The notes below the pieces were generated by a model, which did no database searches, was not told where the DNA came from, and saw nothing but the letters and a program-made list of their open reading frames with translations. Shown piece after piece: positions 1 through 64,000 of a DNA stretch of 64,000 nucleotides; positions within the stretch are counted from its first letter, which is position 1; the number at the start of each line of letters is the position of its first letter. This DNA is from Carya illinoinensis (lineage: Eukaryota > Streptophyta > Magnoliopsida > Fagales > Juglandaceae). The stretch covers positions 11,899,501-11,963,500 of the forward strand of contig NC_056758.1 in assembly GCF_018687715.1 (NCBI RefSeq), in the 5' to 3' direction. Both the position numbers and the translations under genes were made by a program.

Positions 1-1878
1 AGAATCTATATCAGATGTATTGGCTATGCGAATGCCAGAACCCCATGGTGTACTACTGCTTCCTTTTTGAAGGTCCCATAAATCCATGAAGTGCTGATCA
101 TTAATTTTCACATCCCAATACATGCTTCCTAGTCTGCCAAGCCGCAAGCATATGTGTTGTCACAAATCTCCTCTAGCAAATGGAAGCCGGAACCATATAC
201 TTGAGGATGCATTTCTTAACCCTACTTCAACATATGGGATATGTAATGCCTCCATCTGGCTAGTTAATCTGGTGTGCTTGATGCAGAGTGAACAGTGTCT
301 AAGCAGATAAAGAAGAGCTGAAATATAAATGCCGGAAGGTGCATTAACTTTATTTGCTTCAACTATAAGCTTCCCATAACTATATCTTTCAGTTTTAGTC
401 ACCATCTTTGTTGATATGGGTGCTTGTGCTGAAGGCTATAGAGCAGAAACAGATTCTGTGATTTTCCTTTTCTTACAAAATCCTGAAGCTGCCTCTAGAC
501 CTTAAAGCGATGGGATCAAACTCAAAATATTTGAATCTGTACAGTCTCAGGGATTTCTATCATGCTTGGGAACAAGATCTTGACTAGGACTTTGAATTGC
601 AGATTCTGGTGGATGGGCTGAAAAGAGTCCAATTTCAAGTAAAATATTGATATCTAAAAAACAGAATTGAACTCAAAATGAAAGAAGGCATATATCCCAT
701 TTCATATGGAGAAAGAATCTTACATACGGGAGTAGTGGTACATGAGCTCGATCCAGCAACTCTGTGAAATCCAGCAAAAGGCCTGGAAGGGGAACTTTGA
801 AGTCCATTAGTTTTTACACCTGGTACAGTGATTTGAGGGGAAGTGGTTTGCGGATGAGATAACAATAAAGCTGAACAGCTCCCATATGTATCCTTTGAAT
901 TATCACTTATCAATCTGGGTTGATCATCATCCATTGTGGTACATGAACCAACCTCAATCAAATGTCCAGATCTAAGAGATGCCAAATCCTGCTCAGATTT
1001 AGAGGCTGATAGTTTTTCCATAGTTGTGCTCCTTCTTGTACCAGAAGAGAGCGAACCGACTGATTTGGATAGTTAAGGACCCTTCAAATTGCTCGAGGAA
1101 TGCAAAGAACCAATATAATGGGTGTCCATACTAGAAACTTTTGCAACGTTATTTATCTGTGATATCTGCATACCTGTGTCCCACTTAGGAGAGGGGGTTG
1201 CAGCCTTCATGGCATAAAGATTCATTGGAGGAGATCCAAAATAAGAAGCAGGGGATGTACTATATGAAGAGATATTTTTAACAGAGAATATAATTGTGGA
1301 TGGCCCTTTCTCATGTCCAAAAACTTCATCAACAACAGATGAAAAACAACGAGGACATCCTGATAACTGCATTGAACTCTCAAGGCCAATTTCCGGAAGA
1401 ATCCCTTGTTCAGAACCACCGTTAGAACCTGCAGCACTAGGCATAAAGGAAAGCAACTTTCCCCAGTTAAGTAGGCTCATATTCATTTCATCCTCAAGAA
1501 TCTGCATTTGGCCAATGTCTATTTTTTTACATGCATCACATGGTTTAGGTTGTTAGAAGAATGGGCTTTTCCAGATGGATCTGACTGAGTCTCTAACAAT
1601 TTGAACAGGGGTTTAAACTCCTTATCAAGTAGCATCAGCAGAAAATATGAGCTCCCACAGTCTGGAAACCCCATCAGCAACATTGATGAACCATGGGTAC
1701 TTTAACTGCAGCAAAACCATGATCATACACCTGCAAAAACCAAAAGTTGCTGCCTTGAGGACACTAACTGAAGCCACGCGTTTGAATACCAATCGCTAGT
1801 CTAAAATCAAACGATATTAATTTTTCTTCTCCAAAAGGAAAGTAATGAGAACAACTATTTACCTCAAGGCCTAAAAAC

Positions 1879-2462
1879 CAAGGTTTTAAAAACCGTTCCG
1901 TTCCGGCCGGAATGGCCGGAATTTTTCGTGCCGGAACAGTGACCGGAACCGGATAGGTGTCTATTCCGTTCCGGGTCAAATTCCGGCCGTTCCGGTCAAT
2001 TCCGGCTGGAATTCCGGTATTCCGGCCGGAATAGTAATTCCGGTCCAAAAAAAAAAAAAAACTCTCTTGTAAATAAGTTGAAAAATAATGAATAAAATTG
2101 TACTTTTAGAATTCAAATACCTCTTTCCGTGCACTAGAAATATTGTTACTTTTAATAATCTGTCTATTCTTAAATTTTTTTCCTTTATTTTTGTGTCTTA
2201 ACTCAAGTTTATGATTTTTTTCAATATATATTCATTTTATAAATCTTTAATTCTTCTATATATATACACATATACATATCACACACTTATATATATATAT
2301 ATATGTATTTATTTGATTAATTGTTAGTTTATATATACATATAAATATTTATATATAATATATAATTAATCCCGAAACGGTACACCGAAACGTACCGGTA
2401 CCAAAATATTCCGTTCCAGTGTCTCGACCGGAATGGTCTCCGGAACGGATTTTAAAACTTTG
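1879..2462. mobile_element. hAT-like non-autonomous DNA element (MITE) inside a MED14 exon
   Basis: The left end reads caaggttttaaaaaccgttc and the right end, reverse-complemented, reads caaagttttaaaatccgttc, so terminal inverted repeats are clear. The 8-bp sequence ctaaaaac flanks both sides (1871-1878 and 2463-2470); 8 bp is the hAT size. A 9-bp reading of the duplication is possible because the element's first base could belong to it. The inside is rich in ccggaa/ttccgg near the ends and AT-rich in the middle, with no coding sequence. It separates the codons of GRFL from those of GLE in MED14. Confidence 0.85.
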
Positions 2463-5400
2463 CTAAAAACCTGCCAATAGAGGCAAATAAATGCAGGATG
2501 CTTTTGCTTCTTAAGCTCATAAAAACCTCGCCTGCAGTCATGCTTCCTTGATTCAAAGTTTCTTCACAATCTAACAATACTGAAGGTTCAAGAATATTCT
2601 GGAATGACTGAAGGAGAAAGCAACCATTCGTGCATGTCAGAAATCTTAGATATTCTGCAGAAAGTTTAAAGATTTTCCTAGAACACAACTTGGCAGAATA
2701 GATAAGGGCCCATTTCGTTCATCTTTGTTTCTTCTTTTCCCTTCTCCTTTTATGAAACATATAAGCTTTTTGGAAGGTATAGATCTATTCAATTTAATTT
2801 TTTAAAAAGCAACAACTCATTATTAAGAAAAAACACAAAAGGTGCAGCCCAAGTACACAGGAAAGGCATGTAGATTAGCCCATTAATGTCTATTTAAGCA
2901 GTCCAACATAAAAGGGAATTGATAAAAAAAAAGAAGTTTTGAGCTCCTCCAATGTCCTCTTGAGATCCTCAAAAGATTTTGTCATTCATGTCTATTCAAT
3001 ACCATCATGCAAGCATGTATAATGAGAGAGATGATTGAATACAGTAGATTGAACAAATTCTTTAAGGATCCATGCACAAACTGGAGATTCCCAGAAAACT
3101 TTACATTCAACGTGTCATTTAAAACTGACTCTTCTAAAAAGCGTTTACTATGTTTCCAAAAACCAAATAAATCTCTAAATAAAATTTCAGAAACTTCTAT
3201 TCCGTAATGCCTATTGAAATCAATTTTAGCTGCAAGAACAGTTTTACTTTACTTTCTCAATCAAGTAAACATAGTCATTTTTAAGTTACTGACCAATTAG
3301 CCCCAAATTATATTTATGGTATATCAACTTTGAATTTGAAACATGCCAAAAAACATAAGATCATGTATAGTCGTTGCACCGATAAAGGAAGATACCTTAT
3401 ATTAATTCCAAGGGTAAAAAATGATGAACCATAACCACGAACACGTAATACTTCCTGCCCCTCTTATTCCTTGCTGTCAGAGTTCTTATCATTCTGCAGA
3501 CAGAAATTCTTTCAAGCAGGTTGAAGTTCATGAGCTTCATCCCAAACAAAGAAAGGAAAGTCATAAGCACCAGAAAAAAAATGCATGAAAAAACAGTAAT
3601 AGGCTTCTGATGAATATAGATAAAGTAAAAAAAGAAAAAAAAAAAAAAAAAAAGAACAAGAAGAAGAGGATCCATAATGAAATTTTCATGGTAAGAAATA
3701 TCTTCTGCGAACATACAACAGAATAAGAATGCCAATTTATGTAAAGTTCTATCAGGCAACACCACATATACATTACCAACAAGTGAAAAATATCAACATA
3801 TATAAACAATTCAAGGAACTAACCCTTTTATAGTCAACATCAGGTTCATCCAAGTTTGACTGCACACTTTTCCCCAGCTCTTTCTGAATTTCAAGCGAAC
3901 GAGTATATCTGTTACAACATATAACTCTTAGCAGCAACTTCTCAACGTCAATATAACTTTGATTTAGATAAAACTCTGCCTCCTTCGCAGTTAATGGATC
4001 TATGACAAATGTATTATGAAGACATTTTATGTGCAGATTGTGTCCTGGTTCAATTTTAATAAATGGGCATGATTTTGATTCAGATGGTCCGGAGGTCTTA
4101 TTGAAATCTAACCAGTATAAAACTTTTAGCGCTGGTGTTCGTAGACCAGACAAATCAGATTCTCCATCTGGATTCAGTTGCGTAGAACTAGCACTACCTC
4201 CATGACTGATACTACCATCAGATACGAGCTCAAATCGGATTGTGTCTTTCCATCTTCCTTGTCGAAGGGCTTTCTCTTGCCTTATGACAGTGTCCATGAT
4301 AAGTGCAATGCAAAGCTCATGGATAACTGTGTAATGTCATGAATGGGTTTTCTGCTGCAGCCATTCTCCGCTCTAAATCATCTCCAAGAACGTGCCGTTG
4401 GGATTCTTCCAACTTCACAAGTCCACTTCTCTCTCCAACAAGTAGCTCCAAATTTAAAATCCTCCACATAGATAGGTGTCCTCGATAACCAAGAGTAACT
4501 AAAACTTTAAATTCCCCATCCACACATAGCAGTGCAGTGCCATTGGAACCTTTTACCTCAGAAATTTCTTTCGGCAGTGAAGCTTCAAGTAACTTAGACT
4601 GTACAAGCATGTCCAACTTTTTCAAAGCTGGCTTTTGCTCATCCTCAGATAATGTGCTCTGAATACCCACATTTTCTACACACTTTGGAAAATGTTGGTA
4701 ACTTCCAGTAAGAAGCACTTCTATAGCAGATGGCACATCATGGGCAGGAGCACGAGCTTGTTGTAACCCCTCATGCATGAAAAACAATGAATCTGCAGCT
4801 TGTGTGAAACATGTATCATGGCTAGATAGAGTGGATCCTAGCTGCTGAGAGTACTGTATCAAAGGGACCTGCAGAATTAAGCCAGAAAATAAGATGTACT
4901 TTAAAATTGTTTGGCACAGGGTTTTTAATTTTTTCTACTTCCATGGAAAAAAAAACACGGGAGAAGATGAAAGTTTCAGAACTAAAATTAGAGGAAAACA
5001 TGTGTTTGAAACTCCGTGAAAATTTTTCCCTTTGTTCCAAACGTTCGACAACTAAACCTATGACTAATTTGAGAATATGTTGATGAGTTAAAAAGAAAAA
5101 TAATTTTCATATTTTATTTCCTTTTTCTATTTTTTGAACAACCAACAGTTTGTAACTTCTGATAAGTATATTGAGTTCAGATTGGAAAGTGTACAATTAG
5201 GTTGTTGAATTTGACTAAAAAGTTCAGATATAAGTTTCCTTTCCAAACTAATTGGCCACCCAGACAAAACCACACAAATTGTCTTGGTACAAAACAACAA
5301 AATGAAACCAAAATTCACACTTCCAGTTAAATTCAATTAGAAACACCCAAAAGCACATACTTACTGCTATGCATTTAATAAAAAAAACCTAAATTCACAA

Positions 5401-5601
5401 AGCTTATTCTGAGCAAATATTATATCTGAAACCAAATTCTTTGGAGTCTAATTTCACGTTCATACTGAGTCAAAGCCAAATTTTTTTCATTGGCATCGGG
5501 TATCTGGTAACAACTGAGTCGAAGCCCACTAAATCCTCCGCATTGTTTCTTTTAAGTAGTTTGGCAAGCAAGAAAAACACGAAATCCAATTAACCCACCC
5601 G

Positions 5602-5715
5602 ATTTCACATATTTTGTAGAAATATTTTCTATTAGTAAAAGAGTTCTCAATTTCACATATTTTGTAGAAATTTTTATTAACAGCTAAAGAATTCTTAATT
5701 CCAAATATTTTGTAG
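5602..5715. repeat. 48-bp tandem repeat, third copy cut by the Copia LTR
   Basis: Copies start at 5602, 5650 and 5698, exactly 48 bp apart, each with the core cacatattttgtag (last copy ccaaatattttgtag). The third stops at 5715, where the Copia LTR begins. It lies in MED14 intron 1. Confidence 0.7.
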
Positions 5716-6973
5716 TGTTGTCCAGATGACTAACACAAGAGGAGGGTAAATTGAGTTATATTTAAAAGTTAAAAATTATAAATCAAATACACAATATAAA
5801 ATATAAACAAAATATGAAATATCAATAAATATAAAAAGTAAGGGTAAGAGAGAAACAAACTCAGTATGTTAACTAGATTTGGTCTTAGTGCTTATGTCCT
5901 TACCTCAAGCTATTCATTGAGAATCTCCAAATTTACTATTCAACTTCTTTAAGGTGGAGATAAAAATCTATTACGCTTTTGAACAATACCGCTATAAAAG
6001 ATCCGTGTAGAACACCATTTACACTTGCAATCACCTTACACGTGGTGATTCAACTATTCCCTATGTAGAACACTTTCTACATGCACAAGGGTTATACAAA
6101 CCCTTTTACTGATACAAGAGCTGATAGTGGGTAGATTATCAGAGAACACTCCTTAATGAGTGAAAAAAGAATAATACAGCGCAAACTATATCTCTCAAAA
6201 TGAATAAGGGTTAAGACTCAATACTTATAAAAGAGAGAATGAAAACTTTGAATGAATATTGTATGCTATTGGTGTTGTAAATGTGAAGCTCTCAATGATC
6301 TATTTCTAGGCATATGAGACATCATATTCAAATTTAAAAAGATTCATATGTCAAAGACAACATCATTCACTTTTCAAAAATTTCAAACCTAATTTTTTTA
6401 CTTTTTACATGTGACAAAAGGAGTACCATTTACTTTTCAAAATTTTCAAACAAAATCATTTACCTTTTGTATAAGTCAAAAATAGCATCAATTACTTTCG
6501 AAAATATTCAAATAAAGCATGCACATATGAAAAATGACAATTAATTATCTTTAATATTTTTAAAATTTTTCAAACAAAATCATATACTTTTTGCATAAGT
6601 CAAAAAGCGCATCAATCACTTTTGAAAATATTCAAATAAAGCATACACATGTGAAAGATGACAATTAATCATCTTTCAAAATTTTCAAAATATTCATACA
6701 TATGTGGAAAATATATTTTAATATTTTATTATAAAATTTTTAATTTTGAACCTTAATCCTGATTTCAAAAATTTAAGAGATTTATAATGTTACTCTACAA
6801 GCTTTAATATGAACTTGTTCCTTTTTTTATCATGGTTGGTTCCTTGATATGCTTGACTTCATTGTATAAATAATTTGAGTTTGAGACTCATTTATTCTTT
6901 GAATTCATTTGTTATCATCAAAATCAATGTGTAGATATATAATTACACGAAAGTTAAAACATTGGCTTCAACA
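5716..6973 (-). repeat. 3' LTR of Copia element 1
   Basis: It begins TGTTG and ends CAACA on the plus strand and pairs with 12907-14146 over its length, with many substitutions and small indels. On the minus strand it follows the polypurine run aaaaaaagtggagat. Confidence 0.88.
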
Positions 6974-7474
6974 ATCTCCACTTTTTTTATGATGACAAAT
7001 AATTGATAGAACCTGAAATTTGTATTAATACTTAAGCTCCCCCTGAGAATGTGCGTTAGTTTTTCAAGTAAAAGTATAAATATAATTTCAAGTATATATA
7101 ACAAGTTTAGCAATTCAAAAAATGTTAATATTCTAGTTTAAAACTTATCTCCATTTTGGCATCACTAAAAATGATCCGTAGTAAGTAAATGGACTGCAGA
7201 AAAAATGGTGTGTTAGAAAAAAAACTGTAAATAGTTGAAAAATTAGAACCGCTCGTGACTTGACAAGTGTTGCAAAGCCTTGAGGCCAAAATCTATGAAT
7301 TTAGTGTGGTTAGAGATTTAAAAAAATCGTCTGATTTTGTTGACAAACAGAATTGAGAGCTCTGAGTTTCTATAAAAAAAATTCATTTTCATCCATCGGA
7401 TATTAAAAAAAATCATATTGCTCCTTGACCTGAGTTCTGTTTTTCCATAACGACAGTATGCCCGAGCAATTCTT

Positions 7475-7481
7475 TATAAAA
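7475..7481 (+). promoter_or_regulatory. TATA-like box in front of the antisense frame of Copia 1
   Basis: TATAAAA lies 111 bp before the ATG at 7586, and the stretch between them is pyrimidine-rich with a second tatataa near 7530. The layout fits a plant core promoter with a short leader and resembles the one in front of the homologous frame at 24632-25057. This is inferred from sequence only. Confidence 0.45.
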
Positions 7482-7585
7482 CCAGTATTAAAATTCATCT
7501 AATTCGTATCGAATCTTATTCTCATCTATATAACTCATCTGCATTCTTTCAACATCCTCACTTTAAGTTTTCAATTCTTTTCTTA

Positions 7586-8023
7586 ATGACTCATTCTTCT
7601 AACATTCCTTTAGATCCATCCATGAGGTATTCTACACCTCAATCTCATGTCTTTTATGCAGCTGTCATTGGTGCCATGTTGCAACAAAAAAATAAAAATT
7701 TGGCTAACAATTCAGACTCCGATGCTATCTACGACTTTGTGAGCCTCGAGACTCGCTACCACTCCTCTATAGTTGCTTTTTTCCAATGACTACAAATTAG
7801 AAACCATGAGATTGAAAAGCTTAAAGAACAAATTGTTGTACTTTAACGAATTGTTCAAGAGTCTCACACAAGGGAAAGAATCTTTCGGCAAAAGAATAAA
7901 CAGTTGAAAACCCTATTAGATTCTTCATTCCGTTTGTCAGTTCTCATGGATAGAGATGACATGATATTGTACGAAGAGAATGAGCGTCTCAAACATGAGA
8001 CTAAGAACCTTAAGTTTATGTAA
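7586..8023 (+). pseudogene. Antisense reading frame (aORF-1) of Copia 1, coiled-coil-like protein, two stops
   Basis: The frame runs from ATG 7586 to TAA 8021-8023, 145 codons, opposite to gag-pol and just past the end of pol (about 8074), so the two converge. Only two in-frame stops break it, at codons 68 and 87. In the homologue at 24632-25057 those places are CGA (Arg) and CAG (Gln), so both stops look like C-to-T changes. Shared motifs are MRYS near residue 13, SDxxAIY near 44-49, VSL, SSIV, SSFRL near 113-117, DRD near 122 and ERLKxExKxLKF at the C-terminus. The second half is rich in E, K, L, Q and N and looks like a coiled coil. I see no signal peptide, membrane segment or metal-binding motif. 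I do not recognise the family. Homology to the second frame is plain; function is unknown. Confidence 0.75.
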
Positions 8024-8073
8024 AAGTATTTATAAGCATTTTCTCTCTATTTTTATTGACTCTGGTTTATTTT

Positions 8074-11000
8074 TTAAGAGACATTCATCGCATGAATCAT
8101 ACCTATTTTTCTTCTAATCATGCATAGTCTAACTTCTGGCAAAGTTTTTGTAAAAATATCTGTTAAATGATCTTGTGTGTTTGTAAACTCTAGTATTATA
8201 TCACATTTTTGCACATAATTTCAAAAAAAATGATATCTAATTTCAATATTTTTAGTTCTAGAATGTTGTATTGGGTTCTTTGAAAGACTTATAGCACTTG
8301 TATTATCACATTTGATTAAAATGTGATTATACATGAATTTAAAATATTCAAGTTATTGATTTATGTAAAAAACTTGAGCACAACAGCTACCCACAACAAC
8401 ATATTCTACCTCAGCAGTAGATAGTGCAACAAAATTTTACTTTTTACTAAATCAGAAAACTAGTGCATGACCTAAGAAATGACATGCTCCACTAGTGCTT
8501 TTTCGATCAATTTTACAACCAGTATAATCTGCATCTGTGAAGTTGATTAGATCGAAAGATATGTACTTAAGGTACCATAATCCTAAGTCAATTGTACCAC
8601 TATGATATCTAAAAATGTGCTTAATTACAATCAAATGAGATTCTTTTGGAGACGATTGAAAGCGTTAACATAAGCGCATACTGAACATAATATTTGGTCT
8701 ACTGGCTGTCAAATATAATAAGCTACCAATCATACCTCGATATATCTTCGAGTCAACTGACTTAGTGGTTTCATCTTCATCAAGTTTAGTGAATGGGCTC
8801 ATTGGTGTTCCAATTCTTTAGCACCTTCCATCCCAAACTTCTTGAGTAATTCCTTGATATATTTTGACTGATTGATGAATGTTCTATTTTTTGCTTACTT
8901 GACTTGCAATCCGAGAAAGAAAGTAAGTTCCCCCATCATGCTCATTTCAAATTCTTCCTGCATAGTCTTAGCAAAAACTTAGTACATATTTTCATTAGTA
9001 GCACTAAATATTATATCATCAACATAAATCTGAATCAAAAGAATATCATCATTTTCATGTTTAATGAAAAGAATTGTGTCGATTTTTCCTCTTAAAAAAC
9101 CTTTTTCAATCAAGAAACCATTGAGTCTCTTGTACAAAGCTCTAGAAGCTTATTTGAGCTGTTTATATAGTACTTTTGTGAGTTTGAAAAAATGATTTTG
9201 ATCAATATGATTTTCAAAACCTAGAGGTTGCTTAACATATACTCTTCATTTATAAAACCATTTAAGAAAGCACTTTTAACATCCATTTGAAAAAGTTTGA
9301 AATCTTTATAACAAGCATATGCAAGTAGCATTAGAATAGCTTCTAATTTTGCGGTTGGTGCATATGTCTCATTATAATCAATTTATTCTTCTTGATTGAA
9401 ATCTTGGACTACAAGTTGAGCCTTATTTGTAGTAATAACTCTGGACTCATCTTTCTTATTTCTAAAAATCCATTTTGTTCCAATAATAGTATAATTTTTG
9501 GGATTAAGAATAAGTGTTTAAATATCATTTCTTTCAAATTGATTCAGCTCTTCTTACATAACTAAAATCCAAGATTCATCAAGAAGTAATTAATCAATAT
9601 TTTTGGATTCAATCTGAGATAGAAAAGTAGTATGATTGCAAATATTTCCAAGAGATGACCAAGTACTTACGTCTCGTGAAGGTCCTCCCAAAATTTATTT
9701 CACTGGATAATCTTTCACAAATTTTTACTGTTTGGTTGCATCTTGTATTAAATTTTGATGATCTTTCCTGATGTCTCAATGTTGGACTTCCTCTATTGTG
9801 TTCTCTTTGTTGAGATTGAGACTTTCCGTATTATTTATACCTCATGTTTTCTCATCAATAGATTTCTTAGAAAGTATAGAATTAGATTCATTAAATACTA
9901 TATGCATAGATTCTTATACAGTCAAAGCCTTTTTATTGAATATTGTATAAGTTTTACTATTAGTAGAATACTCTATAAATATACATTCATTATATTTTGT
10001 GTAAAACTTGCCTAAATTATCTCTGTCATTCAAATAAAACATTTGCATTCAAATATATGAAAGTAACTAATGTTGAGTTTTTTCTCATTCCAAAACTCAT
10101 AGGGGGTTTTATCTAATTTAGACATTAGCATAATTCTATTTATAACATAGCATGCAGTACTTACCGCTTCGGCTAAAAAATAACTGGGCAAGTTGTTCTC
10201 ATTGAGTATTATTTTTACAATCTCTTGAAGAGATCTATTTTCCACTTTACTACCCCATTTTGTTAAGGAGTTCGAGGAGTAGAAAAATTATGCACAAAAC
10301 TATTTTCATCACAAAAAGTTTCAATATTTTTATTAACAAACTATTTTCCCCTATCACTTTAGATACTTAAAATAGTATAACCATTTTCATTTTGAATTCT
10401 CTTGCATAACTTGATAAAAGTATTATGTGAATTATCTTTATGAGCAAGAAAGATGACCCAAGTATATCTAGAGAAATCATCAATAATAACAAATACATAA
10501 TATTTTCTTCCAAAACTTGCAACTCTATTTGGTCCAAAAAGATCCATGTGTATCAGTTGCAGTGGTTTAGTAGTGGAAATATATTTTTTGGTTTTAAAAA
10601 AAGTTTTTGTTTGCTTACCAAATTAGCATGCATCACAAATTTTGTGTTTAAGAAAATTTGTCTGTGGTAAACCTCTCACAAGATCATTTTTTAAAATTTT
10701 GAAAATAAGTTCTATCTTGGCATGACTTAGTCTTCTATGCCATAACCAACTAGTTTCATTTTGAGCTGAAAAACAAATAGCATCTTGTGAGGCAATTTTT
10801 TCAAAATCGATTGTATGAACATGTTGCTTCTAAAAGTAATAAAACAAACATTGCAATCATCATCATTTAAAATAATGCACTTATCGATTTTAAAAGTAAC
10901 TGTAGATCGTTTATCACATAATTAATTTATATTCAAAGATTATACTTTAGACCTTCAACAAGTAGAACATCTTCAATTATGAGAGAAGATTCATTATCAA

Positions 11001-11217
11001 TTTTACATATTCCTACGATCTTCCATTTTGAGTTATTTCCAAATGGCACGTGTCCTTCTTCTTTAGATTTAAGATAAAAGAATTTAGTCTTGTCTCCCAT
11101 CATGTGTCTTGAATATCCATTATCTAAAAACCATTTGTTTTGCTTGTTGAGGACTTCATGCATACTTATAAAAACAATTAAAATGATTTTTTTTAATACC
11201 CAAGTTCTTTGGGTCAT
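8074..11217 (-). pseudogene. Copia 1 pol relic (protease, integrase, RT, RNase H)
   Basis: Segments in several frames match plant Copia pol. Protease is at about 11130, where the active-site motif reads LDNG instead of the usual LDSG. Integrase pieces are at 10359-10547 (MDLFGP, YYVFVIIDDFSRYTWV) and 10030-10245 (NRIMLM, KTPYEFW). Decayed reverse transcriptase is at about 8900-9700. RNase H is at 8452-8634 (DADYTGCKIDRKSTSG), with the C-terminal tail (DIFTKTLPE) ending near 8074. Many stops and frameshifts show it is dead. Confidence 0.85.
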
Positions 11218-11481
11218 TCATTTATTAGTATTAGAAGAAACAAGATTTTTAGGTATTCATATGACCCTAATAGTAATTATATGTTTTTTTCTAATAGAAT
11301 AAGCATGATAATTATGACAATTTCTATTACAAAAATTGCAAATAGTATGTGGCATATATAAATAATTTGAGTGATTGTAATAGTATCTTTATTTGACAAA
11401 ATTATTTTTATAAAAAGAATTTTGAATACTGGACTTTGATGTAAAAAAATTATCAAAAAAGTTTTTATAAAATTTGTATTT

Positions 11482-12850
11482 TTATTTTGACATATATCTC
11501 AGGCCTGCCTTTTCAAAAACACATATTTGACTACCAAGAAATTTTTCAAAATTTCTTTTTCCATTCGTAAAATTTTCAATAATATTTTTTAAATCAGTTA
11601 TTTTCTTCTTCAAGTCAAGATTTTTATCTTTCAAAATGATGTTTTCTTTTCTTAAAACATCAATTTCGTTTGTTAAAGAAGAATTTTTCTTTTTCAAAGT
11701 AGTATACTTGATACTCAATTTTTCAAGTTCCTTATATACCTCTTCTAGGACATTTTGCAATTCTTCATATAAAGGATTTTCAATATTATCATGATTTGTT
11801 ACCTCAAAGTCATTTTTAGCCATAAGACAAAGATTTACTGTTCTTCATTACTTGCTTCACTATCTGAGTTACGTGAATCATCATCTCATATAGTTTTCAT
11901 TTCTTTCTTGCCCTTGTTTTAATCTTTTTTTAGTAGAGGACAATCTGATTTGATATGTCTAGGCTTATTGTATTTATAACAAATTAAAAAGTCATTTTTA
12001 CCTGTATCTTTCTTGAAAATTTTTTTGAAAGATTTATTCGGAAAAGTTTTATTTTTTTTAAGAATCTTTTAATTCTTCTTATCATCATCGCAACTTCTTT
12101 ATTTTTGCCGTCATTTTTCTCATCTTCATCATTTTCACTTTCATAAGAAACAGCTTTAAGTGCCAAGCTCTTCTTTGGCTTTCTTTCTTCTTCTCCTATT
12201 TTCAATATGTACTCATGGGTGGTAAGTGACCCAATGAGTTCATTAACTTCGAGCTTCTTGAGATCTCTAATTTAAAAAATCACTGTCACTTTTGATTCCC
12301 AGCGTTTTGGTAAAGAGTGGAGAATATTTATTACTATCTCCACATTGGAATAAACTTTGTCAAGAGCTGTCAAACTGTTTATGATGTTAGAAAAATGAGT
12401 GTACATACTAGAAATAGATTCATCATCATTCATCTTAAACATTTCATATTCATGAGTAAGAATATAAATTTTTGATTTCTTGACTTGCGAAATTCCTTCA
12501 GAAGTAACTTCCAAGTTATTCCAAATTTCCTTAACCTTAGGACAAGTCATTATTCTATTAAACTCATTTCCATTGAGAGCATTATATAATAAATTCATAC
12601 CTATTAAATTCAATGTATAAAGTCTATTGTCTTCATGATCAAACTCTTCATCTTCCTTTCGGACATTTACTCCATTAACTACTTTTGTTGGAATATAAGG
12701 TCCATTTACAATGCATTTCCAAATTTCTCGACTTTGAATTTGAAAGAATATTCTCGTTCTAACTTTTCAGAATGAATAATTGTCTCCACAAGAGAGTGGA
12801 GGCTGACTACTAGATTAACTTTCATAAAAGGAAGCTGCAATATTAGCCAT
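11482..12850 (-). pseudogene. Copia 1 gag relic
   Basis: It begins at the ATG complementary to 12848-12850 and is broken soon after by a stop. Residues from 12613 down form the UBN2-type gag domain (LYNALNGNEFNRI, KEIWNNLEVTSEG, LHSLPKRWE). A lysine-rich stretch follows, then a zinc knuckle near 11945 in which the second cysteine has become tyrosine (CYKYNKPRHIKSDC). A coiled-coil segment at 11482-11823 precedes the protease, as is usual in this Copia type. Confidence 0.8.
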
Positions 12851-12892
12851 AAGATCTTAACTCTAAATAGTTAATTTTATAACAGAGCTTTT

Positions 12893-12904
12893 GTTCTGAT
12901 ACCA
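12893..12904 (-). promoter_or_regulatory. Primer-binding site of Copia 1
   Basis: The minus strand reads TGGTATCAGAAC two bases inside the 5' LTR. It matches the initiator-Met tRNA 3' end used by many plant retroelements except for one late base, and it fixes the element's direction. Confidence 0.8.
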
Positions 12905-12906
12905 AT

Positions 12907-14146
12907 TGTTGCCCAGATAACTAACACAAGAGGGGGTAAATTGAGTTGTATTTAAAAATTATAAATTATAAATTAAATACACAATATAAAATATAAACAA
13001 AATACGAAACAACAATAAATATAAAGAGTAAGGGTAAAAAAGAAGCAAACTCAGTATGTTAATGAGTTACGGCCCCAATGCTTACGTCCTCATTTCAAGT
13101 TATCCCTTGAGGATCCCAAAATTCACTATTCAACCTCTTTCAGATGGAGATAGAAATCTATTACACATTTGAACAACACCACTACAAAGGATTCGTGTAG
13201 TACACCCTCTATACTTACAATCACCTTACACGTGATGATTCAACTATTCCCTGTGTAGAACATTATCTACACGCACAAGGGTTATACATACTCTTTTACA
13301 GATACAAAAGCTAATATTGGGTAGGTTATAAAAAAATACTCATCAATAAGTGAAAAAAGAACAATACAACGTAAACTATATTTTTCAAAATGAATAAGAG
13401 TTAAATCTCAATGCTTATATGAATGTTGTATACTCTTGGTGTTGTAAATGTGAAGCTCTCAAATGATCTATTTATAGGCATATGAGATTTCATATTCAAA
13501 TTTAAAAAGATTCACATGTCAAAGACAATATCATTCACTTTTTCTAAAAATTCAAATAAAAGTTTCTTCTTTTTCATTTGTCAAAAATAATATCATTCAC
13601 TTTTTAAAAATTTCAAACATAATCTTTTTACTTTTCACATATGACAAAAGGAGTATTATTTACTTTTCAAAATTTTCAAACAAAATCATCTACCTTTTAC
13701 ATAAATAAAAAAGAATATCAATCACTTTTGAAAATATTCAAATAAAGCATACACATGTGAAAGATGATAATAAATCATCTTTAATATTTTCAAAATTCAA
13801 ATTTTTAATCATGTCATACATATGTGAAAAATGATTTTTCATAATTTTTAAATTTAGTTTTTAAAATATTTATGCACAAGTGGAAAATATATTTTAATAT
13901 TTTATGATAAAATTTTAATTTTGAACCTTAATTTTAATTTCAAATTTTTAAGAAATTTATAACATTATTCTAAGTTTTAATATGAACTTGTTTTCTTCTT
14001 AGTTATATTTAGTTCTTTGATGTGCTTGATTTTATTGTCTAAATAATTTAAGATTGAGATTTTTTTATTATTTGAATTTATTTGTTATTATTAAAATAAA
14101 TGTGTAGATATATAATTATATGAAATTTAAAATCTTAGATTTAACA
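12907..14146 (-). repeat. 5' LTR of Copia element 1
   Basis: It starts TGTTGCCCAGATAAC and ends TTTAACA on the plus strand, pairing with 5716-6973. The divergence is visible throughout. Confidence 0.88.
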
Positions 14147-14801
14147 TGTGAAACTCAAAATTACTAAATCAAGAATTTGCTTAAATCGAAAAGTTTTAAA
14201 GTTTGATTGGCCACCCAGTTAACCCCCACATGCCCCACGAAAATATCTTCAAGTCGTAAACCCCAGCACACGTTAAATTCACATTGGGTTGAACTCAAAT
14301 TCAACTAAAATTAAAAAAGCATTTTATTTTGTGGAGCCATTTCTTTCCTTCTTCGCTACTCCTCAATTTCCTGAACAACTAAAGAAACAGAATATCTAAT
14401 CATACCACCCAAAGTCACATTCCTTTTTAAAGAATTTGCTCAACCGCAACTTCTGCTAGCCTAAGATTAAAAACTTGAACCGCAACCACAATTCCGGCGG
14501 CCACCCTAGGAACACACCCGGTCCAAATCGGGAGAAAAAGGTCCCAGGGGCTGACCCGTTGGCACCACTTGGCGAGGACATTGAGGCGGAGCATGCGGTG
14601 CTGGGCCTTGACAATGTACTTGAGGAGATTAATCTTCCTCTCGGTGTCGGACTGCGGGTCTCCTGCTGCAAAGGCGGAGGTAGAGGACGACCTAGACATC
14701 TCGTTCTCCACAAGCTTATTGAGGGCGAGGAAGGAGTACTCGGCGGCCCGGGTGACGAGAGCCGACAACTCCACCGTCTGTTGCCCTAGCTCCGCGGCCA
14801 T

Positions 14802-16221
14802 TGACGTTGGCAGTGCCGTGTGTATTTATATATTACTACTTTTAAATGACTTAACTGGTTACTATATTACAAATATCTTGGAATTAATTTTTTTTTTTTT
14901 TTGGAAATTTCGATAGATCATAGATGGGGAGGTTCGAACCTAATTTTTTTATTAAAATTAATAAAGTCTTGACCCAAGCAACACCATATGTCATTTACAT
15001 CACTGTTTTTATTAAAATAAGTGATCCGCTGGTACATTTTCACAAACACAAAGATGAACAAACCCTGCACTGCACTAGTCGAAGACCACCAATAGCAGAA
15101 AATAAAATGTACAGTTCAAAAATAGCCAAAATAATCCACAAATTACTCCAAAACAGTCCACAAATTACCAACACAATTCAGCTTCAATTACAAAAGATGA
15201 CCTCCAGTTCATAAATTGCCAAAACAGTTCTATGGAAACAGATTCACCATAAACTTCAGGATCTCAGCCTGCTGCATAACACTCAACACACAATCAAGCT
15301 CCTCAGAAGACATGTCTAGTTCAATGGATTAGTGGAAAGCACCCCTAATTGACCACTACAAAATTAACTGGTATGCAGCCATTTGACAAGAAGAATTGCA
15401 AGGTGGGCATTGGCACTATCATCAAAAACTGGGAAGGACAACTCATGGAACCATGAAGATGAACAAAATATAGAGAGTCAGTGGTGTCATTGCACAAAAT
15501 ATAAAAAGTAATGCAACAATGAAACTTTAATAAACAAAAAAACTGCAATAAAATATAAATGATATTATCAAATTCAATGCTAATGATGCACAAAATGTGC
15601 AGCTGCAAATAAAAATCAAGGTTGTTATCTCATCACCAAGCTAAATTTGAATCTTGAAATATCAATGACATCAATTCATTGACCATTTGTGTAGGAGAAA
15701 GCAGAAATAGAAATTGAAAATTTGTGCCAAAGCCTTTGCTTCAAAGCCAGGCCATTGCCTAGTTTTTACAAGGAAAGAAAAGAGCAACAGAATGAATTCT
15801 AGAAATTCTAGACATTTCCAAAGCCACGAATCTCAAAATCCATTAACATTCAGTATCACCCAACAAAGGCCAAGCTGCAGTGCATTTTAGCAAATGAAAA
15901 TCAGTACATTTCAGTAGCAGTACACTTCAGTACATTTTAGTAGCAGTTTTACACTGCAATAGATGTATCCAAATAATTTCACCAAGTTTAGTACCAAACA
16001 TAGAAGTAAGTTCTACAGCAGGTTCATAACAATGCATTTAGCTCAGCATACCCAAACATAGAAGGAAAAAGCAAATGAATGATGAAAGTTGTAAAGAACA
16101 AGCCAATATCAACTGCTGGCTTAAAAGCAGATGGATTAACAACCTGTAAAATAAAATAAAACCCAACAAAGATGGACCAAGAAGTTGCATTAGCATTGTA
16201 CTAAATTTGCTTCACTTTTAT
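14802..16221. other. Intergenic, no gene recognised
   Basis: This stretch holds the former 5' flank of MED14, a short poly-T at about 14889-14902 and AT-rich sequence. Short open frames are present but none matches a family I know and none has supporting splice or codon signals. Confidence 0.6.
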
Positions 16222-18356
16222 TGTGATGACCCGTTTTTGAGTGTATTTTCGCTGAAATATTTGTTTTTATTTTAATTAATATATTAGCTATTTATTTTAA
16301 TTTATTCGCGTTTTTAAAATTGGTTTTCAATTTAATTTAGTTTATTTGAGGTTGTGTTTTATTTCTTTAAGTAGTTTTGTGGTTTTAATCTTTTTGGCGG
16401 TTTGTTTCGTTTTCTCGGAGTGAGGATTGGACCTCATCTCTTTTCACATCTTTTTCCTTTTTTTCTCTTTTTCCTTTTTCTTTTCCCTTCTTTTCCTTTT
16501 TTTTCCTTCTTTTTCTTTTTTCTTTTTTTCTTTCTTTCCTCTCCCGCTCGACCGAACCCCCCCGGTGCTCTCTCTCTCTCTCTCCTCCAGCCCAGCGCCG
16601 TCCGGCCACCAACCGGACCCCCACCGGTCCCATTTTCTTCCCCTCCCTCCGGTGCGCCTCCCCACCGAAAACCACCCCCAACCGGCCGACCATTTGGCCG
16701 GAAAAAAACCCAACAAGCCTCCACGGATTTCACTCCGATCCGCCGCCGTCGCTCCACCTCCGGCCACCATTTCTTTACCACTTCATCACCGGTCCCTTGC
16801 CGTCCTAACCCACCCATTTCCGGCCTCCAACGACCACCGGAGCAGCTCCCACGAGCTTGTTTTCCGATTTGCTCTTTTTGGCCATTTCCGGCCATTCCGC
16901 CGCCACCCACGGCCGTCCGTCACTTCCATTAGCTTCACAACCATCCCTTGACCATCCCCCATCAATCTCGTGTCCTAGTTTGTCCCCGTTCAAAAGTGGG
17001 TTTTTCAGACCCACGGCCACAGTGAATTTTCACTGTGACGTTGCTGTTTTTCCGCCGCTTGCAACGCCGCTTGTTTTCTAAAATTGCCGTATAGCGCTGT
17101 AAGTATTTTCCAAACCCTATTTTCAGATTTAAATATATATCGCTCATTCAATTTATTTATTGTTGTTGGTTGTTGATTCCGGACTGAGTTCGAGGAGTTC
17201 GGGGGTCGGATGGATGGAGGACGGAGTTACTTGTTTTATTGATTTATGTTGGTTGGTTATTTTTGTACATTGATATGGCATTACATGGTGCATGCACGTA
17301 TGTTTTTGTTTAAGTGTGAAAAGCCTGTTTATTGGCGTAAGTGGACTTACGAGTGCGTGTGTATCACGACCCCAAGCCGGGATGGGGTATTATCTCGGTG
17401 GAGCTCCTCTGGTCACTCGGGAGCGGAATAAACTGAGTGACGTCCCGGGGTTGTCGCTGGGCGACGACGGGAGCGGGGCTAGGGGATGCTTGGCTACGAA
17501 CGCGCCGGGCGCAGAACCGGGCATCGCTCTACTCACCGACTCCGTGGCCCTTCGCTGGCGAGGGCTAGAGGATGCTTGGCTACGCACGCGCGGGGCGCGG
17601 AACTGGGCATCGCTCGTTAGGTGTCACATGCGTGGTGGTACTCTACGGTGTGACACTGGAGCCAGGGTGTGCGGATGACCCCTAGGGGAGGTCATGGTGC
17701 ATACGGTTAAAATTGGTTAATGGTTTGTGAGGCCAAATGGGACTTTTGGTGTGGGCCAGATGGACTTCTGGCGAGATATTGGGCCAGATGGACTTCTGGC
17801 GAGATATTGGGCCAAATGGACTTTTGGCGGCCAAATGTGACTTTTGGCGTGTTTTTTTGGAAAGGATATGCTTTTGGGCCAAATGGGTTTTTTGGCGTGT
17901 GTGGAAAACTTGGGTTTTTGTGGGCTTTGTGCATTGGGCATGTTTCATGCATTTTGTATGAGTTTTATGTGTTTTTATCTGGTAGTGTTTGGGTTTTACT
18001 TACCTGCGGTACCATTCGTGGTTCCGTAGCTTTTGGTGCAGAGTTAGAGGACGAAGAGGAGGAGGCTGAGCCCGAGGATGCGGCTCCGCCGGGTTGCTGA
18101 TGCTATCTTTATATTTGTTTAAAACTGTATTCGTGTTTTGTAATATTTATCTATGTATGTTTTAAACAGCTTGTATTACGTTAAGAAAAATTCTGGTACT
18201 TAGTTATGACTTTCTTTATCCGCTGCGTGTTTCTCTGTACACATCTGTTGCCTTGCACACACTCGGCACCCGACGATGGGATGGTGACCCGGGTTGTCAC
18301 CATCCGGACGTCTCAATTTCCCCGTGTTCGGGCGTGGGGATTTTGGGGGCGTCACA
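16222..18356 (+). mobile_element. Solo LTR of the LARD-type family
   Basis: It begins TGTGATGAC and ends GGGGGCGTCACA and is flanked by a perfect 5-bp duplication tttat (16217-16221 and 18357-18361). Its sequence corresponds, in the opposite orientation, to the 2.2-kb LTRs at 26114-28327 and 31563-33775, but it is clearly more diverged. No internal region or second LTR is attached, so it most likely arose by LTR-LTR recombination. The long pyrimidine-rich frames at 16402-16951 are low-complexity LTR sequence and not genes. Confidence 0.9.
17731..17900 (+). repeat. Degenerate tandem repeat inside the solo LTR
   Basis: The motif ggccaratggacttytggcg occurs about six times. Two neighbouring copies, gggccagatggacttctggc plus gagatatt, are exact 28-bp repeats. 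The matching part of the LARD LTRs (about 26575-26640) has only about two copies, so the array expanded here or shrank there. Confidence 0.8.
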
Positions 18357-20764
18357 TTTATCTTTATGTGATTTGATAAACAAACCATTGAAAGGATTAT
18401 CTAAATATCTTATTTTCTATCAAGAAGCTCCAATTGCATCACAGAGATTAAAAAATATTCCGTTTCTTCCTTACACTTGTAGCAAGGCCGGCTATCGTTT
18501 TCTTTTGTTATTTCATAATTTCTACGATAATATGAATTATTACTTGAGAGCCATCACCAAAACTAATCCTGAGGGGTTTTAGGATTCTTCAGAAGGGTAG
18601 GTTTGAGATTTTTCAATCACATATCTGCCTCCCATGCTTCTAGCACCCCTATTTTTTTATTATAAACTAGTAGCTTAAATTTTTATGTGAAAACTAAGAA
18701 TGCAGCCATTCCCATAGGACCCCACATCAGGGCAATCAACAAATGATTTGCATAGAAAAACCAAGATCTGCATCCATATTAGAACAGATCATTCCAACAA
18801 TAAATAATTTGCGACAACTAAATATTGAAAAGTAAGACATTTGGCTGACCATGCTTCAAACAACAGAAAGATAGAGATCATTTCAGAATAAAGCCACGAG
18901 TACCAGTCGATTTAAAACCTTCCAAATCAATAATTTTATCAGAGGCAGTATCCTTAAAGAGGATATCTAACCATCCTCTTAACAAACCCCATCTCATAAG
19001 TTCCAATCCCATAGTAGATATAAATAAATAGGAAAAGGTAAGTAGTGTAAAGAAAACAAGCTTCATGCAAGACTAGAACAAACATAACCCACGGGACATC
19101 TTGCAATCATCATGGGAAAAACTAGCAAGGTTTTCACGATCTCAAAATCACAAAATCCTAATGAAATTGAAATAGAACTTCAATCAAAAATAGAAAAATT
19201 GCAATATGCCTAAATTATTTAGTACTCTACATTTGAACAACGAAACCAGAAATTTAACGCCCTACCAATCAGAAAAAAACTAGCATTCAAAGTTCAATTT
19301 AAAAAAACCTAGCCAATGAAATTTTATATTCCTCACAAAGATTCATGCCCTAAAACATCTAGATAGCATTCAACACACAAACAATAAAAAAATAGACCTT
19401 CATATGAGTCCAACCACAATCCTACCAATTTATAAACAACAAATACCAAATCATTTACCCAAATCGCAATTTTGTTGTGGCAAATTTGTGGACGAAATGG
19501 CACAACCTCCTTGCAAAGAAAAATACACGGAGATTCAATTACTTGATGAAGAGAAAATGTGAGAAAATAGAAAGAGAAGAGGGAGAGGAAAGCCTTGTGG
19601 AGAAAACACAAAGAAGAGAGAGAGAGGAGCGAGAAAGAGAGATTACCATTTGGGGTGAAAGACGACGGCAATGTGGACGATTGACAGAGAGAAGGGGCCT
19701 TGCGGGTTGAAGAAGAGATTCTTGTGATGGAAAGAAGTGGGGTTCGCCTAGGTCGAAGAAGTGGAGAGTTTCGGGAGAAGAAATAAAAGAAAAGGAAATG
19801 AGGAGGTTTCATTCAGAAGAAAGAGAAAAAAATGATGGAGAGAAGCGGATTGCTTGGTCGAAGAAGAGAAAAGGGTTTATGGAGAAAGAAAGAAGAGAAA
19901 GAGGAAATGGGGAGGGGAGGGCTCGGGACGAAGAAAGAGAATAAACAAGGAAACGAGTTAACTAAAAGAAAAATAATAAAATATGTGTTGGCCCCAGAAT
20001 AGTACCTCCCCAAATCTAGCAAGGAGTTAACAAACACTGTAGTATAAATCTTAAACTTGAAAGATATAGCTAGACTAATGAAATTTTTTTTTTTGATATT
20101 TACTTTGAATTTAGACTTGCATTGGCAATGCTCTAAAAAGGCTTAAGCTATATTCCATTTTGGCTTTTAGAGTATTGTTAATAAATTATGCATATGTAAA
20201 GGATAATTTTGATGAATAAGATAAATTTAGATTTTTATTATTCTATTTACATAAATTTATATATTGGAATAGCTATTTTTTTATTATATAACAATAAAAT
20301 AATATAAGATGAATTTAACTTTAGCTATTTAAATCAAATCTTTATATTGGATTATTTAATTATTTATTATATAGTAATGAGTAATTAATAATTTAAAAAA
20401 TATTTAATTTTTTAATTATTAATTTAATTTATTTTATCATATTTTACTATTTAATTTAAAGAAACTTACATGAATATTGTGGAAGTAGATAAAGAGAAGG
20501 CAGAGTTATAAAAAAATAATAAAATAAATATTTTATGTGTATACAGTATTTATCAAATTTGATTTTAGATTTAGATTTACTGTAGTTAAAAGTTATTATA
20601 GCTAGGATTTGGCTAATCTAATGTGATGGTTTTTTATTTCCTATTAACTATTTGAAGACGATTTTTTATGTTTAAATTTTGTAACGAGGATGCTCTTATG
20701 CGATGTTCAATGGATGCTTTGCCGCTCAAAGTTGGTGCCACTTTCCAAAAAAAGACATGAAAAG
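18357..20764. other. Intergenic, no gene recognised
   Basis: The stretch is AT-rich with a purine-rich (gaga-type) block at about 19550-19930 that creates long but low-complexity frames on both strands. Nothing in it matches a family I know. Confidence 0.55.
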
Positions 20765-21149
20765 TGTTATAAACTATCTTGAATTGTATGACCACATTTA
20801 TCTAGTCGTCAAATGCATAGTGCATAGTGCTAGCATAGTACTAGCATAGTGAGTTGGTCGACATATGCATAGTGCATAGTACTAGCATAGTGAGTTGGCC
20901 GACATATGCATAGTGCATAGTGCTAGCATAGTACTAGCATAGTAAGTTGGCTGACATATGCATAGTGCATAGTGCTAGCATAGTGCAGCATAGTAAGCTA
21001 GCATAGTTCCCTTTGTACGCCTATATATATCGTTGAATTCTTTAAGAAATTCATAAGTTTCATAACCTTTCTGAGCTCTATCTCTTTCTCTCTCCTTTTA
21101 AAAGTTTTATAATACGTTATAACTCTCTATTTTCTATGATTTCATAACA
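20765..21149 (+). repeat. 5' LTR of Copia element 2, with internal tandem repeats
   Basis: It starts TGTTATAAAC and ends TTCATAACA. At about 20815-21000 it holds three to four imperfect copies of a roughly 50-60-bp unit built from gcatagtgctagcatagtac and gagttggccgacatatg. A stretch with tatatata near 21025 may serve as a promoter. Confidence 0.9.
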
Positions 21150-21165
21150 CGTTATCAGCACGAAT
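21150..21165 (+). promoter_or_regulatory. Primer-binding site region of Copia 2
   Basis: The bases after the LTR read cgttatcagcacgaa. This is not the initiator-Met type seen in Copia 1 and the LARD, which supports Copia 2 being a different lineage. The tRNA partner is not assigned here. Confidence 0.6.
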
Positions 21166-21306
21166 GTTCTGACGATTTTGAAGCTAATAGTCCTCTACTT
21201 CAAGTAAGTTTTTCAATATATTTTTATAGTTTCCAAAATGAATATGAAATGTTACATTACTTAATGAAAACTCTATACTTATGTTCCTGATTTATATATG
21301 TAAAAA

Positions 21307-22356
21307 ATGTCAAATCTTACAAAATTGGAATTCGTTGCTCTTGACATTTCTGGGAAAAATTATTTATCTTGGATCCTTGATGCTGAGATCCATCTGGATG
21401 CAATGAACCTGGGAGATACAATTAAAGAAGGAAATCAAGGGTCTCTGCAGGACCGTACTAAGATAATGATTTTCCTTCGGCACCATCTTCATGAAGAATT
21501 AAAAACTGAGTATTTAACGGTGAAAGATCCACTTATTTTGTGAAATGATTTAAGAGAGAGATATGAACACCAGAAAACTGTAATCCTCCCAAAAGCTCGT
21601 CATGATTGGATGCACCTGAGGTTGCAAGACTTCAAGAGTGTTAGTGAGTATAACTCTGCACTCTTTAAAATTAGCTCGCTATTAAAATTATGTGGTGAAA
21701 AAGTCACTGATAATGACTTGTTAGAGAAGACATATACTACTTTTCATGCCTCGAATGTGCTCCTGCAGCAGCAGTATCGAGAGCGAAAGTTCAAGAAATA
21801 TTTTGAACTTATATCTTGTCTTCTATTAGCTGAGCAAAATAATGAGCTTTTGTTAAGAAATCACCAGTCACGTCCTACTGGTTCTATATCATTCCCTGAA
21901 GTGAATGGTACTAGATTTAAATCATTCCCAAAAGCGAATGGTGCATATTTTCAAAAGAAAAGAGGACGTAGACGTGGTAGGAAAAACTATGGAAGTGGAA
22001 GTCCTAGAAGTGACCATACTAAAAGGGACAATAATAGATATACACCGTACCACCAGAAGTGGTTCAACTCAGAGAAGGGCAAAGGTCCCCAAAACAAATT
22101 TTTAAAGAAAGATGAAGATGGATGCCATAGATGTGGCATGACTGGACATTGGGCTCGTATCTGTTGTACAGATAAGCACTTGGTTGACTTATATCAATCT
22201 TCTATAAAAGAAAAAACAAAGAAATTTGAAACAAATTTTACTGAACCATCATATGCTTTAGATTCTATAGATGGAGAAGATATTATAAGTCTTGATGTTT
22301 CTGATTTCTTTGAGGATTCTAGTGGTAGAGTTGATCATAAAAGTGTTCCTTTTTAA
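21307..22356 (+). pseudogene. Copia 2 gag with one in-frame stop
   Basis: The frame starts MSNLTKLEFVALDISG and continues through a gag (UBN2-type) domain to a basic region (KKRGRRRGRKN) and a correct CCHC zinc knuckle, CHRCGMTGHWARIC, near 22130. It ends at TAA 22354-22356. One TGA at 21541-21543 replaces an expected Trp codon, and the frame is otherwise open on both sides. Gag forms the particle that packages element RNA. With the stop it would give only a 78-residue product or an internally started one. Confidence 0.85.
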
Positions 22357-24631
22357 TTAATATATTTCCTTTATCTTATTATAAAATATTTTTATATTTA
22401 GCAATGTTTTGTAGTAATAAAAGTTTTATTTATTCTTTTATACTTGTTATAAATTATTGATGATATGATTTATCTGAGAATGGAAATGGAGCATCCCTGA
22501 AGGATCGCCCTAAATCAATAATTTTATTGAGTATCTCATATGAGTGATACTTGTACCAAAAACTCATTATGATTTATGTACCTGAAGTTGCATAATTGAA
22601 ATTGTGGAAAGAATATATATTTGAATGAACGTCTCGAATGTGCTCCTGAAGTAGCAATATCGAGTATGCTCCTGAAGTAGCAATATGAAATGCAAACGTT
22701 CACAATATATTCTAAATCTGTATCAGTGACTGAGCAAAATAATGAGCTTTTGATAAGAATCATTATTCATGTCTTACTAGATCTACATCATTCCCTGAAG
22801 CGAATGATAATGAATTTATATCATTCTATTCCCTGAAGTGAAAAGAATGATGCGTTTCATTCAAAGAAACTAAGAGATTGGACGTGATAATGAATATCTT
22901 TTCGGGCCAGAAGCTCGTATTGGAAAAGCTGTAAGCTTTCTCTTTGAGATGATATTATACAAATTATTGAATCAAATATTATGATGAATCAAAAGGTGAT
23001 ATGATTCAAAATATTTGTATCTTTTCATGGTTATCTTGATCATCCAAAATTAATTACGATAAGTCGAATGATTTTCATATGGACGTCCATAAAAGAACCA
23101 GAAGATTCTTTTACTATAAAGTTTTACCACCAAAAGTGGAAAGAAAAATTTGCTTGAAACAAATAAGATGAAATTATTCGATGTTATCTTGATTATCATA
23201 TGTGAACCAGAAGTTTAGATGATAATTAAATTTTGGATACAATAAGATAAAAATGTCTCATATTCTAGCTGCTAAAATCCCAACGAGGATTGAAGTCCCT
23301 GTAGGACAATTAAGAAATTTAGCAGTCTAAAGACATGTATAAAGGCATATGTGACTTATCGATACAAAAGATAGAGTATCTCAAAAGAGAAAGGCATAAA
23401 TAATTTGGTGCTCCTGAAGAGGTCATTCCCACAAAACAAGCAATAAAGTCCATCCAAATTCTCTGTATAAAATTCTCCTATATAAACTCTTGAAAAGTGC
23501 CTCCTGAAGAGGTTTTTCATGAAAATGTCTTCCCTTGAAGAGGGACAGGTACCTGAAAATAATGAGATCTCGTTACATTTCATGAATAATGGAGAAATTA
23601 TGGATAGAAATAAAATCGTTGTCGACAACGTATTTCCATATGAGATGGCAATTGACATTACCAGAAGTAATGATGAAAGTGAATCAAGAATCGTCGAAAA
23701 ATACGACGTAAAATATTGGCCAAATTTGAAAGAAACAATTCCTGCAGAATTGATTCACTAGTAAAATATGATGCATCGGGACTTATAGTCCAAACACCTA
23801 AAGAGGTGATGCTTGTTGAATATCAGTGAGTATTTATGGAAAGGAAATAAAAATGTGATATATAAATCACGAGTCAGTTTCTCAATTCCTGCAGAATTGA
23901 TATCACTAAGTAAAATGTGATAAATATGGACTTGAAGTCCAAACACCTAAAGATGTGATTTTTGTTAAATATCAGTGGATATTTATATACATGATATAAA
24001 AAGCCTGAAGCTTTTAGTATGAAAATGTGATATAGAACTCACAAGTTAGTTTTTCGAAGAAACAATATTAATATGATTTTAAAGTGGTTGAAATCATATT
24101 GAGATTTTTATTAGGTTGAAAGTTACTGAGAGTTTGGATATGCATGATTAACTGCATATTTATATGGATCATTGGATTATGATATATATATATATATATA
24201 TGAAAATCCCTGAAGGATAGAAAATGTCTGAAGCTTCTAATATGAATACATCTGGAAATATGTATTCTATCAAGTTTAAAAGATCCTTATATGATCTAAA
24301 GCAATCCAAACGGAAATGAAAACAAGCTATTATTGCAGTTTATATATATGATTTAAATGTCATTGAGGCTCCAGAAGAGCTCATAAAAACTGCACATATT
24401 TAAAATATAAATCTGAAACCCTTGCGGCTTCAAGGGGAAGATGGATGATGCTATTAGTCATGAAATACCATCTTTTAATACAATTAGTATTTCAGATTCA
24501 TATTATGGGTTTGATATGAAGTGTGCATTATTAAAGAAGAAATAAAAGGGAGCACAAAGAACATCTACCAAAAGATAGAAACACAAATATGAATATTTGT
24601 GAAATATTATTTTATTATCTTGAAGCAAGAA

Positions 24632-25057
24632 TTACAGAAATTTGAGGCACTTTGCCTCATTCTTTAAACGCTCTTGTTCTTCAAGAATCTGCATGGCATC
24701 CCTATCTAAAGGGGTGGGCAATCGAAAAGAAGATTTAAGCAAGGATTTTAAATTCCTATTCTCTTACTTTATTGATTCTATCTTCGTGTTGGACTCCAGA
24801 AGAAGTCGCTGAAGTATAGCAATATTCTCGTGGAGATTGTCAACTCTATAAGTTCTGGATTGCAGTCGCTGAGAAAATGTGACAATGGATGATGACTATC
24901 GGGTACCGAGACTCACAAGCTCATAGATAGCTTCATTATCTGACCTATGAGTCAGATCATTATATTGCATAATAGCACCTGTGGTAGAAGCAGGTACAGC
25001 TGATGAACGAGGTGCAGAGTACCTCATATATTGGCTATGAGAAGATCGCTGAGCCAT
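24632..25057 (-). pseudogene. Antisense reading frame (aORF-2) of Copia 2, homologue of aORF-1
   Basis: The frame runs from ATG (25057-25055) to TAA (24634-24632), 141 codons, opposite to gag-pol. It has two in-frame stops, at codons 54 and 98. It aligns with 7586-8023 almost end to end with few small gaps: MRYSAP, SDNEAIYELVSL, SSSIVTFSQRLQSR, SSFRL, LDRDAMQILEEQERL and AKCLKFL. The C-terminal half is rich in E, K, L and R, as expected of a coiled coil. It lies between RT and RNase H remnants of pol, unlike aORF-1, which lies after pol. The N-terminal third is more variable than the rest. Family and function are unknown to me. The conserved length and start argue for a real protein in the ancestors. 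Confidence 0.75.
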
Positions 25058-25145
25058 TGTAGGATAAGAATGCAGAGTAAAAATGCAGTATGATTACAGA
25101 AAATTGAAGAAGATAAGATGCGAATGAAGATGAGCTGAATATCTC

Positions 25146-25152
25146 TTTTATA
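25146..25152 (-). promoter_or_regulatory. TATA-like box in front of aORF-2
   Basis: The minus strand reads CTATAAAAGAG about 90 bp before the ATG, followed by a leader rich in C and T. The spacing and leader type match those of aORF-1. Confidence 0.5.
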
Positions 25153-25590
25153 GAGAAAATTATGATATAGCATCTCTCTTGAAGCAAGAGAAAAGAGACG
25201 AAATGTAGCTTCATAGCTTTGCGGCGCCTGACAGCACGCCTGACACCTACAGAGGAGTTGAAAATCTGCGGTGCTTGTCTGATTTTAAAAGGCTGGCCAC
25301 CGTTTTTATTAAAACATAAGGTTAGCGGTTTAATGTTGATGAATTCTCCACTAACTGTGTTATTTACAAGAACTCCAGAAGAGTACAACTCCAGAAGAGT
25401 AGTGATGAGCAGAAAGATCTAGTTGTGATTATTTTATCAACATGGATCAAGTCCACAGTTAGTTGGATGTACAGATGCGAGTTACCTTTCAGATACACAT
25501 AAGAAGATCATTGCAATTCATGAGAAGAAAGTTGAAATTGATATCAAGAAGGTACGGTCAAGTAAAAATCTGGCAGATTTATTCACTAAA

Positions 25591-25736
25591 GCATTACCAA
25601 CTGCAACATTTAAGAAGATTATGCAGAACATTGGAATGCGGAGGTTTGAAGACCTGTTATCATGCACTACCAACTGCAACATTTAAGAACATTATGCAGA
25701 ATATTGGAATGCGGAGGTTTGAAGACCTGTTATCAT
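25591..25736 (+). repeat. 73-bp tandem duplication in the RNase H tail
   Basis: 25591-25663 and 25664-25736 are near-identical copies that start gcattaccaactgcaac and gcactaccaactgcaac. They repeat the ALPTATFK to GLKT region of the pol remnant. Confidence 0.85.
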
Positions 25737-25978
25737 GCACTTTTCAGGGGAAGTAATATATTGAAGACTTGTGCTGATTGTACTCTTTTTCCTTCGCTAA
25801 GGTTTTATCCCACTGGGTTTTCCTTTGCAAGGTTTTAATGAGGCAATCCTAAAGCACTCGGTGATACACATGAATACTGTATTCTTTTTCCTTCGCCATT
25901 GGTTTTTTCCCACAGGGTTTTTCTTTGGCAAGGTTTTAACGAGACATATTCTTTAAATATGGTCATCCAAAGGGGAAG

Positions 25979-26113
25979 TGTTATAAACTATCTTGAATTG
26001 TATGACCACATTTATCTAGTCGTCAAATGCATAATGCATAGTGCTAGTATAGTACTAGCATAGTGAGTTGGTCGACATATGCATAGTGCATAGTGCTAGC
26101 ATAGTACTAGCAT
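25979..26113 (+). repeat. 3' LTR of Copia 2, left part
   Basis: It starts TGTTATAAAC like 20765 and stops at the LARD insertion. The last five bases, agcat, are the target duplication and are repeated at 33776-33780. Confidence 0.9.
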
Positions 26114-28327
26114 TGTGACACCCCCAAATCCCCACGCCCGAACACGGGGAAATCGAGACGTCCGGATGGTGACAACCCGGGTCACCATCCTATCGACGGG
26201 TGCCAAGTGTGTGTAAGGCAACATAAGTGTACAAAGAAACACGCAGCGGATAACGAAAGTCATAACTAAGTAGCAGAATTTTTCTTAACGTAATACAAGC
26301 TGTTTAAAACATACATAGATAAAATATTACAAAAACACAAATACAGTTTTAAACCAAATATAAAGCATAGCATCAGCAACCCGGCGGAGCCGCATCCTCG
26401 GGCTCAGCCTCTTCCTCTTCGTCCTCCAACTCTGCACCAAAAGCTACGGAACCAAAATGGTACCGCAGGTAAGTAAAACCCAAACACTACCAGATAAAAA
26501 CACATAGAACTTAAACAAAATGCATGAAGCATGCCCGATGCACAAAACCCAAAAACATAATTTTCCACACACGCCAAAAACCCATTTGGCCCAAAAACAC
26601 ATCCTTTCCGAAAAACACGCCAAAAGTCACATTTGGCCTTTATCCGTCTCAAACCATTATCCATATTAACCGTATGCACCATGACCTCCCCTAGGGGTCA
26701 TCCGCACACCCTGGCTCCAGTGCCACACCGCAGAGTACCACCACGCATGTGACACCTAACGAGCGATGCCCAGTTCCGTGCCCCGCACGTTCGTAGCCAA
26801 GCATCCTCTAGCCCTCACCAGCGAAGGGCCACGGAATCGGTGAGTAGAGCGATGCCCGGTTCCGCGCCCGGCGCGTTCGTAGCCAAGCAACCCCTAGCCC
26901 CCGCTCCCGTCGTCTAGCGACAACTCAGGGGACATCACTCAGTTTATTCCGCTCCCGAGTGACCAGAGGAGCTCCACCGGAATAATACCCCATCCCGGCT
27001 TGGGGTCGTGATACACACGCACCCGTAAGACCACTTACGCCAATACACAGGCTTTTCACACATAAACAAAAACACACGTGCATGCACCATGTAATGCCAT
27101 ATCAATGCATAATAAAATAATCCAACAACATAAAACAATAAAACAAGCAACTCCGTCCTCCATCCATCCGACCCCCGAACTCCTCGGACTCAGTCCGGAA
27201 TCAGCCAACCAACAAATAAAATAATTGAATGAGCAATATATTTTTAAATCTGAAAATAGGGTTTGGAAAATACTTACAGCGCTATACGGTAATTTTAGAA
27301 AACACCCGGCGTTGCAAACGGCGGAGAAAAAACAACGTAACAGTGTAATTTACACTGTTGTCGTGGGTAATAAATTACCCATTTTCGAACGGGGACAAAC
27401 CAAGGCTCGGGATTGATAGGGAATGGCCTTGAGATATTTATGAAGCTAAGGGAAATGAGTTTTGGCCGTGGGTGGTGGTGGAAATGGCGGTCGAAGGCCA
27501 AAAAAGGGCTGAACGGAGTTAAGCTTGTGGGAGCTGCTCCGGCAACGGATCGAGGCCAGAAATGGGTGGTTTAGGTCGGCAAGAGGTAGGGGAAGAAGCT
27601 GTGAAAAGATGGTGGCCGGAGGTGGTGCGACGGCGCCGGAAACGGTGAAAAACCGTATGGCTTGGAGGAGCTCGTGGCGGCTAACGGTGGCTCGGATGGA
27701 GGTGAAACTTGGTGGGGATGTTCACCGGTGAGAGGGGAAGAAAATTGGGTGGGTGGTGTCGGCCACGCCACCGGCGAGCGGCGGTTCTGGGCTGCGAAAG
27801 CAACCGGCGACAGGGGCAAAAACAGAGCAGGTGCAGCGACTTCCGGCGGCTCTCGAAAGCTAATGGCTGGTCCGATGGCTCTGAAAATTGGTGGGGATGA
27901 TCTCTGGTGGAAGGGGAAGAGAATGGTGGTGACGGCGCACCAAACGGTGGCCGGACGGCGGAGAACTGGCCGGTCAAAGTGGCGGCGATGGGAATGAGAA
28001 AAAGGGGCAGCTGGGCGTACGTGGGAGAGAAAGGAGAAGAAAGAAGAAGAAAAGAAAGAAAAAGAAAGAAAAAGAAGGAAAAAGAAAAGGAAAAAGGGAA
28101 AAAGAAAAAGAGGAAAGAAAAGAAATGAGGTCCAATCCTCACTCCGGAGACCAAAAACCGATCCGCCGAAAACGATATTAAAAACCGTAAAACGACTAAA
28201 ATAAATTAAACACATCAAATAAATTAAAACCAATTAAAACACATTAATTTAAAATAAATAAACCAATATATTATTCAAATTAAAAACAACCCTTCAGTGA
28301 AAATACACGTAAAAATGGGGTATCACA
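26114..28327 (-). repeat. 3' LTR of the LARD
   Basis: It is nearly identical to 31563-33775. On the minus strand it holds a polypyrimidine block (rc of 28030-28120) and GC-rich sequence, which produce long spurious frames on both strands. Confidence 0.93.
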
Positions 28328-28340
28328 TCCTCCCCCCCTT
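28328..28340 (-). promoter_or_regulatory. Polypurine tract of the LARD
   Basis: On the minus strand a run of A and G (AAGGGGGGGAGGA) directly precedes the 3' LTR. This is the usual plus-strand DNA primer site. Confidence 0.85.
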
Positions 28341-31300
28341 AAAATAAATTTCGTCCTCGAAATTTGCAAGATCAACCACCAGCGCCAAAAAGATACAGGA
28401 TACAACTCTGAATATAACTGAGAGATACATGTCATCGACAACTCCCAATAAATCCAATGGTTATTATCTTTACACCATAAATTACTAATATCCACGACGT
28501 CTCTGCTTTACCTTCCAAACTTTCATCCCATTCCAACTTTGGTAACTTAATAGCCACTTCCAAAGTTAACCATCCATAAACCAAATTGCACAATCAAAAG
28601 ATTAATCTCCCATTAAAACTTCGAATCACTACTAATCCTTCAAAATCAACACAAAATATTGAACTTCTAAGAATCTCCAAAAATCATGCTTTCGCGCGCA
28701 CTCTGATAACTCACCAACATACAAAAAGACTGTATCCTCATAAATTAACACCCTTGAGTACAAGCTAACTCTAACACCTAGAAGCAAGAAAATCCTTTAC
28801 CACACTTTGATAGAAAATAAAATCTCCCAAAATCATGAATCATCACTCCTATCCCTCAATTATCTCTAGCTACCTTAATCAAATCAAGATTCCTCAATGA
28901 CACCCATGATCCTCAACAAAAAGACAATATCAATCAATTGCAACTTCCAAATTAAAAACAAGTAACATTATCTCAAAATACGCCAATCTCATCTAAGATA
29001 AAGAACATAAGGCTCGAATCCATCCCGACCAACTAATAAAGCACCTATAACTCCTACCCAACAACTTACACTATCAAGATCATCACCTAAATTCTGAATA
29101 TCGTCTAAATTTAGAGATGACTAAATACACTACGAACCACGATTGAATTCACCATAACCTTAATGAACCCTTCTTGAAAACTCAATTACCTACTTCCATT
29201 CTCATAACCCTAGTAGTAGCACGACTATTTCCTTCAATTGCATACAAAATTAAATCTCAAGATAGGCCATGCTGTTCATATCTCCAATCCATCAAAACTA
29301 TTGCACTACCCTCCTAACTCCTACTGCTTATTACCTCACGTACCTGCTTAGGCTAATCACCGTTGATTCCCCAGCTTCCACTTTCAAGATTTTATTATCC
29401 ACTACACATTGTGACCCAACAATCTCTCAAGTTAAATAAAATGTCTATAACTCTCCCAACTGGACACTCAAACTCCAAAGGAAAGTATAGCCTCAAAATT
29501 TAAATTCCTATGTGACCTCAAGTCACAATTAATTCTTAGAGATAGTCTCAATAATTAATGCCAACCATCACTCCAATTGGTAACCCACTTCAACTCTACA
29601 CTCCGATCAACTCACCAAGAACTCAAAGTTATGATCTATTGAATTTAATACTATCACATCTAATCCACTTCAGTACTCACCAAAGCCACTTCTCTCAAGC
29701 CAAAAAGAGACTAGGATTTGTACTCTCCGAAATCCATACACCCTCACCACCACTATAAATGGATCTCATGTACCCTTAGCTAAGATCAATAATCATTCTA
29801 ACGTATAAGTGATCCATTATTTCCATTTCCAACATCCGTACCTATATCGTCAAAATAAACGAAAATCATTTCCCAAAACCTGCATCATCTATTATCCTCA
29901 ACTCGGTATGAATCAATCCTAAAACTTATCACTATAACCTCGAGCTATAACAATTATTGCCAACCTACATTCCATTGAGTAACACGCCTAGACTGAACAC
30001 TCCAATCGATTCACCACTATCACGTGTCGATCTCATACGTCCTTAGTCGAAACCAATAGTCATTCTAACGTACAAGTAATCCATTACTACTATTTCCATC
30101 ATCTGGACTTATATCTGCAAATCAACATGAATCATTCCTATATCTGCTTAACTTATACCCTTAACATCAGCAAATAGTTATCGCTTAAAGCTTTGTACTG
30201 AAAATGACCTTAAACCTGCTAATAATCCGTTCCCAAAAGTCTCCGGAATATGAGGTCTCAACTTCAATCGAATTCAATACCAACAATTAAACTATTGCTT
30301 CCAAAACCTCAATGGATCTATTTCTTCCGAACCGACAAAAATCATTTCCTAAAATCGATTACTACAACCTCGAGTTAACAATAGTCATTTTCTGAACTAA
30401 GTCAATATCTACAATCCTCAAAGAAGTATATGAGCTAGATCATTACCTTCCATTCTCAAAGAAATCTACTCTAGAAAAATTTTCATATCAATAACTCAAC
30501 TCTAATCAACCCCATTTTAATGGTTACAAACTAATCACTCACCAGAGTAGATCAAGCTACAGCACTAAGTCTGTAAAACTAAGAACTCAATTCTTATTAT
30601 AAGTCAATCCTTCTACTCTGCAATTCTAAAACCTTAAATCAAATAAGAATCATCTTCCGGCACTTCTAAGATCAAACAACTTACATCCCATAATAGAAAA
30701 AAAAAAATCAACTCCCAAATCTTTCAAATTCTAAAACATTAATAGATAATAAATCATTTTCTGAAATCCTCAAGATTGATGGCTTTAATCCAAAACATTC
30801 ACCTTAAAAGCTTGTAAATTTTAAAACCCTAATTGCCACCAAATTGCTCATTCGAATCAGCGAAATTAAAACTTGGAATTTAATTATTTCCTCCAAAGCT
30901 TGTCGAACCTAAAACCTCAATTACCAAAATCTTATTTTCTAAAATCTATAAGGCCTCAAACCTTAGATAAAATTATCTTAAACCAATCCTTAAAGTTCGT
31001 TGAACCTACACTCTCCTATTCTATAGCTTCATTACATAAATTCTACAAAACCTAAGACCTCAACCATCTTAAGCGACTTAAAGCTAACTCCCCTCCTTAG
31101 TTGCAACTTACATTCCTACTCCCAAGAAATTGTCTAATCCATGTCGTTCCCTTCTAACCACAATATTATAAAAGTAACCCACCTCTATAAAATTCAACCC
31201 TACTTCACTAAGTATTTTTTTTTTTTCTATCAACGACATTCTCAATAGTACTGTCCTCCTGCCATAGCACAATCCTCAACCCCACTTTAACTTCGGACAA

Positions 31301-31543
31301 AACAAAACAAAACAACTTAAAACAAAATAAATAAAACAAATAAACAACATACTTGCAATTCAAATAAAATAAAATCAAACCAAACCAAATCAAATGGAAT
31401 AAAATAAAATAAATTCAAATCAAATAAAATCGAATCAAGTTAAAGAAAAACAAATCAACTTAAATAAATTAAAACAAATTTAACACCAGCTTTTAAAACT
31501 TTCTGGTACTCCACCTATGGGACATATGGTTTTACCCAGAGCC
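28341..31543 (-). other. LARD inside region, non-coding
   Basis: It is rich in C and A on the plus strand, with only short frames of 60-70 codons. Loosely repeated phrases such as aaaacctcaat and cctaagacctcaa recur, most clearly at about 30300-31080. No protease, RT, integrase or RNase H motif was found on either strand. Confidence 0.75.
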
Positions 31544-31560
31544 AAACCGCTCTGATACCA
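31544..31560 (-). promoter_or_regulatory. Primer-binding site of the LARD
   Basis: The minus strand reads TGGTATCAGAGCGGTTT two bases from the 5' LTR, the initiator-Met type. Confidence 0.88.
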
Positions 31561-31562
31561 CC

Positions 31563-33775
31563 TGTGACGCCCCCAAATCCCCACGCCCGAACACGGGAAA
31601 TCGAGACGTCCGGATGGTGACAACCCGGGTCACCATCCTATCGACGGGTGCCAAGTGTGTGTAAGGCAACATAAGTGTACAAAGAAACACGCAGCGGATA
31701 ACGAAAGTCATAACTAAGTACCAGAATTTTTCTTAACGTAATACAAGCTGTTTAAAACATACATAGATAAAATATTACAAAAACACAAATACAGTTTTAA
31801 ACCAAATATAAAGCATAGCATCAGCAACCCAGCGGAGCCGCATCCTAGGGCTCAGCCTCTTCCTCTTCGTCCTCCAACTCTGCACCAAAAGCTACGGAAC
31901 CAAAATGGTACCGCAGGTAAGTAAAACCCAAACACTACCAAATAAAAACACATAGAACTCAAACAAAATGCATGAAGCATGCCCGATGCACAAAACCCAA
32001 AAACATAAGTTTCCACACACGCCAAAAACCCATTTGGCCCAAAAACACATCCTTTCCGAAAAACACGCCAAAAGTCACATTTGGCCTTTATCCGTCTCAA
32101 ACCATTATCCATATTAACCGTATGCACCATGACCTCCCCTAGGGGTCATCCGCACACCCTGGCTCCAGTGCCACACCGCAGAGTACCACCACGCATGTGA
32201 CACCTAACGAGCGATGCCTAGTTCCGTGCCCCGCACGTTCGTAGCCAAGCATCCTCTAGCCCTCACCAGCTAAGGGCCACGGAGTCGGTGCGTAGAGCGA
32301 TGCCCGGTTCCGCGCCCGGCGCGTTCGTAGCCAAGCAACCCCTAGCCCCCGCTCCCGTCGTCTAGCGACAACTCAGGGGACATCACTCAGTTTATTCCGC
32401 TCCCGAGTGACCAGAGGAGGTCCACCGGGATAATACCCCATCCCGGCTTGGGGTCGTGATACACACGCACCCGTAAGACCACTTACGCCAATACACAGGC
32501 TTTTCACACATAAACAAAAACACACGTGCATGCACCATGTAATGCCATATCAATGCATAATAAAATAATCCAACAACATAAAACAATAAAACAAGCAACT
32601 CCGTCCTCCATCCATCAGACCCCCGAACTCCTCGGACTCAGTCTGGAATCAGCCAACCAATAAATAAAATAATTGAATGAGCAATATATTTTTAAATCTG
32701 AAAATAGGGTTTGGAAAATACTTACAGCGCTATACGGTAATTTTAGAAAACACCCGGCGTTGCAAACGGCAGAGAAAAAGCAACGTAACAGTGTAATTTA
32801 CACTGTTGTCGTGGGTAATAAATTACCCATTTTCGAACGGGGACAAACCAAGGCTCGGGATTGATAGGAAATGGCCTTGAGATATTTATGAAGTTAAGGG
32901 AAATGAGTTTTGGCCGTGGGTGGTGGTGGAAATGGCGGTCGAAGGCCAAAAAAGGGCTGAACGGAGTTGAGCTCGTGGGAGCTGCTCCGGCAACGGATCG
33001 AGGCCGGAAATGGGTGGTTTAGGTCGGCAAGAGGTAGGGGAAGAAGCTGTGAAAAGATGGTGGCCAGAGGTGGTGCGACGGCGCCGAAAACGGTGAAAAA
33101 CTGTATGGCTTGGAGGAGCTCGTGGCGGCTAACGGTGGCTCGGATGGAGGTGAAACTTGGTGGGGATGTTCACCGGTGAGAGGGAAAGAAAACTGGGTGG
33201 GTGGTGTTGGCCACGCCGCCGGCGAGCGGCGGTTCTGGGCTGCGAAAGCAACCGGCGACAGGGGCAAAAACAGAGCAGGTGCAACGACTTCCGGCGGCTT
33301 TCGAAAGCTAACGGCTGGTACGATGGCTCTGAAAATTGGTGGGGATGATCTCTGGTGGAAGGGGAAGAGAATGGTGGTGACGGCACACCAAACGGTGGCC
33401 GGACGGCGGAGAACTGGCCGGTCAAAGTGGCGGCGACCGGAATGAGAAAAAGGGGCAGCTGGGCGTACGTGGGAGAGAAAAGAGAAGAAAGAAGAAGAAA
33501 AGAAAGAAAAAGAAAGAAAAAGAAGGAAAAAGAAAAGGAAAAAGGGAAAAAGAAAAAGAGGAAAGAAAAGAAATGAGGTCCAATCATCACTCCGGAGACC
33601 AAAAACCGATTCGCCAAAAACGATATTGAAAACTGTAAAACGACTAAAATAAATTAAACACATCAAATAAATTAAAACCAATTAAAACACATTAATTTAA
33701 AATAAATAAACCAATATATTATTCAAATTAAAAACAACCCTTTAGTGAAAATACACGTAAAAACGAGGTATCACA
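31563..33775 (-). repeat. 5' LTR of the LARD
   Basis: It starts tgtgacgcccccaaatc on the plus strand and ends ggtatcaca, and pairs with 26114-28327. Confidence 0.93.
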
Positions 33776-34030
33776 AGCATAGTGAGTTGGCCGACATATG
33801 CATAGTACATAGTGCTAGCATAGTAAGTTGGCCGACATATGCATAGTACATAGTGCTAGCATAGTGCATCATAGTAAGCTAGCATAGTTCCCTTTGTACG
33901 CCTATATATATCGTTGAATTGTTTAAAAAATTCATAAGTTTCATAACCTTTCTGAGCTCTATCTCTTTCTCTCTCATTTTAAAAGTTTTATAATACGTTA
34001 TAACTCTCTCTTTTCTATGATTTCATAACA
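33776..34030 (+). repeat. 3' LTR of Copia 2, right part
   Basis: It continues the LTR interrupted at 26113 and ends tttcataaca like the 5' LTR. It keeps part of the gctagcatagt repeat array. Confidence 0.9.
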
Positions 34031-34943
34031 GAAAGTTCATTTTTTATTTGTTTAATAGAACATGACAAATGTGCGGCTCAAAGTACTTTTCAAATAAGAA
34101 TCCAAAAGTAAACATGACTTTACCAAGTTATAAGTGATTGTTTGAGTTGGTAGAATCACTCCGTTAATCTAATTATTATAATTTTTTAAATTTTTATATA
34201 AAAATAATATTATAATAATATTTTATTCAATTTTTAATTTTTTTCATAACCCAATTATGAAAACTTCACCTTAACCAGAGATATGAGTTGAGAGAATCCC
34301 TCAATTCATGTCATTATTATAATTTTTTAAGTTTTTATATAAAATATTATAAATAATTTAATTTTTTTAAATTTTAAAATAAAAATTATATTTTAATAAT
34401 ATTTTATTTAATTTTTAACTTTCATCTTAATCCATTGTTAAAACTTCACCTGAACCAAAGATACCAATCCCATCAACAAATTATGGATCATTGCATTATT
34501 TCATAGACCAATAAAACAAATAATATGGAAAGTCGTTTTGTGATTTAGAGAGTGTACTGAAATAGTAATGATACGCAGACAAAATATTTTTATAATACAT
34601 TTTACAATAATATTGTAAGATGAGGGTACTTTTGTAAAGTTATATTATTTTTATAAGGTGTTTTATATAAATACTCCTTATTTAATATATTGTTGTGAAA
34701 TATATTATATAAAATATTGTGTAAATCATTTTCTGTATTGAAAAGATATCGCAGGTCCTTTGGTATATAATTGAAAAAATAATTTATATTTATAACTTCT
34801 TTTATTAACACGACAAACAATTTACTAAAGTAGAAGTTTGTCAAAATCTAACATCTCAAAATAACTGACTTTATTCAGTTAGCATTCATATATATTTTTA
34901 TAACTGACGTGATCTCAAAATAATTAGTGCATTTATACACCGA
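34031..34943. other. AT-rich intergenic stretch with MITE-like copies
   Basis: At about 34155-34445 there are two neighbouring copies, in reverse orientation, of the AT-rich repeat also seen near 40330, 60000-60220, 61200 and 63030 (ttgaataaaatatt and ttatattttatat cores). No gene is recognised. Confidence 0.5.
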
Positions 34944-36454
34944 CTTTTTTTTTAATGAAACCTCAATATTTCATATATAGACTCATTGTATACAATCTTC
35001 TATCATTTTCCAGACTATATACAATACAATCTGGAACCTCTTCTAAAACAAACTTTTTCCTCAACTAAACTTAAGGTAGCCTTTGCCAATATATGTGCCG
35101 AAATATTCTTTTTTCTGTAGTCAAATTGTAAAAACCAATTTGAGCCGCACATTAAGATCAGTACTACACACTAGCATTGTCTTCTATAAAGCTTGACATC
35201 CTGCTACCTCTGTTGTCTGTACATTCAACTTGTTGTCACATACTGCGAGCAAAGCTTCTCCATTCTCATCTCTCATAATCACTCATATCTCCATTTTCCT
35301 CATCCTAATATCTAAAGAGGCATCCCAATTCATCTTTACATAATCTGTTATAGGTCTAACCCAAGCTGCCTTGTTAACTATTCTTGCATCCTACTGAGTT
35401 TTTGTCCTCTGTCTTCTGTTTGCCTATTTAAACTTCTCGAGAGTCTTTGCAACTGATAATAACAACCTTCTTGGACATGTAAGCCTATGCTCAAAAACAA
35501 AAATCTTCCTTCTCAACCATACTTTTTTGAACTAGAAAGCCACTTCTTCTAATTTTTCTTTATCAAGGCCTTCCATGAGCTTTTCCCATAGCATCAGAAA
35601 GTCCCCTCCATCCCTTTCCATTTTTGTACCCCACTCAAACCATTGACCCTAACATCATTAGCTTGAGGACACTCCCAAAGCACATGCATAATTGATTCTT
35701 CCACTCTATGGCAAATTGGACATAAAGGATCCTTCACTATCTTCTAAAAAAAAAATAATAATAAAAATAGTATTTACTCTTTTCTCATTCCACTCCCTTC
35801 TATTCTCTCCCATTAACCCTTTTACTTTTGAATTAGCTCTAATAACTGAGATTGGTGACTGAATTGAGAAGGAAGTTGGGGTGTTAAGCAATGTATCTTC
35901 TTCCCATCTCCCACCCTCCACCTCATCCCCTCCTTAATTAAGTCTCTTGCACTCCATATGCTTCTCCATATCATAGAAGGTCTAGTACCCAGCTTAACAT
36001 CCAGAAAATTTGAATGCTTAAAATATTTTCTCTAAAACCTACTAGTGCTAGAGAATTAGGGAACTAAATAAGCCTCCAACCTTGCTTAGCTGGTAAAGCT
36101 AAATTAAAGCAACCCAAGTCCCTAAATCCCAAACCACCATTCCCTTTTTGTATAGCCATCTTTTCCCACTTTCTCCATTGAATTCTCCATTCCTTCTGAT
36201 GCTTCCCCCACCAAAACTTCAAAAATATATTATTGATGTCATTGCATAGTTGGATAGGCAGCTTGATACACTCACTGTGTATGTGGGTATGGCCTGCAGT
36301 ACTACTTTGATCATTACTTCTTTACCTACCTAGGCCAAAAATTATTTTTCTAGCTAGCAATCTTGTGCCATATTTTTTCGTTCAGCACTCTAAATGTGTT
36401 AAACTTTGATCTTCCTACAACAGTAGGAAGACATAGGTATCTCTCATAGCTGCC

Positions 36455-37629
36455 TCAAGCTATTGTATCACCAGCTTCTAAGATTCTATTCTTAACCACC
36501 ATAGAGGTATTAGTACTAAAAAAGATGGAAGTTTTATCTTTATTAAGAAATTGCCCCGATGCCTTCTCATATATCTTTAAAATCTCTTGCATTTTATTCA
36601 ATTCTTTAAGAGTGGCTCTACCAAACAAGATGCAGTCATCTGCAAAAGAATGTGATTTATAGAAATTCCACCTTGTGTCACTTGTACCCCCTCTTATGAT
36701 CCCCATCCTTTTTGACTGATCTATTAGATAGCTGAGCCCCTCAGCGCATAAGATAAAAAGATAGGGTGACAAAGGGTCACCCTGTCTTAAACCCCTTGTT
36801 GGACTGGTTCTTTCACCTGGCTTCCCATTGACAAGAACTGAATAGGTTACTGAGGTTACACACTTTATTATAAGGTTAATCCACCTCTTACAAAATTCAA
36901 GTTTCTTCATGATAGCCTCCAAAAACACCCATTATACTCAATCATATGCTTTTGACATATCTAGTTTTACTACCATACTCCCTATCTTACCTTTCTTTTT
37001 AGTTTTCATGGAATGAATCATTTCATAAGGTACCATAATGTTATTTGAAATAAGTCTTCCTGGTAAAAAAACACTCTGTGTAGGGGCTATTATCTCAAGC
37101 AACACTTGTTTAAATATGTTGGCAATCGTTTTAGAAATTAATTTGTACAAAATATTGCACAAACTAATTGGCCAGTAATCACTCACCAATTTAGGCTCTT
37201 TTATCTTGGGTATCAAAACTAAAAAAGTATACTTTAGAGAGGAAATACAAAAGTTACCATTAAGCACAGACAAAGTAGCTTTACAAACCTCATCAGCTAC
37301 TTGATTCCAATGGCTTTGGTAGAAACAAGCGCCAAAACCATCTGGTCTAAGTGAATTCAAATGGGACATTTGTTTCATAGCCTCCCCAATCTCTATTCTT
37401 GAAAATTCTTTAGCATCATCTCATTCATTTTCCTTGTCACTCTTGGTTGCATGCTTCTTAAATAGTCTTCAAAAATTGCCTTGGATGGATCAGTTGAACT
37501 AAATAGCTTCTTGAAAGAATGACTAAAGGTTCTTTCTATCTTTCCACTTCCACTAAACACTTTGTTTTGCTCATTCATAGCCTGCCTTATTGTATTTCTC
37601 TTCCTTCCTTGGTTTGCACAAGCAAGCAA
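36455..37629 (-). pseudogene. LINE ORF2 relic (reverse transcriptase)
   Basis: Pieces in order are NQGRKRNTI, RPDGFGACFYQSHW, LVLIPKIKEPK, SVFLPGRLISNNIMV, KLDMSKAYD, GLRQGDPLSPYLFILCAEGL and SFADDCILFGRA. A stop lies between the two RT blocks near 36930 and other breaks occur. It matches the intact ORF2 at 44094-48218 throughout, so both belong to the same broad LINE clade. Confidence 0.85.
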
Positions 37630-38192
37630 ATATTTTGTATTTTTATCCCCAAGTTTATACCAATTAGCCTTAGCTCTCTATCTCCACCTTAAATCCTCCT
37701 CCCCTTCCTCACTTCTTGCTTTTTTTCCTTTTCCTATTTTTTGTTCCCCCTCCATAATTTCATTACTTTTTTGTTCCTACTCACTGCCTTAACCTCTTTT
37801 TCCACTCTCACCCCCTTTGCTCTAGCCCTTCTCTTCCATGCCCCTTTCTTACTTTTATTAGTTTCTATCATACTGCACCTTTTTGTTCCTAAGACCTCAT
37901 CCATCTTCATTGCCTACTTAGTTTCTTCCTTTCTTCCACCAGCTCCACCCTAAAAAATAGCCAAAGAAGCTTGGCTTTCTATCTTTATATACCCCTTTTC
38001 ACTAGTTTTCTCACCCTCCTCCTTTTGCCTCTGTAACCCTGCATTGTAATAACCCTCTCCTCTTCCCTACCTTATGTTTCTTTTCCTTTTTTTTTCTTGC
38101 ATTATATTCTCCTCTCATTCCCCTCGACTCTCTTTAACTCCCCCCTACAATTATTTCGAGAGCCCTCTCAATTTTCTCTCCCCCTCCCTCAA

Positions 38193-38954
38193 TCATTTTT
38201 TATGACTGTGCCTCCTAGCCTCATATGAATTCTTTTTGTAATTCATCATCCTCAGACCTTGGCTAGCTCTCAACCAAACTCCATATTGTTCTTCCCCTTC
38301 GTTATACCTTCCCTGCATATTACACCTTGTCTCACCATGCATTATACAACCGCAAGTAAAACAGATAGGCAGTTTTTCATAACTAAAAGGTATCCATATA
38401 CTCTTCCATTCTACCTTAATTGTTCTTCCCCTGAGTAAAGGCAGCATAATCTTCAACTTTATTTGAACTTTCAGAAAATTTCCCCATCCACTCCCATCTT
38501 CCAAAGTATCCACCATCTCAACATGACCCACTGTCCCTCCGATTTGCTCACCTCGGGGTTTATTCATGCATGCTAATGGTAAGTTATACATCCTTACCTA
38601 GAAGCTCTTAGAATCAAACTCCATCCACTGAGGAGGGGTGAATCCATCAAATCTCTTCATAGCTAGTAATTGACTATTAAAGAACCACAATCTCCCAGCC
38701 CAGACCCTCTGCTTATCTACATGAGTTTTGAAGGTAAAAACAAAAGTGTTTGAACATACTTCTAGAAACTTCGTTGCCTTGCTAATCCTCCAGGTTTTAT
38801 ACATGGTTGAACCCAGTACCTCTTTGCTAATGACTCTCGTTGAGCACATTTTCCCCACTATACTTTTATCTTCCTTGTATTTCAGTTCTTCATCCTCTTC
38901 TTCATCGAAAAAAATATCGTTTCCTTTACTTTTGACAATCGAAGCTTCCTCCAT
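38193..38954 (-). pseudogene. LINE ORF1 relic (DUF4283 and CCHC zinc knuckle)
   Basis: The first part (38598-38954) is a DUF4283-type RNA-binding region. A TAG at about 38598-38600 replaces an expected Trp codon, and the rest continues with QMYNLPLACM-type sequence and a zinc knuckle CFTCGCIMHGETRC. It corresponds to ORF1 at 42718-44097. Confidence 0.85.
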
Positions 38955-39433
38955 TTTTCCTCCAATTCCTTCATCTTCTCCATACTTCTACTCCATACCC
39001 ACCACCTTCCATGGCTGCTAACCTGCATGAAAATTCTCTTTGATTCCCTCAGCATAATATTCTTCCCACCTTTTGCAACTTTCTGTTATAACAACCACCC
39101 TCTGAGACCTCTTGCCCGTACACGTACTCATGCACTTCACCTCCTTTTTTGTAGAGAGAAAACGAGAGAGAGAAGACTCCAAACGTTGCTCTTTACGAGT
39201 TACATACCATACATTTAATTGTAAAAGGTGTTATGCTTATATTATTAACCAATACATATATGTATGTATATATACACATTTTTCAATGTATGAATGAGAT
39301 TTAAAAGAGTCGAACTAACGAATTGATTCGAGCATAAATGAGTTAGCCTTGATGAGTCTTAGCCGAGTCGAGTTGAGTTTAAACAAGTATGTGTCATTTA
39401 CTAATCAAGTGAGTATTTGCTGCTACAGATGAG

Positions 39434-39435
<2 letters not shown>

Positions 39436-39475
<40 letters not shown>
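39436..39475. repeat. Poly-T tract, 40 bases
   Basis: This is an uninterrupted T run. No LINE or retrocopy body was seen next to it. Confidence 0.95.
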
Positions 39476-39477
<2 letters not shown>

Positions 39478-40313
39478 CTTTCACAAGTCGAGTTGGTTCG
39501 AGCTTAACTGAGCAAGTATTGAGTGGGCTATCAAACAGATTGGTTCATTTACAATCCTACCAGCAATGCAATATGCCCATTACATATGGTAATATCTTCA
39601 TATCATAACACAAGTTGTTACGTAACAAACATACTTTATCATAATTATACATGCATACTTCCTTGTCATATCTTGTCTTATCGTACAATACATTTCAAGT
39701 AAAATCTTGCCTTATCATATCATATTTCCTTACATGTTACATATTACATATTACATACTTCCTCACATAAAATCACAATCTTTTGTAAATCTTTTGATGT
39801 AGAACTATTCACATAAAATCATGGCTTTTCATAGCTATTTTAATGTATAATATTCACATAAAATTATGAGTTTTTGTAAAAATTCTTGATGCATATGTCA
39901 TTTGCAGCTAGCATTAAACTTGTGCACAAAATCATTTATAAATTTGTCATGATGGGTACACAAAAAAGGGCTTCCAATGAAGGGCGTACATGCATAATGT
40001 TTTTATTAAATGACTTGCCGTTTACCATACATACATGTAAAGATTATATGATCATGCTACTTACCTCATAACGGTAATCCAATATTTATGGGGCATGACT
40101 GATTACCTATAAATAGGCAAATAACTTGCATTAATTTCTAACTAAACGCTTGCATAAAAATTAAGCCAAAATCTTTATAACCCTAAAATCACATAAACTC
40201 CATAGATTGATACTATAACTTAAATAATATTTAAACATAATTAACATCAACCAAAAGTGGTTCATGCATAGTTACTCGAGTAATAACACCTAGAAAATCA
40301 TCAAGCTTAAGGT

Positions 40314-40495
40314 GCGGTTTAAATAGTGAGTTCAGATGAAAGTTGAATAAAATATTGTTAAAGTATTATTTTTTAATATTATTATTGTTTTAAGAATTGA
40401 AAAGGTTGAATTATTTATTATATTTTATATAAAAATTTGAGAAAATTGTAATAATGAGATGAAATGAGATAAAATATTTTCATTATCCAATCAGC
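40314..40495. repeat. MITE-like AT-rich repeat
   Basis: The left end reads gtttaaatagtgagttcaga and the right end, reverse-complemented, reads gattggataatgaaaa, an imperfect inverted repeat. The core gatgaaagttgaataaaata recurs near 61230 and 63060, so this is a dispersed family in this genome. Confidence 0.6.
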
Positions 40496-40693
40496 CTGTT
40501 ACTCATACTCAAGTTGATTAAACTTTTAAACGATATATTTTAACTAGTGACCGTTAACCCACTTAAATCATGTTGCCAGACCCAAACTTAAACATCAAAT
40601 TCTGCACCCTATATAATCATATAGTTTCTTGCAACTTCTGTTCAAGACCAACTTGTAACATACATGAGACAGAGATATGTGGTGAGAATAATG

Positions 40694-40696
<3 letters not shown>

Positions 40697-40775
<79 letters not shown>
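40697..40775. repeat. (GA)n microsatellite, about 79 bp
   Basis: This is an uninterrupted GA repeat. The Leu-Ser repeat frame across it on the minus strand is an artefact of the repeat. Confidence 0.97.
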
Positions 40776-40777
<2 letters not shown>

Positions 40778-42569
40778 ATGTTAGAGAGAGAAAAATGAGT
40801 GAAACTTAGAGATAGGGAGGAGCTTAACGTTGGGAGGCAGAGAGAGATTACCGAGAGAGCTTGAGGGCAATGTACGGTGGTGCTCGGGCGATTTAGGCTC
40901 ATGCTGCAATAGCGACCAAATGGGGCAGTGGGTGGCAACTTTCGTCGTCAGCAGAGGAGGTGTAAATTGTAATGGTTGGTTTTGATGCTCTGTTTTTGTG
41001 GGGCCAAAATAAAGGCTTGTTTGGTGTAGAAGTAGGTCTAGTTTTGCGACACAAGGGTTATCGTGCGGTGCAACCTTGGTGGCTGAGACGTGGAGGAGCA
41101 AGGGAGGTTTAGGACCGTTCATGGCAGCTTGCACTTGGTTGGGTTACGGTGCATCAACTCGTTTTGCGATGGGGAGAGGGACTATTGTGTAGAAGGGCCG
41201 ATGGACGTCCAATAGGGGCTGGGGGGGTGGGGGGTGGTTTGTGGCACGGTTGTGGGAAGGCTGCTGGTTGTTGGTTGGGTGGAGGTGCAACTTAGATGTG
41301 GATAGGTTCGAATGCCAGTGGTAGCTTCCATGTGAATTAGTTGGCCAATGGGGGAGAGAGAGAGGCCGTTGGTATGGGTGGTGGTTCTCGGGCGTGTGTT
41401 GTGGCTGAGGGAAGAGATGTGGAGGAGCTTGGGTCATGGCTTGAGGCTTCGGTTCGACAACCCTAGTTCTAGGTAGATGATGATACCGCGTATTGCGTGG
41501 AGGGGCATACATATACACGGTTTGATGGTATTTAAAAGCTAGTTTAGGCCATTCACTGGTTTTGGGTCTAACAAATGGGTCACTTTAAGTTATCCGTATA
41601 AGAGGCTTGCCCGTATTTTCATAGGCCTAGGACTGAATAAATTTTTATATTTTTGGACTTTTAAACAATTTATTGGGCTAAATACCAAATAAATGGGGCC
41701 CACTTGATCTGTAATTATTAAATGGATTTTTATGCAATTGATAGCCCAATAACATTAGATCGAGTGTTTTGACTAGGGTTGAGAATCGGATGGTCCGGAC
41801 CTGATAAACCGACTAGACCGGTCATTTTTTGACCAAACTAGACCGGACCCAATTCGGTCCGGTCTAATTTTCAAGGGACCGAAGGGGTTCGGTCCAACTC
41901 TCGAACTAGACCGGACCGAATGGAAATTAAAAAAAAATTATTATTTATATTTATTATTTATATCATAGTTGTATATAATTAATTATATAATTATATATGG
42001 TATAAAAAAATATTAATAGTCTAATATAGACTATAGTTATACTTATACTAATATAGTTATACTAAATCACTATAACTAATACTTCAACAATAGCTATAGT
42101 GAGCTATACTAATAGTCTACTATTAATACTAATATACTATTATATAATTTATATAGTTATACTAATCACTATAATTAATACTATGTATAGCTATATAGTA
42201 TATTTATCACTATAATTAATATAATTTAATTATCACTATACTTATATTTAATTAATATATATAAATCATTATAGTTAATACTTATATAGTTATACTAAAA
42301 TACTGATTCACTATAACTAATATTACTAATATATAGCTATATTAATGGTCTAATTCTATTATAATTTATATATTTATACTAATCATAATAAATTAATAAC
42401 TAAATCACTAGAAATATAACTATATATATTTAGTATGAATGTATTATTATGTTCTTTAATATATAACTATAATATATAGTACTAGTATATATTAATATAT
42501 TATAAGAGTTATAGTATAAATATAATATATAAATTATAATATACTAAATCACCATAACAGTATAACTAA

Positions 42570-42584
42570 TACTAATATATAATT
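42570..42584 (+). repeat. Target-site duplication of the LINE, 5' copy
   Basis: tactaatatataatt is repeated exactly at 48284-48298, right after the poly-A tail. Confidence 0.93.
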
Positions 42585-42717
42585 AAGAGGATGTAAAGTC
42601 TCCTCTAAACACTCTCTCGCTGAGAGGAAATAGGTGGAGTGTGTGAGTCTTGGCGCTCTTGAGTGGCTGAGGTAGTTACTTCCCCTTGATCAAACTCTAT
42701 AGATTAAGGTGGGAAGA

Positions 42718-44097
42718 ATGGAGGATTTGGAAATGCAGTGGGATCAGTTTAGTCTTACTGAAGAGGAGAATTCGGTAATTGAGATCGGCTCTGTTGATCT
42801 AAGTGAAGTTGCAAAGAAAGGAGAGCTGTGCTTAGTGTGCAAGCTATGGTCTGATCGACGGGTGGGGAAGGACATTGTACGTGCTACTATGGTGAAGATC
42901 TGGAGAGTTGATAGTTCTTTCACTTTCCAGGAGGTTAGTACAAATCTGTTTGTAATTACATTTGTGTGTAAAAAGGATAAAAACCGAGTGTTAGAAGGGA
43001 GGCCTTGGTTGTTTGGCAATTGTTTGCTAGTTCTTAAGCCTTTTGATGCTTTTATCCATCCGATGAAGATGAATTTTGATAGTGAGAGTTTCTGGATTCA
43101 AATGCATAATTTGCCTTTTGTTTGTATGAAAAGTGAGATTGGGAAGAAAATAGGGGAGTCGATAGGGATGGTTCAGGAGGTTGATGTAAGGGAGGGTGGA
43201 TCTGAATGGGGAGGTGTTCTAAGAGTTAAGGTTGAGTTGAATTTGAAGAAGGCCATTGCTCGTGGCAGATCTGTGAATGTGCTAGGGAAGAAATACTTGA
43301 TTTCTCTAAAATATGAGAAATTACCTAGAATTTGTTTTGATTGTGGTATGATTGTTCATGGGGGGAAAGGTTGCTCTAGCTCAAATGGAAATGCATCAGG
43401 GAAACAATATGGTACTTGGCTTCGAGCCAATTATTCTATGGGGAAGAGGAGTGGTATTCCAAATGATGGAAGAGAAGAGGTTGATGAGAGGAAGGGGAAG
43501 ATCTATGATGATAATTCAGGGAAGGAGGAGGGTTTATACTCTCAATTTGATCCTGTACAAGCTGAAGGATCTATGGATTCGAATAATAGTGAAGAGAAGG
43601 ATGGCCTAAATGGGAGTGGTGTGAAAGAAGTTAATGTTAGTAGCCCTGTGATGCCATCTTTGATCCCTGGAAAAAGTGATTCTAGACCAGTTAGCAAGGT
43701 GTTTGAGGAAATGCCTGAAATCACTGCTAATGAATCTATGAATGACTCTAAACACATTTGTACAAGAAGGAGTATGATAAGTGCAGAAGAATTAAAGAGG
43801 AAACAAGCAGAGTTGAAGGTCAGTAATCAGTTGTCAGTATTAAAACAAAATGAGTCTAAAAAGAATGAGGGTGAGGGAGTGGCTAGCAGAGGAAAGTGGA
43901 AACGAAGGGCAAGGAATTCAGACTGTTCTAATGTAACTGTTATGCCTGGAAATGGTAAGCGTAATTTGCAACTTGTTGATGAGGTTGAAGCTGCAATTGA
44001 AAACCCTGTGAAAAGAGGAAGGATAGATGATAGCTGTGAGGAAATGACTCCTAAGGATATGGCGGTGGCTGTTGTGCAGCCCCGCCAATCATCATGA
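42718..44097 (+). CDS. LINE ORF1 protein (DUF4283 and CCHC_4 zinc knuckle), 459 residues
   Basis: The start ATG at 42718 follows gggaaga. Upstream GTG at 42709 is in frame but not a likely plant start. Residues about 25-165 are a DUF4283 RNA-binding-like region (WRVDSSFTFQEV, VLEGRPWLFGNCLLV, ESFWIQMHNLPFVC). Residues 206-219 form a zinc knuckle CFDCGMIVHGGKGC (C-x2-C-x4-H-x4-C). The C-terminal half is polar and acidic with basic stretches (RGKWKRRARNSD, VKRGRIDD) that could bind nucleic acid or act as nuclear signals. In this family ORF1 coats the element RNA and helps target-primed reverse transcription. Its stop codon overlaps the ORF2 start (ATGA at 44094-44097). The frame is intact and close in design to the relic at 38193-38954. 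Confidence 0.93.
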   Translation: MEDLEMQWDQFSLTEEENSVIEIGSVDLSEVAKKGELCLVCKLWSDRRVGKDIVRATMVKIWRVDSSFTFQEVSTNLFVITFVCKKDKNRVLEGRPWLFGNCLLVLKPFDAFIHPMKMNFDSESFWIQMHNLPFVCMKSEIGKKIGESIGMVQEVDVREGGSEWGGVLRVKVELNLKKAIARGRSVNVLGKKYLISLKYEKLPRICFDCGMIVHGGKGCSSSNGNASGKQYGTWLRANYSMGKRSGIPNDGREEVDERKGKIYDDNSGKEEGLYSQFDPVQAEGSMDSNNSEEKDGLNGSGVKEVNVSSPVMPSLIPGKSDSRPVSKVFEEMPEITANESMNDSKHICTRRSMISAEELKRKQAELKVSNQLSVLKQNESKKNEGEGVASRGKWKRRARNSDCSNVTVMPGNGKRNLQLVDEVEAAIENPVKRGRIDDSCEEMTPKDMAVAVVQPRQSS

Positions 44098-47000
44098 AAA
44101 TTCTAAGTTGGAATTGCCGGGGGCTTGGGAACCCTCAGACAATTCAAGACCTCTACCTTTTGGTAAAGGATAAGAAGCCCAAAATAGTGTTTCTCATGGA
44201 AACAAAACTATTAACAAAGAAGTTTGATGCTATAAAAAGAAAGTTGGGATGTGCTGGCTGTTTTGTAGTGGATGCTAGAGGAAATAGTGGAGGTTTGGCC
44301 CTTCTGTGGAATCAAGAGGTTAATCTTGAGGTGCTGAATTTTACTCAACACCACATTAGTGTTTGGGTGATGAATGATGATGGTATAAGGAAGTGGTTGT
44401 TGACTGGCTTTTATGGCCATCCAGAAGTCTCTAAAAGAAATGCAGTGTGGGGATTATTATCTAGTCTGAAACCTTCAAGGGAGCAAGGGTGGTGTGTAAT
44501 TGGTGATTTTAATGAGATTATTACACAATCTGAAAAGGTGGGGGGGAGGGAAAGGCCTGAGGGACAGATGGAGGGGTTCAGACAGTGTCTAGAAAACTGT
44601 AACCTTTATGACTTGGGATGGAAGACTATGAAATATACCTGGACAAATCAACATTCAGATGATACTTTTACCAAAGAGAGGCTTGATAGGGCTGTTGCTA
44701 ATCCTATATGGTTGGAGGTCTTTAAAGAAAGGGTGGTGGAGACATTGACTGCTAGGCAATCTGATCATAAGCCCATTCTACTCACTTTGGTTGAAAATAG
44801 TCCTTTTATAAGGAAAAGAAGGAGACTGTTCAGGTTTGAGGCAAAATGGATTTTAGAGGAGGAAGGTGGAAGGGTTGTGGAACATGCTTGGGATAGAACC
44901 TTGGAAACTAAGAACTTACTGATTAAGGTTCAAAGAAAGTTGAAAGTATGTAGTGGAGACCTTCTTAGATGGAATTCTCAAAGAGCTAGTGATGGGGAGA
45001 AGGAGATACTGAGGCTGTCTGAGAAACTGAAAATGGAGCAAGAAAACGAGAGTCCTCACAATGTCTCTGTAGTGAGGAAATTGCAGAAGGATTTGGGTCT
45101 ACTTCTTGAAAAGGAGGATTTAAAATGGAAACAGAGGGCTAAGAGATCATGGTATAAGCTCGGTGATAAAAATACTAAGTTTTTTCATGAGTGTGCTAAT
45201 CAGAGAAGGAAGAGGAACTGCATCAGTGAGATTATGGATGATCAAAGAAGATGTGTGAAAGATCAGAAGGGAATTGAAGAGGTGTTCTTCCAGTACTATA
45301 GCAATTTGTTTTGTTCCTCCAATCCCTCAACAGATGATATAGCTGCTGGTTTGTGGGGAGTAGAGAGCAAAGTTTCTGGTTCCATGAATGAAGAGTTGCA
45401 GAAGGAATTTACCAAGCTAGAGGTTGTGGCAGCACTTAAAGATATGGGCCCTTTGAAATCTCCTGGGCCAGATGGCTTTGGAGCATGCTTCTTTCAGAAT
45501 TACTGGAGTACTATTGGAGATGAGGTATGCCTTGCTGTTTTATCTTTTTTGAATGGAAAAGCTGGGTTGGATGGGTCTATTAATTTTACTCATATTGCTT
45601 TAATTCCCAAAGTTGAAAAACCTGTTGTAGCTAGTGACTTTCGGCCTATAAGCCTATGTAATGTCTTGTATAAATTAGTGTCAAAAGTCCTAGCTAATAG
45701 GTTAAAGAAAGTGCTGCCAGAGATTATTTCAAAAAATCAGAGTGCCTTCCTCCCTGGGAGATTAATTACTGATAATGTAATGGTGGCATATGAGGCTTTG
45801 CATACTATGAAGACAAGGCAAAAAGGAAGGGTTGGTAGCATGGCATTGAAGCTGGATATTTCAAAGGCATATGACAGAATTGAGTGGGGTTTTTTGGAGG
45901 CCATTATGAGAAAGCTTGGCTTTGGTGAAAGGTGGATTAAATTGGTGATGGTGTGTGTTACTTCTGTAACATATTCTGTTCTGATTAATGGGCAGCCAGG
46001 TTGTACTATTAAGCCTTCTAGGGGAATACGCCAAGGAGACCCCATTTCCCCATATTTGTTTATCCTTTGTGCTGAAGGCCTAAGTTCTCTTGTTGATATG
46101 GCTGAAAGGAGGGGTGATATATGTGGTGTTGCAGTTACCAGAGGAGGTATAAGAGTAAATCATTTACTCTTTGCTGATGATTCTGTCATATTTGGGAGGG
46201 CTAAGCTGTCTGAGTGGTTTAAAATTCAAGATCTTCTTAGCACGTATGAGAGGGCCTCAGGACAGAGTCTAAACAGACAGAAAACTACAATATTTTTTAG
46301 CTCCAACACACCAATGACAGTGAGAAGACAGATTCAGCAAGTTGCAGGAGTTGCTACATGTGGCAATTTTGAAAAATACCTTGGTCTTCCCTCTATTGTA
46401 GGTAGATCAAGGTATAATACCTTTAAGAGTTTAAAGGAAAGAGTATGGCACAAGGTGAATAATTGGAAGAATACATTTCTTTCACAGGCAGGGAAGGAAA
46501 TTTTATTGAAAGCTGTTGCCCAAGCTATCCCAACATATGCAATGAGTGTTTTTATGCTTCCAAGGAGACTGTGTAAAGAAATTGCTGCAATTATGGCCAG
46601 ATTCTGGTGGGGGCATATGCAAAATGATAAAAGAATCCATTGGAGGAGTTGGTCAAAGATGGGGGAATCAAAGAAAAGAGGAGGATTGGGTTTTAGGGAG
46701 TTTGAAAGCTTTAACAAAGCTATGTTGGCCAAACAAGTTTGGAGGATGTTGAATAATCCTTCTTCTTTGGTTGCAAGGGTTATGAAGGAGAAATATTTCA
46801 AGAGGGGGAACTTGCTGGAAGCTAGATTGGGTCATAGTCCTTCCATGATATGGAGGAGTCTTTGGTCTTCTTTGGGTTTGATTAAAACTGGTCTGGTTTG
46901 GCAAGTTGGGAGGGGTAATAATATTAAGGTTTGGAAGGATAAATGGATTCCATCATCCTCTTCTCATATGGTGTCTTCTTCTGTCAAAATTCTAGCTGAA

Positions 47001-48218
47001 GATGCTTGTGTTAACCAACTTATTGATGAGAGTACAGGTCATTGGAAGACAGAGTGGATTTCTGAAATTTTCAGTGAAAAAGATGCTGAAGCCATCTGTA
47101 GTATTCCTCTTAGCAGGTTGGGGTCTGAGGATAGAATGAAATGGGGCTACTCACAGAATGGTCTTTTTTCTGTGAGGAGTGCCTATCATCTTGAGCATTC
47201 GAGACTGATAGCTGAGAAGGGGGAAAGTTCAAATGTGCTAGAAAATGAGTTTGGTTGGAAATCAATTTGGAAGCTGAAAGTGCAGGGAGTGGTAAAACAG
47301 TTTATATGGAAGGCTTGTCATGATTTACTTCCCACCAGAATGAACTTGGCCAAGAAGAAAATAATTGAAAATAGCTTATGCCCAGTATGTGAGAGGGAAG
47401 AGGAGTCAACTATACATGCTTTGTGGGGTTGTCCATCGGCATCAGATGTGTGGGCAGAAAATAACAGTCCTGTTCATAAATGGGCAAGCTCAGTGGTGGA
47501 TTTCATGGAGCTTTGGAAGCAGCTGAACTATTGTTTGGAGGAGGAGAAGGTTGGTTTGGTGGCCTGCACTTTGAGGAGAATATGGTTGAGAAGAAATGCT
47601 GTTATTTTTGAAAAGAAGTTTGAAGATCCGAAAGCTTTAATTAGTGCTGCTCAACAGAATTTTGCAGATTTCAGAGAAGCCAATTCTGGTTCTATGCCTA
47701 CTCAGTCTAACAGAATTATGGCTAGATGGAAGAAGCCTGATGCATTGGTCTGTAAATTTAATTGGGATGCTGCCATTGATGCTACTAATAAAAGGGTGGG
47801 AATTGGGGTTATAGTTAGAGATTCAGAAGGGGAAATTCTTGCTTGTATGTGCTTAAGAATGAATAATTTGTTGAAACCTGCTTGTGCTGAGGCATATGCT
47901 TTGAGAAGGGCTATGTTCTTTTGCTTACAGCTAGGCTGTTCAAGTGCAGTTTTTGAAGGTGATTCTCTAGTTGTGGTTAATGCTACTAATAGTGGATGTG
48001 AAGTGAGTCCAGATTATAGTGTTATCATTGAAGATACCAGGAAAATGCTTAGTAATGATGGGAAATGGTCTGTAAAGTTTACTCATAGGGAAGCTAACAA
48101 TGTAGCTCACACATTGGCCAAATTGGCTCTTGATTGTAGTGATGAAACTATATGGATTGAGGAGGGTCCTCCACAGATTAAAAATTCTGTGTTGAAGGAA
48201 AAATATTGTAATGATTGA
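44094..48218 (+). CDS. LINE ORF2 polyprotein: endonuclease, reverse transcriptase, zinc finger, RNase H (1374 residues)
   Basis: Residues 1-235 are the apurinic-type endonuclease, with Asn7 (LSWNCRGLG), Glu36 (FLMETKL) and S223-D224-H225 (QSDHKPILL). The reverse transcriptase spans about 470-750: LKSPGPDGFGACFFQNYW, DFRPISLCNVLYKL, QSAFLPGRLITDN, Asp588 in KLDISKAYD, GIRQGDPISPYLF, and the catalytic FADD at 693-696 (Phe in place of the Tyr found in many other RTs, common in plant LINEs). A zf-RVT region at 1096-1113 reads CPVC...HALWGC. The C-terminal RNase H has Asp1225 (NWDAAID), Glu1266 (CAEAYAL), Asp1290 (FEGDSLVV) and HREANNVAH. ORF2 nicks the target and copies the RNA into DNA. It starts inside the ORF1 stop, so it is probably translated by reinitiation after ORF1. 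No broken codon was found. Confidence 0.96.
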   Translation: MKILSWNCRGLGNPQTIQDLYLLVKDKKPKIVFLMETKLLTKKFDAIKRKLGCAGCFVVDARGNSGGLALLWNQEVNLEVLNFTQHHISVWVMNDDGIRKWLLTGFYGHPEVSKRNAVWGLLSSLKPSREQGWCVIGDFNEIITQSEKVGGRERPEGQMEGFRQCLENCNLYDLGWKTMKYTWTNQHSDDTFTKERLDRAVANPIWLEVFKERVVETLTARQSDHKPILLTLVENSPFIRKRRRLFRFEAKWILEEEGGRVVEHAWDRTLETKNLLIKVQRKLKVCSGDLLRWNSQRASDGEKEILRLSEKLKMEQENESPHNVSVVRKLQKDLGLLLEKEDLKWKQRAKRSWYKLGDKNTKFFHECANQRRKRNCISEIMDDQRRCVKDQKGIEEVFFQYYSNLFCSSNPSTDDIAAGLWGVESKVSGSMNEELQKEFTKLEVVAALKDMGPLKSPGPDGFGACFFQNYWSTIGDEVCLAVLSFLNGKAGLDGSINFTHIALIPKVEKPVVASDFRPISLCNVLYKLVSKVLANRLKKVLPEIISKNQSAFLPGRLITDNVMVAYEALHTMKTRQKGRVGSMALKLDISKAYDRIEWGFLEAIMRKLGFGERWIKLVMVCVTSVTYSVLINGQPGCTIKPSRGIRQGDPISPYLFILCAEGLSSLVDMAERRGDICGVAVTRGGIRVNHLLFADDSVIFGRAKLSEWFKIQDLLSTYERASGQSLNRQKTTIFFSSNTPMTVRRQIQQVAGVATCGNFEKYLGLPSIVGRSRYNTFKSLKERVWHKVNNWKNTFLSQAGKEILLKAVAQAIPTYAMSVFMLPRRLCKEIAAIMARFWWGHMQNDKRIHWRSWSKMGESKKRGGLGFREFESFNKAMLAKQVWRMLNNPSSLVARVMKEKYFKRGNLLEARLGHSPSMIWRSLWSSLGLIKTGLVWQVGRGNNIKVWKDKWIPSSSSHMVSSSVKILAEDACVNQLIDESTGHWKTEWISEIFSEKDAEAICSIPLSRLGSEDRMKWGYSQNGLFSVRSAYHLEHSRLIAEKGESSNVLENEFGWKSIWKLKVQGVVKQFIWKACHDLLPTRMNLAKKKIIENSLCPVCEREEESTIHALWGCPSASDVWAENNSPVHKWASSVVDFMELWKQLNYCLEEEKVGLVACTLRRIWLRRNAVIFEKKFEDPKALISAAQQNFADFREANSGSMPTQSNRIMARWKKPDALVCKFNWDAAIDATNKRVGIGVIVRDSEGEILACMCLRMNNLLKPACAEAYALRRAMFFCLQLGCSSAVFEGDSLVVVNATNSGCEVSPDYSVIIEDTRKMLSNDGKWSVKFTHREANNVAHTLAKLALDCSDETIWIEEGPPQIKNSVLKEKYCND

Positions 48219-48283
48219 TTGATTGTTAATGAAATATGTAGGGCCTGTTGGTTCCTACTTGTTCCTTTCAAAAAAAAAAAAAA

Positions 48284-48298
48284 TACTAATATATAATT
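48284..48298 (+). repeat. Target-site duplication of the LINE, 3' copy
   Basis: It is an exact copy of 42570-42584, directly after the A run. Confidence 0.93.
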
Positions 48299-49402
48299 CT
48301 ACTAACAGTCTACTATTTTATAGTTATACTAATCACTATAATTAAAACTAATATATAGCTATACAATACTTATATAGTTGTACTACTAATATTAGTCTAT
48401 TATACAGTCTAAGACTTTCAATTCTAATATAGGCTATATAGTTATAATTAATACTAATATTTATATTAATACTAATAATGTAGAATATATTTATACTAAC
48501 TAACTCATTCAACATAACTAATATTACTAATATAATATAGCCAAATTGAATTACTAATAGTCTAATACTAATACAATTATATAGTTATACTAATCATAAA
48601 TTCATAATAACTAAATCATTATAAGTCTATAACTATATATATTTAATATCAATGTATTACTATATTCCTTAATGTATAACTATTAACTATAATATATAGT
48701 ACTAGTATAACCGATCAAAAAAATATATATAGTACTAGTATATATATTAATGTATTAACATATTATAAAAGTTATAGTATAAAGTATAATATATCATATA
48801 TTTGTAAATTTATAATAGTATTAGTATAGTTAGCTTAATATATAATATATTAGTATTAAATCACTATAACTACATAGAGTATTAGTAATAAGAGTATTAC
48901 TATTATTACTATTATTTAATATGGTATTACATATAGTATTACTATCATTACATATAATTATTAGTTATAGTATTAGTACTAGTATAGTTATTAGTACTAA
49001 TAGACTAATAGTATTAGTTATTAGTATCACATATAGTTACATATATAGTTATCACTATTACTATTATTACATATAGTTATTAGTTATAGTATTATTACTA
49101 ATAGACTAATAGTATTAGTGTATTACTAATATATATAATAGTATACTATATGATATATATTAAATATATTACAATATAATTACATAAGTATTAAACAAAA
49201 TGTCATTGGATAAAAAAAAAAAAAAAAAAAAGAAAAGAAAAGAAGAAGAATAGAGAGTCAATTGTGGACCGATCGGACCGAATAGGACCAGACCAGACCG
49301 GTCTTGGTGGAGTTCGGTCCGGTCTAGGGTGGGAAAACCCTGGACCGAATAGGTTCGATCCAGTCCGCAAAACCTACTCAGACCGGACCGAACTCACCCC
49401 TA

Positions 49403-50030
49403 GACTTTTGACCTATAGAAATATTAGCACGGGTCGTTACATTATAAGTTTTGGTTTATTTAGAAACAATTGGGTTGAAGGGTAATAAGTATTGGATAGA
49501 GATTTCATGCGACTTTTTAGTCTAAATACATTTTAGAATTTAGAGAGAGAAAATGACACAATTTGTTAACCTTCTAACATTAAGTATTGCTCATGGGTAG
49601 TGTGGACCAAAATTAAATACAGTAGCGTTCATATATTGTAACTATATCTTCTAAAATGTATTTGAATAATAAAAAGAGTTATTTGAAATATTGATTCATA
49701 AGACAAATATATGAAATGCGAGAGTTTGACTTTATTGAATAATTGTGGTGCCCTGTATCTTATGAAAGTCTAGGTGATGATTCGTGGTATCAAGGCTGCT
49801 GGCTAATGGTCAACATCCAAGATGCAATTAAATAGGGCATGTAATTTTATAGAGGGAAGTACTCAAGTAAGATGTCCATTTATGGAAACACAATGGAATA
49901 CTAAACTTCACGACAACAAGGAGACTTCTCACCCGTGGTCTTTTATGTGTTCTTTCCTGTGTGTACACTTAGGGTTTCGAGATTGAAAAATGGAAAGTTT
50001 CATAATATGATACTGCCTGGTTTGGCCACC
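49403..50030. other. Intergenic, no gene recognised
   Basis: This is a plain AT-rich stretch between the hAT-like element and the next LINE. Nothing recognisable was seen. Confidence 0.5.
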
Positions 50031-50052
50031 GTGGATAGTAGATGAACAACAG

Positions 50053-53000
50053 ATGATAGCTTTTAGATCATTTCTTGATGATTGTGAACTAATGGACTTA
50101 GGCTATTCAGGGTTTGTCTATACTTGGTGCAATCGAAGAGGGAGTAATCATAGTATCAGTGAGAGGTTAGAAAAATTCTTAACTAATATTGAGTGGAAGG
50201 ACCTGTTTAACTCAGTGCAGGTTGTACATGGGACTGTGGCTCATTCTGATCATATTCCTATTATGTTACATGTTGATGTTGAAGGATATCACAAAAGGGG
50301 TCCAAAACCTTTCAGGTTTGAGGCTATGTGGGTTGAGGCTGATGATTGTGAACAAGTTTTTGCTAAGGCATGGAATAGTGATGTTAGTAGTAGTGCAATG
50401 GAGTCTGTGATGAGGAAAATTTCAAAATGTAGTGAGGAGTTGCAGGTATGGAACAAGAAGAAGTTTTGGATGGTACATAGAAAGCTCAAACTTGCTAGAA
50501 CTAAACTTCAACAACTACAACAAATGGACCCAAGATATATAAGAATACAAGAGCACAATGAAGCTAGAGCCGAGGTACAAAGTTGGTTAGAAAGAGAAGA
50601 GTTCATGTGGAGATAAAGATCTAAAGCTCTGTGGCTCAAAGAAGGTGACCAAAATTCAAAGTTTTTTCACAATAAAGCTTCTCAGAGAAGAAAAAAGAAC
50701 ACTATACATGGAGTAATGGATAGTGAAGGGCGATGGCAGACTGAGGAAGGAAGGAATGCAGCAATCCCAGGTCATTTTAATGATCTCTTTACTTCTTCAA
50801 GAGGAAGAGGAAACATGGAGTTTCTTGATGGGCTAAATAGTAAAATCTTTGCTCAAATGAATGATGAACTCACACAAAGTTTTACTGAGGAAGAGTTGAT
50901 TTATGCTTTACATTAGATGAGCCCAACAAAGGCTCTATTCCTGATGGCATGGCAACAATATTCTATCACAAATATTGGTACTTAGTGGGTAAGTATGTCA
51001 TTGCTACAGTGCTACTTACTTTAAATTCTGGTAATTTCCCTGCTAGCCTTAATCACACTTTTATTTCTCTAGAGCCAAAGAAGAAGCCTGAGTTAGTTGT
51101 TGACTATAGACCCATTAAAATTTCTAATGTGAGCACTAAATTGATCTCAAAAGTGTTAGCTAATAGACTTAAGGTTGTTCTCCCTCATGTGATTTCTAGT
51201 TCACAAAGTGCTTTTGTACCTAAGCGCTTGATTATTGACAATATTTTGATTGCTTATGAAATTGTTCAATTTCTAAGTCAAAAAAGGAAGGGGAAAGCTG
51301 GGTATTTGTCTTTTAAATTAGATATAAATAAAGTTTATGATAGAGTTGAGTAGAGTTTCTTAGAAAATATCATGCTAAAACTATGTTTTCATACCAAATA
51401 GGTGGATTTGATTATGCTGTGTATAAAACATGTTCTTTTTCTACTTTGATTAATGGAGAGCCCTATGATCCAATTATAGCCTCAAAAGGATTGAGGAAGG
51501 GTGACTCTTTGTCACCCTACTTGTTCCTTTTGTGCACAAATGGTTTGATCTCCCTGCTGCATCACTGAGAAGAAGCCAGAATTCTCAAATGCATCAAAGT
51601 CTATAGAGAAGCCCTAAGTATTAATCATATGTTGTTTGCAAATGATAATGTTCTCTTTTGCAGAGCTGATAACGAAGACAATGTGCAATTACAAAAGCTA
51701 CTGGGGATCTTGAGGAAGCCTCGAGCCAACAAGTTAACAAAACCTCTATGGTTTTTAGCAGAAATGTAGATCATGGCCTTCAAGGTGAGCTCATGTCCTT
51801 GTGGGGGGTTGGTGGCTTTCAACAGTATGACAAGTACCTTGGCTTACCTTCTATGATTGGTCGAGCTAAACAAAAAGCCTTCTCTAATTTGAAACATAAG
51901 GTGTGGCAGAAACTTCAAGGGTGGAAGGAGAGGGTGTTTTCTCAAGGGGGTAGGGAGATACTAATAAAGGTTGTAGCTATGTCTTTTCCTGCATACACTA
52001 TGAGCTACTTCAAACTTCCTGGAACTCTATGTAATGAACTGGAAAGTATGACAACTAAATTTTGGTAGGGGCAGAAAGAAAGGGAGAACAAGATATATTG
52101 GGTCAACTAGAAATCTATGTGTGATCCAAAAAAAAAAAAAAAAAAAATTGGTGGAATGGGCTTCAAAGATCTTAAGACTTTTAATAAGTCTTTATTGGCT
52201 AAGCAGGGTTGGAGAATTATGACTGCAGAATCCTTTTTGTTGCATAAGATGTTTAAGGCAAAGTCTTTTCCCAATACAGATTTTTTTTAATGCTAAATTT
52301 GACAATTCCCCTTCATATGTTTGGCGAGGCATATGGGAATCTAGGCTATTATTGAAAGAAGGTCGATGGAGGGTGGGGAATGGAAAAAATATCAAGCTCT
52401 TGAAAGATTCTTGGGAAGAACCCTATGAATCACTCCTTAGTTGAGGAAGCAAATCAAACTAGTATTATTATAGCTGACAGTCTCATTGACTGTAATACAA
52501 ATTGGTGGGATCCTGAAAAAGTTCAAGTTGTTCTCCAACCTAGAGATGCAACAAAAGTCTTAAGGATCCTGATTTCACCTGGTAATCATGAAGATAGACT
52601 AATTTGGGAGAAGGAAAAAGATTGGGAATACAGTGTAAAAGGTGCCTACAAGTTATTATGTGATTTGCAGAAATGTAATCAAGAGGGGGAAAGTTCAAGA
52701 GTAGCTAGTTAGAGATGAATTTGGAAGGAAATCTGGAAGTTAAGAGTCCCTACTAAAGTTAAAGTCTTTGTTTGGAGAGCTTGTAGAAATGGATTACAAA
52801 CTTTGCAAAATCGGAAAAGGTGAAATGTGGTAGAGGATGAGAAGTGTTTTTTTTGTGGAACTGATGAGGAAAGTCTGGTTCATGCCATTTTCTACTGTCC
52901 TTACATTACTGCTTGCTGGAATCAACATTTCCCAAGTCTAGATTCATGAAGTAGAGCTGAAAGTTTCTCTGATCTTGCAAGCTGGATAAGAGATAAAGGT

Positions 53001-53640
53001 GGCGAAACAGATATGGAGAAGTTTCTTCTTATTGCTTGGGGAATGTGGTATAAAACGAATCATAAGCTACAAGAAGGGAAGGATTTACAGCCTGAATAGA
53101 TTATTGTGCGTGACTTATATATACAAAAGGAGTTGAAGGAGGTTAGGAACCAACCGAAATAGCTAAGTCAACTACCCTACTATTGGTCTCCTCCTTAAAT
53201 GGGGGTCCTGAAGCTCAATGTTGATGGTGCCATTTTTGAAGTTTAAAACAATGCAGGGATGGGGGCAGCCCTCACAGATGATAAGGGAGATGTAGTTATG
53301 CCAACTATTAGGAAAGAACATGAGGTAAATGATCCAATTGAGATTGAATTACTTGTAGTATTCATAGGACTACAAATCTATATGCATATATGGATCACTA
53401 ACCTCATTTTAGAAAGTGATTATTTCTTAATGGTGCAAGCAATCCAATCGGGTAAGTGTTCCCTATCTTTGTTGGGAAATCTTTTGAAGGAGACTATTGG
53501 CTTGATGCAGTGTTTTTAGTCTTATTCTATCAATACATAGGGAGGTTGGGGAATGCAGCTCATAGACTTGCTTGACATTCTATGCATGTAAATGATGTTT
53601 TAGTTTGGTGGGATTCAATCCTAGATTTCATATTCCCAGT
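50053..53640 (+). pseudogene. LINE ORF2 relic (endonuclease end, RT, RNase H)
   Basis: In order it shows endonuclease AHSDHIPIML near 50245, FRFEAMW, KEGDQNSKFFHNKASQRR, RT pieces at 50949-51353 (VVDYRPIKISNV, QSAFVPKRLIIDNI, FKLDINKVYDRVE), RKGDSLSPYLFLL, an active-site strand reading FANDNVLFC where FADD is expected, GGREILIKVVAMSFPAYTMS, a zf-RVT trace near 52850 and RNase H from about 53215 (KLNVDGAIFE). Stops at 50614-50616, 50914-50916 and many later ones mark it as dead. Confidence 0.87.
52128..52147 (+). repeat. 20-base A run inside the LINE relic
   Basis: It lies where the family has a few Lys codons before GGMGF, so it is probably a slippage expansion of a short A run and not a separate insertion. 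Confidence 0.8.
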
Positions 53641-53710
53641 TATTTGGACTGAAAAATGTATGTAATCATTCTATTGATGAATAAAAGTGATGTTTTCCTA
53701 TAAAAAAAAA

Positions 53711-55733
53711 TATAAATATATCTATATATAAAAAGTGCCTATGAAATGGAATTTGTTGTTTTAACAGAAGTTTTCAAACGGGAGTTGTGGTTTTTAATGA
53801 AAATTGTTAACGCAGTTAAATTTAATTCACATTGAGATTTTCATTCAATTATGGACGTCTATCCGCATTCTGTGAAAGAAGAAGCTGTCGATTAATTATG
53901 CACGGTACTCACAGAGAGAGAGAGAGAGAGAAATGATGAGAGGGAGAGAGTGTGAGAATGAGAGTGGAAGAGACAGAGGCTTGCCATGTGGGTTGGAAGA
54001 ATATGTCACTAGGGTTGATGAGCTATACCTGATCAACTCGATTCATTCGTTGTTTTGTAACCCGATAAAAGCCAAGAATATGCTATTTTGTTGTATAAAA
54101 ATAGAGCAATGCAAGATGACCATGCTCTGTTTTGTTTTCTTTGGAGCAGTTGCTGATAGAGATGGAGGGATCGAAGCAGAGTTCGATGCAGTCGGAGATC
54201 GAGCACATTCCGTCGGAGTCTGTGAGGATGTAGGCCATTGTGGGGAAAGTGGTGGTGCCGGCTCGAAGCTCGGTGGTGAAGGTGGAGTTGCACTAGGCCA
54301 ACTTGAGCCGCTTGCCCACCCAGCTGTTGGCCAATTACGTGTTCATTCGGGTCAGTGGCTTGCGCTTTGGTGGGGCGGTTTGGACCTCCATCACCTAGGC
54401 TATGGAAGAAAACTCATTGTGGCTTGGATCTATCAAGGGGAGGTATTAGTAGGGTAAAATTAGTTTTTATTTTTTATGCACTATATATAAATAATATATT
54501 TAGCAGTCATATATATATAATATAATATATAAAATAAGAGATTCTAACGAAGGAAATGTTTCATTTGTTAATATGTAAGGGAAATTATCTCAACTGATCA
54601 AGGATTCTAATTAATTTTCTTAATTCTTATTTTGGATTATTGTAGTAGTGTGAACAATGACCAGCTGATTTTAAAGAATATATTGAAAAATTGGTGGTTC
54701 TCATGCAGCTAATGGTTGTAGGGTCACATGTTGACGTTCTTCATGGGTGTCTTCGTCAAGCAACAATGTGTGGCTGTGCAAGGACGAGTTGGGAGGCGGT
54801 TGGTTGGCAGGACGCACATGACTGAGGTGGGAGCTGGAGGTGGAAGAGAGAGGTGTTAGGTTGGCGTATGGCTTGGGCGGCAAAACTCACAAAAAATAGA
54901 GAGGCGTACACGTTAGGTGAGAAGGAAAAATAAAAACTGGGAGTGAGTGACGAGAGGAAGTAACCGTTGGGTGGTTGTGCGATGATGAATAGTTGCACAA
55001 AAAAAAACAAAAAAAAAAGTTTTGCAAGGTCGTGAGACGTGGGTCTTCTTGGTGAGAGAAACCTTTGAAACCATTGATCTCCATCTGATTTCAAGAACAA
55101 CACTCTCCCTCTTCACCTCTATTTTAAAAGTTAATATTTTTTTCCACCACTTGTGGATGCACATCTGGCCTTTACATAGGGCACTACATGAAGAAGGAAA
55201 TCGAAGCAAATATCCAAAAAGTGAAAAAAAATGTTACTGTTTTTCTTCTAAATGATGTAGATCTTGTCAATAGACAAATCAATAGGCAAAAAACGTTACA
55301 TGTTGAGTGCAAGGGAGCTTTCGATCAAGTGGGCAAGCCATCCTCTATATTGGTCCGGGAAACCCTTTCCACATTCAAGGTTTTCAACTTTGCACTACTT
55401 TATTCTAATGATTTCAAAAGCTAAGCTTTCAATAACCCAGATGTTTTAAATCAATGATCATAAGGACATTAACTCCGTGTGTGGGGATTTGGGGGCGTCA
55501 CAATAGAAGTCTCAACAAGTCTGATCACAACAGTAAACATAATCATATTGTTATTGGATTCCATCCAAACTCCTAATGCAAACAAAAGCCAAAGCCTCAG
55601 ATAAAGATACCAAATAACAATAAAACATTCCAAGACGAGACTTCTTTCAAATACACTAGCTATTGCCTGGGTTCCATCAGCTTGCTGCTGTCGACTCACG
55701 ACTTATCTGTGTCGACATGCAACATTGTGAACG
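53711..55733. other. Intergenic stretch, no gene recognised
   Basis: Short GA repeats at about 53912-53931 are followed by a GC-richer block (54150-54440) with an ATG-started frame broken by stops, and low-complexity frames on the minus strand. I could not link any of these to a family. The last 230 bases before 55734 probably hold the 3' UTR of the receptor kinase. Confidence 0.45.
55475..55502 (+). repeat. Short fragment resembling the end of the LARD-family LTR
   Basis: cgtgtgtggggatttggggg followed by cgtcaca closely matches the last about 25 bases of the LTRs at 18356, 26114 and 31563. No more of the LTR is visible on its left, so it is a remnant or a chance-preserved end. Confidence 0.5.
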
Positions 55734-59491
<3,758 letters not shown>

Positions 59492-59550
59492 CTTCGCTGT
59501 TTCTCTCTCTAGTCTTCAAGTTGAAGTTCCAAGCGCCCAAAACTCAATTT

Positions 59551-59563
59551 GTTGAATATAAAA
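59551..59563 (-). promoter_or_regulatory. Possible TATA box of the CRK gene
   Basis: The minus strand reads TTTTATATTCAAC about 60-70 bp before the ATG. The position would leave a short leader ending in agagagagaaacagcgaag. Confidence 0.35.
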
Positions 59564-59715
59564 CAAGAAGTGAAGACTGAAGATTGGAAAGATCATCTAA
59601 CTAATTCAAGACAAGGAAAATTAGCAGCAATTTGCCGTGTGAATACTGGCTGAGCAAGGGATATTGCGAGTTATATTAGTTTATGTTCTTAGAAATATGA
59701 TTATTAATATGACTT

Positions 59716-59721
59716 TTGACC
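59716..59721 (+). promoter_or_regulatory. W-box-like site upstream of the CRK gene
   Basis: TTGACC, the core bound by WRKY factors, lies about 225 bp upstream of the CRK start. WRKY control of CRK genes is well known, but a 6-bp match alone is weak evidence. Confidence 0.3.
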
Positions 59722-59984
59722 AACACCTCATTTTTATGACTTGAGCAGATCGACCATCTTAATAAGAAATCAAATTATATATGATAATGGCCAAATGCCA
59801 AAGATCAGAAGTACATCTTCCATGAGGAATCCTGGGGGTAAACGTACCATTCATGAATGTGGACAATTAGTTGATGTTATGATCATATATGCCTATAGAA
59901 AATATGGACATGTTGATGTGTATATGTTGACTTCACTGGTGTTAAGGTTCATCAGGACCCTACATGATTAATATTAAATATTAA

Positions 59985-60225
59985 ATTACTTTTCTAAATT
60001 CTTATACTAAATATTATAAATAATTCAATTTTTTAAAATTTTAAAATAATTAAGAAATATTATTTTAATAATATTTTATTTAACTTTTAAAAATTGAATA
60101 AAATGATATTAGAATATATTTTTTAATATTATTATTATTATTTTAAAAATAGAAAAAAATTAAATTATTTATTTTATTTTGTATAAACATTTTAAAAAAT
60201 TATAATGATACAGTATAAAATAAGA
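59985..60225. repeat. AT-rich MITE-like repeats, head to head
   Basis: Two copies of the ttgaataaaat / ttattttat family in opposite orientation lie side by side, similar to those at 34155-34445, 61200 and 63030. Confidence 0.5.
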
Positions 60226-60608
60226 AGAGTTATAAAAACAAAATACAAAGTTATTTTTCTTCCGGTCTCTGCCCCCTTCCTGACCTGCGCCGACACCCTC
60301 AACATCTCTCACAACCATCTGTCTCTCCCTATGCCTCAATCTCTCCCGTACCTCTTCTTTCTCTCTCCGTTCCTGGTCAAGTTCCAAAGCATGAAGACCA
60401 CAAAGGAAGCTCCCTAAAGCCATAATAGTTCCAACAAAGTTTTTTTTTTTTTTTGCCTTCATTTCTATTCCCGCTGGGTTGAAGTAATAAAAACACCATG
60501 AATAAATACTCTCATGTCTTGTTTCCTTCCCCGTAGCAAAACGGAGCTTAAGATTCAAAATTTCCCTTGTTACCCATCAGAGCACAAGAATCACAAAAAA
60601 TGAAACCA
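60226..60608. other. No gene recognised
   Basis: A minus-strand frame with a charged ERREKEEVRERLRHRERQ stretch crosses this region but has no start context, splice signal or match I know. A 16-base poly-T run lies at about 60440-60455. Confidence 0.4.
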
Positions 60609-60692
60609 TTAAAATCTAGATTTTTGGAGACCGCCATTGCCATTCAAAGAAACTTCGGGCCTCACTCTTTTGCGGTCAGCACCAAACTCCAT
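60609..60692 (-). pseudogene. First-exon fragment resembling plant CCCH zinc-finger proteins
   Basis: ATG (60692-60690) opens 27 codons beginning MEFGADRKRVRPEVSLNGNG and stops at TAA 60609-60611. The start resembles the N-terminus of plant CCCH/KH zinc-finger proteins as I remember it (M-E-F/I-x-x-R-K-R-x-R-P-E...NGNGG-x-K-K-S). A C/T-rich, leader-like stretch precedes it (60693-60900). No donor site before the stop is clear and no downstream zinc-finger exon is seen, so it appears to be a cut-off gene copy. The identity rests on a short match. Confidence 0.35.
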
Positions 60693-60944
60693 TTTAGTTC
60701 AGCAAATACTAGGATTCCAGAGAACCACATACGAAGGGGACGAGCGCGGAAAACAGAAAGAATCCGCAAGACAGTGCGAGAAGATAACTGAGAGAACACT
60801 CGGAGAAGGGGAAAAATCTAGAGAAATAGAGAGAGCAGAGAGAGATTCAGAGTCACCATGGAGGTTAAAGGAGGCTGACAAAATTGTAAAATGAAAAATA
60901 GCAAAAGTGAAGCAACACGTGGATTTGCTGAGAAAACAGGGTAT

Positions 60945-62031
60945 AAAACCGTCAGAAAAAGTCAAACGAAAAACAATATTACTTTTCCAATGCACGCTTT
61001 TGTATATAGAAATAATAGAATATATACGTTTATTTAAAAATTTTATGTATTTTATTGGTGTGATTGTTTATATATTAAAAAAATTAATTTAATTAATTAT
61101 ATTAGTAGAGTATACTAAAAATATGTAAAACTAATTGTATATAATATTACTTATATATGTTATATAGTGCCTAACAAAACAATGGTCTCTTAAGGTGGAT
61201 TGGAATACCACATTAAGATGAGACGAAAGTTGAATAAAATATTATTAAAATATAATTTTTTAAATTATTATTATTTTAAAATTTAAAAATTTAAAATTAT
61301 TTATTATATTTTATATGAGATTTTGAGAAAATTATAATAATTAAATTAAATAAGTTGAGATCAATTTTAAATCCGAATGAAACTTAAGTAAGATATTTTC
61401 ACCTAAGTATACCCAGCTTGAAATCCGGATTTCAAACCCGGGCTAGGTATACCTAGGTTATCATCTAGGTTAGATCTTGGATGAATACATGTTTTTACAG
61501 CCCAAAAATTAAGATTCAGGCCATACTCGGGTTGCTGCTTTTTTTTTCTTTTTTCATTTTTTTTTTCTATAAAAGCCTATATTATTAAATCTTTCTCAAG
61601 AAAAATATAATGCTGAAAAAAATATTTTCATCTAAAAGTCTATATTCTTTTATAATTTTTTCAAGAAAAAAGGTTGAAAAACATATTTTTTAATATATAA
61701 AACAACTAATTACATTTTTCACTAAACGCTTCTGAAAAAAAGAAATTCAATATTTATCCTGTAAAATGTATACAACACATAATACAATTTATTATATATT
61801 ACATTATTTGGTATTTATACATTACATTACAAAACACATAATTAATACAATATATGAAAATTACATATGAAAAGTGGATTAGAGTTTCAACCAATTCAAA
61901 TTTGTTAAGTTAGGTAACATAACCCCTCCCTCTCCCCCTTCCTTATCGTTAAACTCATTCATCATGAGGAAAGGGAAATAATAGTAGTAGTAATGATAAC
62001 AATGACTTACCCTGTTACCCACTCCCTAACA
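60945..62031. repeat. Partial duplication, copy A
   Basis: This segment shares order and sequence with 62521-64000: ataaaaccgtcag, the MITE-like core, gaaatccggatttcaaaccc, aattcaaatttgttaagtta, catgaggaaagggaaataat and the exon donor. Copy B has extra pieces (for example 63705-63850). The divergence is moderate. Confidence 0.85.
61193..61385. repeat. MITE-like repeat inside copy A
   Basis: It starts ggtggattggaatacc and ends near gatcaattttaaatccga, and has the gaaagttgaataaaatatt core. It belongs to the same family as 40314-40495 and 63025-63215. Confidence 0.6.
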
Positions 62032-62116
62032 ACTGGTCCTCCGGCATTAAGCTGCAAGACGTTCAAAATACCCTTCCCATTCAACAATGGTTTTACATCC
62101 CACACTTTCCCAAGAC
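62011..62116 (-). pseudogene. Exon-like fragment resembling the C-terminus of a tRNA nucleotidyltransferase (CCA-adding enzyme)
   Basis: Between an acceptor (gcag at 62120-62117) and a donor (GTAAGTC from 62010) the minus strand encodes VWDVKPLLNGKGI, NVLQLNAGGPVVREW. This resembles, from memory, the C-terminal helices of plant CCA-adding enzymes (KPLLNGKDIM...GGPLVREWQ). The same exon end occurs at 63983-64000 in copy B, so this is one of two copies. No other exon of that enzyme is recognised in the window. Confidence 0.45.
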
Positions 62117-62372
62117 CTGCACTAAAATAAGTCAATAAATAAAAAGGATTGCCAATAATCTTTCCCAAGACTTGACTCTGGTTTGGTGGAACTCATGCAG
62201 TCAAATTTCAATGATCAAACTTTTGTGCTGGACTGCTAGACGCAAGTTGTTAAAAGACCACTTTGTATCCCCCTATATTAAATACACCGTATAAGATCGT
62301 ATAAGCATCTGTACCCTGTTGTATGAGTTACACTGTATCTAATAAGATCATATTGAGTTTAAAAGTTCTTAC

Positions 62373-62484
62373 CATTTCTTAGAGCGCCAGCCTGTTGTTT
62401 CAGCTGCTTGCTGAAGGAGTTGGCTGCCATGAAAACATTTGCAGGTCTTTCCCAACCTCCTCCAAGTACACCATACCATTTTTT
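62373..62484 (-). pseudogene. Exon-like fragment, family not recognised
   Basis: Between a cagcag acceptor and a donor (ATG|GTAAGAAC) the minus strand encodes KWYGVLGGGWERPANVFMAA then SFSKQLKQQAGALRNG. It lies just upstream of the fragment at 62011-62116 in transcript order and may belong to the same gene or to a joined copy. Confidence 0.4.
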
Positions 62485-63024
62485 CTGCTGAGGCTGAATC
62501 AGAAACTCCAATACTCCAATAAAACCGTCAGACAAAGTCAAACGAAAAACAATATTGCTTTTCCGATTCACGCTTTTGTATGTAGAATAGGAGCCTGCTA
62601 CATACACACAGGATATTCAGCGAAATCCTATACCGATAAGTGCAACTCTGTTTTTTAATTTTTTTCACATTTCTTTTTATCATTTTTTAAAGTGATTTCA
62701 ACATTTTTAAAATTTGAAAAAAATCACATATTCATTTAAAAACCTTTACTTATTCATTAAATAAATGAAAAATTCAGTAAACAATTTCGGCAGAAATTGA
62801 ATGTGGGAATAGTATTTTTTCTATAGAATAATAGAATATATATTTATTTAAAAATTTTACGTGCAGTCATATTTACGTATTTTTTTTGTATTCTACTGAT
62901 GTAATTGATTATATATTAAAAAAATTGATTCAACCAATCATATCAGTAAAGTGCATAAGAAGTACACAAAAGTGATTGTATGTAATATTATTCATATATG
63001 TTATAGAGTGCAGCAAAACATAAG

Positions 63025-63215
63025 GTGGGTTGGAATACTAAATTGAGATAAGACAAAAGTTGAATAAAATATTGTTAAAATATTTTTTAAAAAATTATTA
63101 TTATTTTAGAATTTGAAATTTGTAATTGTTTATTATATTTTATATGAAATTTTGAGAAAATAGTAATGATTAAATTAAATCAGTTGAGATCAATTTTGAA
63201 TCCAAACGAGACTTA
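63025..63215. repeat. MITE-like repeat inside copy B
   Basis: It starts ggtgggttggaatact and ends gatcaattttgaatccaaac, and is homologous to 61193-61385. Confidence 0.6.
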
Positions 63216-63368
63216 GGTCAGATATTTCCCTGTAAGACTGTTCACCCGAGTATACCTGCCTTGAAATCCGGATTTCAAACCCAGGCTGGGTATAACCCAG
63301 ATTAGAACTTGGATGATTACAGGTTTTTACAACCCAAAAATTGAGATTTGGGCCATACTTGGGTTGCC

Positions 63369-63399
<31 letters not shown>

Positions 63400-63982
63400 T
63401 ACTAAATGCCTATATTATTAAATTTTTTTTGAAGAAAAATATAATGCTGAAAAATATATGTTTTTAAATCTAAAAGTCTATATTCTTTTATAATTTTTTC
63501 AAGTGAAAAACATTTTTTTTAATATATAAAAACAACTAATTACATTTTTAACTAATCGTATCTGGAAAAAAAAAATCAATATTTATTATGTAAAATATAT
63601 GCAACACATAATGCAATTCACTACATATTACATTATTTGATATTTATACATTACATTACAAAACACATAATTAATACAATATATGAAAATTACATATCAA
63701 AAGTAGATTACAAAGAGCCAATGGTTACACTGTCTTTAAATGCTTCAAATGGATTTGCTTCATTCAATCAATGCATTCCTCCACAGCTCCAGAGGGATGA
63801 GAAAGTTGCCATGCAAGTTGTTTTTCTTGCTGCCATTTTTAATGAATCAATTAGAGTTTCAACCAATTCAAATTTGTTAAGTTAGGTAACATAACCCCTC
63901 CCTCTCCCCCTTCCTTATCGCAAAACTCATTCATCATGAGGAAAGGGAAATAATAGTAGTAGTAATGATAACAATGACTTAC

Positions 63983-64000
63983 CTTGTTACCCACTCCCTA
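63983..64000 (-). CDS. Exon end of the duplicated gene, cut by the window edge
   Basis: The minus strand reads to ...GTAACAAG and then the donor GTAAGTC (from 63982), as at 62011. Only the last six codons (VREWVT-like) are inside the window. This copy may be the intact gene, which would lie to the right. Confidence 0.4.

Follow-up and report, generated by a model that had tools for sequence, protein, structure and literature searches.

Some plant LTR retrotransposons bear an extra antisense gene, and why they do so is an open question. In the parts of the literature covered here, the plant antisense extra genes which are named belong to Gypsy elements, and the closest described system is the aORF-3R type (maize Grande gene23, rice RIRE2, Silene Retand and bean pvRetro13), which lies antisense to gag-pol in the interval between pol and the 3′ LTR. 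Gene23 of Grande has an upstream promoter of its own, from which it is read in antisense, and gives a nuclear product according to the available part of PMC7264820, and for the Retand products a regulatory role is proposed, not shown, in the available part of PMC11963269.

For plant Copia elements, 63 of the 65 families of common bean are described as being without an extra ORF and the other two have env-like ORFs in sense orientation (PMC4093653, in the part available), and a broad plant survey, which took extra ORFs from 250 codons upwards, recorded them in 582 Copia elements and scored their orientation (PMC6317226, likewise in part). Antisense Copia ORFs may already be recorded in that survey, though none of the length considered here, because a gene of 145 codons is missed by its floor of 250 codons. 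SIRE-type Copia elements have an extra ORF (eORF-3′F, env-like) near the 3′ end of the element, as here, but the SIRE-type ORFs are sense in the available part of PMC6317226, whereas both copies described below are antisense. Among the matches listed from open-licence papers, judged by title and start of abstract, none reports an antisense accessory protein in a plant Copia element. AtRE1 and Mdoryco1-1 are Copia elements. They are cited for antisense promoters of plant retrotransposons in PMC7264820, the available part of which describes no conserved protein for them. In bdelloid rotifers, ORF3 types are common to different retroelement types and are read as gene sharing (PMC5408684, in the part available); these are enzymes or envelope-like products of animals, unlike the plant family described here.

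Here we analyzed a 64,000-nt stretch of the Carya illinoinensis genome (NC_056758.1, 11,899,501-11,963,500, forward strand), called the window hereafter, which holds two related frames on the strand opposite to gag-pol.

7586..8023, plus strand: antisense ORF, copy 1, 145 codons from ATG, two internal stops
24632..25057, minus strand: antisense ORF, copy 2, 141 codons from ATG, two internal stops

The products of the two frames are homologous (63 of 133 positions identical with 2 gap positions, E 5e-40 in a single pairwise comparison) and the alignment spans nearly the whole length of both. The presence of homologous antisense frames in two Copia-type elements is thus confirmed as a real observation, and the sequence-only reading was correct in its placing of the two frames, their ATG starts, their 145 and 141 codons and their relationship. 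Its remark that two of the four internal stops can be explained as C-to-T changes fits the alignment, in which a sense codon stands at the same site of the other copy at all four stops. When a profile of 16 relatives was run against all six frames of the window, these two frames were found, with scores of 212.4 and 194.8, and every further match scored below 2.

Copy 1 is carried by the following element.

5716..14146, minus strand: host element 1, Copia, with an LTR pair and gag and pol pieces
12907..14146, minus strand: 5′ LTR, 1240 bp
12893..12906, minus strand: primer-binding site, placed beside the 5′ LTR and presumably resembling that for initiator-tRNA-Met
12275..12766, minus strand: gag piece (Retrotran_gag_2, E 2.5e-22)
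10936..11217, minus strand: Pol_BBD piece (E 5.7e-13)
10362..10622, minus strand: integrase core piece (rve, E 1.5e-9)
8982..9382, minus strand: reverse transcriptase pieces (RVT_2, E 2.6e-10, and E 8.4e-6, which is below the Pfam cut-off)
8077..8220, minus strand: last piece of pol, which we take by its motif to be RNase H; no Pfam match
8074-8076, minus strand: pol stop, directly after the RNase H piece
6974..6988, minus strand: polypurine tract, labelled from its position adjoining the 3′ LTR
5716..6973, minus strand: 3′ LTR, 1258 bp

The integrase of element 1 comes before a reverse transcriptase of RVT_2 type, its gag is of copia type and its LTRs form a pair, as in Ty1/copia elements; with Retrotran_gag_2, rve and RVT_2 present and integrase before reverse transcriptase, it is not a Ty3/gypsy element. 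The LTRs of this old element agree in 1027 of the 1224 columns compared (83.9%, with a few bases of flank counted in). Copy 1 is placed tail to tail with pol, 50 bp beyond the pol stop and with no overlap of pol, and it therefore falls in the interval from pol to the 3′ LTR.

Copy 2 is carried by a second element.

20765..26117, plus strand: host element 2, Copia-type, its pol badly decayed and its 3′ LTR truncated at roughly 26117
20765..21149, plus strand: 5′ LTR, about 385 bp, with the 3′ boundary placed by eye
21304..22356, plus strand: gag, in two pieces of 79 and 270 residues with one stop between them
24221..24400, plus strand: remnant upstream of the antisense ORF, taken by its motif to be reverse transcriptase; no Pfam match
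25429..25683, plus strand: RNase H remnant, downstream of the antisense ORF; no Pfam match
25969..25978, plus strand: polypurine tract, labelled from its position adjoining the 3′ LTR
25979..26117, plus strand: 3′ LTR fragment, matching the element's own 5′ LTR

For the second gag piece of element 2, Pfam gives matches under the cut-offs to zf-CCHC (E 0.0025) and to Retrotran_gag_2 (E 0.034), and the first piece has no Pfam match. The RNase H remnant gives a weak match to the RNase H end of element 1 (13 of 38, E 1e-6), and the reverse transcriptase and RNase H labels are our assumption in so far as they rest partly on motifs. The structure, the weak Pfam matches and the motifs suggest that element 2 is Copia-type. 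Its 3′ LTR fragment is 98% identical to the 5′ LTR over 130 nt (125 of 139 ungapped over the whole fragment), and if this fragment is a fair clock, element 2 would have moved with a broken pol and with gag and the antisense frame nearly open. Copy 2 sits among the pol remnants, between those of reverse transcriptase and RNase H.

The antisense frame is the only match between elements 1 and 2 in blastn at E <= 0.01, and their gag pieces are dissimilar (best E 0.98). The hosts therefore differ in gag and in LTR length (1240 and 1258 bp against about 385 bp), as had been proposed from the sequence. The earlier description of the frames as opposite to gag-pol is correct for orientation, which is antisense in both elements, but not for place, as copy 1 lies beyond pol, between pol and the 3′ LTR, and copy 2 lies within the pol remnants and not in that interval. 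Since the place relative to pol differs between the two elements, this argues for repeated acquisition or exchange of a cassette, and against simple inheritance.

Other features were also observed in the window. A nearly intact LINE-like element at 42709-48218 (plus strand) has two ORFs, one of 462 aa and one of 1374 aa, the longer being reverse-transcriptase-like by eye, and two nearly identical frames of 220 aa at 27571-28233 and 33019-33681 (minus strand) stand around about 5 kb and are possibly the two LTRs of another element. The DNA between these two frames has a very strong GC skew at 28001-32000 (-0.42 and -0.41 in two 2-kb bins), and a frame of 264 aa at 58697-59491 (minus strand) encodes what we take by eye to resemble a secreted cysteine-rich receptor-like plant protein.

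The antisense frame was selected as a protein, under purifying selection. In the codon alignment of copies 1 and 2 (141 pairs), 57, 34 and 78 differences are found at codon positions 1, 2 and 3, and pN/pS is 0.49 (95% bootstrap interval 0.38-0.62, with 0 of 2000 replicates at 1 or above), well below 1 in the comparison between copies that the sequence-only reading had suggested; dN/dS is estimated at 0.26, dS being 1.6 and hence near saturation. When the same DNA is read in the other five frames, pN/pS is 0.60-1.61, the amino-acid identity is 0.23-0.36 against 0.46 in the true frame, and each copy has 7-14 stops against 2. The lowest control pN/pS, 0.60 for the reverse strand with shift 1, falls within the range that the bootstrap gives for the true frame, and as the selected frame this one is ruled out by its 9 and 7 stops.

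Relatives of the protein were collected by three protein searches, which gave 11 matches among 136 candidates, 20 among 1932 and 29 among 5238. In the last search 28 relatives have E 5e-24 or better, and P0029 (E 4.7), which is not a relative, was left out. Uninterrupted homologues, which the earlier reading had named as a check on its claim, do exist: 11 of the 28 are open throughout and aligned end to end (P0001-P0004, P0006, P0012-P0015, P0024 and P0026), and P0027 and P0028 have 119 residues with a shorter N-terminal part. The nearest uninterrupted relative of copy 1 is P0001 (117 of 145 identical) and that of copy 2 is P0002 (133 of 141 identical). Every relative filed under a plant name, 3 of the 28, is from Carya illinoinensis (P0005, P0007 and P0019), and these three are annotated as chromosomal genes; none of the 28 relatives from the three protein searches has a named function. 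For 10 of the 11 full-length relatives the longest source contigs are 588-1666 bases, and P0003 has one of 7686; such short contigs would suit transcripts. P0024 and P0028 bear a Streptomyces label, but their contigs reach no more than 1013 and 673 bases, and both are probably plant contamination in bacterial assemblies. No homologous locus was confirmed among 589 pattern matches in genome contigs, or among 20, 18 and 30 pattern matches in viral contigs.

A tree was made from 23 rows, that is, 21 relatives and the two window copies; P0029 was left out, as were the seven rows P0008-P0011 and P0018-P0020, which are partial or odd. Three groups were obtained, in which copy 1 stands with P0001, P0003, P0004, P0005 and P0007, copy 2 stands with P0002, P0006, P0012, P0016 and P0017, and the other 11 rows form the third, whose split from the first two is supported at 98/97. 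The uninterrupted relatives are distributed over all three.

The full-length relatives (n=11) have products of 16.1-17.2 kDa. Eight of these have a pI of 8.7-9.7, and the remaining three, P0014, P0024 and P0026, one of 6.7-6.8. The AlphaFold2 model of P0003, made with 16 sequences, has a mean pLDDT of 80.6 and a pTM of only 0.42, and shows helices at residues 25-40, 44-114 and 123-143; residues 1-18 are of low confidence, and the N-terminus is probably disordered. The hydrophobic residues of the long helix recur with a period of 3.5 residues (heptad) in all three relatives tested, and for these a fraction of only 0.002-0.0045 of 2000 shuffles is as periodic. The predicted long helix and the heptads bear out the coiled-coil character which was first read from the sequence, and the product is likely a coiled-coil dimer. 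An SMC domain implies a coiled coil. The SMC domain of some bean ORF2 proteins (PMC4093653, in the part available) may resemble the coiled-coil character found here. A second coiled-coil-rich stretch, this one in sense orientation, occurs at 11482-11823 (minus strand) within the gag-pol part of element 1, and by the family profile it matches the antisense protein at chance level only.

Neither window copy has a Pfam match above cut-off, and no pol or envelope domain of the sense strand, which had been raised earlier as a possible source of homology, was found in Pfam. The 16 relatives give scattered matches of coiled-coil type, the commonest among the matches listed being HAP1_N (6 of 16, best E 3.7e-4), and none of these is meaningful as a known domain. 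Matches to 9 distinct PDB sequences (best E 0.036) and, by Foldseek, to 1 PDB structure (E 7.7) and 13 viral proteins (E 1.8 or worse) were also rejected as not meaningful. Transposase_28 (PF04195) is not among the matches of the two window copies or P0003, nor among the 25 of 48 families listed for the 16 relatives.

Conservation extends beyond the frame to a TATA box and a leader.

7470-7483, plus strand: TATA box TTCTTTATAAAACC upstream of the ATG of copy 1
7470..7585, plus strand: TATA box and leader of copy 1, alignable with the counterpart in copy 2
25143-25157, minus strand: TATA box TTCTCTATAAAAGAG upstream of the ATG of copy 2
25058..25157, minus strand: TATA box and leader of copy 2, a region conserved in the source of the relative P0011
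24611..24616, minus strand: AATAAA of copy 2, 15 nt past the stop, a possible polyadenylation signal
24618-24630 and 25177-25189: 13-bp palindromic direct repeat TCTTGAAGCAAGA, flanking the antisense unit of element 2

TATAAAA starts 111 nt before the ATG in copy 1 and 95 nt before it in copy 2, and the stretches from TATA to ATG align with a global score of 23.5, where the best of 1000 shuffles reached 19.5 (0 of 1000 as good). The conservation has limits on both sides, as the next 110 nt upstream of TATA do not align between the copies (425 of 1000 shuffles as good), and the same holds for the 110 nt downstream of the stop (151 of 1000 as good). The promoter region of P0011 is identical to that of copy 2 at 47 of 55 positions, both being read there in a non-coding frame, and the predicted protein of P0011 starts early. 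TATA box, leader and ORF together have the predicted anatomy of a separate transcription unit. The 13-bp repeat around this unit in element 2, a length that 0 of 500 shuffles reached, could have a regulatory role or be the scar of an insertion. The homology between P0011 and copy 2 extends about 46 bp past the upstream copy of the repeat, and therefore the repeat is not the boundary of a simple insertion; a retrogene insertion through it is not supported, on this ground and for want of a poly(A) before the 3′ copy.

On these data we lean towards a small accessory gene which is carried antisense by plant Copia retrotransposons as a putative unit of TATA promoter, leader and ORF, the ORF being about 141-148 codons. 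The LTR of the element would drive gag-pol, and the internal promoter would drive a short mRNA of its own on the opposite strand. In copy 1 this mRNA would stop close to the end of pol, and in copy 2 at the AATAAA of the unit. The encoded protein, 16-17 kDa and mostly basic, would probably dimerise as a coiled coil through the heptads of a helix of about 70 residues, next to a conserved C-terminal helix, and it would most likely act in trans on the element's own cycle, as a nuclear regulator or as a partner of Gag or nucleic acid, in the way proposed for the antisense genes of Gypsy elements; recombination between elements may have spread the unit. In favour of such a gene, the antisense orientation is identical in both copies, the protein frame present in the two Copia-type elements is selected and uninterrupted homologues occur. 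Against it, both window copies are broken and the host elements are two, in one window. The different place of the copies relative to pol is evidence against a fixed gene inherited within one lineage. The antisense accessory gene first proposed from the sequence is thus supported in part; that it belongs to Copia families at large, that it is expressed and that it has a structural or regulatory role are putative.

That difference in place would also suit a unit that is cargo, that is, a gene of a host family or of another mobile element or virus, captured by chance together with its promoter and without any role in the element. The three Carya relatives annotated as chromosomal genes (P0005, P0007 and P0019) point the same way, a promoter-plus-ORF unit has the look of a captured gene, and the 13-bp direct repeat on either side of it in element 2 might have arisen by target-site duplication, but the homology of P0011 runs about 46 bp beyond its upstream copy. 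Both copies are antisense, which speaks against capture by chance, none of the relatives found has a named function, and several Carya paralogues fit a mobile family, though they would fit a gene family too. On balance we consider cargo unlikely, while giving it real weight. It is a good deal less probable that the antisense transcript is what matters, and not the protein, by pairing with gag-pol RNA and tuning the element through small RNA or interference. The conserved TATA box and leader would suit such a transcript, and there are parallels in the available parts of three papers, in which double-stranded RNA is raised as a possible role of antisense transcription (PMC7264820), antisense RNA affects Ty1 (PMC12786077) and self-encoded antisense ORFs serve as copy-number control in other elements (PMC11624286); however, the selection tracks the protein reading frame and 28 conserved proteins are found, so that an RNA could act alongside the protein and not instead of it. 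We give hardly any credence to a chance or by-product frame, whose similarity would come from shared sense-strand pol or LTR sequence. The copies do lie within or beside pol in both elements, but the sense frames have 7-13 stops and identities of 0.23-0.36 against 0.46, copy 1 is beyond the pol stop, neither copy has a Pfam match above cut-off, and the frame is the sole DNA shared at blastn E <= 0.01; an origin of the similarity in sense-strand pol is contradicted by the frame statistics, the place of copy 1 and blastn.

The accessory gene that we favour resembles the aORF-3R genes in being antisense to gag-pol, and copy 1 shares with them the interval between pol and the 3′ LTR, whereas copy 2 is inside pol remnants. 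The upstream promoter of Grande gene23 may have its likeness in the TATA box and leader conserved between the copies, a putative promoter. The hosts of the aORF-3R genes are Gypsy elements, whereas those described here are Copia-type; the Retand products carry Transposase_28/TRP28, which was not found in this family, and the bean ORF2 products are of 347-939 aa among the values shown in the available part of PMC4093653, against about 141-148 aa here. Our best reading is that the family may work like the Gypsy antisense genes without being one of them, the comparison with gene23, RIRE2 and pvRetro13 being by description only. For the wider claim, namely an undescribed family of small antisense coiled-coil genes in at least two plant Copia lineages, in the form of an exchangeable promoter-leader-ORF cassette which evolved independently of its Gypsy counterpart, we see the chances as even.

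The analysis also serves as a warning that length floors, such as the 250 codons applied in PMC6317226 (in the part available), hide small genes. A small conserved antisense protein of Copia elements without a known domain, if true, would suggest that such genes arose repeatedly and are useful to the element, and it would provide a compact protein for tests. If the cassette does move between lineages, retrotransposons would be trading accessory genes.
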